Shown here: piece after piece, positions 1 through 50,261 of the stretch | How the letters are laid out: each line of letters starts with the position of its first letter | How positions within the stretch are numbered: position 1 is the stretch's first letter | IMG/VR virus record: IMGVR_UViG_3300045775_000006 | Location: 1 to 50,261 of that record | Length of the DNA stretch: 50,261 bases | Source of the DNA: a virus | Reading direction: 5' to 3' (one strand) | Notes under the pieces: generated by a model | Seen by the model: only the letters and a program-made list of their open reading frames with translations | What the model was told of the DNA's origin: nothing | Databases searched by the model: none | Made by a program: the position numbers and the translations under genes

Positions 1-670
1 CGCAATCGGCGGCATGGCTGGCACACCAGCGTCGGCGAACAACGCCGGAATCGCACCCGCAGTCACTCCAGGTATGAGCGGTGGCGCGAGCCCGACTCAG
101 CTGCCGACCGCGGGAGGCAATGCGCAATCCCCATCGGTCGCCGGGGGTCTTGCTGGTGGCATGATGAGCGCCGGTCTTCCTCCAGCGCCAGCGAGCGCCC
201 AGCCTGGCATGGCTGGGAACCTCGCCGGAATGATGAGCACCGGCCTACCGCCAGCGACTGGTCCGACAGCAATGGCCGGTGGTGGCTCGACGTCGCAGCA
301 GCCAACGCTCGCCAGCTCGAACATTGCGACCGGTGGCGGCTCGCCGCTGGCACAGGTCCTGGCAGCGAACGCGCGCAAGACCGGCCAGCCAGGTGCTCGT
401 CCGTTTGCCGGTGGCGGCAGCGACGTCTCGCGCCACGTACAGGGTCCTGGGGACGGTACCAGCGACTCCATCCCTGCGCGCCTCGCGAACGGCGAGTACG
501 TGATCGACGCGCAGACGGTGTCGATGCTTGGCAACGGAGACAACGGAGCCGGGGCGAAGGTCCTTGACTCGATGCGTCACAACGTGCGCAAGCACAAGGG
601 TGCGGCACTCGCGAAGGGTCAGATGGCCCCAGACGCGAAGCCGATTCACAAGTACATGGGCGGTAATTAA
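1..670 (+). CDS. Virion-type protein, 5'-truncated at window edge
   Basis: The frame is open from position 2, so the gene begins outside the window; the first in-window ATG is at 14. The N-terminal two thirds are low complexity, rich in Gly, Ala, Pro and Met with repeated GGM/GLPP motifs. The C-terminus is a compact domain containing GTSDSIPARLANGEYVIDA, a motif I know from phage structural proteins, especially in environmental phages. It ends in a basic K/H tail (HKYMGGN). The stop overlaps the next start (TAATG, 668-672). The frame would continue the ORF at the right edge if the molecule is circular. It is a virion protein by context; its exact role is unknown. Confidence 0.75.
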   Translation, partial: AIGGMAGTPASANNAGIAPAVTPGMSGGASPTQLPTAGGNAQSPSVAGGLAGGMMSAGLPPAPASAQPGMAGNLAGMMSTGLPPATGPTAMAGGGSTSQQPTLASSNIATGGGSPLAQVLAANARKTGQPGARPFAGGGSDVSRHVQGPGDGTSDSIPARLANGEYVIDAQTVSMLGNGDNGAGAKVLDSMRHNVRKHKGAALAKGQMAPDAKPIHKYMGGN

Positions 671-1713
671 TGGGCGCTCTCTCGTTTCTAAATCAGGGCA
701 CACCGCCGTCGGCCAGCTCGAACTACTCCCAGAGTTCGACGCAGCTGCCGAGCTGGTACACCGACTACACGCAGCAGATCCTCAACACTGCGGCGCAGTT
801 TGCCGCGCAGCCGTACCAGGCGTACCAGGGCCCGCGCATCGCCTCTCAGGACCCGAACAGCGTCGCCGCCGAGGGTCAGACCAGTGGGCTGCCAGCGAGC
901 GCCAGTTCGACCACGCAGGCCGCGCAGAATCTCGTCCAGCAGGGTGAGTCGCAGAACAACCCACTCGCGGCAGCGCAAGGGTACCTGAACGCCGGGACCG
1001 ACCCGACGTACAACACGACCCAGCAGTACATGAACCCGTACATGAACACGGTGCTGGGTGGCATCGCGAACGCGGCGAACACGAACTTCAACAACTACAC
1101 GATGCCGTCCCTGCAGTCGAGCATCATCGGCGCCGGGAACATCACCGGCAGCTCCACCGAGGGGACGAACCTCATGGAGAATGCCGAGCAGCAGAACGAG
1201 CAGAACATCACCAACGCGCAGGCTGGCGCGCTCGGCACCGGCTATTCCAGCGCCCTCCAGGCTGCGCAGGCCGGGAACGCGAACGCGCTCACCGCGGCTC
1301 AGCAGGCAGCGTCGGCTCAAGAGAGCCAGGCGAACACCTCGCTCAACGCTGGCGCAGACACGGCGAGCATCGGCTCGCAGGGCACGCAGAACCAGATCAA
1401 CTCCATCAACGCCGAAAACCAGATGGGGCAGCAGCAGCAGGGATACAACCAGTCGAACCTCAACCTCGCCTACCAGGACTTCCTGCAGCAGCAGCAGTAC
1501 CCGATGACGATGGCGGCCGACATGCAGGGTGCGCTCTCGGGCATCCAGGTCCCAACTGCGCAGGTCAACTACAATTACGGAACCGGTGTCAATGGCGGCA
1601 ACGGAAGCGCACAGGGATCAGCGACCTCGCCACTTGCCACACTGTTCGGCAGCGGCGCGAACCTCGCAGGCACCCTGAGCGGCCAGCAGCAGCAGCCGGT
1701 CACATTGACCTAG
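670..1713 (+). CDS. Gln/Asn/Ala-rich virion-type protein
   Basis: This 347-residue protein is rich in Gln, Asn, Ala and Ser, with predicted helical stretches and no Cys. Near the N-terminus it has a short conserved-looking segment (LPSWYTDYTQQILNTAAQF, about residues 27-45), of a type seen in uncharacterised phage structural proteins. Its start overlaps the upstream stop by one base, and it is followed 14 nt later by another large structural-type gene. A component of the tail or of the internal/ejected protein set is inferred from composition and position. No enzymatic motif was seen. Confidence 0.7.
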   Translation: MGALSFLNQGTPPSASSNYSQSSTQLPSWYTDYTQQILNTAAQFAAQPYQAYQGPRIASQDPNSVAAEGQTSGLPASASSTTQAAQNLVQQGESQNNPLAAAQGYLNAGTDPTYNTTQQYMNPYMNTVLGGIANAANTNFNNYTMPSLQSSIIGAGNITGSSTEGTNLMENAEQQNEQNITNAQAGALGTGYSSALQAAQAGNANALTAAQQAASAQESQANTSLNAGADTASIGSQGTQNQINSINAENQMGQQQQGYNQSNLNLAYQDFLQQQQYPMTMAADMQGALSGIQVPTAQVNYNYGTGVNGGNGSAQGSATSPLATLFGSGANLAGTLSGQQQQPVTLT

Positions 1714-1727
1714 GATAGGGCGCTACA

Positions 1728-3626
1728 ATGACCCAAACCGTAGACACACAAGGCGTTCCAACCGACGACAACGCGGCGAGCGCACCACAGGCATCACCTG
1801 ACATTGGGGACCAGTCCCCGCTTCAGGCGGCTACGGCTGTGCCAACCCAGGCCACCGCGCGCAAGAATGCCGCTGATCGCTTCCAAGAGAACACCGACGA
1901 GCTGAGCGGTCTGCGCAAGCAGTACACCAGCTACGAGTCCCAGCAGGCCGATGCCTACGCCGAGCAGAAGCGCCTGATCGACCAGGCCACGCAGCGCCTG
2001 ATGGGGCTCCCTACTGGGCCATCCGACCAGGAGATGATGTACCGCATCGGCGCCGCTGGTGCGACCCCGAACCACAACGGGATCGACATCGCCGGGGTCA
2101 ACGCCGCGAAGGCCCAGGGCATGGCAGAGACACGCCAGGGTCAGATGCAGCGCGCGCAGCTACTTGCCGACTACGGCATGCGTGGCCCAGACGCCGAGAT
2201 CGCTCAGACCAATGCGCTCATGTCGAAGAACCTCGCCGAGCAGCGCGTCGCCCAGTCCGGCGCCAACAGCGCGGGCGGCCAGCAGTTCCGCGGCGCGGCG
2301 AACATGCCGTGGTACGTCCGCGCCAACCCGGACGGCACCTATGCGCTACAGCCCGGCGCGGATCGCATCATGGACCAGGTCGAGCTGACGAAGATGTTCG
2401 GCAAGTTCACCCTTCTGCCGCAGCCGGACGGCAGCAAGAAGATCGTCCCACTTGGCGCGACAGCTGCTACCCAGACGCCGAACCTGCCGCCCCCACCGAA
2501 GCCAGCAGCCCCACAGTCCCCTCCAGGCGGCTCAGCGGCCGCACCCCCTACCCAAGCGCCAGGGGCGGCACCTCCTCCGGCTGGACCGCCTCCAGTTCGC
2601 CCTGGCGTGCCTCCGAACGCGGGAGCCCCGCAGCAGCCTCCGCAGGTACCGCAGAAGCCACCAGCTAAGCCAGACCCTCTGATGGCGCAGTACAGCGACC
2701 TCTTCCTGCCGTCGACCGTGCTCGACCCGAAGTACGGTGCGCTCACTCCGCAGACCAAGCCAGCGTACGTCGCCACCGCGGCGGAAGCCTTCGATCCACA
2801 GTACTTCAACGGGTACACCTGGAAGCCAACCCACATGGGCGACGACAAGGTGCGCGTGAAGCAGATCGAGGCAGGCAGCCAGGCCATGGGCGACGCCGCC
2901 CAGGGCGCCGAGTCGACGATCTATAACTACGGCCAGGCGCTCAGCAACATGGACAAGCTGAGCGATCCGAAGCTGCTGACCGGTCCCGCTGGCGCGAAGA
3001 TCGGCGCCTTCGAGAACTTCAGCCGCGGTGTGCTCGGTGATGACCTCACATCGAAGATCGCGAGCGATCCGCAGCTCAAGTCGCTCGCGACCCAGCAGGA
3101 CACCGACAAGTACTTCCTGCAGGCCGCCACAACCGGCCTCAAGGCGATCTACGGTGGCCGCATCACGAACATGGAAGTCCAGCAGCGCCTGAAGAGCCTG
3201 CCATCCAGCAACCTGATGCCAGCGGTCGCGCGACTTCTCGCCTCCGCGCAGGCCGAGGTTGCCCAGGACCAGGTCAACAAGTCGAAGCTCTGGAGCGCGT
3301 ACATCCAGAAGAACGGCAACCCAGACCCGAGCGTCTTCAACACCTGGTACGAGGCGAACTTCAGCCCATTCCACCAGAGCCGCCTCAAGGACAACCTGAC
3401 CGCGCAGGAGGCTGCGACAGTCGGCCGCCAGGCGCACCCGAACACGCCATCGGTCGTGACCCAGGACCCGTACGTCGACTACTACATGAAGCTCGGCGCG
3501 TGGACGAAGGGCGACCAGAAGGGACCGAAGCCGGTGATGCCACCAGCGCTCCAGCAGAAGGTCCAGAACACCCAGAACGCTGGACCACAACCTCAGATCC
3601 TACCCGGCCCACAGCCGCAGCAGTAA
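1728..3626 (+). CDS. Large virion-type protein with proline-rich linker
   Basis: A 632-residue protein. Its N-terminal part (about 40-110) is helical and charged. About residues 250-325 form a Pro/Ala-rich linker with runs of PPP and PPAG. A helical C-terminal domain follows (about 330-610), ending in a PQ-rich tail. It has no signal peptide or membrane segment. The stop codon is immediately followed by the ATG of the next gene (3627), so the two are probably co-translated. It lies between structural-type proteins and is probably a virion or ejected internal protein; no family was recognised. Confidence 0.7.
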   Translation: MTQTVDTQGVPTDDNAASAPQASPDIGDQSPLQAATAVPTQATARKNAADRFQENTDELSGLRKQYTSYESQQADAYAEQKRLIDQATQRLMGLPTGPSDQEMMYRIGAAGATPNHNGIDIAGVNAAKAQGMAETRQGQMQRAQLLADYGMRGPDAEIAQTNALMSKNLAEQRVAQSGANSAGGQQFRGAANMPWYVRANPDGTYALQPGADRIMDQVELTKMFGKFTLLPQPDGSKKIVPLGATAATQTPNLPPPPKPAAPQSPPGGSAAAPPTQAPGAAPPPAGPPPVRPGVPPNAGAPQQPPQVPQKPPAKPDPLMAQYSDLFLPSTVLDPKYGALTPQTKPAYVATAAEAFDPQYFNGYTWKPTHMGDDKVRVKQIEAGSQAMGDAAQGAESTIYNYGQALSNMDKLSDPKLLTGPAGAKIGAFENFSRGVLGDDLTSKIASDPQLKSLATQQDTDKYFLQAATTGLKAIYGGRITNMEVQQRLKSLPSSNLMPAVARLLASAQAEVAQDQVNKSKLWSAYIQKNGNPDPSVFNTWYEANFSPFHQSRLKDNLTAQEAATVGRQAHPNTPSVVTQDPYVDYYMKLGAWTKGDQKGPKPVMPPALQQKVQNTQNAGPQPQILPGPQPQQ

Positions 3627-5711
3627 ATGGCAAACGACAGCGAACTACTTGCAGCCCTGAAGGCAGCGCACGACGAGGCGCAGGCCGCTCGCGCCCGTGG
3701 CGACGAAGCTGGCGCGCAGCAGGCAGAACAGAACGCGATCCACATCGCATCCCTCAGCGCCTCGCAGCCCGTGACGCACGAGCCCATCGTCCTCCCGCCT
3801 CCTCCTGGCAGTAACACGCCGGGCGGTCCGCCGAAGGGACCTGGGTACGATCCGAGCGAAGGCCCTGGCACGCTCCAGTTCGGCCCGTGGGACACCGGCA
3901 TCAAGACATCGCAGGGTGTGAATCGATTCCTCGCTGGCGCTGGTCAGAGCTTCGCCGACACCGGCCGCGGCATCAGTCAGCTGTTCGGCGGCCAAACCCA
4001 GGCAGACACCGATGAGCAAAGACGACTCGACGCTCCCCTCGAACACACCGGAGCAGGAATCCTTGGCAATGTTGCTGGGGGCGTGGCGCAATTCGCAGTG
4101 CCGGGTATGGGTGGCGAGGCTCTTGGAGCTAAGATCGCCGCAAAGCTGGGTACCAGCCCCGGGGCGCTCCAGGCCGCACAAGCCATCTATCGAATCACAA
4201 AGCCTGCCGCGACCGGCGCAGGGTACGGAGCCATCGCCCCAGTGGGGACCGGAGAGACTCGGGGCGGCAACGCCGGTATGGGTGCCGTCGCCGGAGAAGT
4301 CGGTGGAGTCCTCGGTGACGCAGGCGCAAGTGTGCTGCGGGCAGGGGAAGACACGCTCAGCCGCGGCGCGCGCATCGGCGCAGACATCGCCAAAAAGTAC
4401 AACATCCCACTGTCGATGCCGCAAACCTCGGGCGGATTCGCAGGCTGGGTAGGATCGGCCCTCGACAAGCTGCCGTTCTCGGGAGCTGCCGCGCGCCACG
4501 AAGGCCAGCGCGACGCCTTCAACTCGGCGCTCGGCGACATCTCTGGCATCGACACTGGTGGCGGTCCGATGGACATGGAGAGCTGGCAACAGGGCCGCAA
4601 GAAAGTGGGCGCGAACATAGGCGCCATGGCCGACGGCACGATGGCGTTCGTGACTCCGAACACTATTGCCGGGGTGAACCAGATCCTGCACGACGCGAAC
4701 ACCATCGGCACCGACGAGAACGCCAAGATCGTAAACAGCTGGGCGAACCGTCTCTTTGGTCCCAACTCGAAGGCTGTCCCGATCCAGAACCCGCTTCCTG
4801 GTGGACCGGTGATGCAGATCCCTGGCGACGCCTGGCGCCAGCAGAACACCGCCCTCAACGACCATATCGCGCGCACCGACAACGGCGACCTGGTGCACTA
4901 CCTGACCGGGCTGCAGGGTCACTACTTCGACTCGCTTGAGCACGGCATGCCGCCGGACAAGTACGACATGTTCCAGGATCTGCGCAAGCAGTACTCGAAC
5001 GCGATGACGATCCGGCCGCTGGTCGAGAAGGCCGGTACCGCTGGCGTCAACCCGAACCTCGTGATGAACCGCGCGCTGACCGAAGGCAACGCCTTCAGTC
5101 CGTCAGGCAGTTTAAACGACATCGGAGAGCTGGGTCAGCTTGGAAAGGAGCAGCTCACCTCGAAGTACCCTGACTCGGGTACCGCGCAGCGCGCGCTGAT
5201 CTACGCCGGTCTCGCTGGCGCCGCGGGCGCAACCGGGAATGAGCTATTCGGTGGCAAGGAAGGCGACTCCCAGCACGGGGACAGCGCACTCGGTGGCTTT
5301 GGCCCGATGGGCGCGATGGTGCTCGGCGGCCTTGGGTCGCGTGTGCTGCACAGTCGCCCAGTGGCGCGGTACAGCCAGGCACGCCTGCCAGAGGATCTGG
5401 CCAAGTACGTGAACCTCGGCGCCAGCTCGATGCCTGGCGCGGCGGCAGCGGCCAGCAGCGACGCCACATCGCCCCCTGAGCCGGTAGACTCGACTCCTTC
5501 TCCGGATCAGCCTATGGCGGATGGTGGGCAACCGGATAATACTATGCACAAGTCGTCCTTCTGGGACCTTGTGCAGCAAGCCTGGCACGAGATGTCAGAG
5601 CCTAGCACTCCCCAGCCCGCCGCGCCGGTCAACGACGGCACGCAGGCTTCCGGATCGAAGGGTGCTGACTTCGACAATTGGGTCAACCGGAACGTCGACC
5701 AGCAGAGCTGA
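3627..5711 (+). CDS. Putative internal virion/ejection protein
   Basis: A 694-residue protein. An N-terminal charged helix (1-45) is followed by a Gly/Ala-rich stretch with amphipathic, membrane-active character (about 90-230, many GxxxG spacings). A mainly helical middle part comes next, then a second small-residue segment (about 525-580) and an acidic Ser/Pro-rich tail. Alanine/glycine-rich membrane-active regions of this kind are typical of podovirus internal proteins that enter the host envelope with the DNA. That role is inference from composition and gene order. The start directly abuts the upstream stop. Confidence 0.65.
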   Translation: MANDSELLAALKAAHDEAQAARARGDEAGAQQAEQNAIHIASLSASQPVTHEPIVLPPPPGSNTPGGPPKGPGYDPSEGPGTLQFGPWDTGIKTSQGVNRFLAGAGQSFADTGRGISQLFGGQTQADTDEQRRLDAPLEHTGAGILGNVAGGVAQFAVPGMGGEALGAKIAAKLGTSPGALQAAQAIYRITKPAATGAGYGAIAPVGTGETRGGNAGMGAVAGEVGGVLGDAGASVLRAGEDTLSRGARIGADIAKKYNIPLSMPQTSGGFAGWVGSALDKLPFSGAAARHEGQRDAFNSALGDISGIDTGGGPMDMESWQQGRKKVGANIGAMADGTMAFVTPNTIAGVNQILHDANTIGTDENAKIVNSWANRLFGPNSKAVPIQNPLPGGPVMQIPGDAWRQQNTALNDHIARTDNGDLVHYLTGLQGHYFDSLEHGMPPDKYDMFQDLRKQYSNAMTIRPLVEKAGTAGVNPNLVMNRALTEGNAFSPSGSLNDIGELGQLGKEQLTSKYPDSGTAQRALIYAGLAGAAGATGNELFGGKEGDSQHGDSALGGFGPMGAMVLGGLGSRVLHSRPVARYSQARLPEDLAKYVNLGASSMPGAAAAASSDATSPPEPVDSTPSPDQPMADGGQPDNTMHKSSFWDLVQQAWHEMSEPSTPQPAAPVNDGTQASGSKGADFDNWVNRNVDQQS

Positions 5712-5712
5712 T

Positions 5713-5728
5713 GTACCTTAAAAGGTAC
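5713..5728. promoter_or_regulatory. Perfect 7-bp dyad (GTACCTT-AA-AAGGTAC)
   Basis: A perfect inverted repeat with a 2-nt centre lies directly after the stop at 5711 and 59 nt before the next start. It could be a repressor operator. The 2-nt centre makes an RNA hairpin of the full stem unlikely. No convincing promoter hexamers were found beside it. Confidence 0.5.
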
Positions 5729-5771
5729 GTTATGGCGGTTAAGGTCTCTTTTACGATACATTGGGGGCGCG

Positions 5772-6287
5772 ATGTTCGACCGGCTGATCGAGTTCATCTT
5801 GTCCTGGCTGGAGCTGTTCAAGTTCTGGGCCGTGATCGAGCCATGGGAAGAGGCCGTCCTGGTGCGTCTCGGCAAGTACCAGCGCACACTGATGCCAGGC
5901 TTCCACTGGCGCCTGCCGCTCAAGATCGACGACGTGATCGCGCAGAACGTGGTCCCGTCGACTCACGCTATGGGCGACGAGAGCGCCACGACGAAGGATG
6001 GGAAGCAGATCGGCTTCAACTCCATCATCACGTACAAAATCAAGGACATCGTGAAGGCCACCCTAGAGGTTCACGATGTGGATCACGCCGTGCGCGACGC
6101 TTGCGCTGGCGAGATCTGTAAGGTGTTGCACGAATCGACATGGTCTGAGATTATGGAGAGCGGTGATATTCTCGACCGCTTGACGGCCGCCTGCAGAAAA
6201 AGGGGCTGGCGCTGGGGGGTCGAGATCATGTCAGTGCAGCTGGCAAGTATCGCGCTCGTTCGTAACATCAGACTGATGCAAAAGTAG
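5772..6287 (+). CDS. Band-7/SPFH (stomatin/prohibitin-like) domain protein
   Basis: A 171-residue protein. A hydrophobic, aromatic N-terminal helix (about 5-25) is followed by the opening of an SPFH domain: EEAVLVRLGKYQRTLMPGFHW, a close match to the family signature 'v..rlGk....l.pG.hw..P'. Later segments also fit the fold: a beta strand with a TKDG turn, a YKI strand, and a helix with repeated acidic/His residues. It lacks the long C-terminal coiled coil of full stomatins. SPFH proteins organise membranes and regulate proteases, so action at the host inner membrane is likely. It stands alone between structural-type genes. Confidence 0.8.
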   Translation: MFDRLIEFILSWLELFKFWAVIEPWEEAVLVRLGKYQRTLMPGFHWRLPLKIDDVIAQNVVPSTHAMGDESATTKDGKQIGFNSIITYKIKDIVKATLEVHDVDHAVRDACAGEICKVLHESTWSEIMESGDILDRLTAACRKRGWRWGVEIMSVQLASIALVRNIRLMQK

Positions 6288-6305
6288 TTCAACACAAGGA
6301 ATCAG

Positions 6306-7580
6306 ATGGCTTTCACAACTGAAGAATTGCAACAAGCACTAGACGCAGTATCGGCACACGGTTCGGTCGCGGCAGCAGCGCGACAACTCAGAATCCCTCG
6401 AACCACCCTCCGAGATCGCTACGCAGAGTCCCGTGTCCGCGGGATGAAGTCAGAGAACCAGGCCGCAGCAGGATGGGCCGCGACGCACACCGACGCGATC
6501 CATGCTCCACCATCGAACGCCACCCCAGAGGGCTACCAGGTCCATGGTGTCTCGACGCGAGTCGACCGGCAGGGCGAGACCGACCAGCAGTGGATCAAGA
6601 CCCGCCTCGACAGCGGTGAGGTCTTCGAGGTCACCCCTGGCCACCTAGTCAGCGGCATGTCGGTGATGACCGACGCCCAGGACCGAGTGCGCCTCAAGTG
6701 GCAGAAAATCGACGTCCCAGCTGTGGAACGTCAGTCGCTCCAGGAGGCGGTACTGGCCGCCCTGAACGAGAGGATCGTTCCTACGCCTCCCGTCGAGGCG
6801 CCTATGTACCTCGACGCGGACCTCGCGACCTTGTACACCATGACGGACTGCCACGTCGGCATGCTAGCATGGGACAAGGAGACCGGCGCGGACTGGGACC
6901 TGGATCTGGCCGAGCGGTGCCTGGTCAACACGCTGCTGGAGATGATCGCAGCGGCACCGGCATCGAAGGTTGGTATCCTGAACCAGCTCGGCGACTTCCT
7001 GCACTTTGACTCGCTGGCGCCGATGACTCCGACCCACGGGCACGTCCTGGACGCGGACTCGCGCTACCAGAAGGTGGTCATGGTTGCGGTGCGCATCCTG
7101 CGTCGCGTGATCGCGGCGATGCTGGCGAAGCACGAGGAAGTCTACGTCTACATGATGGAAGGCAACCACGACCCCGCGGGTTCGGTCTGGCTTCGAATCA
7201 TGTTCGCGCACCTGTACGAGAACGAGCCACGGGTTCATGTGAATCTCTCGCCCAACCCGTACGCGATGTACGAGCACGGCAAGGTGATGCTCGGGTTCTA
7301 CCACGGCCACCTGGCCAAGATCAGCGACGTCGACCGCGTGTTCTCGGACCAGTTCCGCGAAGCCTGGGGCCGTTGCCCGTACGTGTACATCCACACCGGT
7401 CACAAGCACCACGTGGAAGAGAAAGAAAAATGCGGTGCGAAGGTTATTCAGCACCCCACCCTTGCGGCTCCCGATGCCTACGCGTCGCGCGGTGGTTGGC
7501 TCTCGAAGCGACAGGCTACCTCGATGACGTACCACAAGGTGCGCGGCGAAGTGGCACGAGGCATCTTCATCCCCGCATAA
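6306..7580 (+). CDS. HTH plus calcineurin-like metallophosphoesterase
   Basis: This 424-residue fusion has two recognisable parts. Residues 1-45 look like a helix-turn-helix (VAAAARQLRIPRTTLRDRY). The second half is a metallophosphoesterase with ordered metal-binding motifs: DCHVGM (about 180), LGDFLHFD (about 228), GNHDP (about 286), YHGH (about 337) and HTGHKHH (about 365). Enzymes of this class hydrolyse phosphodiesters; phage examples are often annotated as putative DNA-repair phosphoesterases. A DNA-binding domain joined to a nuclease or phosphatase suggests a DNA substrate (inference). The gene is followed 4 nt later by the 1162-residue protein. Confidence 0.85.
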   Translation: MAFTTEELQQALDAVSAHGSVAAAARQLRIPRTTLRDRYAESRVRGMKSENQAAAGWAATHTDAIHAPPSNATPEGYQVHGVSTRVDRQGETDQQWIKTRLDSGEVFEVTPGHLVSGMSVMTDAQDRVRLKWQKIDVPAVERQSLQEAVLAALNERIVPTPPVEAPMYLDADLATLYTMTDCHVGMLAWDKETGADWDLDLAERCLVNTLLEMIAAAPASKVGILNQLGDFLHFDSLAPMTPTHGHVLDADSRYQKVVMVAVRILRRVIAAMLAKHEEVYVYMMEGNHDPAGSVWLRIMFAHLYENEPRVHVNLSPNPYAMYEHGKVMLGFYHGHLAKISDVDRVFSDQFREAWGRCPYVYIHTGHKHHVEEKEKCGAKVIQHPTLAAPDAYASRGGWLSKRQATSMTYHKVRGEVARGIFIPA

Positions 7581-7584
7581 CTCT

Positions 7585-10500
7585 ATGGCAAACCTCCCCC
7601 GTCTTGATACCGACCAAATGATCGCCGACGCTCACGGCTTGGGGGAGGTTGCGCGCCATCTAGCGAAGACCCTTGGTGTGCAGGCCCTGTCCGGCATCAA
7701 GGGTCTGTCGGTACTCCCGCAGGGCATGGACGCCGCTGCGGACGCGGTCCGCAAGTACCAGGAGCAGTACTCCCCGAGCATGGATCTTTCGCCCGAGGGG
7801 CAGCAGTACATCCAGCACACCGTGGCCCCGCTCTACAACGGCGTGAAGGGATCTGCCGCGGGCAAGTTCGCGAGCGGCCTCAGCTCCGACTACGGCCAAG
7901 GGGTGCAGCAATTCTCCGATCTGGCTGGCAAGTACCTCGGGCCGCAGGCAGCCGGTGCCGTAGGCGCCACGGGCGACGTTCTGCCGTACCTGATGACCCC
8001 TGAGGGTATGCTCGGCAAGGACGCGGTGGCTACGGCCGCCAAGAGCGCCCCAGAGCTGGCGCGCGCGTACGACGGCAGCTCCCTGCACTCCCTCGCGAAC
8101 GAGGGCTACGCCGCCAAGCAACGCCAGGGCGCGGCGATCTCTGTGAACAAGGCCACCGATGTGGGTCACCCTACCGCGGGGCTCATTGGCTTCCACCCTG
8201 ACGCGCTGGTGATCGACGCGCACGACCCCTCGGACATGTCCCATGTCGGCCGCATGGTAGCCGAGCCCAGCGAGGACGGCAGCATGCTCGTCGGCCGCGG
8301 GGGCGGCAACGGCATGGGGTTCGGGACTGACGGCATCGTCGACCCGGCGTACCGCGGACAGGGGATCGGCCCGAAGATGCTCCGCAGCGGCGTGGATCAC
8401 GCGCACTCGAACGGCATGGACTGGGGATCGGACACACAGCTCTCGCCCGGCGGGGTCGCGATGTACATGAAGCTCCAGGAGCAGGGCTACCCCATGGAGT
8501 TCAACCCGACCGCGTCCATCACCGATGACCACTACCTGAAGTCGGGCGACGGCAAGCCTGTCCTGACCGTGCCGAAACCGACCGATCCGGACACGGCGGA
8601 CCTCAACGAGCCCACGACATTCGACCCGAACAGCTACATCGGCAGCCAGGCGCACGCCGAGGGTGGCCTGATCGGCGACGAGCTGGCGAAGCTCGTATCC
8701 CACATCGCCGAAAAGGGTGGGATAACGAAGGACATGAAGACCGGCGCGATGCCGACATCCGGGTACGCGGTGTCGGTGCAGAAGGGCCTGGAGACGAAAA
8801 CTCCCGGACAACCAACCGGTCACGACATCCAGAATTTCATGCAGACCAACCAGGGTCCGCTGAGCCAGCCGAATGAGCATTTCGGCGTATGGAAGAACCC
8901 GGAGACCGGCGAGCACTTCATGGATGTCTCGCACGTCGAACCGGACTTTGCAACGGCCGTCCAGAAGGCCAAGGCCAACAACCAGCTCGCGATCTATGAC
9001 CTAGGCACGGGCGAGACGATCCCGACGACCCCGGACTACATGCACTTCGAGCACTACTCGAACCTGAACACCCCGACGGCGAACCTCGATCCGGCCTTCT
9101 ACGGCACCGGGATGAAGGGCGCCGAGGCGAAGCGCGGCGGAACCAAGGTGGTGTCGCTGTACCCAGCTGGCGCGACCCCAGAGGATGAGCTTGCGAACAA
9201 GACCAAGTACCGCGTCACCGTACCGGCGTCGAGCATGTACGACATGTCGAACGACCCCCAAGGACTGCGTGTAAACGCTCCGTCGTACTCGGACGCCGAG
9301 GATGCGGTCAAGGACGCGGGCTACGCCGGGTACCACACACCGGACCACGCCAACCCCCTCATGCAGGGTCAGGCCCGTATGTTCGGCCCGACTCCCGCTG
9401 TTCGTGTCGGTCCTGGGGCCGCTGAGGCCGCCCCAGCCGACGAAGACCTGTCGCAGGGGTTTGCTGAGGGTGGGGAGGTTGCGCCTGCCCTGGACGATCT
9501 GGGAGCGCTGGTGGCCAAGTACGCAGATGGCGCACCGAACACCCACGCCGCCCAGCTGGCTTCCACGGCGGCCGACACCGGATCGGTCACGTACAACCCA
9601 ACCTCGGGCGAGGTGCACAACAGCGGCTACCTGGTGCCGAGTGAGCCCAGCCGCTCGGTGGCGCTGGGTGGGCCGCCGGACGCCGACGAGGTTCACGACT
9701 TCATGCTCCAGAACCATGAAGCATTCCAGTCTGACCCCAAGGCGGTACTGCACGTCGAGACAGGCGACGATGGCAGCTCTTACATGCACGTCGCGCACCA
9801 CGAGCCAGACTTCGAGTCTGCCATGCAGGCCGCGCAATCTTTCGACTCACCTGGGGTGCAAGAGCTGCACACCGGCACCCAGATCCCAACAACGCCAGCC
9901 GCGCCAGCCGTCTCCAAGGGCAAGCAGGCCGCCGTCATCGACGTGCCGTATCTGAGCAAGACCTATGGCGCGCTGGAGCCGCAGACTCCTGGCGGCAGCA
10001 TGCAGACAAACATGCGCAACACCCCAGAGGCAGTGCAATCGCGCGTCGACAATGCGCGGGCCTTCCTGGCGCAACCGACGGAGCCCTGGACGCCTCAGAC
10101 TTACGCCTTTGATCGCTCCCCAATTCAAGATGCGCTGCAAGGGTGGCCGGGCGTTGAGCAAAGCCAGTTCCCACGCTACCAGCCAACCAGTCGCACCGAT
10201 CTCTCGCACCTGGAGACGCTGACTACGCCTGAGAACCGCGACCTGATCAAGCAGCAGATCGCCCGTGGCCTGCCGCTCGGTGGCGAAACCTTCTATGCCA
10301 GCCTATACCCAGTAGCGGTAGAGGCCGAGGCGGCCGGTATTCCTCGTGACCAGATCACACGCTGGATTCAGGGCGTGGCGCCGGGCAGCGCGCGCAATTC
10401 GATCTACAACCAGAATGCCGTCGGCAACATGCTTCACCAGATGAACGCGCGCGGCATTCCGCTTACCCCGGAGAACGTGCAGGCCGAGATGGATGCGTTC

Positions 10501-11073
10501 AAGCAGAAGTATGGCGTGGGCCTGCCGCTGATGAACGTACATCGCCAGGGCACACAGGATGTCCTTGAGGGTGGCATCAACCCGCGCGACAGGCTGCTTG
10601 CTGGCGACCAGAAGGGCACGCCTCCAATCAACCCGAAGATCCCGACGTATGGATCGCAGCAGGCTGGTGACTTCGCGCACAGCACAGTGCTGGATACGCA
10701 CGAGGCGCAGGGGCAGACGCTCGCGAGCCCATTCCATCCGTACTTCGCCGAGCAGGGTGGATTCAAGCCAGCCGAGTACGGCCCAGCTGAGCAGAACATG
10801 CTTAGCATCGCCAACGAGATGGGGATCGCTGGCGGTCAAGCGCAGGCTGGTCGCTGGTTCGGTGGCGGTGAGCTGACCGGTCTACTCAGTCCGCGCGGCG
10901 ACGCGCTAGACATGCTGGAGCGCCAGAGCGCTTATTCGCTGGGGAAAGCAGGCATGCCGGTTACCCCGCAGGCCGTGCGCTCCCACATCCTCAATCAGAT
11001 CCGAGGCACCCATGAGGTACCGGTGCTGCCGTGGTACCGCAAGAGCGACATGCCGGACTTCAGAACTCGATGA
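7585..11073 (+). CDS. Large polyvalent-type protein with GNAT-like and repeated domains
   Basis: This 1162-residue protein contains several modules. About residues 225-310 resemble a GNAT N-acetyltransferase core (VDPAYRGQGIGPKMLR at about 252). About 412-484 and 698-771 are two copies of one domain: both have HDF/HDIQNFM-type starts, an 'H(V/H)EPDF' core and end in 'IPTTP'. About 485-610 contain HYSNL...LDPAFYGTGMKGAEAKR, a signature I know from large polyvalent proteins of phages and mobile elements. The C-terminal 350 residues are unrecognised. It is probably carried in the virion and delivered with DNA, where the domains may act on host targets (inference). Its 3' end overlaps the convergent gene by 14 nt. 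Confidence 0.75.
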   Translation: MANLPRLDTDQMIADAHGLGEVARHLAKTLGVQALSGIKGLSVLPQGMDAAADAVRKYQEQYSPSMDLSPEGQQYIQHTVAPLYNGVKGSAAGKFASGLSSDYGQGVQQFSDLAGKYLGPQAAGAVGATGDVLPYLMTPEGMLGKDAVATAAKSAPELARAYDGSSLHSLANEGYAAKQRQGAAISVNKATDVGHPTAGLIGFHPDALVIDAHDPSDMSHVGRMVAEPSEDGSMLVGRGGGNGMGFGTDGIVDPAYRGQGIGPKMLRSGVDHAHSNGMDWGSDTQLSPGGVAMYMKLQEQGYPMEFNPTASITDDHYLKSGDGKPVLTVPKPTDPDTADLNEPTTFDPNSYIGSQAHAEGGLIGDELAKLVSHIAEKGGITKDMKTGAMPTSGYAVSVQKGLETKTPGQPTGHDIQNFMQTNQGPLSQPNEHFGVWKNPETGEHFMDVSHVEPDFATAVQKAKANNQLAIYDLGTGETIPTTPDYMHFEHYSNLNTPTANLDPAFYGTGMKGAEAKRGGTKVVSLYPAGATPEDELANKTKYRVTVPASSMYDMSNDPQGLRVNAPSYSDAEDAVKDAGYAGYHTPDHANPLMQGQARMFGPTPAVRVGPGAAEAAPADEDLSQGFAEGGEVAPALDDLGALVAKYADGAPNTHAAQLASTAADTGSVTYNPTSGEVHNSGYLVPSEPSRSVALGGPPDADEVHDFMLQNHEAFQSDPKAVLHVETGDDGSSYMHVAHHEPDFESAMQAAQSFDSPGVQELHTGTQIPTTPAAPAVSKGKQAAVIDVPYLSKTYGALEPQTPGGSMQTNMRNTPEAVQSRVDNARAFLAQPTEPWTPQTYAFDRSPIQDALQGWPGVEQSQFPRYQPTSRTDLSHLETLTTPENRDLIKQQIARGLPLGGETFYASLYPVAVEAEAAGIPRDQITRWIQGVAPGSARNSIYNQNAVGNMLHQMNARGIPLTPENVQAEMDAFKQKYGVGLPLMNVHRQGTQDVLEGGINPRDRLLAGDQKGTPPINPKIPTYGSQQAGDFAHSTVLDTHEAQGQTLASPFHPYFAEQGGFKPAEYGPAEQNMLSIANEMGIAGGQAQAGRWFGGGELTGLLSPRGDALDMLERQSAYSLGKAGMPVTPQAVRSHILNQIRGTHEVPVLPWYRKSDMPDFRTR

Positions 11074-11233
11074 TGTAGGAGCCGACAGGGTGCTGGCCCA
11101 CAGGGTCGCGCCCGTACGTCTGCAAGAACAGCGCGACGTACTCCTCGACTATCCCCCGCAGCTCATCTGTGAGCGGTAGCTCAAGATCGGTGTTGGCGTC
11201 GTATACCTGGTATTTCACTTTGTCGCGTTTCAC
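11060..11233 (-). CDS. Small hypothetical protein (57 aa)
   Basis: GTG start at 11233 in a GTGA overlap with the stop of the upstream gene (11230-11232), which argues for translational coupling. The protein is acidic, starts VKRDKVKYQVYDANTDLEL and has high third-position GC like its neighbours. It is the last gene of the leftward block, and its 3' end overlaps the convergent 1162-residue gene. Function unknown. Confidence 0.65.
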   Translation of the reverse strand: MKRDKVKYQVYDANTDLELPLTDELRGIVEEYVALFLQTYGRDPVGQHPVGSYIIEF

Positions 11234-11529
11234 GTGGGCGTCTTCGAGAACGGGACCTCGATCAGCGCTGGCTCTTCGAGCGGCGGTGCATCCGGCGACA
11301 CGTACTTAAACTCGTACTCCTGGGTCGACTTGTTGAACGAGATGTCGATGCTCGATCCCTGAGGGAGCGCGGTCAGCTCCGGGATCGACACGGTGAAGAT
11401 CTTGTCCGGCTGGTTGAACGCGATCAGCGACAGCATCAGCCGCATGTCGTCCGCAGCCTTCTCGGCCGCCGCGAGCATCGTCATCAGCTCGGTCGCGGTC
11501 GCGTTCTTCGTCCTGGGCTTCATGGCCAT
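11230..11529 (-). CDS. Hypothetical protein (99 aa)
   Basis: A 99-residue protein starting MAMKPRTKNATATELMTML, with a helical N-terminal half and a beta-rich C-terminal half (FTVSIPEL, IDISFNK, YEFKYV). The start directly follows the TAA of the small zinc-motif ORF, and its stop overlaps the next GTG. No family recognised. It belongs to the leftward early-type operon. Confidence 0.7.
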   Translation of the reverse strand: MAMKPRTKNATATELMTMLAAAEKAADDMRLMLSLIAFNQPDKIFTVSIPELTALPQGSSIDISFNKSTQEYEFKYVSPDAPPLEEPALIEVPFSKTPT

Positions 11530-11897
11530 TTACTCACTCTCCTCCACTGTTGGATCTTCGTCCAGAAACCACATACCGCACGTAGAGCACTGGACCATGC
11601 CGTTGTCGTCTGTGCCGCCAAGGGTGAAGCGGCGGCACGGCGAGCTGCACGCATCGTCTCTAAATGCTGCCAGCCTCTTGAGTTGTTGCACTCGAAACAG
11701 GCAGCTACTCTCGTCCCAGAGAGGAACGGCTGGCGCGCAGCCGTCCCCCTCATGTTGAGATGCTCCGTTGTAAGCCGCCGTTTGCTCGGCGAATTCACCG
11801 GCTCCATCTTCTGCTTGCAGTAATAGCACATCCACCCCTGAGACTCCGCGAGCCTAAGCCGCTGTCTTGCGAATTGTCGCCGTTTTTTGCCGGGCAT
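11520..11897 (-). CDS. HNH endonuclease
   Basis: About 125 residues from an ATG at 11897 preceded by CGGAG. It has the zinc/HNH layout: CYYC, then TTEH (catalytic His), then ACFECNN, as in small free-standing phage HNH proteins of the 'ARQRLRLAESQGWMC' type. These nick or cut DNA and often flank packaging or replication genes. The section after CNNSRG shows poorer codon use, and another frame looks more coding there (11530-11691). The true C-terminus may therefore be shorter or frame-shifted. Confidence 0.65.
   Translation of the reverse strand: MPGKKRRQFARQRLRLAESQGWMCYYCKQKMEPVNSPSKRRLTTEHLNMRGTAARQPFLSGTRVAACFECNNSRGWQHLETMRAARRAAASPLAAQTTTAWSSALRAVCGFWTKIQQWRRVSKWP
11530..11691 (-). CDS. 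Small Cys-containing protein overlapping HNH gene
   Basis: The frame ends in TAA immediately before the ATG at 11529. Its C-terminus carries VQCSTCGMWFLDEDPTVEE, a zinc-knuckle-like CxxC followed by an acidic tail, and another Cys pair lies upstream (ACSSPC). Third codon positions here are visibly richer in G/C than in the overlapping HNH frame, which favours coding in this frame. The GTG start at 11691 is a guess; the ATG at about 11598 or a frameshift from the HNH gene are alternatives. Confidence 0.45.
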   Translation of the reverse strand: MQQLKRLAAFRDDACSSPCRRFTLGGTDDNGMVQCSTCGMWFLDEDPTVEESE

Positions 11898-12051
11898 TGA
11901 TCGGCTCCGCAAGTAGGTACCGCTTCCCCAGCCACGACAGCGCCTTGGTGCGCGCAACCGCGTACGTGTCATCATCCCAGAGGCGTGTAAACGCTGGCTT
12001 CATGTGCTGCGGCCAGATCGCGGCCGCCGTGATTCGATCTTGCTCATTCAT
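11854..12051 (-). CDS. Hypothetical protein (65 aa)
   Basis: A 65-residue mostly helical protein (MNEQDRITAAAIWPQHMKPA). The start overlaps the stop of the upstream zinc-ribbon gene, and its 3' end overlaps the HNH start by 44 nt. No motif or family recognised. It is kept because it is coupled to both neighbours and uses similar codons. Confidence 0.55.
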   Translation of the reverse strand: MNEQDRITAAAIWPQHMKPAFTRLWDDDTYAVARTKALSWLGKRYLLAEPINARQKTATIRKTAA

Positions 12052-12301
12052 ACCGCTCTCCTTTCCAGTTGCAACTCAGGTTCATGCACTTCACTCGCAA
12101 CGTCACCGGAGCAATAGATACCTGCACCCCGGTGTCGTAAAGACTGCCGCCGCAGCCAGGACAGATCAGGCCGTTAGGGAACAGCTCCGGGTGCAGCACC
12201 CTGGCGCGAACGTCAGACCAGTACTGGCGACGCTCCTCGTTCCACCTGTCCAGCTCGATCATGTCCGGGCCCGGAGGAACCCAACCAACTCGCTTACTCA
12301 C
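12044..12301 (-). CDS. Small zinc-ribbon protein
   Basis: GTG start at 12301 overlaps the upstream stop (GTGAGTAA), giving 85 residues beginning VSKRVGWVPPGPDMIEL. The C-terminal half has CPGC, then a 20-25 residue beta-type spacer, then CMNLSC: two Cys pairs expected to bind one zinc. Such small ribbons bind nucleic acid or protein partners. An internal ATG at 12261 (MIELDRWNEE) is an alternative start. Confidence 0.7.
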   Translation of the reverse strand: MSKRVGWVPPGPDMIELDRWNEERRQYWSDVRARVLHPELFPNGLICPGCGGSLYDTGVQVSIAPVTLRVKCMNLSCNWKGERYE

Positions 12302-12539
12302 TGGCGGCCACCGCGGCCGAAGCAATGCCCGTCACAGGCTTGTGCTCGTGGAGCGGGATCGCAGGGACCGGCTTCGGCGCCAGGGCCTTCTTCACGTCGC
12401 GCACCGTCGCGCTCACCGAGAAGAGCCCCTTGAACTTGGCGCGGATGAGCTTGTGCACCTCGTCGTACCGATCCTCGGGGATCGTGACGTGCTCAAGCAC
12501 GTGAGCCAGGAAGGCAGCGAATTGCTTGTGTTCACCCAT
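12294..12539 (-). CDS. Hypothetical protein (81 aa)
   Basis: Starts at the ATG at 12539, sharing one base with the upstream stop, and runs to TAA at 12294. The protein begins MGEHKQFAAFLAHVLEHVTI, is helical, and has an Ala/Pro-rich C-terminus. A longer open frame extends upstream but is antisense-like coding noise over the neighbouring gene. Function unknown. Confidence 0.65.
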   Translation of the reverse strand: MGEHKQFAAFLAHVLEHVTIPEDRYDEVHKLIRAKFKGLFSVSATVRDVKKALAPKPVPAIPLHEHKPVTGIASAAVAASE

Positions 12540-12961
12540 TAGAATTTCATCCTTAGTCCGATGGAGTAGTTGTGGGCCGCGAAGCCCGCCTCGACGCCGA
12601 TACTGACACACTCGAAGGCGTTGATCAAGGGTCGCGGCATGTTGCCGTTGACCAGCTCGCGCGTGACAGCCCAGTGCAGCAGGCCAGTCGCGGCGAAGTA
12701 CCCGATCACCTTCGCGTCGCTCGGGTGCTGGCCGAGGATGGGGTTCTCCTCGACGAGGTTCGGGTGGTTCTTGATGTCGAGCGTGGTCAGCATGTCGGCC
12801 GCTGCCGCTGCCTGGTAGACCCACTCCAGCTTCGGGGTGCTGGTGTCGGTCTCGTCGGCCTTCGCCGTGGCGCACAGGTACAGCACCAGCGCGATCACCG
12901 CGAGCAGCGTGAGTAAGCCACGAAAGTACGGGGTCATGTTATCGAGAAATTTCATTGTCAA
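12539..12961 (-). CDS. Membrane-anchored conserved phage protein
   Basis: 140 residues. A transmembrane segment or signal anchor lies at about 14-32 (RGLLTLLAVIALVLYLCAT). It is followed by a soluble or re-entrant domain with ADMLTTLDI...EENPILGQHP...GYFAATGLLHW. This 'ENPILG(Q/R)HPS' pattern is familiar from small conserved phage membrane proteins of unknown function. Weak hydrophobic segments at about 85-100 and 110-128 may also insert in the membrane. A holin-like role is possible but not shown. Confidence 0.7.
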   Translation of the reverse strand: MTMKFLDNMTPYFRGLLTLLAVIALVLYLCATAKADETDTSTPKLEWVYQAAAAADMLTTLDIKNHPNLVEENPILGQHPSDAKVIGYFAATGLLHWAVTRELVNGNMPRPLINAFECVSIGVEAGFAAHNYSIGLRMKF

Positions 12962-13175
12962 TCTCCTGCAGTTTGTCGATCATTTTGCCAAGTCGTTTCA
13001 CCCGGGCCTGCGCCTTCTCGTAGGCATGGAACGCGCGCCGCATCTTGGCGTCCGCGTCGTGCAAGTCCTCAAGGGCGTCGGCGTACTGGTTGTCCAGCTT
13101 CGCCGGGTTCTTCCGTCCGCGTACCCGAGTAATGACCTCGGGTAGTGGGATGTCGAGCCAGGTCTTCTCGGTCAT
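12939..13175 (-). CDS. Hypothetical coiled-coil protein (78 aa)
   Basis: The ATG at 13175 gives MTEKTWLDIPLPEVITRVRG, followed by a long charged helix (about 25-75) with heptad-like Leu/Ile/Ala spacing, suggesting a coiled coil. It overlaps the SprT-like gene by 4 nt (ATGA) and the membrane-protein start by 23 nt. Function unknown. Confidence 0.65.
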   Translation of the reverse strand: MTEKTWLDIPLPEVITRVRGRKNPAKLDNQYADALEDLHDADAKMRRAFHAYEKAQARVKRLGKMIDKLQEIDNEISR

Positions 13176-13750
13176 GACGGCGCCTCCATCTCGGTGCCGC
13201 AGGGGCAGACCGGGAGGCCGATGTCGATCCACTTCGCCGTGGTCCGAACCGTGTAGCCGCAGTCCGGGCAGGAGCACTTCAGCATGCGCGTACCCTGGCG
13301 GATACGGAGCGGGCTGTTGAGGTCTAGCTTGGCGTGCGGGTACGGGCCGAGGGAGTCGGACCAGTCCTTGAGGATGGGCTTCAGAGCCTCGGAGGCGACC
13401 GTGGCGGTCATCTTGCCTTCGAGCCCTGCTGCGATGGCGGCACGGCGGAAGGCGCCCTTGTGGCCACTCTTGTTGTCGTCTGCGGCGTGGATCGCCTCGT
13501 GGATCAGGACGTCGAGCACCCGGCTGGGCTCGTCGAGGACGGGCGAGATGAACATCTCGTGCGACTTGTCGCCGGAGAGGTTCGAGGGCCAGCACTGCCC
13601 GATGGCCTTGTTGGTCTTGCCACGGCCGCCGGGGAACCCGACGCTGACGCGGCAGTTGAGGGGGAGGATCATCTGAGCCCTGGTGCTCAGGTGCGCGCGG
13701 ACTTTCTCCAGCGCGGCGCTCAACCAGGCTTCGCGAGTTTCGTGCTTCAT
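13172..13750 (-). CDS. SprT-like zinc metalloprotease
   Basis: 192 residues. The catalytic HExxH lies at about 84-88 (IHEAIHAADD), with a further candidate His in SGHKGAF (about 96). The C-terminus is a zinc ribbon (CSCPDC ... CPCG, about 157-185). This is the layout of SprT/Spartan-like proteins; Spartan cleaves DNA-bound proteins at stalled forks, and phage homologues are common but uncharacterised. It is the first gene after a good leftward promoter (13786-13814), and an SD (GGAG) lies just before the ATG. Confidence 0.85.
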   Translation of the reverse strand: MKHETREAWLSAALEKVRAHLSTRAQMILPLNCRVSVGFPGGRGKTNKAIGQCWPSNLSGDKSHEMFISPVLDEPSRVLDVLIHEAIHAADDNKSGHKGAFRRAAIAAGLEGKMTATVASEALKPILKDWSDSLGPYPHAKLDLNSPLRIRQGTRMLKCSCPDCGYTVRTTAKWIDIGLPVCPCGTEMEAPS

Positions 13751-13785
13751 GTCATCTCCGTGTGTGTAAACAACCTACGGAGCGA

Positions 13786-13814
13786 ACGATACTCGCAAAG
13801 CCTGGGCCTGTCAA
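13786..13814 (-). promoter_or_regulatory. Sigma70-type promoter, leftward
   Basis: On the minus strand TTGACA (13814-13809) is followed after exactly 17 nt by TATCGT (13791-13786). Predicted transcription starts near 13779, giving a leader of about 29 nt to the SprT-like gene. It overlaps the 3' end of the upstream gene only marginally. Confidence 0.7.
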
Positions 13815-14204
13815 CTACTCGCTGGCGCCAGGTGCCAGGGGTGCGTCGTCCAGCTCCTCGTGGAGCTTCTGGGAGAGCGCCAGGGCCCTCCAGCACAGGG
13901 CGTTTGCCTCGGTCAGGATCATGGCCTTCAGGGCGTCGTAATCGACATGATCATGCTGCTCGTCGTACCGCTCCAGCTCGGCCCGAAGGTCTGCCAGATC
14001 GGTCAGGTGCCGGTCGATGCAGTCCTCGTGGTCCATGCTCTTGCCGCGGGCGTGGTGCAGCGGCTCGCCGGGGTTGTGCTTGTCGTTCCCCAGCTGCGAG
14101 TGCATCGCCACGCCAGCGAGTGCCGCCGGGAAGTACTTGCGCACGCCGCTGTACAGCGGATAGCTCTTGCGGACTGTGCTGTCCGTCGGTAGCGTCAGTT
14201 TCAC
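13815..14204 (-). CDS. dATP/dGTP diphosphohydrolase N-terminal-like protein
   Basis: The GTG start at 14204 overlaps the upstream TGA (GTGA), giving 129 residues. The segment YPLYSGVRKYFPAALAGVAMHS, the following conserved acidic/His-containing helices (MDHEDCIDRHLTDL) and the Asn/Ala helix (ILTEANALCWRALAL) match the family I know as dATP/dGTP diphosphohydrolase N-terminal (DUF5664). These all-helical proteins act on purine deoxynucleotides. The HD-domain gene two genes upstream may work on the same pools. Activity is inferred from family only. Confidence 0.65.
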   Translation of the reverse strand: MKLTLPTDSTVRKSYPLYSGVRKYFPAALAGVAMHSQLGNDKHNPGEPLHHARGKSMDHEDCIDRHLTDLADLRAELERYDEQHDHVDYDALKAMILTEANALCWRALALSQKLHEELDDAPLAPGASE

Positions 14205-14464
14205 TTTGCGTTCCTGTACTTGATCGCCATCGCCAACCATACCACGTTCCCGGCCACGATCACCAGGCCCCCGAGGAATGACAGCCATTGCGAGAGGCTG
14301 GGGTAGTACCAGAGGTTCCAGAACCCCCAGGAAGTGAAGAAGCCCGTCACCCGCCAGTCCACTCCCTTGACCTGCTTGTCCTGGCGAATCCGCTTGACGT
14401 TCTGCCATACGCAGAATCCCCCTATCAGCTCGAAGAGCCCGTTGCCGAAGTCGCCGAAGCTCAC
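14201..14464 (-). CDS. Small multi-span membrane protein, SemiSWEET-like size
   Basis: GTG start at 14464, overlapping the HD-protein stop, gives 87 residues. It has about three hydrophobic segments (6-22, 38-58, 61-82) and conserved-looking DKQVKGVDW and WNLWYYPSLSQWLSF loops. A similar family is common in phages. The size, three-span layout and the 'NVK.I..DKQVKGV' loop resemble SemiSWEET/PQ-loop transporters, but that is only a resemblance. Function unknown. Confidence 0.6.
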   Translation of the reverse strand: MSFGDFGNGLFELIGGFCVWQNVKRIRQDKQVKGVDWRVTGFFTSWGFWNLWYYPSLSQWLSFLGGLVIVAGNVVWLAMAIKYRNAK

Positions 14465-15063
14465 GGCCGCAGGCGCTCGAAGTACTCCAGGAACGTCAGC
14501 GCGGCGTCGTGCGGCTCGAACAGCGGCAGCTCGAAGTCTTCGTCCTCGACGACTTCCAGCGCCCGCTCCTTCACCCCAGGAGGCGAGACCCACTTGGCGG
14601 CCCGGCTCGGGATCAGGAAGTAAGCCTCGACGAAGAGCGCGACCCAGTCGAACTCCTTGACGATTGGGCTCATCTCGATGGGCAGCCCGAAGTGCTGGCG
14701 CAGCGGCGTCTCGATGCGCTTCTCCAGGATCTTGTAGTCCGGGAGCAGTACCTTCCAGGGCGCGGCGATGTCAGACAGGTACGCCTCGGCGGCGTCGTGC
14801 ATCAGCCCCTCGAAGGGGTTGCCCTGGCCGTATCGCTCCATCAGATCGGCGACGAGCAAGCAGTGCTCCGCAACCGAGTAGAACACGCGGGTGTGCCCAG
14901 TGTACCGGCACTGCATCGAGAGCGCGTGAGCGATGTCCTCGATGCGGAACTCCGGCTTGTTGATACGAAACTCCAGGCCGCTCGCGGTCTCGATGGACAG
15001 GTCGTCCTTCGTCGCAGAGTGGGTGGAGTACAGCTCGGCCGCGGTCTGCATGATGCTGCTCAC
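14461..15063 (-). CDS. HD-domain phosphohydrolase (YfbR/dNTPase type)
   Basis: 200 residues. The HD-superfamily metal motifs appear in order: H in FYSVAEHCLLVA, HD in GLMHDAAEAYLSD, and a distal Asp in KEFDWVALFVEA. The start of the domain (IEDIAHALSMQCRYTGHTR) is typical of the YfbR-like nucleotidase group widespread in phages. Members remove phosphate from deoxynucleotides. Together with 13815-14204 it probably adjusts the dNTP pool. It overlaps the vWA gene by 4 nt. Confidence 0.8.
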   Translation of the reverse strand: MSSIMQTAAELYSTHSATKDDLSIETASGLEFRINKPEFRIEDIAHALSMQCRYTGHTRVFYSVAEHCLLVADLMERYGQGNPFEGLMHDAAEAYLSDIAAPWKVLLPDYKILEKRIETPLRQHFGLPIEMSPIVKEFDWVALFVEAYFLIPSRAAKWVSPPGVKERALEVVEDEDFELPLFEPHDAALTFLEYFERLRP

Positions 15064-15821
15064 GTGGTTCCTACCTGCTGCTGAACGTAGGCGTCCAGGT
15101 CGTCCTTCGTAGGAGCCGCCGAGGGCGCGTTCTTGATCGCGTCCGGCACCGCCAGCGTGGCGATGTCGAGGCCAGCGGCAGACTGCGCATTCAGATCCAC
15201 CGAGGTGAACGTCTTGCCAGCGATCTGGTTGGCGTTCTGTGTGTAGATCGATCCGGCGTAGCTCGATGCAGAGGCGAACGCGCGGGTGACACCGAGGTCG
15301 TTCGGCGCGAAGCTCATGACCTTGCCAGCGTTGAATCCGAGGTGGCTGCCGACGAGCCAGGCGTCCTGGTTGGCGCCCATGAACACGAAGTCCCAGGCGT
15401 ACTCGTCGGTCTGGTTCTTGATCGACGCCTTCACATTCTCGGCGTGATAGATGCGGGAGCTGTTCTCCTCGCCGTCGGTCACGATCACCACGAGCACCTT
15501 GCCCGGGCGGGACTCCTCGGGGAGCGCACGGAAGCGGACGCCGGTCTCGGAGATGGTCTGCCCCACCGCGTCATACAGGGCTGTGCCGTTGCCGTACGCC
15601 GGGCGGTAGTTCGCCTCGTTCAGCTCCATGCCTTCGAGCTTGGTGACGTAGTTGGAGAACGTGACCAGGTTGATCCGGACGTTCTGCTTGGCTGCCTTGG
15701 CGGCCGCGAGCTGGTCCTTCACAAAGGCGTTGACGCCTTGGATCGTTTCCTTGGTCTGGGGCTGCATCGACGGCGAGGCGTCAACGATCAGCGTGATGTC
15801 AGTCAGAAGTTTGTTGGTCAC
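15060..15821 (-). CDS. von Willebrand factor A domain protein
   Basis: 253 residues. The MIDAS metal site is complete: D-x-S-x-S at 14-18 (VDASPSM), Thr80 in NGTALYD and Asp116 in VTDGEEN. The Rossmann-like fold spans about 8-175; the last 70 residues are Ala/Gln-rich and unrecognised. vWA domains bind partners through a divalent ion and are found in metal-chelatase, ribonucleoprotein and bacterial stress systems. No AAA+ partner lies beside it; neighbours are the HD phosphohydrolase and a DUF1367-like protein. Role in the phage unknown. Confidence 0.85.
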   Translation of the reverse strand: MTNKLLTDITLIVDASPSMQPQTKETIQGVNAFVKDQLAAAKAAKQNVRINLVTFSNYVTKLEGMELNEANYRPAYGNGTALYDAVGQTISETGVRFRALPEESRPGKVLVVIVTDGEENSSRIYHAENVKASIKNQTDEYAWDFVFMGANQDAWLVGSHLGFNAGKVMSFAPNDLGVTRAFASASSYAGSIYTQNANQIAGKTFTSVDLNAQSAAGLDIATLAVPDAIKNAPSAAPTKDDLDAYVQQQVGTT

Positions 15822-15831
15822 AATAATGTCC

Positions 15832-16257
15832 CTATGTGGTTGAAGAATCGAGCAGTTCGCGATCTAGGTCCATGCCCTCGAACTGGGGTAACAGCGCTGG
15901 GATCGCTAGCAGTGCTGCATCGTAAAATTTGTTGAACTCGGTCTGGTCCATCTTCTCGAACGCGATGGACATGGGCACCAGGCTGAAGCGCTCACCGTCG
16001 AGGTCGATGCGCTCGACGTAACCGGCCTGGATCGTGATCGCCTTGCGCAGCCCCTCCTCAGAGAGGTACTTCTCCTGGTTGTTGAACACCATCCGCAAGA
16101 TCCCGAAGAACTTGTTGTGGTGTGGCAGGATGCGCGCCTTCTTGAACCGGCCGAGCACGATCTCCCCGGAGCCCAGGGATTTTACGTACTCCTCGCCAGC
16201 GCCGTCGATTGGCTTCAGCGCGCCGCCGAGTGTCTTGACCAGGTAGATGTCTGTCAC
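15832..16257 (-). CDS. DUF1367-like phage protein
   Basis: 141 residues. GGALKPIDGAGEEYVKSL, followed by a strand and then NKFFGILRMVFNNQEKYLSEE, resembles DUF1367, a family found in replication/recombination regions of temperate and lytic phages. No catalytic site is known. Start ATG at 16257; the stop lies 11 nt from the vWA start. It overlaps the upstream gene by 4 nt. Confidence 0.65.
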   Translation of the reverse strand: MTDIYLVKTLGGALKPIDGAGEEYVKSLGSGEIVLGRFKKARILPHHNKFFGILRMVFNNQEKYLSEEGLRKAITIQAGYVERIDLDGERFSLVPMSIAFEKMDQTEFNKFYDAALLAIPALLPQFEGMDLDRELLDSSTT

Positions 16258-16532
16258 TTGTACCCCATCTTGCCGAGCATCCTCGCAACAAGGTTCCAGA
16301 CGTGCAAGGAGTTTCGCGCGTAGTCCTTCACCTCGGCGTGGTCCATCTTGCGGCTCTCGTGCATCACGGCCGCGGGGATCATGCTGTCCCCCTCGATCAC
16401 GCCCTTCGCGGTGCGGCCCCAGTAGTTGCCGCGGTTGCGCTCGCCGGTACCGTCGTTCGCGATGATCATGCGAGCGATCTCTGAGGTCTTGCCGGTGATC
16501 GCCGAGTGCAGATCAACCCTGATTACTAGCAC
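16254..16532 (-). CDS. Hypothetical protein (92 aa)
   Basis: 92 residues starting MLVIRVDLHSAITGKTSEIA. The 'RVDLHSA.TG...E(I/L)AR..I.NDGTG' pattern recurs in small uncharacterised phage proteins. The C-terminal half is helical. It overlaps both neighbours (20 nt and 4 nt). Function unknown. Confidence 0.65.
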   Translation of the reverse strand: MLVIRVDLHSAITGKTSEIARMIIANDGTGERNRGNYWGRTAKGVIEGDSMIPAAVMHESRKMDHAEVKDYARNSLHVWNLVARMLGKMGYK

Positions 16533-16791
16533 GGTCCCTCGCTCGGCGCATCTTGCCCGTGAAGATCAGCGGCTCGCGCACAACGTACCGGCGCTCGGAC
16601 TTGGGCTTCGCCCGCTCGATGCGCTTTAAACGGTTGCGGCCCTTGCCGACGACGTAGGTTTTGCCGTCGCCGCGTTCGAGGTAGAACTCGTACCCGACCG
16701 GCGTGGTCTTGTCGATCTTGCCGTCGACACCGAGCCCGTAGCGCGGGCGCGTGTGCAGCTCCTTCGACAGATGCAGCATTCTTTCAGCCAT
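16513..16791 (-). CDS. Hypothetical basic protein (92 aa)
   Basis: From the ATG at 16791: MAERMLHLSKELHTRPRYGL, then a GDGKTYVVGKG strand and a very basic C-terminus (KRIERAKPKSERR, RRARDRAS), which suggests nucleic-acid binding. The start shares a base with the stop of the HNH gene upstream. A longer frame upstream is ignored because it would overlap the HNH gene. Function unknown. Confidence 0.6.
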   Translation of the reverse strand: MAERMLHLSKELHTRPRYGLGVDGKIDKTTPVGYEFYLERGDGKTYVVGKGRNRLKRIERAKPKSERRYVVREPLIFTGKMRRARDRASNQG

Positions 16792-17120
16792 CAAGCAGTC
16801 TCCCATGCCCGGGCATATGTGCGTCTCTTGTGACATGTCGGGCAGACCACGTCGCAATGCTGGATCTCGCGCATGAGAGCCGCGGGATTCATTCCCTTCG
16901 TCACCAGGTCAGACACTCGGCGTCTACCGTCTGCCATACCCTCGCGGTGATCGAACTCGAAGTCATCATCGGGTGGCGCTCCGCAATCCATGCACGGCGT
17001 TGCCGACAGGATAAGCGAACGCAACTTGATCATGAAATCTCGTCTCCGCTTGGAGCGAACGCGGGCTTTCCCGCGCTGCTCCTCACGGTTTTCCTTGTAC
17101 CATTCAGCCCAATCGAACAT
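16791..17120 (-). CDS. HNH-type nuclease
   Basis: 109 residues. A basic N-terminal helix (EEQRGKARVRSKRRRDFM) precedes a zinc/HNH core: CMDCG (about 43-47), FEFDHREG (DH catalytic pair, about 54-59) and CPTCHKRRT (about 93-100). This resembles small phage HNH proteins. It lies 5 nt downstream of the SSB-like gene, consistent with a role in DNA metabolism. Confidence 0.75.
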   Translation of the reverse strand: MFDWAEWYKENREEQRGKARVRSKRRRDFMIKLRSLILSATPCMDCGAPPDDDFEFDHREGMADGRRRVSDLVTKGMNPAALMREIQHCDVVCPTCHKRRTYARAWETA

Positions 17121-17124
17121 CGAT

Positions 17125-17775
17125 CTAAAAAGGGATGTCGTCGTCGAAGTCCTGCGAGCCAGCGGAGGTTCGCACCCCTGCTGGGGGATCGTTCTCGGTC
17201 ACCCGAGAGTCGATCTGCTTCCGGAGGAACTCCGGCAGTTTCTCGTAGACGCGCTGATCGTGCTCGTCAGCGTTGTACACCAGGACGTCCCCTTGAGGGT
17301 CAGCCTTGCGTGTCCCGTTCTTGATCGCATCGAGGGTGTCCTTGATCAGCGAGCCCGCCGAGGTGATGTTGGCGTACGTCTTACCGTTCCGGCCAACCTC
17401 GTGAACCACACCGAGCTGGCACAGCTTGCCAGCCAATTTCTCGACATCGAATCCGTTCGCCACCTCGTCCTCGGAGAACCCCCTCCCGCGCCAGTTCGTG
17501 AGGAACGGGCCGAGATGCGACTGCTCGCCGATGTTGAGCGTGAACTTGCGGCCAATGACCGCAGGACCAGAGAGCTTCTTGCCGTCCTTTTCGTACCCGT
17601 GCTGGATGTCCGGGATCTGGAACCCAAGCCACACTTTTGGAAGGATCTTTTGCTTGCCCTCGTACTCGGTCCTCTGGAATCCGAGATAGACGACCTTATC
17701 GCAGATTGCAAAATGGGCACCAGCTGGGACCAACTCAAAGTCTTTGCCGCCACCCGCCTGAGCTTTAATTGCCAC
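17125..17775 (-). CDS. Single-stranded DNA-binding-like protein
   Basis: 216 residues from a GTG at 17775. An OB-like N-terminal region (VPAGAHFAICDKVVYLGFQ ... VWLGFQIPD) is typical of a phage family often placed where SSB would be. The protein ends in an acidic tail finishing DDDIPF, exactly the C-terminal signature by which SSB proteins recruit replication partners. It has no Cys-rich zinc site. It is expected to coat ssDNA during replication or recombination together with the helicase at 19394. Assignment rests on the tail and context. Confidence 0.75.
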   Translation of the reverse strand: MAIKAQAGGGKDFELVPAGAHFAICDKVVYLGFQRTEYEGKQKILPKVWLGFQIPDIQHGYEKDGKKLSGPAVIGRKFTLNIGEQSHLGPFLTNWRGRGFSEDEVANGFDVEKLAGKLCQLGVVHEVGRNGKTYANITSAGSLIKDTLDAIKNGTRKADPQGDVLVYNADEHDQRVYEKLPEFLRKQIDSRVTENDPPAGVRTSAGSQDFDDDIPF

Positions 17776-17923
17776 TTGTACTTGCCTCGTATCGTATTAA
17801 AAAATCCCGGTATCCCGGGTCATCAGCCAGCAGCTCGTCTTCGAACCGTCGGCGCTCATGCTGCTCGGCGTCGTGCCAGGCAGCGTCGAGATCGTCTTGT
17901 TGGTCATCATCCATCAGGCCCAT
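17765..17923 (-). CDS. Small acidic protein (52 aa)
   Basis: From the ATG at 17923: MGLMDDDQQDDLDAAWHDAE, strongly acidic and helical, ending in TAA at 17765. The stop overlaps the GTG of the SSB-like gene, and the start overlaps the preceding gene, so it is tightly coupled. The acidity might mimic DNA (speculative). Function unknown. Confidence 0.6.
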   Translation of the reverse strand: MGLMDDDQQDDLDAAWHDAEQHERRRFEDELLADDPGYRDFLIRYEASTSGN

Positions 17924-18158
17924 GGTTCTTTACACCTCTCCAGCGTCTGGTAACATCATCGTATTGGCGAGCTACCGTCGCATATTTTTCATCACCGGTC
18001 AAGGTTTTCAATTCAGTGATCAGCTGGAGACGCTTTCGAAGCTCCTTCTCGCGCGCAAACGACTTGCGCTGAGTCGTCACCGTGGTGGGAACCAGGGACG
18101 TGCCGTTAGGTACCCACAGCGAGGCGAAGTGGCCCCGTGTGTTCTTGGGCGGCCTCAC
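17907..18158 (-). CDS. Hypothetical basic protein (83 aa)
   Basis: 83 residues with a central charged helix (QRKSFAREKELRKRLQLITEL), very basic, no recognised motif. It overlaps the neighbours by 17 nt and 4 nt (ATGA at 18155-18158). Probably an early nucleic-acid or protein-binding factor; unknown. Confidence 0.6.
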   Translation of the reverse strand: MRPPKNTRGHFASLWVPNGTSLVPTTVTTQRKSFAREKELRKRLQLITELKTLTGDEKYATVARQYDDVTRRWRGVKNHGPDG

Positions 18159-18658
18159 AGCTCACTCAGCGCGGAGTAGATCCGTTCGGCGTAACCGCCG
18201 TACTCGGGGAACCTCTGAGAGCGAGCAGCGAAGATCGAGATCCCAGCGTCGCGGCACATGTTGATTCGCCCTTGAAGCTCTGAGCTGTTCCAGGCGGTCT
18301 TGATCCCCTTGCGGTCCATTTTTGATTCGTTCTCCGGGTCGAGTGAGCCCTTTGTCTCGATACGTTTAGCGTACATGTCCGCCATCCGCAAGCCCTTCGC
18401 GAAGTCCTCTCGCACCATCACGTAGTACCGGCATCCCATGACCTCGTCGGTGAACACCGGGAAGATCACCTGACCAGGTTCGGCGCCGGAGTCCTTGAGG
18501 TGCTGCTTGACGTACTCGTGGTTCGAGCGCTCGACCGGGGAGCAGCGGAAGAACCTCCAGCTGGCGACGTAGTAACCGTCGAAGGAGTCGCCCTCGTAGT
18601 TGATCTGCTCGAACCAGCGGGGGATGTTGCAGGGCACAAACTTGGAAACTGTATTCAT
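18155..18658 (-). CDS. Hypothetical protein, first gene of leftward operon
   Basis: 167 residues (MNTVSKFVPCNIPRWFEQIN), mixed alpha/beta, no recognised catalytic motif. It is the first gene downstream of the AT-rich divergent region, so it is probably expressed early. A minus-strand TTGACT-18-TATTCT lies so close that its transcript would start at or beside the ATG; a TATAAT at 18734-18729 would give a leader of about 64 nt. Confidence 0.65.
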   Translation of the reverse strand: MNTVSKFVPCNIPRWFEQINYEGDSFDGYYVASWRFFRCSPVERSNHEYVKQHLKDSGAEPGQVIFPVFTDEVMGCRYYVMVREDFAKGLRMADMYAKRIETKGSLDPENESKMDRKGIKTAWNSSELQGRINMCRDAGISIFAARSQRFPEYGGYAERIYSALSEL

Positions 18659-18936
18659 GTATCCAAGAATAGATCTGGAATATGCATTAAGTCAACTGGT
18701 ATCTATGGGTATACTTTCTTCCTGTCTGATTATACCCTAATAAACAATAACATACATACATATGCATACTGTAGTTGGTTGTATGTATGCTGGGGTATGC
18801 TGGGGTATGCTGGGGGGGATAGGGGATCAGAAGATTCTCAGATCAGAAACGTGATGTCAAGCACTTTTTCACCCCTTGACAATCGTTTGGGATGGGGTGC
18901 ACACTTCGCGCCGATGAATCCCACCAGAGGACCGAT
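18659..18936. promoter_or_regulatory. AT-rich divergent intergenic region; candidate promoters and origin
   Basis: 278 bp without a convincing gene, the largest gap outside the tRNA array and much richer in A/T than the rest. It contains a minus-strand TATAAT (18734-18729) and a second minus-strand TTGACT/TATTCT pair (18694-18665). It also has a CATACATAC/GTATGTATG inverted repeat near 18750-18790 and three direct copies of TATGCTGGGG (18785-18814). A 7-bp inverted repeat, TGTCAAG (18855-18861)/CTTGACA (18875-18881), places TTGACA on both strands. The site separates the leftward and rightward blocks, so it should be the main early control region and may be the origin. Confidence 0.6.
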
Positions 18937-19179
18937 ATGATCACAACTGACGTTGACCCGCCAGGGCTGGACCGCGCCGCATGGGACACCTGGCTTGAGT
19001 ACCGGCGTGCGCTGAAGAAGCCGCTGCGCGAGCCGAGCTGGTGCATCGCGAAGCGCAAGATGGCCGAGCTGGGCAAGCACCAGATGGCCGCGGTCGAGCA
19101 CAGCATCGCCAACGGGTACCAGGGCCTCTTCGCCCCTCGCGAGCTGCAGGAAACCATCGACCCGAGCGCCCCGTGGTAG
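18937..19179 (+). CDS. Phage replication-associated protein (80 aa)
   Basis: From the ATG at 18937, preceded by GAGGA. The protein starts MITTDVDPPGLDRAAWDTWL and continues EYRRALKKPLREPSWCIAKRKMAELGKHQM...SIANGYQGL. This 'W..YR..KKPL......A...L..LG' plus 'V..SI..GWQGLF' pattern is typical of the C-terminus of phage replication initiator/primosome proteins. Here it is encoded alone. It lies first in the rightward operon, upstream of a helicase. Confidence 0.65.
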   Translation: MITTDVDPPGLDRAAWDTWLEYRRALKKPLREPSWCIAKRKMAELGKHQMAAVEHSIANGYQGLFAPRELQETIDPSAPW

Positions 19180-19397
19180 AGGCCGACAAGCAGTACTTCG
19201 CCGAGATGTTGTCGGCCTTCGCCGCGATCCACAAAGAACGCCTCTCACCGGACATGCGCAACGCCTACTGGATCGCGCTCCAGGACATGGACCGCGGTGA
19301 GTTCGAGCGCGTGAGCAAACACCTGATGAAGCACCACCGCTGGTTCCCCAAGCCGGAAGCGTTCTGGACCGCGTCGAAGTCGGCGGGCTGGACATGA
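19173..19397 (+). CDS. Helicase-loader-like protein (74 aa)
   Basis: GTG start at 19173 overlaps the upstream stop. The 74 residues include FAEMLSAFAAIHKERLSPDMRNAYWIALQDMD and HHRWFPKPEAFWTAS. A helical protein of this pattern (a short helix set, then 'FFP.PGEFW') resembles phage replication protein P/loader-type families. It overlaps the helicase start by 4 nt (ATGA). Loader function is inferred from similarity of pattern and position. Confidence 0.55.
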   Translation: MVEADKQYFAEMLSAFAAIHKERLSPDMRNAYWIALQDMDRGEFERVSKHLMKHHRWFPKPEAFWTASKSAGWT

Positions 19398-20530
19398 TCA
19401 TCGCCACGGGCGCCGTCGCCGCAGAACCGCCTCCACCCCCAGCGCCGGAACCGGTGCAGCCTCCGCAGAAGGACGCCAGCGACGAGCTGATCGCTATCCT
19501 GTCGCGTGAGCTGTCGCGTGCCAGGGAGAAGCTGGCCGAGATGGTGATCACCGAGGAAGCGCCAGACGACGGCGCGCCGCAGAAGATCCTGCTCGATTTC
19601 AAGGAGGAGGACCCGGCGCAGATCATCGGCGACTACCAGGCGTTCATGAACACCTTCGACACGCTGCCGATTGACACGGCTGGCGACAAGGTGCGTTTAT
19701 ACAAGGGCGAGTGGTCGATCTGGTCCGGCTTCCCGGGCACCGGCAAGACCACGCTCCTGCGGCAGATGGCGTGCCACTTCCTGAAGAACGGTCACACCGT
19801 GTTCGCCGCGATCCTGGAGCAGGACCCGCGCTGGTTCATCGTCGAGATGGCGGCAACTGCTGCCGGTGTCGAGATGCCCACGGTCGCGCAGCTGACGAGC
19901 TTCCTAACGACGTACGGATCGCGCCTCAAGGTGTGGGGATTCATCGGCATCGCGGACCACAAGAAGATCTTCGCCATGATCCGCCACCTCGCCGAAAAGC
20001 ACGGGTGCTCGCATGCTATAATCGACTCCCTCATGGCCCTGGACGTGGACAGCACCGACAATGAAGCGCAGAGACAATTCGCGAACGTGGTGTCGGCAAC
20101 TGCTCGCGCAAAGGGCGTACACATTCACCTGGTCGCCCACCCGCGCAAGCCGATGGCACCGGATCAGGCGCCAAACGTCTGGGATGTGGCGGGAAGCTCG
20201 GATCTGGGGCGGCTGGCTTTCAACGTATTTTTTATTCGCCGTGGGCCTCAAACGCCTGGCAACGACGCGGTTAGCAACATGCTTGTCCACGTCCTTAAGC
20301 AGCGCACGAAGGGGACGACGGTGGAGATCCCAGGTTTCTTTTATCGTTTGCACCGGCAGTTTCACGTGGATTCCTATGCGACTGAGCCTACGAAGTACCT
20401 GCCTGACGATCAGTATCCTCCTGCGGGGATAAACGACGACATGCCGTTTCACGAGTCCAATCCCGACGCGTTCCGCGTGGAGCGCGCACCGATTGAAGAG
20501 CCACGCGTCGAGCAACCCTGGGAATTTTGA
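19394..20530 (+). CDS. DnaB/RecA-fold replicative helicase
   Basis: 378 residues. A Pro-rich N-terminus (8-25) and a charged linker precede a RecA-fold ATPase: Walker A GFPGTGKTT (112-120), the helicase strand VFAAILEQDP, Walker B HAIIDSLMALD (about 205-215), and HLVAHPRK (sensor). The C-terminus is acidic with DDMPF. It lacks a primase domain, so it depends on a host or separate primase. Family knowledge: a 5'-3' hexameric helicase that unwinds the fork. The two small upstream genes are probably its loader or partner proteins. Confidence 0.88.
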   Translation: MIIATGAVAAEPPPPPAPEPVQPPQKDASDELIAILSRELSRAREKLAEMVITEEAPDDGAPQKILLDFKEEDPAQIIGDYQAFMNTFDTLPIDTAGDKVRLYKGEWSIWSGFPGTGKTTLLRQMACHFLKNGHTVFAAILEQDPRWFIVEMAATAAGVEMPTVAQLTSFLTTYGSRLKVWGFIGIADHKKIFAMIRHLAEKHGCSHAIIDSLMALDVDSTDNEAQRQFANVVSATARAKGVHIHLVAHPRKPMAPDQAPNVWDVAGSSDLGRLAFNVFFIRRGPQTPGNDAVSNMLVHVLKQRTKGTTVEIPGFFYRLHRQFHVDSYATEPTKYLPDDQYPPAGINDDMPFHESNPDAFRVERAPIEEPRVEQPWEF

Positions 20531-20877
20531 TGGCCAAGAAAGCGCCAACCGTCGAAGAGCAGAAGCGAATGGACAAGCTGTCCGAGATGGGCTGCATCGT
20601 CTGCCGTCTGAGCTTTGGCGCGTTCATGCCGAACGAGATCCAGCACCTCACGTCTGGAGGCCGCCGCAAGGGTCACATGTTCACGATCCCACTTTGTGAG
20701 TGGCACCACCGCGGCGTGACCAAGAACGGCCTGACGCCCGAGTACATGACGTCGATCTACGGCCCGAGCTTCGCCAACTCGCGCAAGGACTTTGAGAAGA
20801 CGTTCGGCAGCGAGGAGTACTTGCTCGCCGAGACCAACAAGTGGCTTGGTGTTCCCGACGGGAACAAGGGGGAGTAA
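20530..20877 (+). CDS. Ref-like RecA-dependent nuclease family protein
   Basis: 115 residues from the ATG at 20530, which overlaps the helicase stop. CIVCRLSFG, then EIQHLTSGGRRKGHMFTIPLCEWHHRGV, and a GPSFANSRKDFEKTFG segment match the phage P1 Ref family (an HNH-like, RecA-filament-dependent nuclease). The Cys pair and HH residues should form the zinc/catalytic site. Such proteins act in recombination, cutting DNA at displacement loops. It is placed between the helicase and other nucleases. Confidence 0.8.
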   Translation: MAKKAPTVEEQKRMDKLSEMGCIVCRLSFGAFMPNEIQHLTSGGRRKGHMFTIPLCEWHHRGVTKNGLTPEYMTSIYGPSFANSRKDFEKTFGSEEYLLAETNKWLGVPDGNKGE

Positions 20878-21122
20878 TGGCCTGGATTACGAAGCAGCCT
20901 CGGCTGACCCAGATCTATGTCTACGTCGCGTGCCAGCTGAACGACATCGGCATCGAGCCGGATGGCGCGCGGATCAAGCCGTGGGTGCGGCAAGAGCTTG
21001 AGGACGCGAAGATCGTAGCGGACCCCACCGAGATCGCGATGGTGCTCTCCGGGTTCCTGCACGAGAAGGCGATCAACCAGGCCGACATCGACAAGCTGAT
21101 GCAAAATGCCAAGACGGTATGA
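20877..21122 (+). CDS. Hypothetical protein (81 aa)
   Basis: From the ATG at 20877 in a TAATG overlap with the Ref-like gene. It starts MAWITKQPRLTQIYVYVACQ; helical, acidic overall, no recognised motif. It overlaps the VRR-NUC gene by 17 nt, implying coupled translation. Possibly a partner of one of the nucleases. Confidence 0.6.
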   Translation: MAWITKQPRLTQIYVYVACQLNDIGIEPDGARIKPWVRQELEDAKIVADPTEIAMVLSGFLHEKAINQADIDKLMQNAKTV

Positions 21123-21513
21123 CGAGCACACTGAGCAGGTCGCCTTTTTCGATCTCGCTGCCAAGCGGAGCTACGGTGAGGGTCGCCTTGTCGATTACCT
21201 GTTCGCCATTCCTAACGCAGGAACAGTGGGAGGCCGACGCGGCCGCATTGCGGGAGCTAGAAGGAAAGCTGAGGGAGTTCGTGCCGGAGTGCCCGACATC
21301 GAATGCTTTGTTCCCATGGCGCCCTACACCGGACTCCACATCGAGATGAAGCGCGTCGACGGCGTCCCTAGCGACGTCTCGAAGGCGCAGCGCGAGGTGA
21401 TGGCCAGACTGGAGTCCCAGGGACGAAAGTGCGTGGTCGCTTTTGGAGTACTGGACGCATGGGTAAAACTGTGCGAGTATCTGAAGATCAAGAACGGACT
21501 GGGGACAACGTGA
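21106..21513 (+). CDS. VRR-NUC domain nuclease
   Basis: 135 residues. The fold motifs of the PD-(D/E)xK VRR-NUC family are visible in order: IPNAGT (35-40), RRKAEGVRAGVPDI with catalytic Asp64, and GLHIEMKR with Glu80 and Lys82. A Ser/Gln helix (SDVSKAQREVMARL) and the CVVAFGVLDA strand follow. Stand-alone VRR-NUC proteins cut branched DNA; they are frequent in phages. It is one of several nucleases in this block. Confidence 0.85.
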   Translation: MPRRYDEHTEQVAFFDLAAKRSYGEGRLVDYLFAIPNAGTVGGRRGRIAGARRKAEGVRAGVPDIECFVPMAPYTGLHIEMKRVDGVPSDVSKAQREVMARLESQGRKCVVAFGVLDAWVKLCEYLKIKNGLGTT

Positions 21514-21647
21514 AGAAACGGTACCGAGTGTTGAGTGGCGATGGCTTCGAGGAAGTCATCCGAACGGACCGCGGCACCGCGGAGAGCGACGTCGCTATCT
21601 TCCGCTGGCTCGGCAAGAAGGCATGGGTTGAGGAGATCGAGCGATGA
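21510..21647 (+). CDS. Small hypothetical protein (45 aa)
   Basis: GTG start at 21510 overlapping the VRR-NUC stop (GTGA). It encodes VKKRYRVLSGDGFEEVIRTD and onward, 45 residues, beta-rich. It overlaps the RNA ligase start by 4 nt. Coupled on both sides; function unknown. Confidence 0.55.
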   Translation: MKKRYRVLSGDGFEEVIRTDRGTAESDVAIFRWLGKKAWVEEIER

Positions 21648-22282
21648 TACAGTTCCAGGAGTTCCCCAAGATCCCGCGCTACCGGCGCGAGGTGGCAATT
21701 ACCGAGAAATTGGATGGCACCAACGCCGCCGTGGTGTGGACGCCGGTCAGCACCATGGAGCCGCCGGACGACAACATCATCGCCAGTCGCGTGCTGAAGG
21801 ATCAGCACGGCAATTCTGTCGGAGAGTACTGGCTCCTGGCTCAGTCCAGGCAGCGCTTCATCACGCCCTCGCGCGTTAAGCCGAAGAACGACAACTACGG
21901 ATTCGCGCAGTGGGTCGACGACAACATCAACGAACTGGCGAAGCTCGGCCCAGGCGTCCACTACGGCGAGTGGTGGGGCTACGGCATCCAGCGCGGCTAC
22001 GGCATACCCGAGAAACGCTTCAGCCTGTTCAACGTCAACCGCTGGGGCGACGGCAAGCAGCCGCTGCCCGCGTGCTGCCACGTGGTGCCGCTCATGGGGT
22101 ACTTTGGTCCGGACCAGATCAGCACCCAGGTCGAGCGGCTGCGCACACTGGGCAGCCTGGCGGCTCCGGGGTACATGAAGCCCGAGGGCATCATCGTCTT
22201 GCACAGCCAGTCGAAGCAGCACTACAAGATCCTCCTGGAGAACGACGAGATCTCCAAGAGTCAACGAGGGGAAGCAGCATGA
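21644..22282 (+). CDS. RNA ligase (adenylyltransferase family)
   Basis: 212 residues. Motif I EKLDGTN places the nucleotidyl lysine at 22. Downstream are GEWWGYGIQRGYG (motif III/IIIa region), a SLFNV strand, PEGIIVLHS (motif IV) and HYKIL (motif V). These are the motifs of small phage RNA ligases that seal nicked RNA after self-adenylation. In phages such enzymes repair tRNAs cut by host anticodon nucleases. The 25-tRNA array in the same genome makes that the favoured role. No kinase/phosphatase partner was found. Confidence 0.88.
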   Translation: MIQFQEFPKIPRYRREVAITEKLDGTNAAVVWTPVSTMEPPDDNIIASRVLKDQHGNSVGEYWLLAQSRQRFITPSRVKPKNDNYGFAQWVDDNINELAKLGPGVHYGEWWGYGIQRGYGIPEKRFSLFNVNRWGDGKQPLPACCHVVPLMGYFGPDQISTQVERLRTLGSLAAPGYMKPEGIIVLHSQSKQHYKILLENDEISKSQRGEAA

Positions 22283-22401
22283 GTGGATGGATTTACTGCA
22301 TCCGAAACGCCTGGCTGATCACGACGCTGGTGCTGTTCAGCACCGGTCACCTGATCGGCGGCGCGGTCGCCGCGGGAATCACCATCTGGATGCTGTTCTG
22401 A
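22279..22401 (+). CDS. Small membrane protein (40 aa)
   Basis: ATG at 22279 overlaps the ligase stop by 4 nt. MSGWIYCIRNAWLITTLVLF and the following Gly/Ala-rich segment form one or two hydrophobic helices over nearly the whole length. It shares its stop (TGA) with the next start. Small phage membrane peptides of this kind are common; role unknown. Confidence 0.6.
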   Translation: MSGWIYCIRNAWLITTLVLFSTGHLIGGAVAAGITIWMLF

Positions 22402-23225
22402 TGGCGATCACGGCGCAGGCGCCGAAGCAGAAGGAATGGGCCGAAGAGGGTGGGCACTGGTACTGCGCCAAGACGGGCGACGCCAGGTACGAGATCATCG
22501 GCGCCAACGGCGTCAAGCGGGGCACGACGCTCCGCGACGCCAGGAAGCACCACCTGGTGCCGTCGGTGACCACCATCGCGCAGATCGAGGCCAAGCCTCA
22601 GCTCACGCGCTGGCTGATCGAGCAGGCCGCGCTCGCCTGCATCACGCTCCCGAAGATGCCCGGCGAGAACGCCACCGACTTCATGGCCCGCGCCATCGAC
22701 GACTCCAAGCAGCAGGTTCGCGCCGCCGCAGCCCGCGGCAGCTACCTGCACGGGCTGATGGAGGAGACCATGCGGACCGGCCGCGTGCAGTTCAACCAGG
22801 AGTCCGACATCGGCTACATCCAGCCGGTGTTCGATTGGCTGTGCGTCAACTTTCCGGGGTACACCTGGAACGTCGAGCGCACGATCCCGCCGACCCTGGG
22901 GTACGGCGGTAAGGTGGACCTGACCGGCACGCACCCGACGCTGCCGCCGGTCACCATCGACTACAAGTGCAAGGACTTCGACGACCCGAAGAAGAAGCTC
23001 GCCTACGACGAGCACTGCACCCAGCTCGCGGCGTACAACCGGGCCCTGTATCCTGAGTTCTACCTGAACGCCAGGACGCCACGAGGTTTAAACATCTTCA
23101 TCTCGTCGACGAAGCCCGGGCTGTACATCGTGCACGAGTGGACGAAGGAAGACCTGCATCGAGGCTGGCTCGCGTTCCAGGCGATGCAGGCACTGTGGAC
23201 GGTGCGGAAGAAGTTCGATGCGTGA
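22401..23225 (+). CDS. Cas4/RecB-like PD-(D/E)xK exonuclease
   Basis: 274 residues from the ATG at 22401. RGSYLHGLMEE (His117), GGKVDLTG (Asp173) and TIDYKCKD (Asp187, Lys189) give the RecB-nuclease order H...D...D-x-K. VPSVTTI near residue 53 is the usual N-terminal segment of this phage exonuclease family. It lacks the four Cys of iron-sulphur Cas4 proteins. It probably acts on DNA ends in recombination-dependent replication. The 3' end contains a GTTTAAAC site and overlaps the next gene by 8 nt. Confidence 0.82.
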   Translation: MAITAQAPKQKEWAEEGGHWYCAKTGDARYEIIGANGVKRGTTLRDARKHHLVPSVTTIAQIEAKPQLTRWLIEQAALACITLPKMPGENATDFMARAIDDSKQQVRAAAARGSYLHGLMEETMRTGRVQFNQESDIGYIQPVFDWLCVNFPGYTWNVERTIPPTLGYGGKVDLTGTHPTLPPVTIDYKCKDFDDPKKKLAYDEHCTQLAAYNRALYPEFYLNARTPRGLNIFISSTKPGLYIVHEWTKEDLHRGWLAFQAMQALWTVRKKFDA

Positions 23226-23475
23226 CGTTTTCTACCAGAAGAACCGGCAAGGGCTCTGGGTATTCAAGGCCATGACGGACCGCGCCAAGGCCGAGATGCG
23301 CAAGCTCCTGGAGGTTCCCCCGGAGCTGGGCGAGGAGGTGTTCATGCACGCCACCGACAAGGACTTCAACTTCGTGCGCACCGCCCTGGTCCGATCCGGA
23401 CTGACGGTGGACGCACCCGAGGATGAGAAGCCGGTGCGCAAGGAGATCGACGTGAGGTCCTACACCGAATTTTGA
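23218..23475 (+). CDS. Hypothetical protein (85 aa)
   Basis: 85 residues starting MRDVFYQKNRQGLWVFKAMT, with a helix and then beta strands; acidic C-terminus. It overlaps the exonuclease gene by 8 nt. The stop is followed at once by the TATAAT-containing element at 23474-23494. Function unknown. Confidence 0.6.
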   Translation: MRDVFYQKNRQGLWVFKAMTDRAKAEMRKLLEVPPELGEEVFMHATDKDFNFVRTALVRSGLTVDAPEDEKPVRKEIDVRSYTEF

Positions 23476-23494
23476 GCTGCTATAATCGGCGGCA
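23474..23494 (+). promoter_or_regulatory. Extended -10 promoter element (GAGCTGC-TATAAT)
   Basis: TATAAT at 23481-23486 preceded by GAGCTGC and followed by CGGCGGCA. It aligns without gaps to GAGCTGC-TAATAT-CAGCGACA at 26742-26762 (17 of 21 positions). Predicted transcription begins at or next to the ATG at 23494, so the mRNA could be leaderless. No good -35 was found, which fits an extended -10 promoter. Confidence 0.5.
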
Positions 23495-23688
23495 TGAGTG
23501 ACTGGTTCGACATCTTGGAACGGCAGCCGGAGCATGGGCAGCGGATTCTCGCTGAGCACCAGGACCGTGTTGCCCGGGTGATCTGCAACTATGACCGATT
23601 CAACTTCGAGCAGTGGGGAATCTCTCACTGGAAACCCATGCCACGGCAACAGAATGGACAACGACAAAATCTATCGCCAGTGCGGTGA
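23494..23688 (+). CDS. DUF551-like small protein
   Basis: 64 residues: MSDWFDILERQPEHGQRILA, then a strand and ISHWKPMP. 'W......P..GQ.VL' plus '(T/S)HW.P(M/L)P' is the pattern of DUF551, a small beta-type family common in phages. No activity is known. The ATG lies 7 nt after the TATAAT and has no clear SD. The 3' end overlaps the next gene by 35 nt. Confidence 0.65.
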   Translation: MSDWFDILERQPEHGQRILAEHQDRVARVICNYDRFNFEQWGISHWKPMPRQQNGQRQNLSPVR

Positions 23689-23977
23689 CGGCTGGAAAGG
23701 CCTGATCGACCCGCTGATTCAACGATGCAACGAGGTTGGCGCCACCGTCGACCAGATCAAGGAAAAGTACGGCACCCTCCGGTTCTACTACACGCCCCAC
23801 AATGCGGGCTGGGACGACAAACTGGAGAAACTGGTTGACGATGCCGAGTATGCGAGTGCGAGAATGTGCGAAATGTGCGGGGCCGAAGGGAAGCTGCTGG
23901 TGAACAAGCGTGGTTCCTGGCTGAAGACGCTCTGCCCCGGATGTGCATTGGATCTAGGCTATAAGGACAAATCATGA
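23654..23977 (+). CDS. Conserved phage zinc-motif protein (107 aa)
   Basis: From the ATG at 23654: MDNDKIYRQCGDGWKGLIDP, then QIKEKYGTLRFYY, a phrase recurring in conserved phage proteins of unknown function. The C-terminus has CEMCGAEG and CPGCALD, a four-Cys zinc site. It overlaps the DUF551-like gene (35 nt) and the next gene (4 nt). Confidence 0.7.
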   Translation: MDNDKIYRQCGDGWKGLIDPLIQRCNEVGATVDQIKEKYGTLRFYYTPHNAGWDDKLEKLVDDAEYASARMCEMCGAEGKLLVNKRGSWLKTLCPGCALDLGYKDKS

Positions 23978-24369
23978 CTCAGACTGTTCAGCAATTCATC
24001 AGCGCGACGTTCGATGGCAAGTGGGCCGGGGATGCGCGCCACGCGCTCAAGGTGGGCGAGGTTGGATTCCTCCTGGAACTGACACCCGTGTCGGCCAACC
24101 CGAATTTCAAGCCGCGCAAGCGCCTGGAGATTCGCCCCCACCCCGGCCGCCTGGCTGGCTCCCTGGAGGAGATGCTCTACGGCGTCATCGAGGGCGACAG
24201 GACCGACGTGGAGTGCCTTGGGGTCGCCAAGGTGACCGAGGTAGCCCCCAATGGCCGGGGCCGCGTACAGACGCTCTGGGGAGACGAGGCGCGGGCCGCG
24301 CTTGAGACCCTGGCGTACCCTGACCTCGGCGACGAGCTGACTATCGGCGATGAACGATATACCGGTTGA
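23974..24369 (+). CDS. Hypothetical protein (131 aa)
   Basis: 131 residues, mixed strands and helices (FDGKWAGDARHALKVGEVGF; VAKVTEVAPNGRGRVQTLWG), basic middle part. No family recognised. Overlaps its upstream neighbour by 4 nt and the small membrane gene by 20 nt. Confidence 0.6.
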   Translation: MTQTVQQFISATFDGKWAGDARHALKVGEVGFLLELTPVSANPNFKPRKRLEIRPHPGRLAGSLEEMLYGVIEGDRTDVECLGVAKVTEVAPNGRGRVQTLWGDEARAALETLAYPDLGDELTIGDERYTG

Positions 24370-24499
24370 CCCGCTGGAGCTGTTCTGCATGGCAGCAATG
24401 GCCACCATTGCATTCTGCGCAGCAACCGTGTACTGTTTCTGGTGGCTGTATACCGAGCTGACTGGAGATGACAATGATCGTAAGCGACGAGGGTCTTGA
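24350..24499 (+). CDS. Small single-span membrane protein (49 aa)
   Basis: ATG at 24350, TGA at 24497-24499. An acidic N-terminus (NDIPVDPLE) is followed by one long hydrophobic helix (about 11-35, FCMAAMATIAFCAATVYCFW) and a charged tail. It overlaps both neighbours by about 20-26 nt. Position and topology would suit a membrane effector or holin-type peptide, but nothing proves it. Confidence 0.55.
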   Translation: MNDIPVDPLELFCMAAMATIAFCAATVYCFWWLYTELTGDDNDRKRRGS

Positions 24500-24716
24500 G
24501 CGCGTCTGGCGCCCGACCGATACCTGGCAGACGAAATGGCGCCACTTCAAGATGGAGGGGCATATCCGGCTCTCCACCAGGCAGCGCTACGTCGAGGGCC
24601 GGGGGCACACGCACGAAGGGCTCCTGATCGAGGACGTCGTGATGGAGGAGATCGGGCTGGTGCTGGCAGAAGAAGTGAGAGAGACGAACTACCCAATCCT
24701 GAGGAGACGAACGTGA
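24474..24716 (+). CDS. Hypothetical protein (80 aa)
   Basis: The ATG at 24474 is chosen over the in-frame ATG at 24468 because GGAG (24464-24467) is properly spaced for it. MIVSDEGLERVWRPTDTWQT; basic middle, acidic C-terminal half. It overlaps the next GTG by 4 nt. Function unknown. Confidence 0.55.
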   Translation: MIVSDEGLERVWRPTDTWQTKWRHFKMEGHIRLSTRQRYVEGRGHTHEGLLIEDVVMEEIGLVLAEEVRETNYPILRRRT

Positions 24717-25105
24717 GTGCAATTGACAGAGCTTTCGCAGACCAATTCAAGTACCTTTCCGAGCAGCTGATCGCCTGGCGAGACGTGGCGCCCAAGCTGC
24801 AACCGCTGGCCGACCGACTGGAGAAGATGGAGATCGAGCCGCGGTTTGATGGCTCCTCCCTGCACCTGTACGTGACCGGAGACAAGAAGCAGCTGACCCG
24901 AGTGTGGCGCATGCTCCGCGTCTACGGGTACAACACCAGCCCCGAGAATCGCCCGAAGGACAAGCAGCCGTCGGTGTGCGTCTGGTTTGATCACCAGGAC
25001 AACGGCACCCGCGTCTACTTCAACTTCACCAGCACCGTCTGCAAGCGAGTCCAGATCGGAACCGAGATGCGGGAAGTGCCGGTGTACGAGGTACGGTGCG
25101 AGTAA
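24713..25105 (+). CDS. Hypothetical protein (130 aa), last before terminator
   Basis: GTG start at 24713 with GAGGAG upstream and a GTGA overlap. 130 residues: VSAIDRAFADQFKYLSEQLI (helical), then beta strands with LHLYVTGDKKQLTRVWRMLR, and a C-terminal strand pair. No family recognised. It ends 8 nt before a strong terminator, closing the first rightward transcription unit. Confidence 0.6.
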   Translation: MSAIDRAFADQFKYLSEQLIAWRDVAPKLQPLADRLEKMEIEPRFDGSSLHLYVTGDKKQLTRVWRMLRVYGYNTSPENRPKDKQPSVCVWFDHQDNGTRVYFNFTSTVCKRVQIGTEMREVPVYEVRCE

Positions 25106-25112
25106 AAAAGAT

Positions 25113-25145
25113 GGCCCGGTCAGTGGGGAGACTGCCGGGCCTTTT
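25113..25145 (+). terminator. Rho-independent terminator
   Basis: GGCCCGG (25113-25119) pairs with CCGGGCC (25135-25141). The stem continues inward through CAGT/ACTG with one bulged T, around a GGGGAG loop, and is followed by TTTT. An A-tract (25104-25109) on the other side may make it bidirectional. Confidence 0.85.
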
Positions 25146-25168
25146 CAATGGCCACTCGACTGGTGGCG

Positions 25169-25202
25169 TTGGGGCGGGTGCTAGCGATTCCGATTATAGC
25201 AC
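25169..25202 (+). promoter_or_regulatory. Candidate promoter with flanking dyad
   Basis: After the terminator, TTGGGG (25169-25174) lies upstream of TTATAG/TATAGC (25194-25200). GTGCTA (25178-25183) and TAGCAC (25197-25202) form an inverted repeat around it. On the minus strand the same bases read GTGCTATAATCGG, close to the element at 23478. The hexamers are weak. Confidence 0.4.
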
Positions 25203-25233
25203 GGCCCCCGGATGAACTGACAAGGAGATTACG

Positions 25234-25512
25234 ATGCAGAAAGGGCAGACGATGCGAATGACGAAGCCATCCAGCATGCGCCGCGGGCGCCGGATGCTTC
25301 CGAAGCGCCTGACGATGAACCCGAAGGCGATGGCTGCGGCCGAATTCCTGACCCTGGAGGACGCGGCGGCCCATTTCCTGAAGGATGGATACATGGACCT
25401 GGGGATCGTTTGCGGCACGCAGACCTTCCGCAAGGGCAGAGACCCGGTCACGGCGCAGTACGCCGGGATCTGGTACCACGAGGGCGGCTGGGTGGCAATT
25501 CAAGAGTATTAG
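25234..25512 (+). CDS. Hypothetical basic protein (92 aa)
   Basis: First gene after the terminator, with a good SD (AAGGAGAT). The N-terminal 35 residues are very basic (MRRGRRMLPKRLTMNPKAM). Then comes a compact domain with LTLEDAAAHFLKDGYMDLGI and GIWYHEGGWVAIQEY. Nucleic-acid binding is possible. No family recognised. Confidence 0.6.
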   Translation: MQKGQTMRMTKPSSMRRGRRMLPKRLTMNPKAMAAAEFLTLEDAAAHFLKDGYMDLGIVCGTQTFRKGRDPVTAQYAGIWYHEGGWVAIQEY

Positions 25513-25551
25513 ACATTGCCTTACGCGACCAATGCAATACACGGAGCATGT

Positions 25552-25707
25552 ATGAAGTGGATGATAGTCTGGTGGGTCATTCACGTGGGTCACTCCGAGG
25601 CGATCCACATCGAGCGCGACTTCCCGAACCAGCAGGCGTGCGAGATCTACGGCGGCGAGCTGACCGCGCACAACGAAGGGATACGCTGGCACTGCAGTAT
25701 CGAGTAA
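25552..25707 (+). CDS. Small protein with hydrophobic N-terminus (51 aa)
   Basis: ATG at 25552 chosen because CGGAG precedes it. MKWMIVWWVIHVGHSEAIHI is a short hydrophobic leader, followed by a small domain with two Cys (CEIYGG, WHCSIE). It could be secreted or membrane-tethered. Similar small Cys-pair proteins occur in phage early regions. Function unknown. Confidence 0.55.
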   Translation: MKWMIVWWVIHVGHSEAIHIERDFPNQQACEIYGGELTAHNEGIRWHCSIE

Positions 25708-25721
25708 ACTAGGAGATCGAC

Positions 25722-26222
25722 ATGAAGACATTGCACCTGGAGAAGCAGATCTCCACGCTCAAGCGGGAGCGCAACGCCGCCATGAGACGCGCGAAGGCCG
25801 CCGAGCTTGCCGCGCAGAAAGACCGGGAGCGATTCAAGGAGCTGCACGACTTGCGCACCGCCGACTTCGAGAGTCGTGACGCGCTGGAGATGGAGCTGCT
25901 GAGCCTCAAGGAGCAGATCAAGCACTACACCACGCCGAAGCCGCGCGCGAGCGTCGTCGACTGGTTCCGGACGAAGGTGATCCGCGCGCAGAACTGGCTC
26001 AAGGTCAAGCGCCTCAGCAAGGCGCGCGTCGATGCGATCACAGAGTACGGCAACGTGCCGAACCACCTGATCAGCCTCGCGCAGCGCTACTGGGAGCAGG
26101 ACCTCCGGCGCCTGCGGTACGAAGCGCCGCGAGAGTTCGACCGAGACGGTAAGCCAGCGAAGTGGAACAACAGCGGGCCCGACCTGGTGCAGCGGATCAA
26201 GATCATCCTAGGGAGAGCGTGA
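25722..26222 (+). CDS. Coiled-coil protein (166 aa)
   Basis: Residues 1-68 are a continuous charged coiled coil (LEKQISTLKRERNAAMRRAK ... LLSLKEQIKHY). A basic domain with W/R-rich helices follows (DWFRTKVIRAQNWLKVKR; YWEQDLRRLRYEAPREFDRD). It shares its stop base with the next start. No family recognised; a structural or regulatory partner is likely. Confidence 0.6.
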   Translation: MKTLHLEKQISTLKRERNAAMRRAKAAELAAQKDRERFKELHDLRTADFESRDALEMELLSLKEQIKHYTTPKPRASVVDWFRTKVIRAQNWLKVKRLSKARVDAITEYGNVPNHLISLAQRYWEQDLRRLRYEAPREFDRDGKPAKWNNSGPDLVQRIKIILGRA

Positions 26223-26653
26223 TGTCCAAGAAGTTTAAACACACCGATTCGTTCAAGACCAAGGAGCGCCTGCGCTGGGAGGTGGGGCACTGGTCGAAGA
26301 TCGCCGGGGACATGACGCGCGACTACAGCAACGCGCTGCGCACCCAGGAGCGCCTGAGCCTGGACAACCGCAAGCTGAACGACAAGGTGATCGCCGACGC
26401 ATTCCTGATCGACGAGCTGAAGCACCAGCTCTCGCAGCAGCACATCCAACTTTGCAACATGAGAGAGAACGCCCGTGGACAAAGCCTCGAACGACTTGCC
26501 AGCGTCGGACCACGTCATACCGGACGTGGACCCGCGACTGCTCTACCTGAACGCACCCCTGGTGTTGGGTCATCTAGCCCGAGTATGCCGGGCAGCGGCG
26601 GACACCCTGGAGTCGGGGAAGCCAACCAAGTCCCTCCGGCTGGCGTTCGGTGA
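26222..26653 (+). CDS. Hypothetical coiled-coil protein with doubtful C-terminus
   Basis: The ATG at 26222 overlaps the previous stop. Residues 1-85 are helical and charged (FKTKERLRWEVGHWSKIAGD; LSLDNRKLNDKVIADAFLID) and use codons like the neighbours. From about 26475 the frame turns into Gly/Pro/Ser-rich sequence while the overlapping frame (26475-26723) is plainly protein-like. The real protein may therefore end earlier by a frameshift, or the two genes overlap by 179 nt. A GTTTAAAC site lies at 26233. Confidence 0.5.
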   Translation: MSKKFKHTDSFKTKERLRWEVGHWSKIAGDMTRDYSNALRTQERLSLDNRKLNDKVIADAFLIDELKHQLSQQHIQLCNMRENARGQSLERLASVGPRHTGRGPATALPERTPGVGSSSPSMPGSGGHPGVGEANQVPPAGVR

Positions 26654-26723
26654 CGCCACCGCGCTGATCCTGAAGCTCCTGAAACAGTCGGACGAGAAGC
26701 CACAGATCAAATCTGTGACGTAG
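26475..26723 (+). CDS. Hypothetical helical protein (82 aa)
   Basis: GTG start at 26475 with GAGAG upstream. 82 residues with two amphipathic helices (YLNAPLVLGHLARVCRAAAD; LAFGDATALILKLLKQSD). It overlaps the previous ORF for most of its length but has the better coding character. Its 3' end contains CACAGAT-CAA-ATCTGTG (26701-26717), a possible operator or hairpin. Function unknown. Confidence 0.55.
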   Translation: MDKASNDLPASDHVIPDVDPRLLYLNAPLVLGHLARVCRAAADTLESGKPTKSLRLAFGDATALILKLLKQSDEKPQIKSVT

Positions 26724-26726
26724 GTC

Positions 26727-26781
26727 TTGTAATCTCCACTGGAGCTGCTAATATCAGCGACAGGCAAAACCAGTGGAGATT
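26727..26781 (+). promoter_or_regulatory. Promoter flanked by perfect 12-bp inverted repeat
   Basis: TTGTAA (26727-26732) and TAATAT (26749-26754) with a 16-nt spacer lie upstream of the gene at 26786. AATCTCCACTGG (26731-26742) is exactly repeated in inverted form as CCAGTGGAGATT (26770-26781). The right arm includes the SD (GTGGAG). It may be an operator at the DNA level. If transcription comes from upstream, it may instead be an RNA hairpin hiding the ribosome site. Confidence 0.55.
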
Positions 26782-26785
26782 TGAA

Positions 26786-27154
26786 ATGAACCTGATCAAC
26801 GCCTTCATCGCCTTCCTAGGCTTCCAGATCCGCGAGGACATCGTGGTCGTCGGTCACAACGGCGAAATGGCCGATTACGACAACCCCCGCGGCGAGATCT
26901 ACGGCCGCAGCTACTACGTGGTAGCCACCGCGAACCACCAGGACAACCGCAGCCACGACGACGGCCTGCAGTGGGCCAACGCCGAGAGCTTCCGGGACCC
27001 GGCAGACGCCAACGCCTACCTGGAGCGCCTCCTGGAGTACGTGAACCACGGCGGCCAGCTGGATGAGGAGTTCTGGCGCGAGATCGAGCCCTGCTACGGC
27101 ACCCAGGCTTGGCTCGACTGGAACGCCGAGCACCCCGAAACTTGGAATGATTGA
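26786..27154 (+). CDS. Conserved phage protein (122 aa)
   Basis: 122 acidic residues: a hydrophobic N-terminus (NLINAFIAFLGF), strands with GRSYYVVATANHQDN, then DPADANAYLERLLEYVNHG and an acidic W-rich end. The aromatic, acidic character recalls early phage inhibitors, but no family was recognised. It is a single gene between a regulated promoter and a terminator, so it is expressed as its own unit. Confidence 0.6.
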   Translation: MNLINAFIAFLGFQIREDIVVVGHNGEMADYDNPRGEIYGRSYYVVATANHQDNRSHDDGLQWANAESFRDPADANAYLERLLEYVNHGGQLDEEFWREIEPCYGTQAWLDWNAEHPETWND

Positions 27155-27163
27155 CAGGCACCA

Positions 27164-27184
27164 GGGGGAGGTTTAAACTCCCCC
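27164..27184 (+). terminator. Hairpin terminator with GTTTAAAC in loop
   Basis: GGGGGAG (27164-27170), loop GTTTAAA, CTCCCCC (27178-27184): a perfect 7-bp stem just after the stop at 27154. It is followed by TCAGTC rather than a T-run, so it may only pause polymerase or protect the 3' end. One copy of the GTTTAAAC octamer spans the loop. Confidence 0.55.
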
Positions 27185-27207
27185 TCAGTCAACAGCAGGA
27201 GAGTGAA

Positions 27208-28017
27208 ATGAACAAGGGACAGAATCGAGGGCATTGCCAGGTTTGCGGCCGCATCCAGGTGGTGCTGCCGAACGGCCTGGTCGCCAAGCATGGCTACCGG
27301 GTCGCCGGGTTCGGCTTCTTCAGCGGTGTCTGCTTTGGCAGCCGCCACCAGCCGCTGCAGATCGAGCGCCTGGTCACCGACCAGATCATGGCCAACCTGG
27401 TGAGCCAGGCGCAGAGCAACGAGGTGCGGGCGATGGCGCTCCGCGGCGGCATGCTGAACCCGGAGCAGGCGCAGAAGCTGGAGTTCTGGGGCAGCCGCGT
27501 GTGGAAGTGGGTGGGCGAGGGTCGCATGAAGGCCCGGGAGCCGGTCATGGTCCCCTGGAGCGACGCCAGCGCCGAGGAGCGAGAGCGGCAGATCGAGCTG
27601 GAAGCTGGCGAGTGCGAGATGTTCGCGCGCCACGCCCGCAGCCACGTCAAGAGCCTCGGCGAGCTGATCGCCAAGGTCCACGGCCAGCCCCTGATCGACC
27701 GCGACCAGGAAGAGCTGGACAAGGTCGCTGTGCGGACCGCGAAGAAGGCCCCCATTGAGGGCGCCTACCGGACCAAGCAGGCCCAGAAGGACGACCTGGA
27801 GCGCCTCAACCGCGAGTTCAGCAAGCTGAGCCAGGCGATGCAGGCGGTTGGCGTCTACTACATGGACATCCCGTTCGACCTCCACAACTTCAACCAGAAT
27901 CGCCTGTCCAAGCTGATGCACCAGTACGGCGGCACCGACGCGAAAAACCTGTTCCTCGAAGCTGCCGGGCTATACGCCGCCAGGGTCGAGATCAAGTCCC
28001 GGCCGGTGATTAAGTAA
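27208..28017 (+). CDS. Zinc-motif protein of unknown function (269 aa)
   Basis: The ATG at 27208 is chosen because AGGAGAG lies 8 nt before it. The N-terminus holds GHCQVCGRIQVVLPNGLVAKHGY, a CxxC motif followed by a His and a VCFGS Cys: a small zinc module. The rest (70-260) is helical and charged, with coiled-coil stretches. This start, 'CQ.CGR.Q.....G..A.HGY', recurs in phage proteins of unknown function. It may bind nucleic acid. Confidence 0.65.
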   Translation: MNKGQNRGHCQVCGRIQVVLPNGLVAKHGYRVAGFGFFSGVCFGSRHQPLQIERLVTDQIMANLVSQAQSNEVRAMALRGGMLNPEQAQKLEFWGSRVWKWVGEGRMKAREPVMVPWSDASAEERERQIELEAGECEMFARHARSHVKSLGELIAKVHGQPLIDRDQEELDKVAVRTAKKAPIEGAYRTKQAQKDDLERLNREFSKLSQAMQAVGVYYMDIPFDLHNFNQNRLSKLMHQYGGTDAKNLFLEAAGLYAARVEIKSRPVIK

Positions 28018-28031
28018 AAGTCACGATGGTA

Positions 28032-28072
28032 TTGCAAGGCTCAGTGGGTGGGCGTATAGTCCACTCACTGAG
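28032..28072 (+). promoter_or_regulatory. Strong promoter with operator-like 12-bp dyad
   Basis: TTGCAA (28032-28037), a 17-nt spacer and TATAGT (28055-28060) give a good promoter. CTCAGTGGGTGG (28040-28051) and CCACTCACTGAG (28061-28072) match at 11 of 12 positions as an inverted repeat centred on the -10. This is where a repressor dimer would block polymerase. Transcription should start near 28067. Confidence 0.7.
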
Positions 28073-28090
28073 ACCTGAAAGGAGATTGAA

Positions 28091-28270
28091 ATGGAACTAA
28101 AAGTGAGCATACGCAACGTCTACGGCACCGACCGGATCTACCCGGCTGACGCCATGACCCGCAACGTCGCCAAACGCCTGGGCGTCAAGACCTTCAACCA
28201 CGACCAGATCGAAATGCTGAAAGAGCTGGGTCACACCGTCGTCGCCGACGCGCAGCCGGTGCAGCTGTGA
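28091..28270 (+). CDS. Small conserved phage protein (59 aa)
   Basis: ATG at 28091 with AAGGAGAT upstream. MELKVSIRNVYGTDRIYPAD, then FNHDQIEMLKELGHTVV. The 'V.IRNVYG.D.IYPA' phrase is common in small phage proteins that contain a short helix-hairpin. Function unknown. It overlaps the helicase start by 4 nt (GTGA), so the two are co-translated from the promoter at 28032. Confidence 0.65.
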   Translation: MELKVSIRNVYGTDRIYPADAMTRNVAKRLGVKTFNHDQIEMLKELGHTVVADAQPVQL

Positions 28271-29778
28271 GCGCCCTCGCAGCCGCCATCGCGCGCACCT
28301 GGTCCCCGTACCAGGAACGGATCTACGACTTTGGCGTGAACGGCAAGGGCAACGCCATCGTCAAGGCCGTCGCGGGCTCGGGCAAGACCACCACGCTGGT
28401 CGAGCTGATCAAGCGCATGCAGGCGAAGTTCCCCGGCATGAACAGCATCTTCCTCGCCTTCAACAAGTCCATCGCCGAGGAGCTGAAGTCGCGCGGTGTA
28501 AACGCCCGCACCTTCCACTCGCTCACCTACGGCCCGGTCACCAAGGCCCGCCAGGTCCGCGAGGTCAAGACCGAGAAGATGCGCGACGTGATCAACGACC
28601 GCATCGGCGACGACGAGGCCCGGCTCTACAGCCAGTTTCTGCAGAAGCTCGTCGGCCTCGGCAAGCAGTCCGGCATCGGCTGCCTGATCCCGGACTCGGA
28701 GGAGAACTGGATCGACCTCGCCGAGCACCACGACCTGTCCCTGGACAGCGACAAGGCCGACTACCACCAGGCCATCAAGTACGCCTCGCTGATGCTGCAG
28801 GCGTCGAACAACGCGAACAGCCTGGACTTCGACGACTTGCTGTACCTGGCCGTCAAGGACGGGATCAGCCTGCCGAAGTTCGATCTAATCCTGGTCGACG
28901 AGTTCCAGGACACCAACTCGATCCAGATCGCGGTGCTCCGCAAGATCATGAAGCCCAACAGCCGCGTGTTCGCGGTGGGTGACCCGGCGCAGTCGATCTA
29001 CGGCTTCCGCGGCGCCGAGTCCGGCATCATGGAGCGCTTCGTCGAGGAGTTCCAGGCCACCGAGCTGCCGCTCACCGTCAGCTACCGCTGCCCGAAGTCG
29101 GTCGTCAAGCACGCGCAGAAGTGGGTCTCGCACATCGAGCACCACGAGGACGCGGCCGACGGCAAGGTGGTCATGGTCGAGGAGTGGGACTACTCGATGT
29201 TCCAGCCCGCTGACCTGGTGGTCTCGCGCACCACGGCGCCGGTCATCGGCCTCGCGTTCAAGCTCCTCCGGAACCACATCCCGGCTCGCATCATGGGCCG
29301 CGACATCGGCGCCGGTCTCAAGAGCCTGATCAAGCGGATGAACGCCAAGGGCATCGACGCCCTCGAAGAGAAGATCGTCGCCTGGCGCGAGCGTGAGGTC
29401 GAGAAGGCCATTGCGAAGCGCCAGGAGGCCCAGGCCGAGGCGATCCACGACAAGGCGTCGGCTATCCTCTTCCTGGCCCGCAGCCTCCTGGAGACCGACA
29501 GGACGGTTCCGGCGCTGGTCAACCTGATCGACACCCTGTTCGCCGACAAAGCCAACGCGGTCACCCTGTCGACCATCCACAAAGCCAAGGGCATGGAGGC
29601 CGACCGAGTGTTCTGGCTGAACAGCTCCAAGTGCCCGGCCAAGTGGGCCCGCCAGGAGTGGCAGCAGGAGCAGGAGCGGAACCTTTGCTACGTCGCAACA
29701 ACCCGGGCCAAGAAAGAGTTGCACCTGATCGAGGATTCGGACTACAATGACCGCACAGACAAACGAGAGGTGAAGTGA
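28267..29778 (+). CDS. UvrD/Rep-type superfamily 1 DNA helicase
   Basis: 503 residues from a GTG. SF1 motifs in order: Q-motif region (SPYQERIYDF), Walker A AVAGSGKTTTL (34-44), motif Ia FLAFNKSIAEEL, Walker B LILVDEFQDTNS (about 207-218), motif III GDPAQSIYGFRGA, motif IV VSYRCPKS, motif V TLSTIHKAKGMEAD and motif VI YVATTRAKKELHL. It is short compared with UvrD (about 700), lacking the large 1B/2B insertions. Family role: 3'-5' unwinding in repair, recombination or clearing of RecA/replication forks. Confidence 0.92.
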   Translation: MSALAAAIARTWSPYQERIYDFGVNGKGNAIVKAVAGSGKTTTLVELIKRMQAKFPGMNSIFLAFNKSIAEELKSRGVNARTFHSLTYGPVTKARQVREVKTEKMRDVINDRIGDDEARLYSQFLQKLVGLGKQSGIGCLIPDSEENWIDLAEHHDLSLDSDKADYHQAIKYASLMLQASNNANSLDFDDLLYLAVKDGISLPKFDLILVDEFQDTNSIQIAVLRKIMKPNSRVFAVGDPAQSIYGFRGAESGIMERFVEEFQATELPLTVSYRCPKSVVKHAQKWVSHIEHHEDAADGKVVMVEEWDYSMFQPADLVVSRTTAPVIGLAFKLLRNHIPARIMGRDIGAGLKSLIKRMNAKGIDALEEKIVAWREREVEKAIAKRQEAQAEAIHDKASAILFLARSLLETDRTVPALVNLIDTLFADKANAVTLSTIHKAKGMEADRVFWLNSSKCPAKWARQEWQQEQERNLCYVATTRAKKELHLIEDSDYNDRTDKREVK

Positions 29779-29779
29779 C

Positions 29780-30172
29780 ATGACCAGCAAGACAAACTCC
29801 AACGCCGCCCTCGGCGACGTGCGCTCCACCAGCCACGACGCCGCGAGCGCCAACGTCCACGGCTACGTGGGCACCATCGAGGACTCCCTGGCGCAGATCC
29901 GCGCCGAGGCCGACGTCGCCCGCCCCTACTGGCCGCTCAACATGAGCCGGGAGCGGTACGAGCTGCTCGGGTTCCTGAACCAGCGCAGCAAGCACGTCAC
30001 GGCCCGCCGCGGTCCCTCGGTCGAGATGGACGAGGTGAACGAGAGCAGCTACGGCGTGCCCGAGGCGCCGGTCGAGCCGGGCTTCTACACCCTCGCGTAC
30101 GCTCAGAAGCACTTCCCGCAGAACTTCAAGCGCGACCACGAGTTTCCAGTCAACTGGGGTTTACCGTCATGA
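29780..30172 (+). CDS. Hypothetical protein (130 aa)
   Basis: 130 residues: a polar Ser/Asn/Ala-rich N-terminus, then YVGTIEDSLAQIRAEADVAR, and a conserved-looking end (PGFYTLAYAQKHFPQNFKRD). No motif. It starts 2 nt after the helicase stop and overlaps the following small membrane ORF by 4 nt. Function unknown. Confidence 0.6.
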   Translation: MTSKTNSNAALGDVRSTSHDAASANVHGYVGTIEDSLAQIRAEADVARPYWPLNMSRERYELLGFLNQRSKHVTARRGPSVEMDEVNESSYGVPEAPVEPGFYTLAYAQKHFPQNFKRDHEFPVNWGLPS

Positions 30173-30252
30173 ATCCGACCCTTTTCATCGTCCTCATGTG
30201 GACGGTCGTCCCGGCGCTCTGCCTCTACCTGGCGACTCTCAGTGAGCGGTGA
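30169..30252 (+). CDS. Tiny membrane peptide (27 aa)
   Basis: ATGA overlap with the previous stop at 30169; 27 residues, almost all one hydrophobic helix (TLFIVLMWTVVPALCLYLAT), stop at 30250-30252 inside the next gene's start region. Similar one-helix peptides occur in phages. It is short, so it could be chance. Confidence 0.4.
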   Translation: MNPTLFIVLMWTVVPALCLYLATLSER

Positions 30253-30481
30253 GCGCTGCGCCGGAGTCAAGCTCAGTGGCGCCCACCGCGGTGAGCAGTG
30301 CGGCGGCAGGGGCCACTACGCCTTCCGCGGCAAGATGTACTGCGCGTCCCACCGGACGATAGCCGCAGCAGCCCCGTACGAGTTCACAGCGGCGCGCAAC
30401 ACCCTGTACCGGCGCCTGGGCAGGGCCGAGGCCGAGCGCGCCGCCCAGGCCGCCCAGGTGGACGCATTCGAGGTGCTATAA
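30242..30481 (+). CDS. Small Cys/His protein (79 aa)
   Basis: GTG start at 30242. CAGVKLSGAHRGEQCGGRGHYAFRGKMYCASH carries four Cys and two His in a zinc-finger-like arrangement, followed by an Ala-rich helix. It resembles small phage zinc-binding proteins. The TATAAT at 30477-30482 lies across its stop and serves the next gene. Confidence 0.6.
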   Translation: MSGERCAGVKLSGAHRGEQCGGRGHYAFRGKMYCASHRTIAAAAPYEFTAARNTLYRRLGRAEAERAAQAAQVDAFEVL

Positions 30482-30482
30482 T
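30477..30482 (+). promoter_or_regulatory. Extended -10 element (TGC-TATAAT)
   Basis: GAGGTGC-TATAAT-GGCCGGG resembles the element at 23474-23494. It would start transcription near 30489 and give a 26-nt leader to the terminase small-subunit candidate at 30515. No convincing -35 was found. Confidence 0.45.
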
Positions 30483-30514
30483 GGCCGGGTCATCAACCAT
30501 CAAGGCTAGCCCAA

Positions 30515-31150
30515 ATGGCAGGCGCAGAACAAACCCCGGAAGCCACCCCTGGCGATCCGGATACGGGGTATTCCGAGGAGCTAAATCTCAAGCACCTGCG
30601 CTTCCTGGCGCTGGGCGGGGGCTCGGACATCCAGATGGACATGAAGGCGTGGACGCCGCTGTCCGAGCTGATCACGCCGCTGCACCGGAAGATCGTGTTC
30701 GACCTGGCAGCCTCGGGGATCTCGAACCAGGACGTCGCGGACGTAGTCGGGATCAGCAAGGAGCGGCTGCAGACCCTGTTCGAGCAGGAGCTGAAGAGCG
30801 CGTACCAGCTGTGCCACGCATCGCTTGCGCGGAGCTTGTACTTCCAGGGGATCTCTGGGGACGGCAAGGCGGCCGAGGTCTGGCTGAAGCTCCACAATCG
30901 TTCCAAGTGGGCGACCAAGACCCAGGTGAGTGGAACTGAGGAGGGTGCGCCGATCAAGACAGAGGACCAGGGCGCAAAGAGCTTGCTCAACGAATTACTG
31001 TCGGGCATGCTAACCTCGAAGAAGCTGAAGGGTGCCGAGAAACCGGCGCCGAAGCAGCTAGAGAAGACGGACGCGAAGATGCTGGAGGCGCCAGCACCGC
31101 GCAAGAGTTCGAAACCCAAGGTGATCAAGAAAGTGAGGCAGGAATCGTGA
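30515..31150 (+). CDS. Terminase small subunit-like DNA-binding protein
   Basis: 211 residues. About 55-130 form a helical DNA-binding domain: KIVFDLAASGISNQDVADVV, GISKERLQTLFEQEL (helix-turn-helix), then AYQLCHASLARSLYFQGISG and AEVWLKLHNRSKW. This order matches a phage family of small-terminase-like proteins ('GIS..TL...Y..EL....A.....VA..LF..A..G...A..FWLK.R..W'). The C-terminal 70 residues are basic and Lys/Pro-rich. It should recognise the packaging site. It is separated from the large subunit by 3.8 kb of small genes, which is unusual. Confidence 0.65.
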   Translation: MAGAEQTPEATPGDPDTGYSEELNLKHLRFLALGGGSDIQMDMKAWTPLSELITPLHRKIVFDLAASGISNQDVADVVGISKERLQTLFEQELKSAYQLCHASLARSLYFQGISGDGKAAEVWLKLHNRSKWATKTQVSGTEEGAPIKTEDQGAKSLLNELLSGMLTSKKLKGAEKPAPKQLEKTDAKMLEAPAPRKSSKPKVIKKVRQES

Positions 31151-31494
31151 ACGAATACACCGACAACTCGGCTAAGCTCCGCGCGACCTCGGAATACACC
31201 GGCATCCCCAACAAGAGCAAGCAGTCAGCTGACTACACCCGTGGCTACACCGACGGTGTCGCCAAGGCTGCCGAGGTCAACCGCCTGCTCGACAAGCGCA
31301 CCGCTGAGCTGATCAACCAGCTCTACCACGACCGCGCCCGGCTGGAGTCCGTAATCGCCAAGCACCTCAAGGTCCTGGAGTACTACGGCGACGACAGCAA
31401 GATCGACTTCGTGGACAAGGAGGCAGGGACAGAGTACGCGACCGAGTTCACTGTCTACCTGCAGTCGTTCTACGACGCGAATGTCGACGGTTGA
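31147..31494 (+). CDS. Hypothetical protein (115 aa)
   Basis: GTG start at 31147, GTGA overlap with the previous stop. A Tyr/Thr-rich N-terminus (TSEYTGIPNKSKQSADYTRG) precedes a long helix (AAEVNRLLDKRTAELINQLY) and an acidic C-terminus. No family recognised; overlaps the next gene by 14 nt. Confidence 0.6.
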   Translation: MNEYTDNSAKLRATSEYTGIPNKSKQSADYTRGYTDGVAKAAEVNRLLDKRTAELINQLYHDRARLESVIAKHLKVLEYYGDDSKIDFVDKEAGTEYATEFTVYLQSFYDANVDG

Positions 31495-31870
31495 CGTCAA
31501 GTTCGAGCAGCTGCCGACCGGAGCCGCCTTGAAGATCGACCAGTCCGACGGGCCCCTGATCGTCATCGAGCAAGACGGCAACGTCACGGTGACCAGGGGC
31601 CCGCACAACGAGGCTGGCCGATTGTTCTGGGAGGCTGTCAAGATCCACGGGGACACGTACCGTGAGAAGATCGCCCGCCAGGCTGCCATGATCGAGGAGC
31701 TGCGCCAGGTGGCGAGCACCCTGCAGCATGACCCGTGGCGCGAGGCAGTCAGCAACGGTTTAAACGTCTGGAACAAGATCCCCAAGGCCGCGCGCAAGAC
31801 CATTACCCGTACCGACATGCACGCCGTGCTCGAAGCAGTGACACGGCTCGCGATGGAAAAAATGCAGTGA
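31481..31870 (+). CDS. Hypothetical protein, paralogue of 32046-32336
   Basis: 129 residues. The N-terminal half shows a beta hairpin and helix (PLIVIEQDGNVTVTRGPHNE, then AGRLFWEAVKIHGDTYREKI) that is clearly repeated in the protein at 32046-32336 (PIVTIGPDGTVRIFQLG, KVFWDAIHIHGVTLFNQI). The C-terminal half is helical. A GTTTAAAC site lies at 31758. Function unknown. Confidence 0.6.
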   Translation: MSTVDVKFEQLPTGAALKIDQSDGPLIVIEQDGNVTVTRGPHNEAGRLFWEAVKIHGDTYREKIARQAAMIEELRQVASTLQHDPWREAVSNGLNVWNKIPKAARKTITRTDMHAVLEAVTRLAMEKMQ

Positions 31871-32049
31871 GATACCTGGTGACATTTCAGAAGATCCACA
31901 CCCAAGAGATCGAGGCCAAGGACATCGACGCCGCGGCGCGCGTTGCCTGCGCCATCGTCCTGGGCCAGCCGAAGGACAGCGTCAAGGTCCTGAGCATCCT
32001 GCCCGGCGCCGACGCACGCCTCGGCTACAACCCGCCCGGTGCCGCATGA
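31867..32049 (+). CDS. Small hypothetical protein (60 aa)
   Basis: GTG at 31867 overlapping the previous stop. VRYLVTFQKIHTQEIEAKDI, then a helix (DAAARVACAIVLGQPKDSV) and a strand: a small ferredoxin-like or beta-alpha-beta layout. It overlaps the next gene by 4 nt. Function unknown. Confidence 0.6.
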   Translation: MRYLVTFQKIHTQEIEAKDIDAAARVACAIVLGQPKDSVKVLSILPGADARLGYNPPGAA

Positions 32050-32336
32050 GCGACATGGAGCCGATCACCCTGACCGCCCCGCCCGTGGTCAACCTGCTGT
32101 CCCTCAACGACACAGACGGCAACCCCATCGTCACCATCGGCCCCGACGGCACCGTGAGGATCTTCCAGCTCGGAGCTGAGCCCAAGGCCGCCAAGGTGTT
32201 TTGGGATGCGATCCATATCCACGGGGTGACGCTCTTCAACCAGATCGAGAACCTGAAGCAGGACCTAAAGATCATGCGCCAGCGCCTGGAGGGCGACATC
32301 CGCGTGATCCAGAGGCTCAATAGGTCGCCCCAGTGA
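32046..32336 (+). CDS. Hypothetical protein, paralogue of 31481-31870
   Basis: 96 residues. Residues 24-75 match the first half of the protein encoded at 31481 (IVTIGPDGTVRIF ... FWDAIHIHG), followed by a basic helix. The pair, separated by one small gene, looks like a tandem duplication that later diverged. Function unknown. Confidence 0.6.
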   Translation: MSDMEPITLTAPPVVNLLSLNDTDGNPIVTIGPDGTVRIFQLGAEPKAAKVFWDAIHIHGVTLFNQIENLKQDLKIMRQRLEGDIRVIQRLNRSPQ

Positions 32337-32524
32337 ACTTCCCCGGCTTCGACTTCCTGCTGCAACAGGTGGCCGCGCTCGAAGCCATCGGCAAGACCAG
32401 GCTGCAGCACAGCCAGCCGGACTACCTCAAGCACGAGAACAAGCGTATGCTTGAATGCGCAGACGCATTTGAGACCAGTCGACAACTCGCAAAGTACGGC
32501 GTCCCGTACGAGGAACCGAAATGA
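32333..32524 (+). CDS. Small hypothetical protein (63 aa)
   Basis: GTG start at 32333 in a GTGA overlap. MNFPGFDFLLQQVAALEAIG and a helical charged C-terminus. Coupled to both neighbours. No motif. Confidence 0.5.
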   Translation: MNFPGFDFLLQQVAALEAIGKTRLQHSQPDYLKHENKRMLECADAFETSRQLAKYGVPYEEPK

Positions 32525-32940
32525 CACAGAAATTCTTCACCGGCATCCGCAACGGCATCTTGCTCAGCATCCCGCTCTGGATGCTGATCATCTGGGCAGC
32601 CAAGGCTTTCGCAGGAGAGCACGGTGGCATAGATCCCTGGATGGACGCGAACCAGGCGGCATTCAAGGAGCCGGTGATCCTGGTGTGGCAAGATTGCCCA
32701 AAGCCGAAGGACAAGGGCGCGCCCGACGCCGAGGAGAACCCGCTCGCGATGCTGTTCGGTGGCGGCGAGCCACAGTGCACGCTGCACTCGAAGTACATCT
32801 TCGCCCCGAGCGTGACAGGCGGCAAGGCCGTGGTGTGCTTCAGGCCAACCCACGAGCGCCTGACGCAGTGTCTGTACAAGGAAGACAAGACCGACGCGAC
32901 CGAGATCTTCACGATCCTGGCGCAGGGCGAGCACATATGA
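32521..32940 (+). CDS. Exported or membrane-anchored protein (139 aa)
   Basis: A hydrophobic N-terminus (about 9-31, RNGILLSIPLWMLIIWAAKAF, ending AFAGE) looks like a signal peptide with an A-x-A-type cleavage site. The mature part has three Cys (WQDCPKPK, PQCTLH, VVCFRP) and a beta-rich pattern, suggesting a disulphide-bonded periplasmic protein. It is one gene upstream of the PagL-like gene. Function unknown. Confidence 0.6.
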   Translation: MTQKFFTGIRNGILLSIPLWMLIIWAAKAFAGEHGGIDPWMDANQAAFKEPVILVWQDCPKPKDKGAPDAEENPLAMLFGGGEPQCTLHSKYIFAPSVTGGKAVVCFRPTHERLTQCLYKEDKTDATEIFTILAQGEHI

Positions 32941-33002
32941 GCCGGGTGCTGCAGACGATCAACATCGTGGCGCCGGACGGCAACCTCAAGCAGTGCCCGT
33001 AG
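32937..33002 (+). CDS. Possible tiny peptide (21 aa)
   Basis: ATGA overlap with the previous stop and 21 codons (MSRVLQTINIVAPDGNLKQC) to TAG at 33002. It may be a real leader-like peptide or only a translational bridge to the PagL-like gene 9 nt downstream. Confidence 0.3.
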   Translation: MSRVLQTINIVAPDGNLKQCP

Positions 33003-33011
33003 GAGACATTT

Positions 33012-33527
33012 GTGAGCAAAATTGTAGCGTATATTCGACAGCTGGTAGGGAACGGCAAGGCAGCCACGATTGGCATCTTCGCGTTCATCCTGCTGCTGAT
33101 CTTTATGTTCCACCGCGCGCACGCCGCGGAGGTGGACGTGAGCGCTGGCAGTTCTTTTGGCACACAAGGGACTGGTCCTGTCCTGGGATTGGCCATCAGA
33201 GAGCCAATTGCGCCAAACAAGGGGCTCGACTGGGTCGCCGGAACAGACCTGTGGGGCTCGACCACGCTGCACGGTGAGACCGTCCCTAACAACTGGGACT
33301 GGCACGCAGAGCTGGAAGGGTGCAAGGGACCGGTGTGCGCAGGCATCGGCCCGGCGTACGTACAGCGCGTCGACTCGGTCAACGGCGCGCACACGAACTT
33401 CTACCTGGGACTGCGGTGGCAGATCGCGCCGCGCGTAGCGCTCACCCTGGGGCACATCAGCGACGCAGGCACCAGCTCACCTAACGTGGGCAGACAGGCG
33501 CTCATGCTCACCTGGAAGCTCCAATGA
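33012..33527 (+). CDS. PagL-like outer-membrane lipid A deacylase family protein
   Basis: 171 residues from a GTG with AGGAGA upstream. Residues 17-38 are a long hydrophobic signal ending RAHA|AE. The mature part is a small beta barrel of alternating strands. Near the C-terminus GHISDAGTSSPNVGRQ carries the H-x-S pair (His148, Ser150) and the 'N.G' of the PagL/acyloxyacyl-hydrolase family, which removes a 3-O-acyl chain from lipid A. The family's catalytic Glu, about 12 residues on, seems to be Gln162, so activity is uncertain. It could alter the host surface after infection. Confidence 0.6.
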   Translation: MSKIVAYIRQLVGNGKAATIGIFAFILLLIFMFHRAHAAEVDVSAGSSFGTQGTGPVLGLAIREPIAPNKGLDWVAGTDLWGSTTLHGETVPNNWDWHAELEGCKGPVCAGIGPAYVQRVDSVNGAHTNFYLGLRWQIAPRVALTLGHISDAGTSSPNVGRQALMLTWKLQ

Positions 33528-33799
33528 GCGAGCCGACCAAGACCATGTGGAGCACCATCGGCGCGGTGTTCGGCACCCAGGACGGCATGGACGTCATCTG
33601 CGTCACCGTCGCGGCCGACGGCAAGCAGTACTCGGTGAGCATCGCAGGCCCCGAGGGCATGAAGGCGCAAGGGTTCATCGGAGCCGCGCGCGCCGCGACA
33701 GCTGTGCTGCTGCAGGCAGTGGGGGCTGACATGAAACTCGTAGGTGCCATGACCCTCGAAGACTCTGAGTTTGACACAGGAGACCAGCGTGCTAACTAG
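33524..33799 (+). CDS. Hypothetical protein (91 aa)
   Basis: 91 residues, a beta-rich first half (GMDVICVTVAADGKQYSVSI) and an Ala-rich helix (FIGAARAATAVLLQAVGADM). Overlaps the PagL-like gene by 4 nt and the next gene by 11 nt. No family recognised. Confidence 0.55.
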   Translation: MSEPTKTMWSTIGAVFGTQDGMDVICVTVAADGKQYSVSIAGPEGMKAQGFIGAARAATAVLLQAVGADMKLVGAMTLEDSEFDTGDQRAN

Positions 33800-34049
33800 A
33801 CGTAGATTCTTCCAGGGACTCGGCGCGGTCGCGGTAGCTGCCCCAGTCGCCGCGAAAGCCCTGAGCCAACCGGCACCAGTGGTAGACGCATCGCCGTACC
33901 TCACCCCTAAGGACACCTGGTTCCTGAAGACCGACCACGACGTCCCAACGTACAAGCGCACCGGCAACCGGCTGATGACCGCCGCGGAGATGCGCCGCAT
34001 CCTTGAGCCAGGTTTAAACGCTGCCTTCGAGTCTGTGTATGGCAAGTGA
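33789..34049 (+). CDS. Small protein with Tat-type signal
   Basis: GTG at 33789 chosen because AGGAG (33778-33782) is well spaced for it. 86 residues: VLTRRRFFQGLGAVAVAAPV is a twin-arginine signal (T-R-R-x-F-F) with a short hydrophobic core ending before ALSQ. The mature part has TPKDTWFLKTDHDVPTYKRT, then a helix. Tat signals in phage genes are rare. A related 'LEPGLNAAFE' end occurs in phage proteins of unknown function. A GTTTAAAC site is at 34012. Confidence 0.6.
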   Translation: MLTRRRFFQGLGAVAVAAPVAAKALSQPAPVVDASPYLTPKDTWFLKTDHDVPTYKRTGNRLMTAAEMRRILEPGLNAAFESVYGK

Positions 34050-34521
34050 CAAGGAAGCCCTCGACTACGCTATTGACGTACTGCGCATGCACGTCGGCGA
34101 CATGTCCCCCATCTCCCCAGCACAGGTCAAGGCGTACCTGGGCGACATCTCCCGGCTGCGCTACCCGCTCCAGGTAGTAAATCGCGACATGCCCACTATC
34201 ACGGTGTGCTCCCTGTGCGGCACCGAGGCCAAGAACGCCCCCGGCATTGGGCTGTACTGCCCGAACCTTGAGTGCAAGAACGCTGACGGCCCGATGCGCC
34301 GGACGTTTGCTGAGGATACCTCAGCCACTCCACGCGCGCATGAGAGCCGCGAGGCGATGGCCGCGGACATCCTCAACCGCGCGTTCTTCCAGGACTTCTG
34401 GTGCTGCGAGCACCACCCGAGCTGCTTCGACAACTTCCAGAACCGACGCACCCACAAGTGCGGCCTGTGCACCGAGCCGCCAACCTGGTACAGCCACGGA
34501 CGCATGCGTAAGCCGCTGTGA
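34039..34521 (+). CDS. Cys-rich zinc-binding protein (160 aa)
   Basis: 160 residues. CSLCGTEAKNAPGIGLYCPNLEC (about 57-79) is a four-Cys ribbon. CCEHHPSC ... CGLC (about 122-143) forms a second possible zinc site. The N-terminus is helical. It probably binds nucleic acid or protein. No specific family recognised; overlaps the Tat-signal gene by 11 nt. Confidence 0.6.
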   Translation: MASDKEALDYAIDVLRMHVGDMSPISPAQVKAYLGDISRLRYPLQVVNRDMPTITVCSLCGTEAKNAPGIGLYCPNLECKNADGPMRRTFAEDTSATPRAHESREAMAADILNRAFFQDFWCCEHHPSCFDNFQNRRTHKCGLCTEPPTWYSHGRMRKPL

Positions 34522-34528
34522 GCTGGGC

Positions 34529-34705
34529 ATGAGCGACAAGATCTCGGACGACACGCTGAAGAAGCATGAGTGCTATGGCTCTCCAAAGCGCCGCAACGGA
34601 CACGCAGATTATTGCGTTTGTCCTAGGTGCGTGCCTTTGCCAGACGATGACTCTACCCAGGCAGCCATCCCCACACCAGTCAACCCATGGAACGGTATCC
34701 CGTGA
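34529..34705 (+). CDS. Small Cys-containing protein (58 aa)
   Basis: ATG at 34529 with GAGCTGGG upstream. MSDKISDDTLKKHECYGSPK, then HADYCVCPRCVP: a small zinc-knuckle-like Cys cluster and a Pro-rich tail. Overlaps the next gene by 19 nt. Function unknown. Confidence 0.5.
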   Translation: MSDKISDDTLKKHECYGSPKRRNGHADYCVCPRCVPLPDDDSTQAAIPTPVNPWNGIP

Positions 34706-34989
34706 CCGAAGAGACGCTAGTCAAGGCAGCCATCGCCGCGCACAACGCACTGGATGCCTGTGGGCTCAAGGTGATTCTGTGCCGGAATGCGATGAACACC
34801 GACGCCGTGCGCCGCGACCTGTGGAACATGTGCACCTGGTTCACCAGCGAGGCACTGTGGATGTATGACAATGGGGAAGAGACGGCCGCGCGGAACCTGG
34901 CGCTGGTGGCCAACCTACTGAGTGAGCACCTGAAGTTTGCACGTGAGCTGCGCGAGAAACCAGATGCGTGCAAGCCTCAGACCTCGTAG
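34687..34989 (+). CDS. Hypothetical helical protein (100 aa)
   Basis: 100 residues, helical (ETLVKAAIAAHNALDACGLK; TAARNLALVANLLSEHLKFA). It overlaps the terminase start by 22 nt, so translation of both may be coupled. No family recognised. Confidence 0.55.
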   Translation: MERYPVTEETLVKAAIAAHNALDACGLKVILCRNAMNTDAVRRDLWNMCTWFTSEALWMYDNGEETAARNLALVANLLSEHLKFARELREKPDACKPQTS

Positions 34990-36506
34990 AGATCGGCCTC
35001 CAGAAGGGGTTCAGCAAGGATCAGGTATCGTCGGCCCTCCGCGGCCTCGGTGACGATGAGGTCGAGCGCCTGGCGTGGATGGTCAAGTGGGTAGACCAGC
35101 GCCACGAGTTCCAGGTAGTCCCCGAAGGCAACTGGTCGAACTGGCTGGCGCTCGCCGGACGCGGTAGCGGCAAGACCAGACTCGGTGCCGAGTGGACCGG
35201 GATGAATGCCGCCATGGCCGTCGCAGGAGACCGTAGCCTGGTCGTGGCGCCTACCAAGGCCGATCTAAGGGACGTGTGCTTCGAGGGAGACAGCGGCCTC
35301 GTCCGTACGATCCCGAGCGCCCTGGTGCGGTACTACCACAAGTCGCCCAGCCCGCAGGTTATGCTGCACAACGGCGCGATGATCGGTGGGATCGCCGCAG
35401 CCAGCTTCGAGCGCACCCGCGGACCGCAGTGGAACCGTGCCTGGTGCGACGAGGTAGCCGCCTGGGGTGAGGACGGCAAGATCGACCCCGAAGAGGTCTG
35501 GGACACGATGGTGTTCTCGGTCCGCCTGGGCCAGGACACGCGCATCCTTGCGACCACGACGCCGCGACCGAAGCCGCTGATCAAGATGCTGGTGAAAGAC
35601 CCAGACACCGTGATCACGACCGCGACGACGATGGTCAACCTCGACAACCTCTCGCCCGAGTTCGCGCGCCGCATCCTGCGCTACCAGGGCACGAAGATCG
35701 GTCGCCAGGAGATCTACGCCGAGCTGATCGACGCCGAAGAGGGCGGCATCATCAACCGCAGCTGGCTGCGCCTGTGGCCGCACGACAAGCCGCTGCCGAT
35801 GTTCCACTACATCGTGGCGAGCATCGACCCGGCGTTCAGCGAGGAGGCGTACGACAAGAAGAAGCAGGTGACCGACCCGAGCGCGATGTCGGTGTGGGGC
35901 TGCTTCAAGCTGCCGAACGGCAAGCCCGGCGTGATGCTGCTCGATTGCTGGGCTGAGCGGCTGGGGCTGCCTGACCTGGTCAAGAAGGTGATCAACGAGA
36001 CAGACCGCACGAAGGTGCGCTACGGACAGAGCGACCGCCGACCGCTCATCTCGCCGACCAAGGGACCGCGCGCTACGATGGACGTCGGTCGACCGGTGGA
36101 CCTGATCGTGATCGAGGGCAAGGCGAGCGGCAAGTCGCTGCGTCAGTACCTCGCGAAGGCTGGGATCTTCACCCAGGAGTTCAATCCTGGCATGGCCGAC
36201 AAGCTCACCCGCGGGCATGTCGTCTCGCCCATCGCCAAGGATGGTATAATTTGGGTGCCTGAGTCTCCCAGCCGTCCTGGGAAGCCGATGACCTGGGCAG
36301 AACCCCTTGTCGAACAAGTCTGTAGCTACTCTGGCCCGGGCAGCGTGGTGCACGACGACCTGTACGACACGACCACCCAGGCGTGGCGCGTGATCGACTG
36401 GCAGTGGCTGCACTACCTGGAGGTCGAGGCGAGTCGCAAGAAGAAGATCGGTCCAGACACAGAAGCCCGCGCTCGGCGCGTCAACCAGAACCCATACGCA
36501 GCGTAA
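34968..36506 (+). CDS. Terminase large subunit
   Basis: 512 residues from a GTG inside the end of the upstream gene. Walker A LAGRGSGKTR (62-71), adenine/Q-type region GNWSNWLAL, Walker B WCDEVAAW, coupling motif LATTTPR, and the nuclease domain ASIDPAFSEE with acidic DLIVIEGKASGK and VHDDLYDTTTQA. This is the two-domain ATPase-nuclease that packages DNA into the prohead. The nearest downstream gene is the portal, its docking partner (4-nt gap). It has normal length for the family. Confidence 0.95.
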   Translation: MQASDLVEIGLQKGFSKDQVSSALRGLGDDEVERLAWMVKWVDQRHEFQVVPEGNWSNWLALAGRGSGKTRLGAEWTGMNAAMAVAGDRSLVVAPTKADLRDVCFEGDSGLVRTIPSALVRYYHKSPSPQVMLHNGAMIGGIAAASFERTRGPQWNRAWCDEVAAWGEDGKIDPEEVWDTMVFSVRLGQDTRILATTTPRPKPLIKMLVKDPDTVITTATTMVNLDNLSPEFARRILRYQGTKIGRQEIYAELIDAEEGGIINRSWLRLWPHDKPLPMFHYIVASIDPAFSEEAYDKKKQVTDPSAMSVWGCFKLPNGKPGVMLLDCWAERLGLPDLVKKVINETDRTKVRYGQSDRRPLISPTKGPRATMDVGRPVDLIVIEGKASGKSLRQYLAKAGIFTQEFNPGMADKLTRGHVVSPIAKDGIIWVPESPSRPGKPMTWAEPLVEQVCSYSGPGSVVHDDLYDTTTQAWRVIDWQWLHYLEVEASRKKKIGPDTEARARRVNQNPYAA

Positions 36507-36509
36507 CCC

Positions 36510-39179
36510 ATGCCCAGCGAAAGCCAGATCCTGCAAGGATTCGACCTCGAAGATCCAGAGGACGATCCGAAGACCGACATCGCGACGGACGCGGCTGAGC
36601 GCTCACAGGGTAAGGTTCCGGATGATGCTGACACCGAGGAGCTGGATGACGGCAGCGCGATCCTGACGCTGCACGACAACCGTGAGGTGAAGAAGGCCAA
36701 GGAGTTCTACGTCAACCTGGCCGACGGCGAGATCCCTGACGACTTCCTGCGCACGCTCGCCGTTGAGCTGCTCGACCTGTTCGACAAGGACGTGCTCGCC
36801 CGTGAGCAGCGCGACAAGCAGTACGAGGAAGGTCTCAAGCGCACAGGGTTCGGGAACGACGCGCCCGGTGGCGCTCAGTTCGAAGGCGCCAGCAAGGTGG
36901 TGCACCCGATGATCGCCGAGGTGGCCATCGACTTCAGCGCCAGAAGCATCAAGGAGCTGTGGCCCGCTGGTGGACCGTGCAAGGACAAGATCATCGGCGA
37001 GCCGGACGACAAGAAGGAGGAGAAGGCCAAGCGCAAGGTGCGCTACATGAACTGGCAGATGACCGAGCAGATGCCGTCCATGCGGTACGAGATCGAGCAG
37101 ATCCTCACGCAAGTCCCGATGGGCGGCGTGCAGTACTCCAAACTCTGGTGGGACGTCAAGCGCCGTCGACCGGTGCACGAGCCGGTGTGGGTCGACGAGA
37201 TTGTGCTGCCGTTCTCGGCTACAGACTACTACAGCTCGCCGCGCAAGGCTCACGTCCAGAAGCTCGACGAGTTCACCTTCGACGACCGTGTGCGCAACGG
37301 CATCTACCGCGATGTCGACACCATCAGCATCGTCACAGCTCCCGACCAGACACAGGCTGAGAAGGCCAACGACAAGATCGAAGGCAAGAGCCTGCAGCCG
37401 GAGAACGTCGACGGCCAGCGCGTGGTGATCGAGTTCGCGGTGCAGTACGTGGTGCCTGACAGCTACCGCGGCATCGAGGACATCAACGACACCGACGAGG
37501 GCCCGGCGCCGTACCTGATCAGCATCGACAAGGCGACCCGCAGTGTCCTGTCCATCTACCGAAACTGGGATGAAGATGATGAGCACATGGATGAGCTTGT
37601 CCACATTGTGGAATGGCCATTCCTTCCTTGGCGAGGTGCCATGCCAATCGGCGCTCCACAAGTCCTGGGAGGCATTGCCGCTGCCGCGACGGGAGCGCTT
37701 CGCGCCCTTCTCGATAGCGCCCTCATCAATAACTTCCCAGGCGGCGTGCACCTCAAGAGCGGCCCGGTCAGTGGCCAGAACATCCGCGTAGAGGCTGGGC
37801 AGACGAATGAGATCGACGGCGGCATCATGCAGGATGACATCCGCAAGACCTTCATGCCGACGCCGGTCAACCCGACCAGCCAAGTCCTGTTCAACCTCCT
37901 GGAGTACCTGGTAGACAGTGGCAAAGAGATCGTCAAGACAACCCTGGATGAAGCAAATGACAATGCGAACGTACCAGTTGGCACAACTATGGCCCGAATT
38001 GAGCAACAGATGGTGGTGTTCTCAGCCATTCATTCGCGTCTGCACAATGCTATGGGTAAACTGCTCAAGGTTCTTCACCGGCTAGATGCGACCTACCTTG
38101 AGGACAACGACGTCGTCTCGCAGACCGGCGAGAAGATGGTGTTCAAGGCCGACTTCGACGCGCCGGACGACGTCATCCCGGTCAGCGACCCAGAGATCTT
38201 CAGCGAGCTGCAGCGCATCGCCCAGGTGCAGACCGTAGCCCAGCGCGCGCAGCTGTTCCCTCAGCTCTACGACCAGCGCAAGGTCGAGTCCGCGATCCTG
38301 AAGATGATGAAGATCACGAACCCGGAGCAGTACCTTGTACCGAAGCCCGAGCCGAAGCCGCTCAACGCCGCCAACGAAAATATTGCCGCATCCCTTGGTC
38401 AGCCAATCACAGCTTTCCCCGACCAGGACCATCTGGCGCATATCCAGTCGCACATGGCTTTCCTTGAAGACCCGCTATTCGGGGCGAATCCCCTCATGGC
38501 GGCTCAGGCTATTGGTGGCATCCTTCAGAACGTCAAAGAGCACATGCTGTTCTGGTACGGGACCGAGATCCACCGCATCGCTAGCGAGGCTGCGGGCACA
38601 GACATCTCGGAGTTTATGACGATCAAGGACGCCGAGGTCCAGACGAAGTTCGACGGCATGCTCGCCGCGGCGACACAGCACGTGCACGTGTTCAGCCAGC
38701 AGGTATTCAGCAAGCTGCCTCCAGCGATCCAGAAGGCGCAGCAGATGCTCAAGCAGTACTCGCCGCCCCCACCGGTCGACCCGGGCCAGGTGGCGCAGCA
38801 GAAGGTCAGCGCCGACACCCAGATCGCCCAGGGTCAGCAGGAGATCGACAAGCAGAAGCTCCAGCAGGAGGCGCAGAACGACGCACAGCAGGTCGCGCTC
38901 CAGCAGGCCGAGCAGGCTCAGGGTGGCCAGCAGCACGCCGCCGAGCTGCAGAGCGACCAGACGATTGCGGCCGGTGGCAACCAGACCGACCTGCAGAAGC
39001 AGTCCATGGGCGACCAGACGAAGCAGGCCGTGGTACAATCCCAAGACGCAACCAAGCTCACTGTCACCGCGGAAGACAACAACACCGCCGAGACCATCGC
39101 AGGCGCCGAAATGGCAGCGGGCAAGCACACCAACATCTCAGACGGCCAGGCCGTCGGTAAGAAGAGCCCCACAGTATGA
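36510..39179 (+). CDS. Portal protein
   Basis: 889 residues, long as in podovirus-type portals. An acidic N-terminus (1-60) precedes a core with GASKVVHPMIAEVAIDFSAR, WPFLPWRGAMPIG and LLDSALINNFPGG, phrases typical of these portals. The C-terminus (about 740-889) is a long Gln/Ala-rich helix and low-complexity tail (QQ, QAEQAQ). Portals form the dodecameric DNA channel. Codon use changes along the gene: several patches (for example 37541-37735 and 37900-38100) use many A/T-ending codons. Confidence 0.9.
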   Translation: MPSESQILQGFDLEDPEDDPKTDIATDAAERSQGKVPDDADTEELDDGSAILTLHDNREVKKAKEFYVNLADGEIPDDFLRTLAVELLDLFDKDVLAREQRDKQYEEGLKRTGFGNDAPGGAQFEGASKVVHPMIAEVAIDFSARSIKELWPAGGPCKDKIIGEPDDKKEEKAKRKVRYMNWQMTEQMPSMRYEIEQILTQVPMGGVQYSKLWWDVKRRRPVHEPVWVDEIVLPFSATDYYSSPRKAHVQKLDEFTFDDRVRNGIYRDVDTISIVTAPDQTQAEKANDKIEGKSLQPENVDGQRVVIEFAVQYVVPDSYRGIEDINDTDEGPAPYLISIDKATRSVLSIYRNWDEDDEHMDELVHIVEWPFLPWRGAMPIGAPQVLGGIAAAATGALRALLDSALINNFPGGVHLKSGPVSGQNIRVEAGQTNEIDGGIMQDDIRKTFMPTPVNPTSQVLFNLLEYLVDSGKEIVKTTLDEANDNANVPVGTTMARIEQQMVVFSAIHSRLHNAMGKLLKVLHRLDATYLEDNDVVSQTGEKMVFKADFDAPDDVIPVSDPEIFSELQRIAQVQTVAQRAQLFPQLYDQRKVESAILKMMKITNPEQYLVPKPEPKPLNAANENIAASLGQPITAFPDQDHLAHIQSHMAFLEDPLFGANPLMAAQAIGGILQNVKEHMLFWYGTEIHRIASEAAGTDISEFMTIKDAEVQTKFDGMLAAATQHVHVFSQQVFSKLPPAIQKAQQMLKQYSPPPPVDPGQVAQQKVSADTQIAQGQQEIDKQKLQQEAQNDAQQVALQQAEQAQGGQQHAAELQSDQTIAAGGNQTDLQKQSMGDQTKQAVVQSQDATKLTVTAEDNNTAETIAGAEMAAGKHTNISDGQAVGKKSPTV

Positions 39180-39358
39180 GCAACGCAGCAGACCGCGAGA
39201 ACAACACGTCGAAGGCGACGGGCGAAGAGCAGCTTGACGCGCACCTGATCGGGCCGCGCAAGGTGTACCACCGAGACGGCAAGGACATCGAGGACGCAGC
39301 AGCGTTCGACGCCTCGCCGAAGAAGCTCGGCAAGGTGAGCACCCCGTTCCCCTGGTGA
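39176..39358 (+). CDS. Small protein with STPFPW tail
   Basis: 60 residues, polar and charged (KATGEEQLDAHLIGPRKVYH), ending KVSTPFPW. The same C-terminal hexapeptide closes the next gene's product (CSTPFPW), although the rest of the proteins differs. It overlaps the portal stop by 4 nt. The shared tail may be a docking or anchoring signal. Confidence 0.6.
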   Translation: MSNAADRENNTSKATGEEQLDAHLIGPRKVYHRDGKDIEDAAAFDASPKKLGKVSTPFPW

Positions 39359-39361
39359 TCC

Positions 39362-39586
39362 ATGGCCAAGCTGTCTGCCAAGGCGCGCAGTAAGCTACCA
39401 GCCTCGAAGTTCGCTGGGCCCGGCCGCTCGTTCCCCATCCCTGACAAGAAGCACGCCAAGGCCGCGCTGATGCTGATCAACAAGGCACCAGAGAGCGCCC
39501 GACCGCACATCCGCGCCGAAGCCCGCAAGAAGCTTTCCAAGGCCAATGGTGGATCGGTCAAGTGCTCGACACCGTTCCCCTGGTGA
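39362..39586 (+). CDS. DUF6582-like small protein with STPFPW tail
   Basis: 74 basic residues. ARSKLPASKFAGPGRSFPIPDKKHAKAAL is the signature phrase 'R..LP.S.FAGP.R.FPI.D..HA..AL' known from phage structural/maturation-associated proteins. It ends CSTPFPW like its neighbour. Located between portal and head genes; role unknown. Confidence 0.7.
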   Translation: MAKLSAKARSKLPASKFAGPGRSFPIPDKKHAKAALMLINKAPESARPHIRAEARKKLSKANGGSVKCSTPFPW

Positions 39587-39598
39587 TGTACCCAGATC

Positions 39599-39721
39599 AT
39601 GGCGCACGCGCGCTATAATGCTCGCAGCCCCCAGTGGTGGAAGCACCTCAGGGACTGGAAGCGTGTCTACTGGAAAAAGGTGAGAAGTGCGAACAAGCGA
39701 GATGCATGCGAAGCTCCTTGA
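39599..39721 (+). CDS. Small Trp-rich basic protein (40 aa)
   Basis: ATG at 39599; MAHARYNARSPQWWKHLRDW and a very basic C-terminus, stop at 39719-39721. It contains a TATAAT at 39614-39619 within its sequence and overlaps the next GTG by 35 nt. Weakly supported but protein-like in composition. Confidence 0.4.
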   Translation: MAHARYNARSPQWWKHLRDWKRVYWKKVRSANKRDACEAP

Positions 39722-39899
39722 CTACCTCAAGAAAGCGCGCGACAGGCAAGTGATGGATGGACTGAACCCGGTGTCACCTGGCATCGACGTCACGTACGAG
39801 TTTGGCCGCCGCATAGGCAACCGCATCGGCATGGATTACATGCTCCTGTTGGCTGACAAGTTCTTCAACGACGACGAATCAAAGGATGACAAACTGTGA
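39687..39899 (+). CDS. Hypothetical protein (70 aa)
   Basis: GTG start at 39687 with AAGGTGAG upstream; an ATG at 39702 (MHAKLLDYLKKARDRQ) is an alternative. Helical, acidic C-terminus. It ends in TGATGG overlapping the endonuclease VII-like start. Function unknown. Confidence 0.55.
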   Translation: MRTSEMHAKLLDYLKKARDRQVMDGLNPVSPGIDVTYEFGRRIGNRIGMDYMLLLADKFFNDDESKDDKL

Positions 39900-40288
39900 T
39901 GGACCTGGAGCTGTCCCGTTGGGATAAGTGCCGTTCCACGGAGATACATCGCAAGAAGCTGGCTGGTAAGGTGATGGGCGCGGATACGCCGCAGTACAGG
40001 GTCAGGTTGCAGGGCTGGATCGCTCGTGGCTTGCCGCTCCCAACTCGCGTTGAACCCACTGAGTGTGAGTTGTGCCATGAGCCATTCGGAAGACACGGAT
40101 CGCAGCTGGATCACTGTCACTCTACCGGCACATTTCGGGGGTGGCTGTGCAAGGGTTGCAACACCGGACTGGGGCTGCTGGGAGACGATCTGGAGTCCAT
40201 AAAGTTGGCGCTCGCGTACCTGCGCAGACACCAAATTGAGACGCGCGTCAAAGAATCTGAACCATCGGAGTCAATCGGTCATGACTAG
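39899..40288 (+). CDS. Recombination endonuclease VII-like protein
   Basis: 129 residues from the ATG at 39899. CELC (56-59), QLDHCHSTGTFRGWLC (Asp71-His72 catalytic, His74) and KGCNTGLG (Cys84, Cys87, Asn88) form the HNH/treble-clef layout of phage T4 endonuclease VII. It should resolve branched DNA, clearing junctions before or during packaging. Its place beside the portal and terminase fits that role. A basic N-terminal helix precedes the core. Confidence 0.85.
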   Translation: MDLELSRWDKCRSTEIHRKKLAGKVMGADTPQYRVRLQGWIARGLPLPTRVEPTECELCHEPFGRHGSQLDHCHSTGTFRGWLCKGCNTGLGLLGDDLESIKLALAYLRRHQIETRVKESEPSESIGHD

Positions 40289-40751
40289 TCTTACCAAGCT
40301 CAAGGTTTCTACGATTCTCGATCAAACGCTGGACGAGGCGTTCCCAGCCGTCGACCCAGGCACCGAGCCGTTCGGGTCGCTGGTTCTCCTGCAGATCAAG
40401 GCTGCGGCCACCAAGACCAAGGGCGGGCTGATCCTCAGCGACAACACCATCGAGACCGAGGCCGACAACACGAAGGTCGCCAAGGTGCTCGCATGCGGGC
40501 CGCTGGCGTTCCACGACCGCGCGACCAAGACCCCGTGGCCCGAAGGCGCCTGGTGCCAGCCCGGTGAGTTCGTCCGCATCGGCCTGTACGGTGGCGACCG
40601 CTGGCGCGTCTGCTACGACACGGTCAAGGTCAAGGACCGCGACGGCCGCGTGATCCGCGAGCAGAAGGTCTACGCCGAGTTTGCGCTCCTCGAAGACCTG
40701 GTGCTCAAGGGCCGCGTGAAGGACCCGCTGGCAGCCCTGGCGTTCATCTGA
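40281..40751 (+). CDS. GroES-like co-chaperonin
   Basis: 156 residues from the ATG at 40281. PFGSLVLLQIKAAATKTKGGLILSD has the GroES opening strand and mobile-loop pattern (V.........K..GGI.L.D). It continues with AKVLACGP (family 'G.V.A.G.G'), a PGEFVRIG strand and AEFALLEDLVLKGRV at the end ('....i....DILA'). It is longer than bacterial GroES (about 97), with an insertion around 85-130. It sits next to the head genes, so it probably works with host GroEL to fold capsid proteins. Confidence 0.75.
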   Translation: MTSLTKLKVSTILDQTLDEAFPAVDPGTEPFGSLVLLQIKAAATKTKGGLILSDNTIETEADNTKVAKVLACGPLAFHDRATKTPWPEGAWCQPGEFVRIGLYGGDRWRVCYDTVKVKDRDGRVIREQKVYAEFALLEDLVLKGRVKDPLAALAFI

Positions 40752-40924
40752 TGCGCTTCCTCAAGGGTGCTCTGACGTTCGTCGACCGCCTTATGATGCA
40801 TATCTATTGCTGGGTAGCGATCTGCATCCTATACGCGACACTGCGCGACAACCTCATGTTCCATCACGCTGTGTTTAAACAGATCAACATCCTGGTGCAG
40901 GCATGGCAAGGGCTCAAGACGTGA
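40751..40924 (+). CDS. Small membrane protein (57 aa)
   Basis: ATG at 40751 sharing one base with the upstream stop. A central hydrophobic helix (YCWVAICILYATL, about 19-31) is flanked by charged and aromatic segments. A GTTTAAAC site lies at 40873. It overlaps the following gene by 22 nt. Not recognised. Confidence 0.5.
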   Translation: MRFLKGALTFVDRLMMHIYCWVAICILYATLRDNLMFHHAVFKQINILVQAWQGLKT

Positions 40925-41172
40925 TCGACCCGAAGAAGTACCTGGGGATGAACGTGCACGACGCGCTGGCGGCAGCGTCCCGCGTCGACGAGCGCCTCCG
41001 GGTGATGTCGGTAGAGCACATCAAGCACCGTCACAGCGGGGACGACATCGACCCGAACGTGATCCAGGTGTGGGTCAAGGCCGGTGTGATCACCAAGGCG
41101 ATCATGGAGTCGAACACCAATGTCGTGGAACAACCTGATCCCGTGGGCAGTACTGGAGGCGGAAGCACGTGA
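40903..41172 (+). CDS. Hypothetical protein (89 aa)
   Basis: 89 residues starting MARAQDVIDPKKYLGMNVHD; a GTG at 40921 is an alternative start. Helical with a His-containing middle (VEHIKHRHSGDDIDP) and a Gly/Ser/Thr tail. Overlaps both neighbours. Function unknown. Confidence 0.55.
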   Translation: MARAQDVIDPKKYLGMNVHDALAAASRVDERLRVMSVEHIKHRHSGDDIDPNVIQVWVKAGVITKAIMESNTNVVEQPDPVGSTGGGST

Positions 41173-41321
41173 GCGAGAAGAAGCCAGCAAGGCCAAACAG
41201 CCGGTGGGCGCACGGCAAGCGCCGCGAGCTGGACGAGGCGGCCGCAAAGAAGGCCGGGTGGCCGTCGAACCTGCGCGAAGAAAAAGGTTGGCACCGCGGC
41301 GTACGGGTAAGGTATAATTGA
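41169..41321 (+). CDS. Small basic protein (50 aa) before tRNA array
   Basis: GTG at 41169 in a GTGA overlap; VSEKKPARPNSRWAHGKRRE, very basic and Trp-containing. Third codon positions are mostly G/C in this frame, unlike the competing frame from 41120 (65 codons). The TATAAT at 41313-41318 overlaps its last codons and starts the tRNA transcript. Confidence 0.5.
   Translation: MSEKKPARPNSRWAHGKRRELDEAAAKKAGWPSNLREEKGWHRGVRVRYN
41288..41318 (+). promoter_or_regulatory. Candidate promoter of the tRNA array
   Basis: TATAAT (41313-41318) preceded by TTGGCA (41288-41293) at a long 19-nt spacing. The first tRNA begins 81 nt downstream; the 41322-41398 leader contains no gene that I can see. Confidence 0.55.
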
Positions 41322-41398
41322 CGGTGACGGCTAGCATCCGTTTCTAACTGCTCCACGCGGCCACAACCGCCAACGCTGGGAAGAGCAGCGATCAATCT

Positions 41399-41474
41399 CA
41401 GGAATTAAGTCAGCGGCCAGACAGCCACGCTTGGAACGTGGAAGCCGCAGGTTCGAATCCTGCATTCCTGACCA
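41399..41474 (+). tRNA. tRNA-Pro (TGG)
   Basis: Acceptor CAGGAAT/ATTCCTG, anticodon stem CCACG/CGTGG with loop CTTGGAA, T arm GCAGG-TTCGAAT-CCTGC, encoded CCA. First of the array. Confidence 0.9.
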
Positions 41475-41478
41475 CATT

Positions 41479-41553
41479 GATGCCCTGGCCGAGAGGCTTA
41501 GGCAGCGGCCTGCAAAGCCGCGAACGTCGGTTCGAATCCGACGGGCATCTCCA
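41479..41553 (+). tRNA. tRNA-Cys (GCA)
   Basis: Acceptor GATGCCC/GGGCATC, anticodon stem GCGGC/GCCGC with loop CTGCAAA, T arm GTCGG-TTCGAAT-CCGAC, discriminator T, encoded CCA. Confidence 0.92.
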
Positions 41554-41558
41554 CAATT

Positions 41559-41631
41559 GGGCTGCGAGCAAGGCACTCGCGCATGCCTTGCAAGCAAGCT
41601 GTGCTGGGTGCGAGTCCCAGGCGGTCCACCA
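41559..41631 (+). tRNA. tRNA-Ala (TGC)
   Basis: Acceptor GGGCTGC/GCGGTCC (two wobble pairs), anticodon loop CTTGCAA in a stem with one A-A mismatch, T stem CTGGG/CCCAG, encoded CCA. The T loop reads TGCGAGT instead of the usual TTC start. Confidence 0.8.
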
Positions 41632-41636
41632 AATAA

Positions 41637-41710
41637 GCGGGGTTGGTCTAGAGGCTGGGCCTCTGCCTTCCAAGCAGAAGAGGCGGGTTCAAGTCCCGCA
41701 CTCCGCTCCA
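41637..41710 (+). tRNA. tRNA-Gly (TCC)
   Basis: Acceptor GCGGGGT/ACTCCGC, anticodon stem TCTGC/GCAGA with loop CTTCCAA, T arm GCGGG-TTCAAGT-CCCGC, encoded CCA. Confidence 0.92.
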
Positions 41711-41717
41711 CGATTAC

Positions 41718-41789
41718 GCTTCCACACCAGGGGTGGAGCAGCACTGTCGATGCTGTGAGCGGCGGGTTCGAGTCCCGCTGGGAGCGCCA
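41718..41789 (+). tRNA. tRNA-Asp (GTC)
   Basis: Acceptor GCTTCCA/TGGGAGC, anticodon stem CAGCA/TGCTG with loop CTGTCGA, T arm GCGGG-TTCGAGT-CCCGC, discriminator G, encoded CCA. The D arm is short (CC-AGGGGT-GG). Confidence 0.85.
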
Positions 41790-41794
41790 CCAAT

Positions 41795-41871
41795 GCCTTC
41801 GTGACCGGAACTGGACACGGCGTGGTTTTCTAGTCCACGATATGCAGGTTCGAATCCTGTCGAGGGCTCCA
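41795..41871 (+). tRNA. tRNA-Arg (TCT)
   Basis: Acceptor GCCTTCG/CGAGGGC, T arm GCAGG-TTCGAAT-CCTGT, encoded CCA. The anticodon arm is GTGGT-TTTCTAG-TCCAC, which puts TCT at the anticodon and A at 37, as expected for AGA readers. Shifting the loop by one would give CTA (amber), but the variable loop then becomes abnormal. Confidence 0.78.
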
Positions 41872-41872
41872 A

Positions 41873-41902
41873 TTGACACGGTAACATCGGCGATGTTATT
41901 GT
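41873..41902 (+). promoter_or_regulatory. Possible internal promoter in tRNA array
   Basis: TTGACA (41873-41878) with TATTGT (41897-41902) 18 nt downstream, in the 52-nt spacer before tRNA-His. A TAACATC-GGC-GATGTTA hairpin overlaps it. Confidence 0.4.
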
Positions 41903-41923
41903 GCGCGGCTTGAGTCATTCGGA

Positions 41924-41999
41924 GTGGCTGTACCCAAGTAGTTAAGGGAGGACGCTGTGACCGTCCGACGCATGGGTGCAAATCCCATCAGTCACCCCA
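41924..41999 (+). tRNA. tRNA-His (GTG)
   Basis: Acceptor GTGGCTG/CAGTCAC, anticodon stem GGACG/CGTCC with loop CTGTGAC, T arm ATGGG-TGCAAAT-CCCAT, discriminator C as in bacterial tRNA-His, encoded CCA. The base before position 1 is A, not the usual G. Confidence 0.88.
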
Positions 42000-42002
42000 A
42001 AT

Positions 42003-42077
42003 GGCTCGCTAGCTGAGATGGATTAGCGGCTCCCTGAAAAGGAGCAGAGCGAGGCTCGATACCTCGGAGAGCCACCA
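42003..42077 (+). tRNA. tRNA-Phe (GAA)
   Basis: Acceptor GGCTCGC/GAGAGCC with one mismatch, anticodon stem GCTCC/GGAGC with loop CTGAAAA, T stem CGAGG/CCTCG, encoded CCA. T loop CTCGATA is unusual. Confidence 0.85.
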
Positions 42078-42086
42078 AGTTTAAAC

Positions 42087-42157
42087 GGCCCACGCGCAGA
42101 GCGCAGCGAGATTTTACACGTCACGCGGGCGAGGTTTGAGTCCTCGGTGAGCCACCA
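42087..42157 (+). tRNA. tRNA-Val (TAC), degenerate
   Basis: Acceptor GGCCCAC/GTGAGCC (one mismatch), T arm CGAGG-TTTGAGT-CCTCG and encoded CCA are clear. The anticodon arm GAGAT-TTTACAC-GTCAC gives TAC with one A-A mismatch. The D arm is only about 12 nt with a 2-bp stem, so folding may depend on the T arm. A GTTTAAAC octamer lies directly upstream. Confidence 0.6.
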
Positions 42158-42166
42158 AAGTTTTAC

Positions 42167-42244
42167 TGGCACTTAGCGTTCATGGCGAGTGCGCCGCACT
42201 GTTAATGCGGAATGAGCCTGGTTCGATCCCAGGAGTGCCAGCCA
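42167..42244 (+). tRNA. tRNA-Asn (GTT)
   Basis: Acceptor TGGCACT/AGTGCCA, anticodon stem CCGCA/TGCGG with loop CTGTTAA, T arm CCTGG-TTCGATC-CCAGG, discriminator G, encoded CCA. Confidence 0.92.
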
Positions 42245-42250
42245 ATTTAT

Positions 42251-42327
42251 GCCCTTGTAGCTCCAACGGCAGAGCAGCCGCCTTGTAAGCGGACGGATGC
42301 GGGTTCAAATCCATGCCTAGGGCACCA
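42251..42327 (+). tRNA. tRNA-Thr (TGT), odd T arm
   Basis: Acceptor GCCCTTG/CTAGGGC (one mismatch), D stem GCTC/GAGC, anticodon stem CCGC/GCGG with loop CTTGTAA, encoded CCA. The T arm GCGGG-TTCAAATC-CATGC needs an 8-nt loop and has a G-A mismatch. Confidence 0.8.
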
Positions 42328-42332
42328 TGTTT

Positions 42333-42408
42333 GGCGGGTTATTTCAGCAGCAGAATACTGGCCTCATAAGCCAAGTGGTCACAGGTGCAAGTCCTGTACC
42401 CGCTACCA
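42333..42408 (+). tRNA. tRNA-Met (CAT), elongator or Ile2
   Basis: Acceptor GGCGGGT/ACCCGCT, anticodon stem TGGC/GCCA with loop CTCATAA, T arm ACAGG-TGCAAGT-CCTGT, encoded CCA. It lacks the initiator signature (unpaired 1-72, three G-C pairs in the anticodon stem). CAT could be elongator Met or lysidine-modified Ile. Confidence 0.85.
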
Positions 42409-42415
42409 AGATTAT

Positions 42416-42489
42416 TCACGGTTCGTCTAATGGCAGGACAGCAGCCTCTGAAGCTGCCCATGGTGGTTCGAGTCCATCACTGTGAACCA
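42416..42489 (+). tRNA. tRNA-Gln (CTG)
   Basis: Acceptor TCACGGT/ACTGTGA, anticodon stem GCAGC/GCTGC with loop CTCTGAA, T arm GGTGG-TTCGAGT-CCATC, encoded CCA. Close relative of the next gene, suggesting duplication. Confidence 0.92.
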
Positions 42490-42495
42490 ATTTAT

Positions 42496-42569
42496 TCACT
42501 GATCGTCTAACGGCAGGACAGCTGGCTTTGAACCAGCGTGTGGTGGTTCGAGTCCATCTCGGTGATCCA
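42496..42569 (+). tRNA. tRNA-Gln (TTG)
   Basis: Acceptor TCACTGA/TCGGTGA, anticodon stem GCTGG/CCAGC with loop CTTTGAA, T arm similar to the upstream tRNA-Gln(CTG), encoded CCA. D arm and T arm are nearly identical to that gene. Confidence 0.92.
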
Positions 42570-42573
42570 ATTT

Positions 42574-42649
42574 GCGCGGATAGCTCAGTTGGAAGAGCAG
42601 TCGACCGATAATCGACAGGCCGCTGGTTCGAGCCCAGCTCCACGCACCA
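42574..42649 (+). tRNA. tRNA-Ile (GAT) with C33
   Basis: Acceptor GCGCGGA/TCCACGC (one mismatch), D stem GCTC/GAGC, T arm GCTGG-TTCGAGC-CCAGC, encoded CCA. The anticodon arm GTCGA-CCGATAA-TCGAC is perfect and puts C rather than the near-universal T at position 33, before GAT. Confidence 0.85.
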
Positions 42650-42656
42650 AGTATTT

Positions 42657-42732
42657 GCGGATGTCGCATAGAGGCAATTGCGCGACCTTGCCAAGGTCGA
42701 TACCGTGGGTTCGAGTCCCATCGTCCGCTCCA
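42657..42732 (+). tRNA. tRNA-Gly (GCC)
   Basis: Acceptor GCGGATG/CGTCCGC, anticodon stem CGACC/GGTCG with loop TTGCCAA, T arm GTGGG-TTCGAGT-CCCAT, encoded CCA. Confidence 0.92.
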
Positions 42733-42736
42733 ATTT

Positions 42737-42820
42737 GCGCTGCTGGTGGAACGGCAGACACACCGCGCTTAGAACGCGGCGCCTTCGGGCATGAGGGTTC
42801 AAGTCCTTCGCGGCGCACCA
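42737..42820 (+). tRNA. tRNA-Leu (TAG)
   Basis: Class II with a variable arm built around GCC-TTC-GGGC. Acceptor GCGCTGC/GCGGCGC, anticodon stem CCGCG/CGCGG with loop CTTAGAA, T arm GAGGG-TTCAAGT-CCTTC, discriminator A, encoded CCA. Confidence 0.92.
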
Positions 42821-42826
42821 AGATAC

Positions 42827-42897
42827 GAGGCGGTCCTTCAGGAAGGTCCCGGTCTCCAAAACCGATAAAGGGGGTTCGACTCCCTCCTGCTTCGCCA
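42827..42897 (+). tRNA. tRNA-Trp (CCA)
   Basis: Acceptor GAGGCGG/CTGCTTC with wobble pairs, anticodon stem CGGT/ACCG with loop CTCCAAA, T arm GGGGG-TTCGACT-CCCTC, discriminator G, encoded CCA. Confidence 0.88.
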
Positions 42898-42902
42898 ACC
42901 AT

Positions 42903-42994
42903 GGATGTTTGGGTGAGTGGCTCAAACCAGCTGTTTGCTAAACAGCCCGCGGCGTAACTGCCGTGCGAAGGTTCGAATCCTTCAGCATCCGCCA
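42903..42994 (+). tRNA. tRNA-Ser (GCT)
   Basis: Class II, long variable arm. Acceptor GGATGTT/AGCATCC, anticodon stem GCTGT/ACAGC with loop TTGCTAA, T arm GAAGG-TTCGAAT-CCTTC, discriminator G, encoded CCA. Confidence 0.92.
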
Positions 42995-42999
42995 ACAAC

Positions 43000-43072
43000 G
43001 CCTCGTCCGTCGGACGCGGAGCAGACGCTACGAACGACTGCGAGGTAGGTTCGAATCCTACACGGGGCACCA
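43000..43072 (+). tRNA. tRNA-Arg (ACG)
   Basis: Acceptor GCCTCGT/ACGGGGC, anticodon arm AGACG-CTACGAA-CGACT with one A-A mismatch, T arm GTAGG-TTCGAAT-CCTAC, encoded CCA. ACG needs host TadA to make inosine. Confidence 0.85.
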
Positions 43073-43076
43073 ACAT

Positions 43077-43151
43077 GAATCGTTGGGTTTCTGGTGAGAC
43101 CCGCAGGCTTTCAACCTGCAGAGATGGGTTCGATCCCCATACGATTCTCCA
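43077..43151 (+). tRNA. tRNA-Glu (TTC)
   Basis: Acceptor GAATCGT/ACGATTC, anticodon stem GCAGG/CCTGC with loop CTTTCAA, T arm ATGGG-TTCGATC-CCCAT, encoded CCA. Confidence 0.92.
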
Positions 43152-43155
43152 ACAT

Positions 43156-43244
43156 GGGCTCGTCGCCAAGAGGCCGACGGCACCCGGCTCTTAACCGGAT
43201 GAGCGCAAGCTCCACCGCTGGTTCGACTCCAGCCGGGCCCACCA
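43156..43244 (+). tRNA. tRNA-Lys (CTT) with class II-like variable arm
   Basis: Acceptor GGGCTCG/CGGGCCC, anticodon stem CCGG/CCGG with loop CTCTTAA (CTT), T arm GCTGG-TTCGACT-CCAGC, discriminator A, encoded CCA. Between anticodon and T arms are 17 nt including a perfect GAGC-GCAA-GCTC hairpin. Bacterial tRNA-Lys is normally class I. Confidence 0.8.
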
Positions 43245-43307
43245 CCGCGTATAACCGCAGCGCCCTGCAACCGAGGCGTGGCGACAAAAATTTCGGTTAT
43301 CTATTTC

Positions 43308-43383
43308 GGGGTCGTAACTCAGCTGGATAGAGTCACGCCTTTTAAGCGCAGAGATGTAGGTTCGATTCCTACCGGCCCCACCA
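43308..43383 (+). tRNA. tRNA-Lys (TTT)
   Basis: Acceptor GGGGTCG/CGGCCCC, D stem ACTC/GAGT, anticodon loop CTTTTAA in a weak stem (CGC/GCG only), T arm GTAGG-TTCGATT-CCTAC, encoded CCA. The 63-nt spacer upstream shows no further tRNA. Confidence 0.88.
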
Positions 43384-43406
43384 ATTTGATGTTGTACAAT
43401 ACACGA

Positions 43407-43495
43407 GGATGGTGCCGCTAGGTTGGCTGGCAACTGGCTTCGAAACCCAGGGTACGCTCAACGGTGTAAGGGTTCGACTCCTTCACCATCCGCCA
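43407..43495 (+). tRNA. tRNA-Ser (CGA)
   Basis: Class II. Acceptor GGATGGT/ACCATCC, anticodon stem CTGG/CCAG with loop region TTCGAAA (CGA), long variable arm, T stem AAGGG/CCTTC, discriminator G, encoded CCA. Confidence 0.85.
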
Positions 43496-43499
43496 ATTC

Positions 43500-43585
43500 G
43501 GGTTGATAAACGTCTACGGAGAACGCCCCGGCTGTAAACCGGGTGTCTCGCGACTCGCTAGGTTCGACTCCTAGTCAGCCCACCA
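43500..43585 (+). tRNA. tRNA-Tyr (GTA)
   Basis: Class II. Acceptor GGGTTGA/TCAGCCC, anticodon stem CCCGG/CCGGG with loop CTGTAAA, T arm CTAGG-TTCGACT-CCTAG, discriminator A, encoded CCA. Last of the array. Confidence 0.92.
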
Positions 43586-43617
43586 CTTTGCGGCCCAGAC
43601 TGAGACCGTAGGTTCTT

Positions 43618-43687
43618 CTGCTTCTCCAAAAAGCAGTACTCCACATGCTGCCCATATTGGGCACGACGATACCCTCGCAGGGTATTT
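43618..43687 (+). promoter_or_regulatory. Three small hairpins between tRNA array and head genes
   Basis: CTGCTT/AAGCAG (43618-43636), TGCCCA-TAT-TGGGCA (43649-43663) and ATACCC-TCGCA-GGGTAT (43669-43685, then TT) are perfect 6-bp stems in series. They may act in termination, processing of the tRNA transcript or as operators. No T-run is present, so strong termination is unlikely. Confidence 0.45.
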
Positions 43688-43709
43688 GACTGCAACCAGG
43701 AAGACTCTC

Positions 43710-44732
43710 ATGCCGAAGCTCGGACACGAAGACGATGGCGATCAGGACCAGGATCAATCAGTAGCCCTTGAGGGTAACGCCGAAGCACGGCAGAATGACC
43801 CCGATGCACCCAACGAAGAAAACGAAGACCAGGTTGTCGTCGTCGCAGAAGAAGGCGACCGTCGCCTCAACGCGGACGCTACTGATTCTGATCAAGATGA
43901 TGATGGTGACGCAGGGGCCAACCGCGGTCGCAAGCGTGAGACGGCACGTGAACGCCGCGAGAGAGCACGGCTTGCCAAGGAACGCGACAAGCTTGAAATT
44001 GATCTGCTGCGTCGGACCACAGCCAAGCAGGACGCCCGCCTCCAGGAGCTAGAACGCTCACTTACTGTGACACGCGTCACAGACTTGGATTCTCGCCTGG
44101 CGACGGAGCTTGCGACCGCCGACCAGATGGACAAGGTGTTCGGCGCCGCGATCACTGCCAAGAACGGTGACGACGCGCGCCGCGCCGCGCAACTGCGCGA
44201 TGAGGCCAAGCAGCGCGCCTGGAACATCCACAACGAGAAGCAGGCCATCCTCCAGCAGGCCAACCAGCGCGACAATGCGCCGCAGGCCGTCCCCTACCAG
44301 GCCAAGGCCATTGACTTCCTGAAGGACAAGCAATGGTACAATCCACAGGCAGGCGATGAGGACTCTCTCGTGGTCGAGGCCCTGGACAAGGCGCTCTCGA
44401 AGCAGATGAACCCCAACGACCCCAACTACTGGGACACCCTGGACAAGAAGGTTCGAGCGCGACTGCCTCACCGCTTCCAGCAATCCCAGCGCGACGATAG
44501 CAACGACGACGACGGCGAGGACGACAGCGACCCAGCCCCACGTCAGCAGTCTCGCCGAGGACCCCCGACAGGCGGCTCAAGCCGCGACCGTTCAGGTGGC
44601 AACCCTCGTCAGTACGTTCTCCCGGCCGAGATGGTCTCGGCGATGAAGGAGGCGGGGCACTGGGATGACCCGAAGACACGCCAGCGTGTAGCCAAGCGCT
44701 ACATCGACGGCCTCAAGAACAACCGCGGCTAA
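43710..44732 (+). CDS. Scaffold-like head protein
   Basis: 340 residues from the ATG at 43710 (AGGAAG upstream). The N-terminal 85 residues are strongly acidic, about 85-140 are a basic coiled coil (RETARERRERARLAKERDKL), about 140-205 are helical, and acidic D-runs (DDDGEDDSD) precede a basic C-terminal helix (AKRYIDGLKN). Acidic helical proteins with a basic C-terminal capsid-binding helix, encoded between portal and capsid, are typical scaffolds. Assignment is by composition and place. The first third uses many A/T-ending codons. Confidence 0.65.
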   Translation: MPKLGHEDDGDQDQDQSVALEGNAEARQNDPDAPNEENEDQVVVVAEEGDRRLNADATDSDQDDDGDAGANRGRKRETARERRERARLAKERDKLEIDLLRRTTAKQDARLQELERSLTVTRVTDLDSRLATELATADQMDKVFGAAITAKNGDDARRAAQLRDEAKQRAWNIHNEKQAILQQANQRDNAPQAVPYQAKAIDFLKDKQWYNPQAGDEDSLVVEALDKALSKQMNPNDPNYWDTLDKKVRARLPHRFQQSQRDDSNDDDGEDDSDPAPRQQSRRGPPTGGSSRDRSGGNPRQYVLPAEMVSAMKEAGHWDDPKTRQRVAKRYIDGLKNNRG

Positions 44733-44751
44733 CCTTTAGGAGTCAGCCACA

Positions 44752-45303
44752 ATGACCGATGCAAGACTTTCCAAGCAGACCGTTTCGCGCAGACCGAGTC
44801 GAGCCGCCCAGAATCGGGCAGTTACTCAGAACCGCAATCAGACGGACGCTGATCGACTGGAGCTTTTCCGGATGGCGCACGCGCAAGCTGCACTGCCGGA
44901 CCTCCCACCGATCCCAGGTTTCCACGTTTGCTGGCTTACCAGCACGAACAGCAAGGACTCTCTAGCCTTCCGCCGTCGACTCGGATACGAGCCGATCAAG
45001 CCGGAAGAACTGGTGGGGTTCGGAGAGTTCGCTGTTGGACAAGGCGGCACTGTTGATGGACTGGTTCACGTGAACGAGATGGTGGCCTTCAAGCTGCCGC
45101 TCGACATCTACAACCAGTACATGCAAGAGAATCACCACTACGCGCCTGCTCGCGAAGACGAAAAGCTGACCGACGCGGCTCAGCAAGCGAAAGAGCACCT
45201 GCAGCGCAAGACTGGTAAGGACGTCGAAGTCGGGGAAGGGGTCGAAATGCTCGAAACAATGGCCTCCATCCAGGCTCCCGATTTCACAGCTGGAGAGCAG
45301 TAG
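44752..45303 (+). CDS. Head-region protein (183 aa)
   Basis: ATG at 44752 with AGGAGT upstream. The N-terminus is basic and Ser/Arg/Gln-rich (SKQTVSRRPSRAAQNRAVTQ). The middle is compact (GFHVCWLTSTNSKDSLAFRR ... GYEPIKPEELVGFGE) and the C-terminus helical and acidic. It lies between scaffold and head proteins, and similar genes are found there in related podoviruses. Role unknown. Confidence 0.65.
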   Translation: MTDARLSKQTVSRRPSRAAQNRAVTQNRNQTDADRLELFRMAHAQAALPDLPPIPGFHVCWLTSTNSKDSLAFRRRLGYEPIKPEELVGFGEFAVGQGGTVDGLVHVNEMVAFKLPLDIYNQYMQENHHYAPAREDEKLTDAAQQAKEHLQRKTGKDVEVGEGVEMLETMASIQAPDFTAGEQ

Positions 45304-45365
45304 CTCTCGCTGAAGCCGGGTTCCGGGGTGGGGATTCAACCCTGCTCATTTTGTAGGAACCAAAC

Positions 45366-46088
45366 ATGTCCCTTACAGCACAGCCATCTGGCCTGGTGCC
45401 TGCGTACCACCCGTCGGGTGAGATTCGCAGCATCGTCCACGAAGGCATCCTGATGCCGGGCACCAACGTCGCGATCAACAAGGGACAACCTGTGTTCCTG
45501 TTCCGCGGTACCGGTGCGGCTCAGAACGGCGTGACCATCCCAAGTGGTCAAGTCGTACTCGTCCCCTTCAACCCAGCGAGCATCGGCAACGCCGGTTCCG
45601 CGCTGACAACCAACACTCTCGTCCTGGCACAGCCGATCTACGGTGTGTTCGCCGGTTGCGAGTACCAAGACGTCACGGGTGCGTGGCAGGAATCGAACTT
45701 CTGGCCAGCCGGTCAGGTTTGCTTCCCTGGCACCTTCGTCCGCGCCATCATCTGGCAGGACCCGCTGATCGAGTACACCATCCAGACCGACGCAGCCCTC
45801 GTGGTTGCAACGACTCTGGGCGATGGCCTCTCGCGCTTCGATGGTCTGCAAGGGCAGCTCAACCAGGCAACGATGGCGAACGCCGCATCGCCTCCCGGTG
45901 TGGGCCTCTCGCAGTGCACCTTCCTCGGTGGTGTCGGCAACCTGGTGGCCAAGGGCACCCAGGGTCAGCTGCAAATCACCAAGGTCGACCCATCCATTCT
46001 CAACCAAGCTCCGAATGACCCGTTCCTGCAGGTTCAAGTGCGTATCGCGCTACCTCAGACGGCGGCCAACATTCCGAGCACTATCTAG
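45366..46088 (+). CDS. Probable head decoration or minor capsid protein
   Basis: 240 residues, beta-rich, no signal (MSLTAQPSGLVPAYHPSGEI; VFLFRGTGAAQNGVTIPSGQ). Composition and position directly upstream of the major capsid gene suit a decoration protein. The preceding spacer (45304-45365) holds GAGAG/CTCTC and GGGTT/AACCC repeats but no clear promoter. Confidence 0.6.
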   Translation: MSLTAQPSGLVPAYHPSGEIRSIVHEGILMPGTNVAINKGQPVFLFRGTGAAQNGVTIPSGQVVLVPFNPASIGNAGSALTTNTLVLAQPIYGVFAGCEYQDVTGAWQESNFWPAGQVCFPGTFVRAIIWQDPLIEYTIQTDAALVVATTLGDGLSRFDGLQGQLNQATMANAASPPGVGLSQCTFLGGVGNLVAKGTQGQLQITKVDPSILNQAPNDPFLQVQVRIALPQTAANIPSTI

Positions 46089-46098
46089 GAGCGCGTAA

Positions 46099-47016
46099 AT
46101 GGCTGTCCCAATGCGAAGTACAGACTTCCGCAACATCGTTGAGCCAATCCTCAACGAAGAGTTCGACGGAGTCTACGAGCAACGCGCAGACGAGTGGAAC
46201 CAGGTCTTCAAGCAGATCACCGGTATCCCGCGTTCCTACCATGAAGAGCCCGTGCTCTTCGGCTTCAGCGCCGCTCCGCTGCTGCCTGACGGTCAACCGG
46301 TCACGTACCAAGCTGGCGGCCAGCTGTTCGTGTACCGCTATTTCTACCAGGTCTACGGCCTAGCGTTCGCGCTGACCAAGGTCCTTGTCGAAGACGGTGA
46401 CCACATCCGTATCGGTGCGACGTACTCGCGCCACCTCGCTCAGTCCCTGATCGAGACCAAGGAAACCCTGTGCGCCAACGTGATCAACCGAGCCTTCAAC
46501 AGCTCGTTCATCGGTGGTGACGGTGTCTCCCTCGTCAACGCAGCTCACCCGATCCAGAACGCGGGTTCGTTCAGCAACATCCTCGGCACAGCGGCAGCGC
46601 TCAGCCAGACGTCGCTCGAACAGATCCTCATCCAGATCCGCGGCGCGGTCGACAACAACGGCAAGAAGATCCGCCTTGAGCCCAAGAAGCTCGTCGTTGC
46701 CCCAAGCAACGTGTTCCAGGCTGAAGTCCTGCTGAAGTCGGTCCTCCGTACCGGCACAACCAACAACGACATCAACCCCATCAAGTCGATGGGTCTCCTG
46801 TCGGGTGGTCAAGCGAACCTGTCGCGTCTGACCAGCAACACCGCCTGGTTCGTCCAGACGGACGCCCCAGAGGGCCTGAAGCTGGTGAACCGCCGCTCCC
46901 TGCAGAAGAGCATGGAAGGCGACTTCGAGACCGACTCGATCCGCTACAAGGCCACCGAGCGCTACGCCGTAGGTTTCACTGACCCACGCGCGCTCTTCGG
47001 TACCCCGGGACTCTGA
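46099..47016 (+). CDS. Major capsid protein
   Basis: 305 residues with SD GGAGCG. MAVPMRSTDFRNIVEPILNE starts an N-arm; AHLAQSLIETKE/VNAAHPI and the C-terminal KLVVAPSNVFQAEVLLKSVL ... AWFVQTDAPEGLKLVNRRSL follow the pattern of Mu gpT-like HK97-fold capsid proteins. Position after scaffold and decoration genes and before a 13-bp hairpin supports the call. Such a hairpin could stabilise a very abundant mRNA. Confidence 0.85.
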   Translation: MAVPMRSTDFRNIVEPILNEEFDGVYEQRADEWNQVFKQITGIPRSYHEEPVLFGFSAAPLLPDGQPVTYQAGGQLFVYRYFYQVYGLAFALTKVLVEDGDHIRIGATYSRHLAQSLIETKETLCANVINRAFNSSFIGGDGVSLVNAAHPIQNAGSFSNILGTAAALSQTSLEQILIQIRGAVDNNGKKIRLEPKKLVVAPSNVFQAEVLLKSVLRTGTTNNDINPIKSMGLLSGGQANLSRLTSNTAWFVQTDAPEGLKLVNRRSLQKSMEGDFETDSIRYKATERYAVGFTDPRALFGTPGL

Positions 47017-47034
47017 TCTAGGGTCCAATCCGCG

Positions 47035-47083
47035 GAGTTACCCACCGAACTTGTAATCCGGTGGGTAACTCCCGGCCTCTTTT
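47035..47083 (+). terminator. 13-bp hairpin after the capsid gene
   Basis: GAGTTACCCACCG (47035-47047) and CGGTGGGTAACTC (47059-47071) are perfect complements with an 11-nt loop. A TTTT follows only after 8 nt (47080-47083), so it may be a partial terminator or an mRNA 3' stabiliser. Confidence 0.7.
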
Positions 47084-47162
47084 CTCCCACCAACCAGCGG
47101 AAGCTCTCGTCGACCCCGGAAGGCGCAGTGCAGGGCACGATCCGAAAAAGGTAGTAACTCTC

Positions 47163-48407
47163 ATGCGTACATCCCTCAACGGTCCCGTCATTCTTTTCGG
47201 GAACGACAACCCACAGCAGATTTCTGACACTGATGCTGGCCCGAACATCGACTACCAGGCCAATGCGGTTCTGGACTCTCGCTACGTCTCCCAGGTAACT
47301 GCCGCTGGCGAAGGCGCCCAGGGCGGCGTCCTGTGCTGGTCAAACCCGGTCGAGATGGAGCTTCTGAGCTACATCCCGGCGGCTCCTGGCGCCGCGAACA
47401 TCGCCGCCGCGCAGGCCCCCACCATCGGTGGGTTCTTCACTCTCGCCACCTCGCAAACCAACGCCGTCTGCGCGAACATCCCCCTCGTGCCGCAGGGCAC
47501 CGCAATCCAGCCAAGTTCTGTCACCACCCCGGTGCTGGCGCTTGACTTTGGTTTCGCTGTGGTCACCACGACCACGGCGGCTGCAACCGCGAACATCCTG
47601 ACGATCACCGGCCCCAGCCCGACAGGGTACACGGGCACGGCCACATACGGCTCGCGCTTCTTCTACCCGGGTCAGCGCATCCTGGTGGGCGGCGCTGGCA
47701 ATGCGGCGGGCACGGTCCCGCTGTCGACGGTGGTCCTCGCGACCGACCGTTACGCGGCCCCGGGTTACGCGGTGCAAGCCGCTGGCACGGTGCTGATCGC
47801 AAACCCCGCGCTCTTCGCTGGTACCAACCTCCCGGTGGGCACGGCGGATCAAGAGTACGGCGTCGCCGTGAAACCGGTCGTCAAGGCCGGTGCGGCGCGC
47901 GTGTACGACCCCGCTCAGATGGGCACCCGTCAGGTGATCGTGACCGCCTCCGGTGCCTCCACGGGCACGGTGACGATTCGCGGTTACGACATCTACGAGC
48001 AGCAGATGTCTGAGACCCAGACCATCGTGGGCACGGGCGTCACGGCACCCAAGAAGGCCTTCGCGTACGTCTCCAGCGTGCAGCTGAACCTGGGTTCGAC
48101 GCTGGCGGGCACGCTCTCGGTGGGCACGAATAGCACGATTGGGTTGCCGATCCGCACGGACGAGTTCGAGTACTCCTCGCTGTTCGTCAATGGCACGCAG
48201 ATCTTAACCAGCGCCAACATCACGTTTGCTGACCAGACCCCAGTCGCGACCAGCACCACGGGCGATGTCCGTGGTACGTACGCGATGCAGACCGCACCGA
48301 ACGGCACCACGAACCGTGTGGTGTACTTCTACCAGAAGCCCATCGCCACGGCGAAGGTCAGCACCAACATCGACTTCCGTGGGTATACCGGCGTCGTGAA
48401 CGCGTAG
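47163..48407 (+). CDS. Beta-rich virion protein (414 aa)
   Basis: The ATG at 47163 is chosen over an earlier in-frame ATG (47061) because the latter falls inside the hairpin region. Ala/Thr/Gly/Val-rich, beta-type throughout, no Lys-rich tail. VIVTASGASTGTVTIRGYDI and FVNGTQILTSANITF recall phage structural proteins with Ig-like or tube folds. A head fibre, tail or decoration component is possible; not assigned. Confidence 0.65.
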   Translation: MRTSLNGPVILFGNDNPQQISDTDAGPNIDYQANAVLDSRYVSQVTAAGEGAQGGVLCWSNPVEMELLSYIPAAPGAANIAAAQAPTIGGFFTLATSQTNAVCANIPLVPQGTAIQPSSVTTPVLALDFGFAVVTTTTAAATANILTITGPSPTGYTGTATYGSRFFYPGQRILVGGAGNAAGTVPLSTVVLATDRYAAPGYAVQAAGTVLIANPALFAGTNLPVGTADQEYGVAVKPVVKAGAARVYDPAQMGTRQVIVTASGASTGTVTIRGYDIYEQQMSETQTIVGTGVTAPKKAFAYVSSVQLNLGSTLAGTLSVGTNSTIGLPIRTDEFEYSSLFVNGTQILTSANITFADQTPVATSTTGDVRGTYAMQTAPNGTTNRVVYFYQKPIATAKVSTNIDFRGYTGVVNA

Positions 48408-48416
48408 GGCTGAGCC

Positions 48417-48818
48417 ATGAAGCTCACCCAGTACAACGTCGTTTACACGGGCGTCACGGCCATCGGGGCCAGCGCGAACCCGGCTGTCATCGGATCGCAA
48501 GGTGGCGCGGCAGAGGCCGTACCGGTGATCCCTGTCGACAGCCGCTCGAACCCGGTCAACGTCTGGGGCTCGATCCTCAGCGCTGGCGCGACGTACGCTC
48601 TGCAGTACACAACCTCGGACGTATACGCTCCGGGGTACAACGCGGCCACCGACCTAATGTGGACCACTGTCCCAAGTGCTCCAACCGGTTCGACTGGCAA
48701 CGCGCCATTCAACATCACAGCCCTAGGCATCACTGGCATCCGTCTGAACGTCACGGTCAACCCGACCGGCGTGACGCTGGGACCAGTCTTCCAGAGCGAC
48801 AGCACAGTAGGCGCGTAA
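48417..48818 (+). CDS. Small beta-rich virion protein (133 aa)
   Basis: ATG at 48417, with GGGCTGAG upstream. Beta strands rich in Val/Thr/Gly/Asn (NVVYTGVTAIGASANPAVIG; ITGIRLNVTVNPTGVTLGPV). Similar in style to the preceding gene, so both may belong to the same sub-structure. No family recognised. Confidence 0.65.
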   Translation: MKLTQYNVVYTGVTAIGASANPAVIGSQGGAAEAVPVIPVDSRSNPVNVWGSILSAGATYALQYTTSDVYAPGYNAATDLMWTTVPSAPTGSTGNAPFNITALGITGIRLNVTVNPTGVTLGPVFQSDSTVGA

Positions 48819-48819
48819 C

Positions 48820-50261
48820 ATGGCAGTCAAGTACGTCAACGAGTTCGAATTCCCTAGCGACTTCGGCTTCCAGAAGTCCAGCAAGGTGGGCACGACTGTG
48901 CCCGGCAAGCACGGCAGCAAGCAAGCCTTCAAGCACGGCGGGCACGCATCGACACCGCAGCCGTACAAGCACGGCGGCCACATGGACCCGAAGGGTGCCT
49001 CCACCTCGCGCGACACAGGCATCTCGAAGCCAGCTCACAAGCTCGGCGGCGCGATCCAGGGTCCGCAGTCCAAGTACGCTACCTACACCAAGAAGAATCC
49101 CGTCAGCCCGACAACTGGCGCTGGCGCGGACAACCTCAAGTACAAGCATGGCAACGACCACATCATCGCCAAGACCAAGGGCGAGAAGTCGAGTGGCGTA
49201 GAGGCCCCGGCGTTTAAGCACGGCGGCAAGGCCGAGCGCAACGCAGCCATTGCGAAGGCTCACGCGAAGCACCACCACGCCAAGGGTGGCTCGATCTCGG
49301 CGGACATCGCCGACGCACCGGTACCGATGGGCAAGAAGCCCGCCTGGAACCGCGACGACGCGACCAGCCCAGGCAGCGCGAAGCGCTCGCCCCCGAAGCA
49401 GGGCATGAAGAACAGCAAGGCCGCTAGCGACAAGTTCGCAGCCGATGGCGAGAACACCAAGCCAGCTACGAAGCAGGAAGGTGACGTCGAGCGCATGAGC
49501 GGCTTCAGCGACTTCAAGAAGGGCGGCAAGGTCAAGAAGGCCAAGGGTGGGCATGCCACGACTCCGCAGCGCTACAAGGAAGGCGGCCACGCCAAGGGCT
49601 GCAGCTGCAAGATGTGCTCCGGTGGCGCCGCGATGAAGGAAGGCGGCTACCTGGGAGAGGGCGTCAGCACCAAGGACACGTACAAGAAGGGCGGCCAGCA
49701 CGACCGCATCAAGAACCTCGGTCACTACGCCCACGGCGGCAAGGTGAAGGACGCGAGCAAGTACGAGCACGCCGCTGGCACTCCGAAGAAGAGCCACGAC
49801 GGCACGAAGTCCGAGAAGCCAAGCGCGAAGCACGTCCCTCAGCACCCGCACGCGGGCGCGAGCGTGCACTCCAAGGTGAAGGCTGGCCCTGAGTCGACAG
49901 CGAAGCCGCACGACGGCGCCGCGGCGACCCGCAGCGAAGTGAAGAGCGCCGAGCCGCACATGGCCGGTGGCGGCCTCACCCGCGGTACCTCGGGCAAGCG
50001 CAACGCCGCGATCCACGCACACGAAAAGATGAAGGCCCATGGCGGCCCCGGCCTTGGCGCCCTCGCGGCGGTCCTCGGCGGCGCAGGCCCCGGTGGCGCG
50101 ATGAAGCAGCCACCAGGCCCAGGAATGGGTCCTCCACCTCCTGGGATGGCCCCAGGCATGGGATCGCCTCCGGGTGGTCCGATGGGTGGCATGGCACCTC
50201 CTCCGGGCGGCGCGATGGGCCCAGGCGGTCCTGGTGGCATGTCGCACGGTGGCAAGGTCAC
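48820..50261 (+). CDS. Lys/His/Gly-repeat virion-type protein, truncated at window edge
   Basis: ATG at 48820, 2 nt after the upstream stop; the frame is open to the window end (480 codons). An ordinary N-terminal 20 residues is followed by a disordered region with repeated FKHGG, YKHGG, YKEGG and KKGGK/H motifs. A CSCKMCSGG cluster lies at about 265. Then comes a Gly/Pro/Met-rich tail (GMGPPP, GGPMGGM). The composition matches the first ORF of the window and the reading frame fits across the ends. Probably a virion protein; it may bind DNA, metal or glycan (speculative). Confidence 0.75.
   Translation, partial: MAVKYVNEFEFPSDFGFQKSSKVGTTVPGKHGSKQAFKHGGHASTPQPYKHGGHMDPKGASTSRDTGISKPAHKLGGAIQGPQSKYATYTKKNPVSPTTGAGADNLKYKHGNDHIIAKTKGEKSSGVEAPAFKHGGKAERNAAIAKAHAKHHHAKGGSISADIADAPVPMGKKPAWNRDDATSPGSAKRSPPKQGMKNSKAASDKFAADGENTKPATKQEGDVERMSGFSDFKKGGKVKKAKGGHATTPQRYKEGGHAKGCSCKMCSGGAAMKEGGYLGEGVSTKDTYKKGGQHDRIKNLGHYAHGGKVKDASKYEHAAGTPKKSHDGTKSEKPSAKHVPQHPHAGASVHSKVKAGPESTAKPHDGAAATRSEVKSAEPHMAGGGLTRGTSGKRNAAIHAHEKMKAHGGPGLGALAAVLGGAGPGGAMKQPPGPGMGPPPPGMAPGMGSPPGGPMGGMAPPPGGAMGPGGPGGMSHGGKV

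Follow-up and report, generated by a model that had tools for sequence, protein, structure and literature searches.

For decades it has been an open question why phages carry tRNAs. In their survey of virus genomes, Morgado and Vicente (2019, PMC6409571), for whom a phage tRNA gene cluster has at least 15 tRNA genes at a density of at least 2 per kb, reported eight clusters with all 20 isotypes. The genomes that harbour the clusters of the survey measure 72-617 kb, cluster density is about 2-10 genes per kb, and no podovirus in the survey exceeds 23 tRNA genes. The 56 tRNAs of Xanthomonas phage XacN1 serve all 20 amino acids (PMC5852040), T5 has 24 (PMC12409363) or 25 (PMC13015707), and large arrays are also found in Caulobacter phage Ccr5 and other phiCbK relatives (PMC3556154). 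A role of such tRNAs in counter-defence has precedents in T5 and T6 (PMC12409363, PMC11555353, PMC13096335).

Here we describe a tRNA array in a 50,261-nucleotide stretch of viral DNA from IMG/VR (hereafter the window). Like the surveyed clusters, it has more than 15 tRNA genes, is dense and, as in eight of them, has a complete isotype set; it differs in its density (11.4 genes per kb) and in the size of the phage, about 60 kb as inferred from relatives' contigs. Complete arrays were thus already known, in larger phages (at least 72 kb), and the phage described here is unusually small and its array unusually dense. XacN1 also covers all 20 amino acids but is a 384 kb jumbo myovirus with its 56 tRNAs in terminal repeats. 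T5 is similar in tRNA number but is a siphovirus of about 122 kb; evasion of PARIS and retron-Eco7 by its tRNAs is a tested precedent, and T5 is the only one of the two in which function has been tested. Ccr5 and its relatives are about 220 kb in size, and the phages described in PMC3556154 have tRNAs for 13-16 amino acids. No near-identical array was found among named phages, those of the Ccr5/phiCbK group included; there were only short similar stretches.

A dense array with anticodons for all 20 amino acids

The array consists of the following genes (detection and structural remarks after the semicolon; "90%" denotes the ARAGORN 90% threshold):

41399-41474, + strand, tRNA-Pro(TGG); ARAGORN, Rfam 59.1 bits, A73
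41479-41553, + strand, tRNA-Cys(GCA); ARAGORN, Rfam, U73
41559-41631, + strand, tRNA-Ala(TGC), short D-arm; ARAGORN at 90% only, G3:U70, A73
41637-41710, + strand, tRNA-Gly(TCC); ARAGORN, Rfam, U73
41718-41789, + strand, tRNA-Asp(GTC), short D-arm; ARAGORN, absent from Rfam results, G73
41795-41871, + strand, tRNA-Arg(TCT); ARAGORN, Rfam 35 bits
41924-41999, + strand, tRNA-His(GTG); ARAGORN, Rfam, C73 but A at -1
42003-42077, + strand, tRNA-Phe(GAA); ARAGORN, Rfam 43 bits
42087-42157, + strand, tRNA-Val(TAC), weakest call; ARAGORN at 90% only, truncated D-arm
42167-42244, + strand, tRNA-Asn(GTT), ordinary variable loop; ARAGORN, Rfam, G73
42251-42327, + strand, tRNA-Thr(TGT); ARAGORN, Rfam, imperfect T-stem, G39
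42333-42408, + strand, tRNA-Met(CAT), elongator-like; ARAGORN, Rfam, G1 pairs with U72
42416-42489, + strand, tRNA-Gln(CTG); ARAGORN, Rfam
42496-42569, + strand, tRNA-Gln(TTG); ARAGORN, Rfam
42574-42649, + strand, tRNA-Ile(GAT); ARAGORN, Rfam 62.7 bits
42657-42732, + strand, tRNA-Gly(GCC); ARAGORN, Rfam
42737-42820, + strand, tRNA-Leu(TAG); ARAGORN, Rfam
42827-42897, + strand, tRNA-Trp(CCA), short D-arm; ARAGORN, Rfam 31.9 bits
42903-42994, + strand, tRNA-Ser(GCT); ARAGORN, Rfam
43000-43072, + strand, tRNA-Arg(ACG), short D-arm; ARAGORN
43077-43151, + strand, tRNA-Glu(TTC); Rfam 52.3 bits, ARAGORN at 90%
43156-43244, + strand, tRNA-Lys(CTT), 17-nt class-II-type variable arm; ARAGORN, Rfam, A73
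43308-43383, + strand, tRNA-Lys(TTT); ARAGORN, Rfam, G39
43407-43495, + strand, tRNA-Ser(CGA); ARAGORN at 90%, G73, long arm
43500-43585, + strand, tRNA-Tyr(GTA); ARAGORN

Run on the whole window with default settings, ARAGORN returned 21 tRNAs, every one within 41399-43585 on the + strand. At the 90% threshold exactly four genes were added, Ala(TGC), Val(TAC), Glu(TTC) and Ser(CGA), bringing the total to 25 genes and 20 isotypes, the same 25 genes in about 2.2 kb that an earlier note had folded from the sequence. At this threshold the remaining 48 kb gave 7 calls, on the - strand only, and the shuffled array a mean of 0.06 calls. The four added genes, all on the + strand and exactly filling gaps, are therefore not chance calls, and over-prediction as the origin of the 25 is ruled out by the same controls. 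Nineteen of these genes score above the cut-off of the Rfam tRNA model, and the model adds Glu at 52 bits. Default ARAGORN alone gives 17 isotypes, and 18 once Rfam's Glu is counted; thus, the claim of a tRNA for every amino acid holds but depends on Ala and Val, both called at the relaxed threshold only. The weaker calls are Ala, Val, Glu and Ser(CGA). Among them Ala has both alanine-specifying features, G3:U70 and A73, and Val is doubtful: with mismatched acceptor and anticodon stems, a truncated D-arm, no C56 and a T-loop reading TTTGAGT, this gene may be degenerate.

CCA is encoded in all 25 genes, as the note had also said, and the genes are separated by a median of 5 nt. At 25 genes in 2.187 kb the array is a tRNA gene cluster by the survey's definition. 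Each isotype occurs once or twice and all anticodons are distinct, Gly, Arg, Gln, Lys and Ser having a second one. The adjacent tRNA-Gln(CTG) and tRNA-Gln(TTG) are 81% identical, a local duplication. D-arms are short in Ala, Asp, Trp and Arg(ACG), and those of the Trp genes in relatives are short too. The discriminator base agrees in 21 of the 25 genes with the usual bacterial identity. Misassembly is an unlikely source of the array, since a second IMG/VR contig, 99.89% identical over 22.7 kb, has the same one. A complete isotype set is uncommon, as had been claimed (the survey counted eight; PMC6409571), and the array is not unique: L507, without detectable protein similarity to the array phage, also has a complete set of 25 genes and 20 isotypes.

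Expansion of a small tRNA locus

The array lies inside the structural gene block, between GroES-like and scaffold-like genes, and is accompanied by several noncoding elements:

40236-40751, + strand, GroES-like co-chaperonin gene, left anchor (phrog_3188)
41288-41318, + strand, likely array promoter, TTGGCA-19 nt-TATAAT (sequence reading)
41352-41394, + strand, conserved noncoding leader directly 5' of the first tRNA (sequence conservation)
41873-41902, + strand, possible internal promoter, TTGACA-18-TATTGT, within a 52-nt gap (consensus scan)
43244-43299, + strand, conserved noncoding element within the array (96% identity in L021)
43686-44732, + strand, scaffold-like gene, right anchor (name inferred from position)

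The virus is an uncultured, podovirus-like tailed phage with a probably lytic lifestyle. By portal protein, its nearest named relatives are Caulobacter phages RW, KcrB, RLK and GB2A (44.6% identity). RLK shares the GroES-like and scaffold-like genes, a distant relationship, but its one annotated tRNA, a tRNA-Val, sits between its portal and terminase genes and is not recovered by ARAGORN, which detects no tRNA in RLK. A search for the host via portal homologues in genome contigs was not informative, with no hits beyond two distant contigs from MAGs of Rubrivivax and Rhodocyclaceae. An HNH endonuclease VII-like gene is located near the array.

In most of the closer relatives the portal is 72-81% identical. 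Eight relatives show the locus, with the GroES-like gene kept upstream and the scaffold-like gene, which matched no family in a profile search, at 60-66% identity. At the same spot these eight have 1, 2 or 4 tRNAs (Met first, Trp next; four in L200), and the array has therefore expanded locally. Several noncoding elements recur in relatives: the leader is 95% identical in L021 and L101 and 91% over 32 nt in L016, the core of the internal element recurs in L200 immediately 5' of tRNA-Trp, and at the promoter position relatives have a TAGAAT box, mostly as an extended -10 (TGnTAGAAT). The internal promoter candidate has 10 of 12 consensus bases, and about one such match in the region is expected by chance. 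The leader and internal element were rejected as strongly folded RNAs, their fold energies being no better than those of shuffles, and a search for an intrinsic terminator downstream of the array found none.

The locus could also be a hotspot of recombination at which tRNA genes accumulate largely neutrally, by duplication and capture, many of them already decaying. Such a build-up would suit the 1, 2 or 4 tRNAs and the CCACCA-ended remnants at the locus of relatives, the HNH endonuclease VII-like gene close by, and five short-D tRNAs and the poor Val in the array. We consider it improbable in view of the one or two copies per isotype with distinct anticodons, the CCA in every gene, the discriminators that agree with the isotypes, and the fact that L507 also reached 25 genes and 20 isotypes.

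Decoding capacity

If U34 reads whole boxes (relaxed wobble), the 25 anticodons cover 54 of the 61 sense codons, which account for 97.7% of the phage codons sampled; under strict wobble they cover 44 codons and 79.7%. AAG makes up 93% of Lys codons and CAG 86% of Gln codons, matched by the CTT and CTG anticodons, respectively. The near-independence from host tRNA proposed in the earlier note therefore stands in part: the relaxed figure favours it, but the strict figure, the elongator-like Met and the need for host enzymes do not. No aminoacyl-tRNA synthetase was seen in the ORFs that were scanned; charging has to rely on those of the host.

Would supply alone explain the array? The tRNAs would then supplement the host pool and speed late protein synthesis under a strong preference for G/C-ending codons, which accords with second anticodons suited to frequent codons (Lys CTT, Gln CTG, Ser CGA), with the roughly 98% of sampled codons read under relaxed wobble, and with the position in the structural gene block. 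Codon bias, however, would select less than a complete set, and the Ala, Val, Thr, Pro and Leu boxes have a U34 tRNA only, though C-/G-ending codons dominate them. Nor can it alone explain Met and Trp, exactly the core that relatives retain, because each of these amino acids has one codon. We thus find supply as the sole function rather unlikely. With 1, 2, 4 or 25 tRNAs in one slot, these close relatives form a natural experiment that can set codon tuning against the replacement of destroyed host tRNAs.

Proposed replacement of host tRNAs

The reading we favour, to which we give an even chance, is that the array is a dedicated tRNA operon that insures the phage against loss of host tRNAs, whether through anti-phage tRNases or other depletion, and tunes decoding to codon usage as a second function. 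An ancestral Met/Trp locus of one or two genes would have grown, in part because genes were duplicated locally, into a decoding set that is complete and almost minimal, and the presence of all 20 isotypes is consistent with a general need for replacement. A long precursor would probably be transcribed from the upstream promoter and cut by host RNases into tRNAs with CCA already in place, which host synthetases would probably charge. Phage translation could then continue despite cleaved or depleted host tRNAs, and second anticodons, several fitting heavily used codons, would add codon tuning. The long-arm Lys, the Lys(TTT) and Thr, whose anticodon stems are altered, and the short-D tRNAs may resist cleavage better than host tRNAs. 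A phage of about 60 kb can evidently accommodate such a complete set.

A possible RNA-repair partner is encoded elsewhere in the window:

21644-22282, + strand, predicted RNA ligase gene (PF09414, E=6e-8; phrog_548, E=5e-24)

Its product has a KLDG sequence, corresponding to the KxDG nucleotidyltransferase motif, in addition to the profile matches, and no relative among PDB sequences. The gene is kept in L205 and L206; since L206 is on the same contig as the single-tRNA locus L016, the ligase does not track the array. This counts against the insurance reading, as do the failure to recognise a tRNase or polynucleotide kinase in the scanned ORFs, the poor Val and the short D-arms of Ala, Asp, Trp and Arg(ACG). 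Lys(TTT) and Thr(TGT) lack UAAU(36-39), by which AriB targets are marked; the resistant Lys tRNA of T5 lacks it too (PMC12409363). The AriB work was done in E. coli and may not carry over to the host of the array phage. Among the 41 bacterial Lys(TTT) matches listed, position 39 is T in 33, C in 8 and G in none, compared with G39 in this phage. For Thr(TGT), where the phage also has G39, the pattern matched in only 2 of 40 bacterial genomes, too few for a comparison. The RNA ligase, altered anticodon stems and unusual tRNA shapes make host tRNA degradation a plausible setting.

That degradation might instead come from the phage itself or its takeover of the cell, the array replacing all that is lost. 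A general loss of host tRNAs would require the complete isotype set, but no tRNase could be recognised in the scanned ORFs, and relatives that share this gene order cope with 1-2 tRNAs. We hold little expectation that this is the case.

A tRNA-Lys with a class II shape

Canonical class II tRNAs are those for Leu, Ser, Tyr and Sec. The variable arm of tRNA-Lys(CTT), at 17 nt, exceeds the 10 nt beyond which an arm counts as class II, and its D-loop and long arm resemble class II tRNAs; its anticodon belongs to none of these four, and the loop CTCTTAA and A73 are Lys-like. The same architecture is found in Ccr5, L112, L181 and L182. Long-arm genes make up about 10% of the sampled phage Asn and Lys(CTT) genes, and XacN1 has a long-arm tRNA-Asn. 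The Asn of our array has an ordinary variable loop. A pattern search that included a positive control found no long-arm Asn in 200 bacterial genomes; an earlier pattern with a fixed T-arm, which gave 0 of 299 genomes, was too narrow and was replaced by this one. We found no description of a long-arm phage tRNA-Asn or -Lys in a literature search that covered few subscription journals, and a review (PMC7609411) does not mention phages.

On its class II-like D-loop and long arm, Lys(CTT) could be taken for a recoding tRNA that accepts Ser, Leu or Tyr on account of its shape and places it at AAG codons. Its A73 and Lys-like loop speak against this, as do the long-arm phage Asn genes with encoded CCA, which have G73 in 48 of 48, so that discriminators follow the anticodon in phages. 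Recoding would moreover be ruinous, because AAG is 93% of Lys codons, and we regard it as extremely improbable. We tentatively suggest, with more doubt than for the insurance function, that Lys(CTT) is one member of a recurrent, unrecognised kind of phage tRNA: class-II-shaped, of Asn, Lys or occasionally another class I identity, missing from bacterial chromosomes, and acting as a tRNase-resistant replacement. Long-arm Asn and Lys tRNAs would then be an unnoticed way to build such tRNAs and a lead to the avoidance of defence nucleases. Ccr5 has long-arm Lys(CTT) and Lys(TTT) genes, and its short-D Ala has G3:U70, like the Ala of the array.

The tRNA array is complete and compact

The earlier note had read 25 tRNA genes, with their anticodons and encoded CCA ends, in the array at window 41399-43585. 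With default settings, ARAGORN called 21 tRNA genes across the window, each of them + strand and within 41399-43585. At a 90% threshold, it called exactly 25 in the array, confirming the reading, with the added Ala, Val, Glu and Ser(CGA) genes occupying leftover gaps. As controls at the same threshold, the remaining 48 kb gave 7 calls, every one on the - strand, and the shuffled array a mean of 0.06. The Rfam tRNA model supported 19 array genes, Glu included (52 bits). CCA is encoded at the 3' end of 25/25 tRNAs, and tRNA genes occupy 1935 of the 2187 bases (11.4 genes per kb), separated by spacers with a median of 5 nt and three longer stretches (52, 63 and 23 nt).

The cloverleaf of each array tRNA was parsed for stems, discriminator base and D-arm. 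Every acceptor stem has at least 6 of 7 pairs. Measured against the usual bacterial discriminator bases, which are identity elements and served as the standard, 21 of 25 tRNAs match, the exceptions being Arg(TCT), both Gln and Glu; the Gln and Glu genes of Ccr5, a Caulobacter phage with a large tRNA array, have the same discriminators as those of the array. tRNA-Ala contains G3:U70. The weak point of tRNA-Thr is its T-stem, and tRNA-Val is weak, with a short D-arm, mismatched acceptor and anticodon stems and no C56. Short D-arms are found in Ala, Asp, Val, Trp and Arg(ACG), and appear to be a partly conserved style and not decay alone, since short-D Trp recurs in relatives of the window phage and short-D Ala in Ccr5. 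tRNA-His (window 41923-41924) has C73, yet A at position -1; in bacteria this position is usually G.

Genomic context and relatives

The gene order is terminase, portal, GroES-like, array, scaffold-like and major head protein, with two noncoding elements at the tRNA locus:

34968-36506, terminase
36510-39179, portal, head-to-tail-connector type
41352-41394, noncoding leader before the first tRNA
43244-43299, internal noncoding element

Among named phages, the closest relatives are the Caulobacter phages RW, KcrB, RLK and GB2A (~62 kb; portal 44.6% identity). The window is a single virus contig of IMG/VR. One IMG/VR contig (L013/L172) is 99.89% identical to the window, with zero differences within the array. 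In other IMG/VR relatives, the GroES-like and scaffold-like genes flank a slot that contains Met alone (L016, L018, L019, L023), Met and Trp (L015, L021, L101) or Met, Pro, Asn and Trp (L200). Where compared (L200 left out), their portals are 72-81% identical to that of the window, except that of L101 (47%). Sequences ending in GGGTCCACCA between relatives' tRNAs (L015 ~15215-15290; L200 ~1618-1677) resemble tRNA remnants. The relatives' conserved Met tRNA (L021:15738-15814; L200:1380-1454) could be an initiator variant: its acceptor stem is initiator-like (GCGGGG/CCCCGC in L021), although the first pair is U1:A72.

A promoter-like box precedes the tRNA locus in the window and relatives. The leader is 95% identical in L021 and L101, and the internal element 96% identical to L021:15888-15943 and also present in L200 (~1759-1812); conservation of both blocks at 95-96% is limited to some relatives. 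In relatives the internal element precedes tRNA-Trp; in the window it precedes tRNA-Lys(TTT). Fold energies of both elements were no better than those of shuffled sequences.

An endonuclease VII-like HNH protein is encoded upstream of the array (window 39896-40288); its gene may be mobile, because similar genes occupy different positions from one relative to another. The ORF at 33012-33527 matches PagL, a lipid A 3-O-deacylase (E=6e-7), which is unexpected in a phage.

Comparison with known complete arrays

A 2019 survey described eight complete arrays in genomes of 72 kb or more, with ~2-10 tRNAs per kb (PMC6409571), and XacN1 has 56 tRNAs (PMC5852040). From relatives' contigs of 59-62 kb and the named relatives of ~62 kb, we infer a genome of ~60 kb for the window phage, which is thus smaller, and its array denser, than the surveyed range. 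The array is a new, extreme case of the already known complete phage tRNA arrays.

A second complete set was found in another phage, L507 (IMGVR_UViG_3300048502_000010, 43.8 kb), which shares its source metagenome with L015, L021 and L101. Its array (8984-11397) gave 24 ARAGORN calls by default and 25 on the + strand at the 90% threshold, covering 20 isotypes. Comparison of 24 window proteins with 14.8 kb of the contig detected no protein similarity, and complete tRNA sets in small phages therefore probably arose more than once.

Decoding capacity

Codon usage was sampled from 23 window phage genes (8797 codons, GC3 0.81). With relaxed wobble, in which U34 reads whole boxes, the array reads 54/61 sense codons (97.7% of usage), leaving TCC, TCT, TCA, CGG, TTA, TTG and ATA unread; with strict wobble it reads 44 codons (79.7%). 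The near-independence from host tRNA proposed earlier is plausible for decoding, and host synthetases are still needed. For Lys, Gln and Ser, the second anticodon matches common codons of the phage, making some codon tuning by the array likely. Codon choice cannot explain the presence of Met and Trp in the array, nor their retention by relatives.

Long variable arms

A long variable arm is normally confined to Leu, Ser, Tyr and Sec tRNAs. The array tRNA-Lys(CTT) has a variable arm of 17 nt. BLAST and pattern scans revealed long-arm Asn in XacN1, 7t3, Aes508 and Psa21, long-arm Lys in Ccr5 and long-arm Met in Kaldavass and Carin1, and IMG/VR scans added many long-arm Asn and some long-arm Lys. 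Among the matches listed, in samples unselected for arm length, 10/107 distinct phage Asn genes and 9/83 Lys(CTT) genes have the long arm, an estimated ~10%. Phage loci picked for long-arm Asn (L211-L323) also hold long-arm Thr, Cys, Trp, Met and other isotypes. G73 is present in 48/48 long-arm Asn genes with encoded CCA. The long-arm Asn pattern, in one T-loop form, matched 0/200 genomes of one phylum, Pseudomonadota; as a positive control, the Asn pattern with ordinary spacing matched 33/40. We met no description of long-arm phage tRNAs in the literature searched, and the unusual tRNA architecture of the array merits separate study.

Possible replacement or repair of cleaved tRNAs

In T5, phage tRNAs have been tested as counter-defences: AriB of PARIS targets Lys(UUU), Thr(UGU) and Asn(GUU) of the host for cleavage, and infection is rescued by the T5 versions of all three (PMC12409363); retron-Eco7 is overcome by T5 tRNA-Tyr (PMC11555353, PMC13096335), and anticodon-loop changes are described in mycobacteriophage tRNAs (PMC10264068). 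In the array, position 39 is G in Lys(TTT) and Thr and C in Lys(CTT), so that all three lack the UAAU signature of AriB targets; the window Asn retains it. Among the 41 bacterial Lys(TTT) matches listed, position 39 is T in 33, C in 8 and G in 0. The window also encodes, by profile match and motif:

21644-22282, putative RNA ligase with a KLDG motif (PF09414, phrog_548)

The ligase is conserved in L205 and L206, two loci of relatives, the latter from the contig of L016, whose slot has a single tRNA. The altered position 39 and the ligase are consistent with replacement or repair of cleaved tRNAs.
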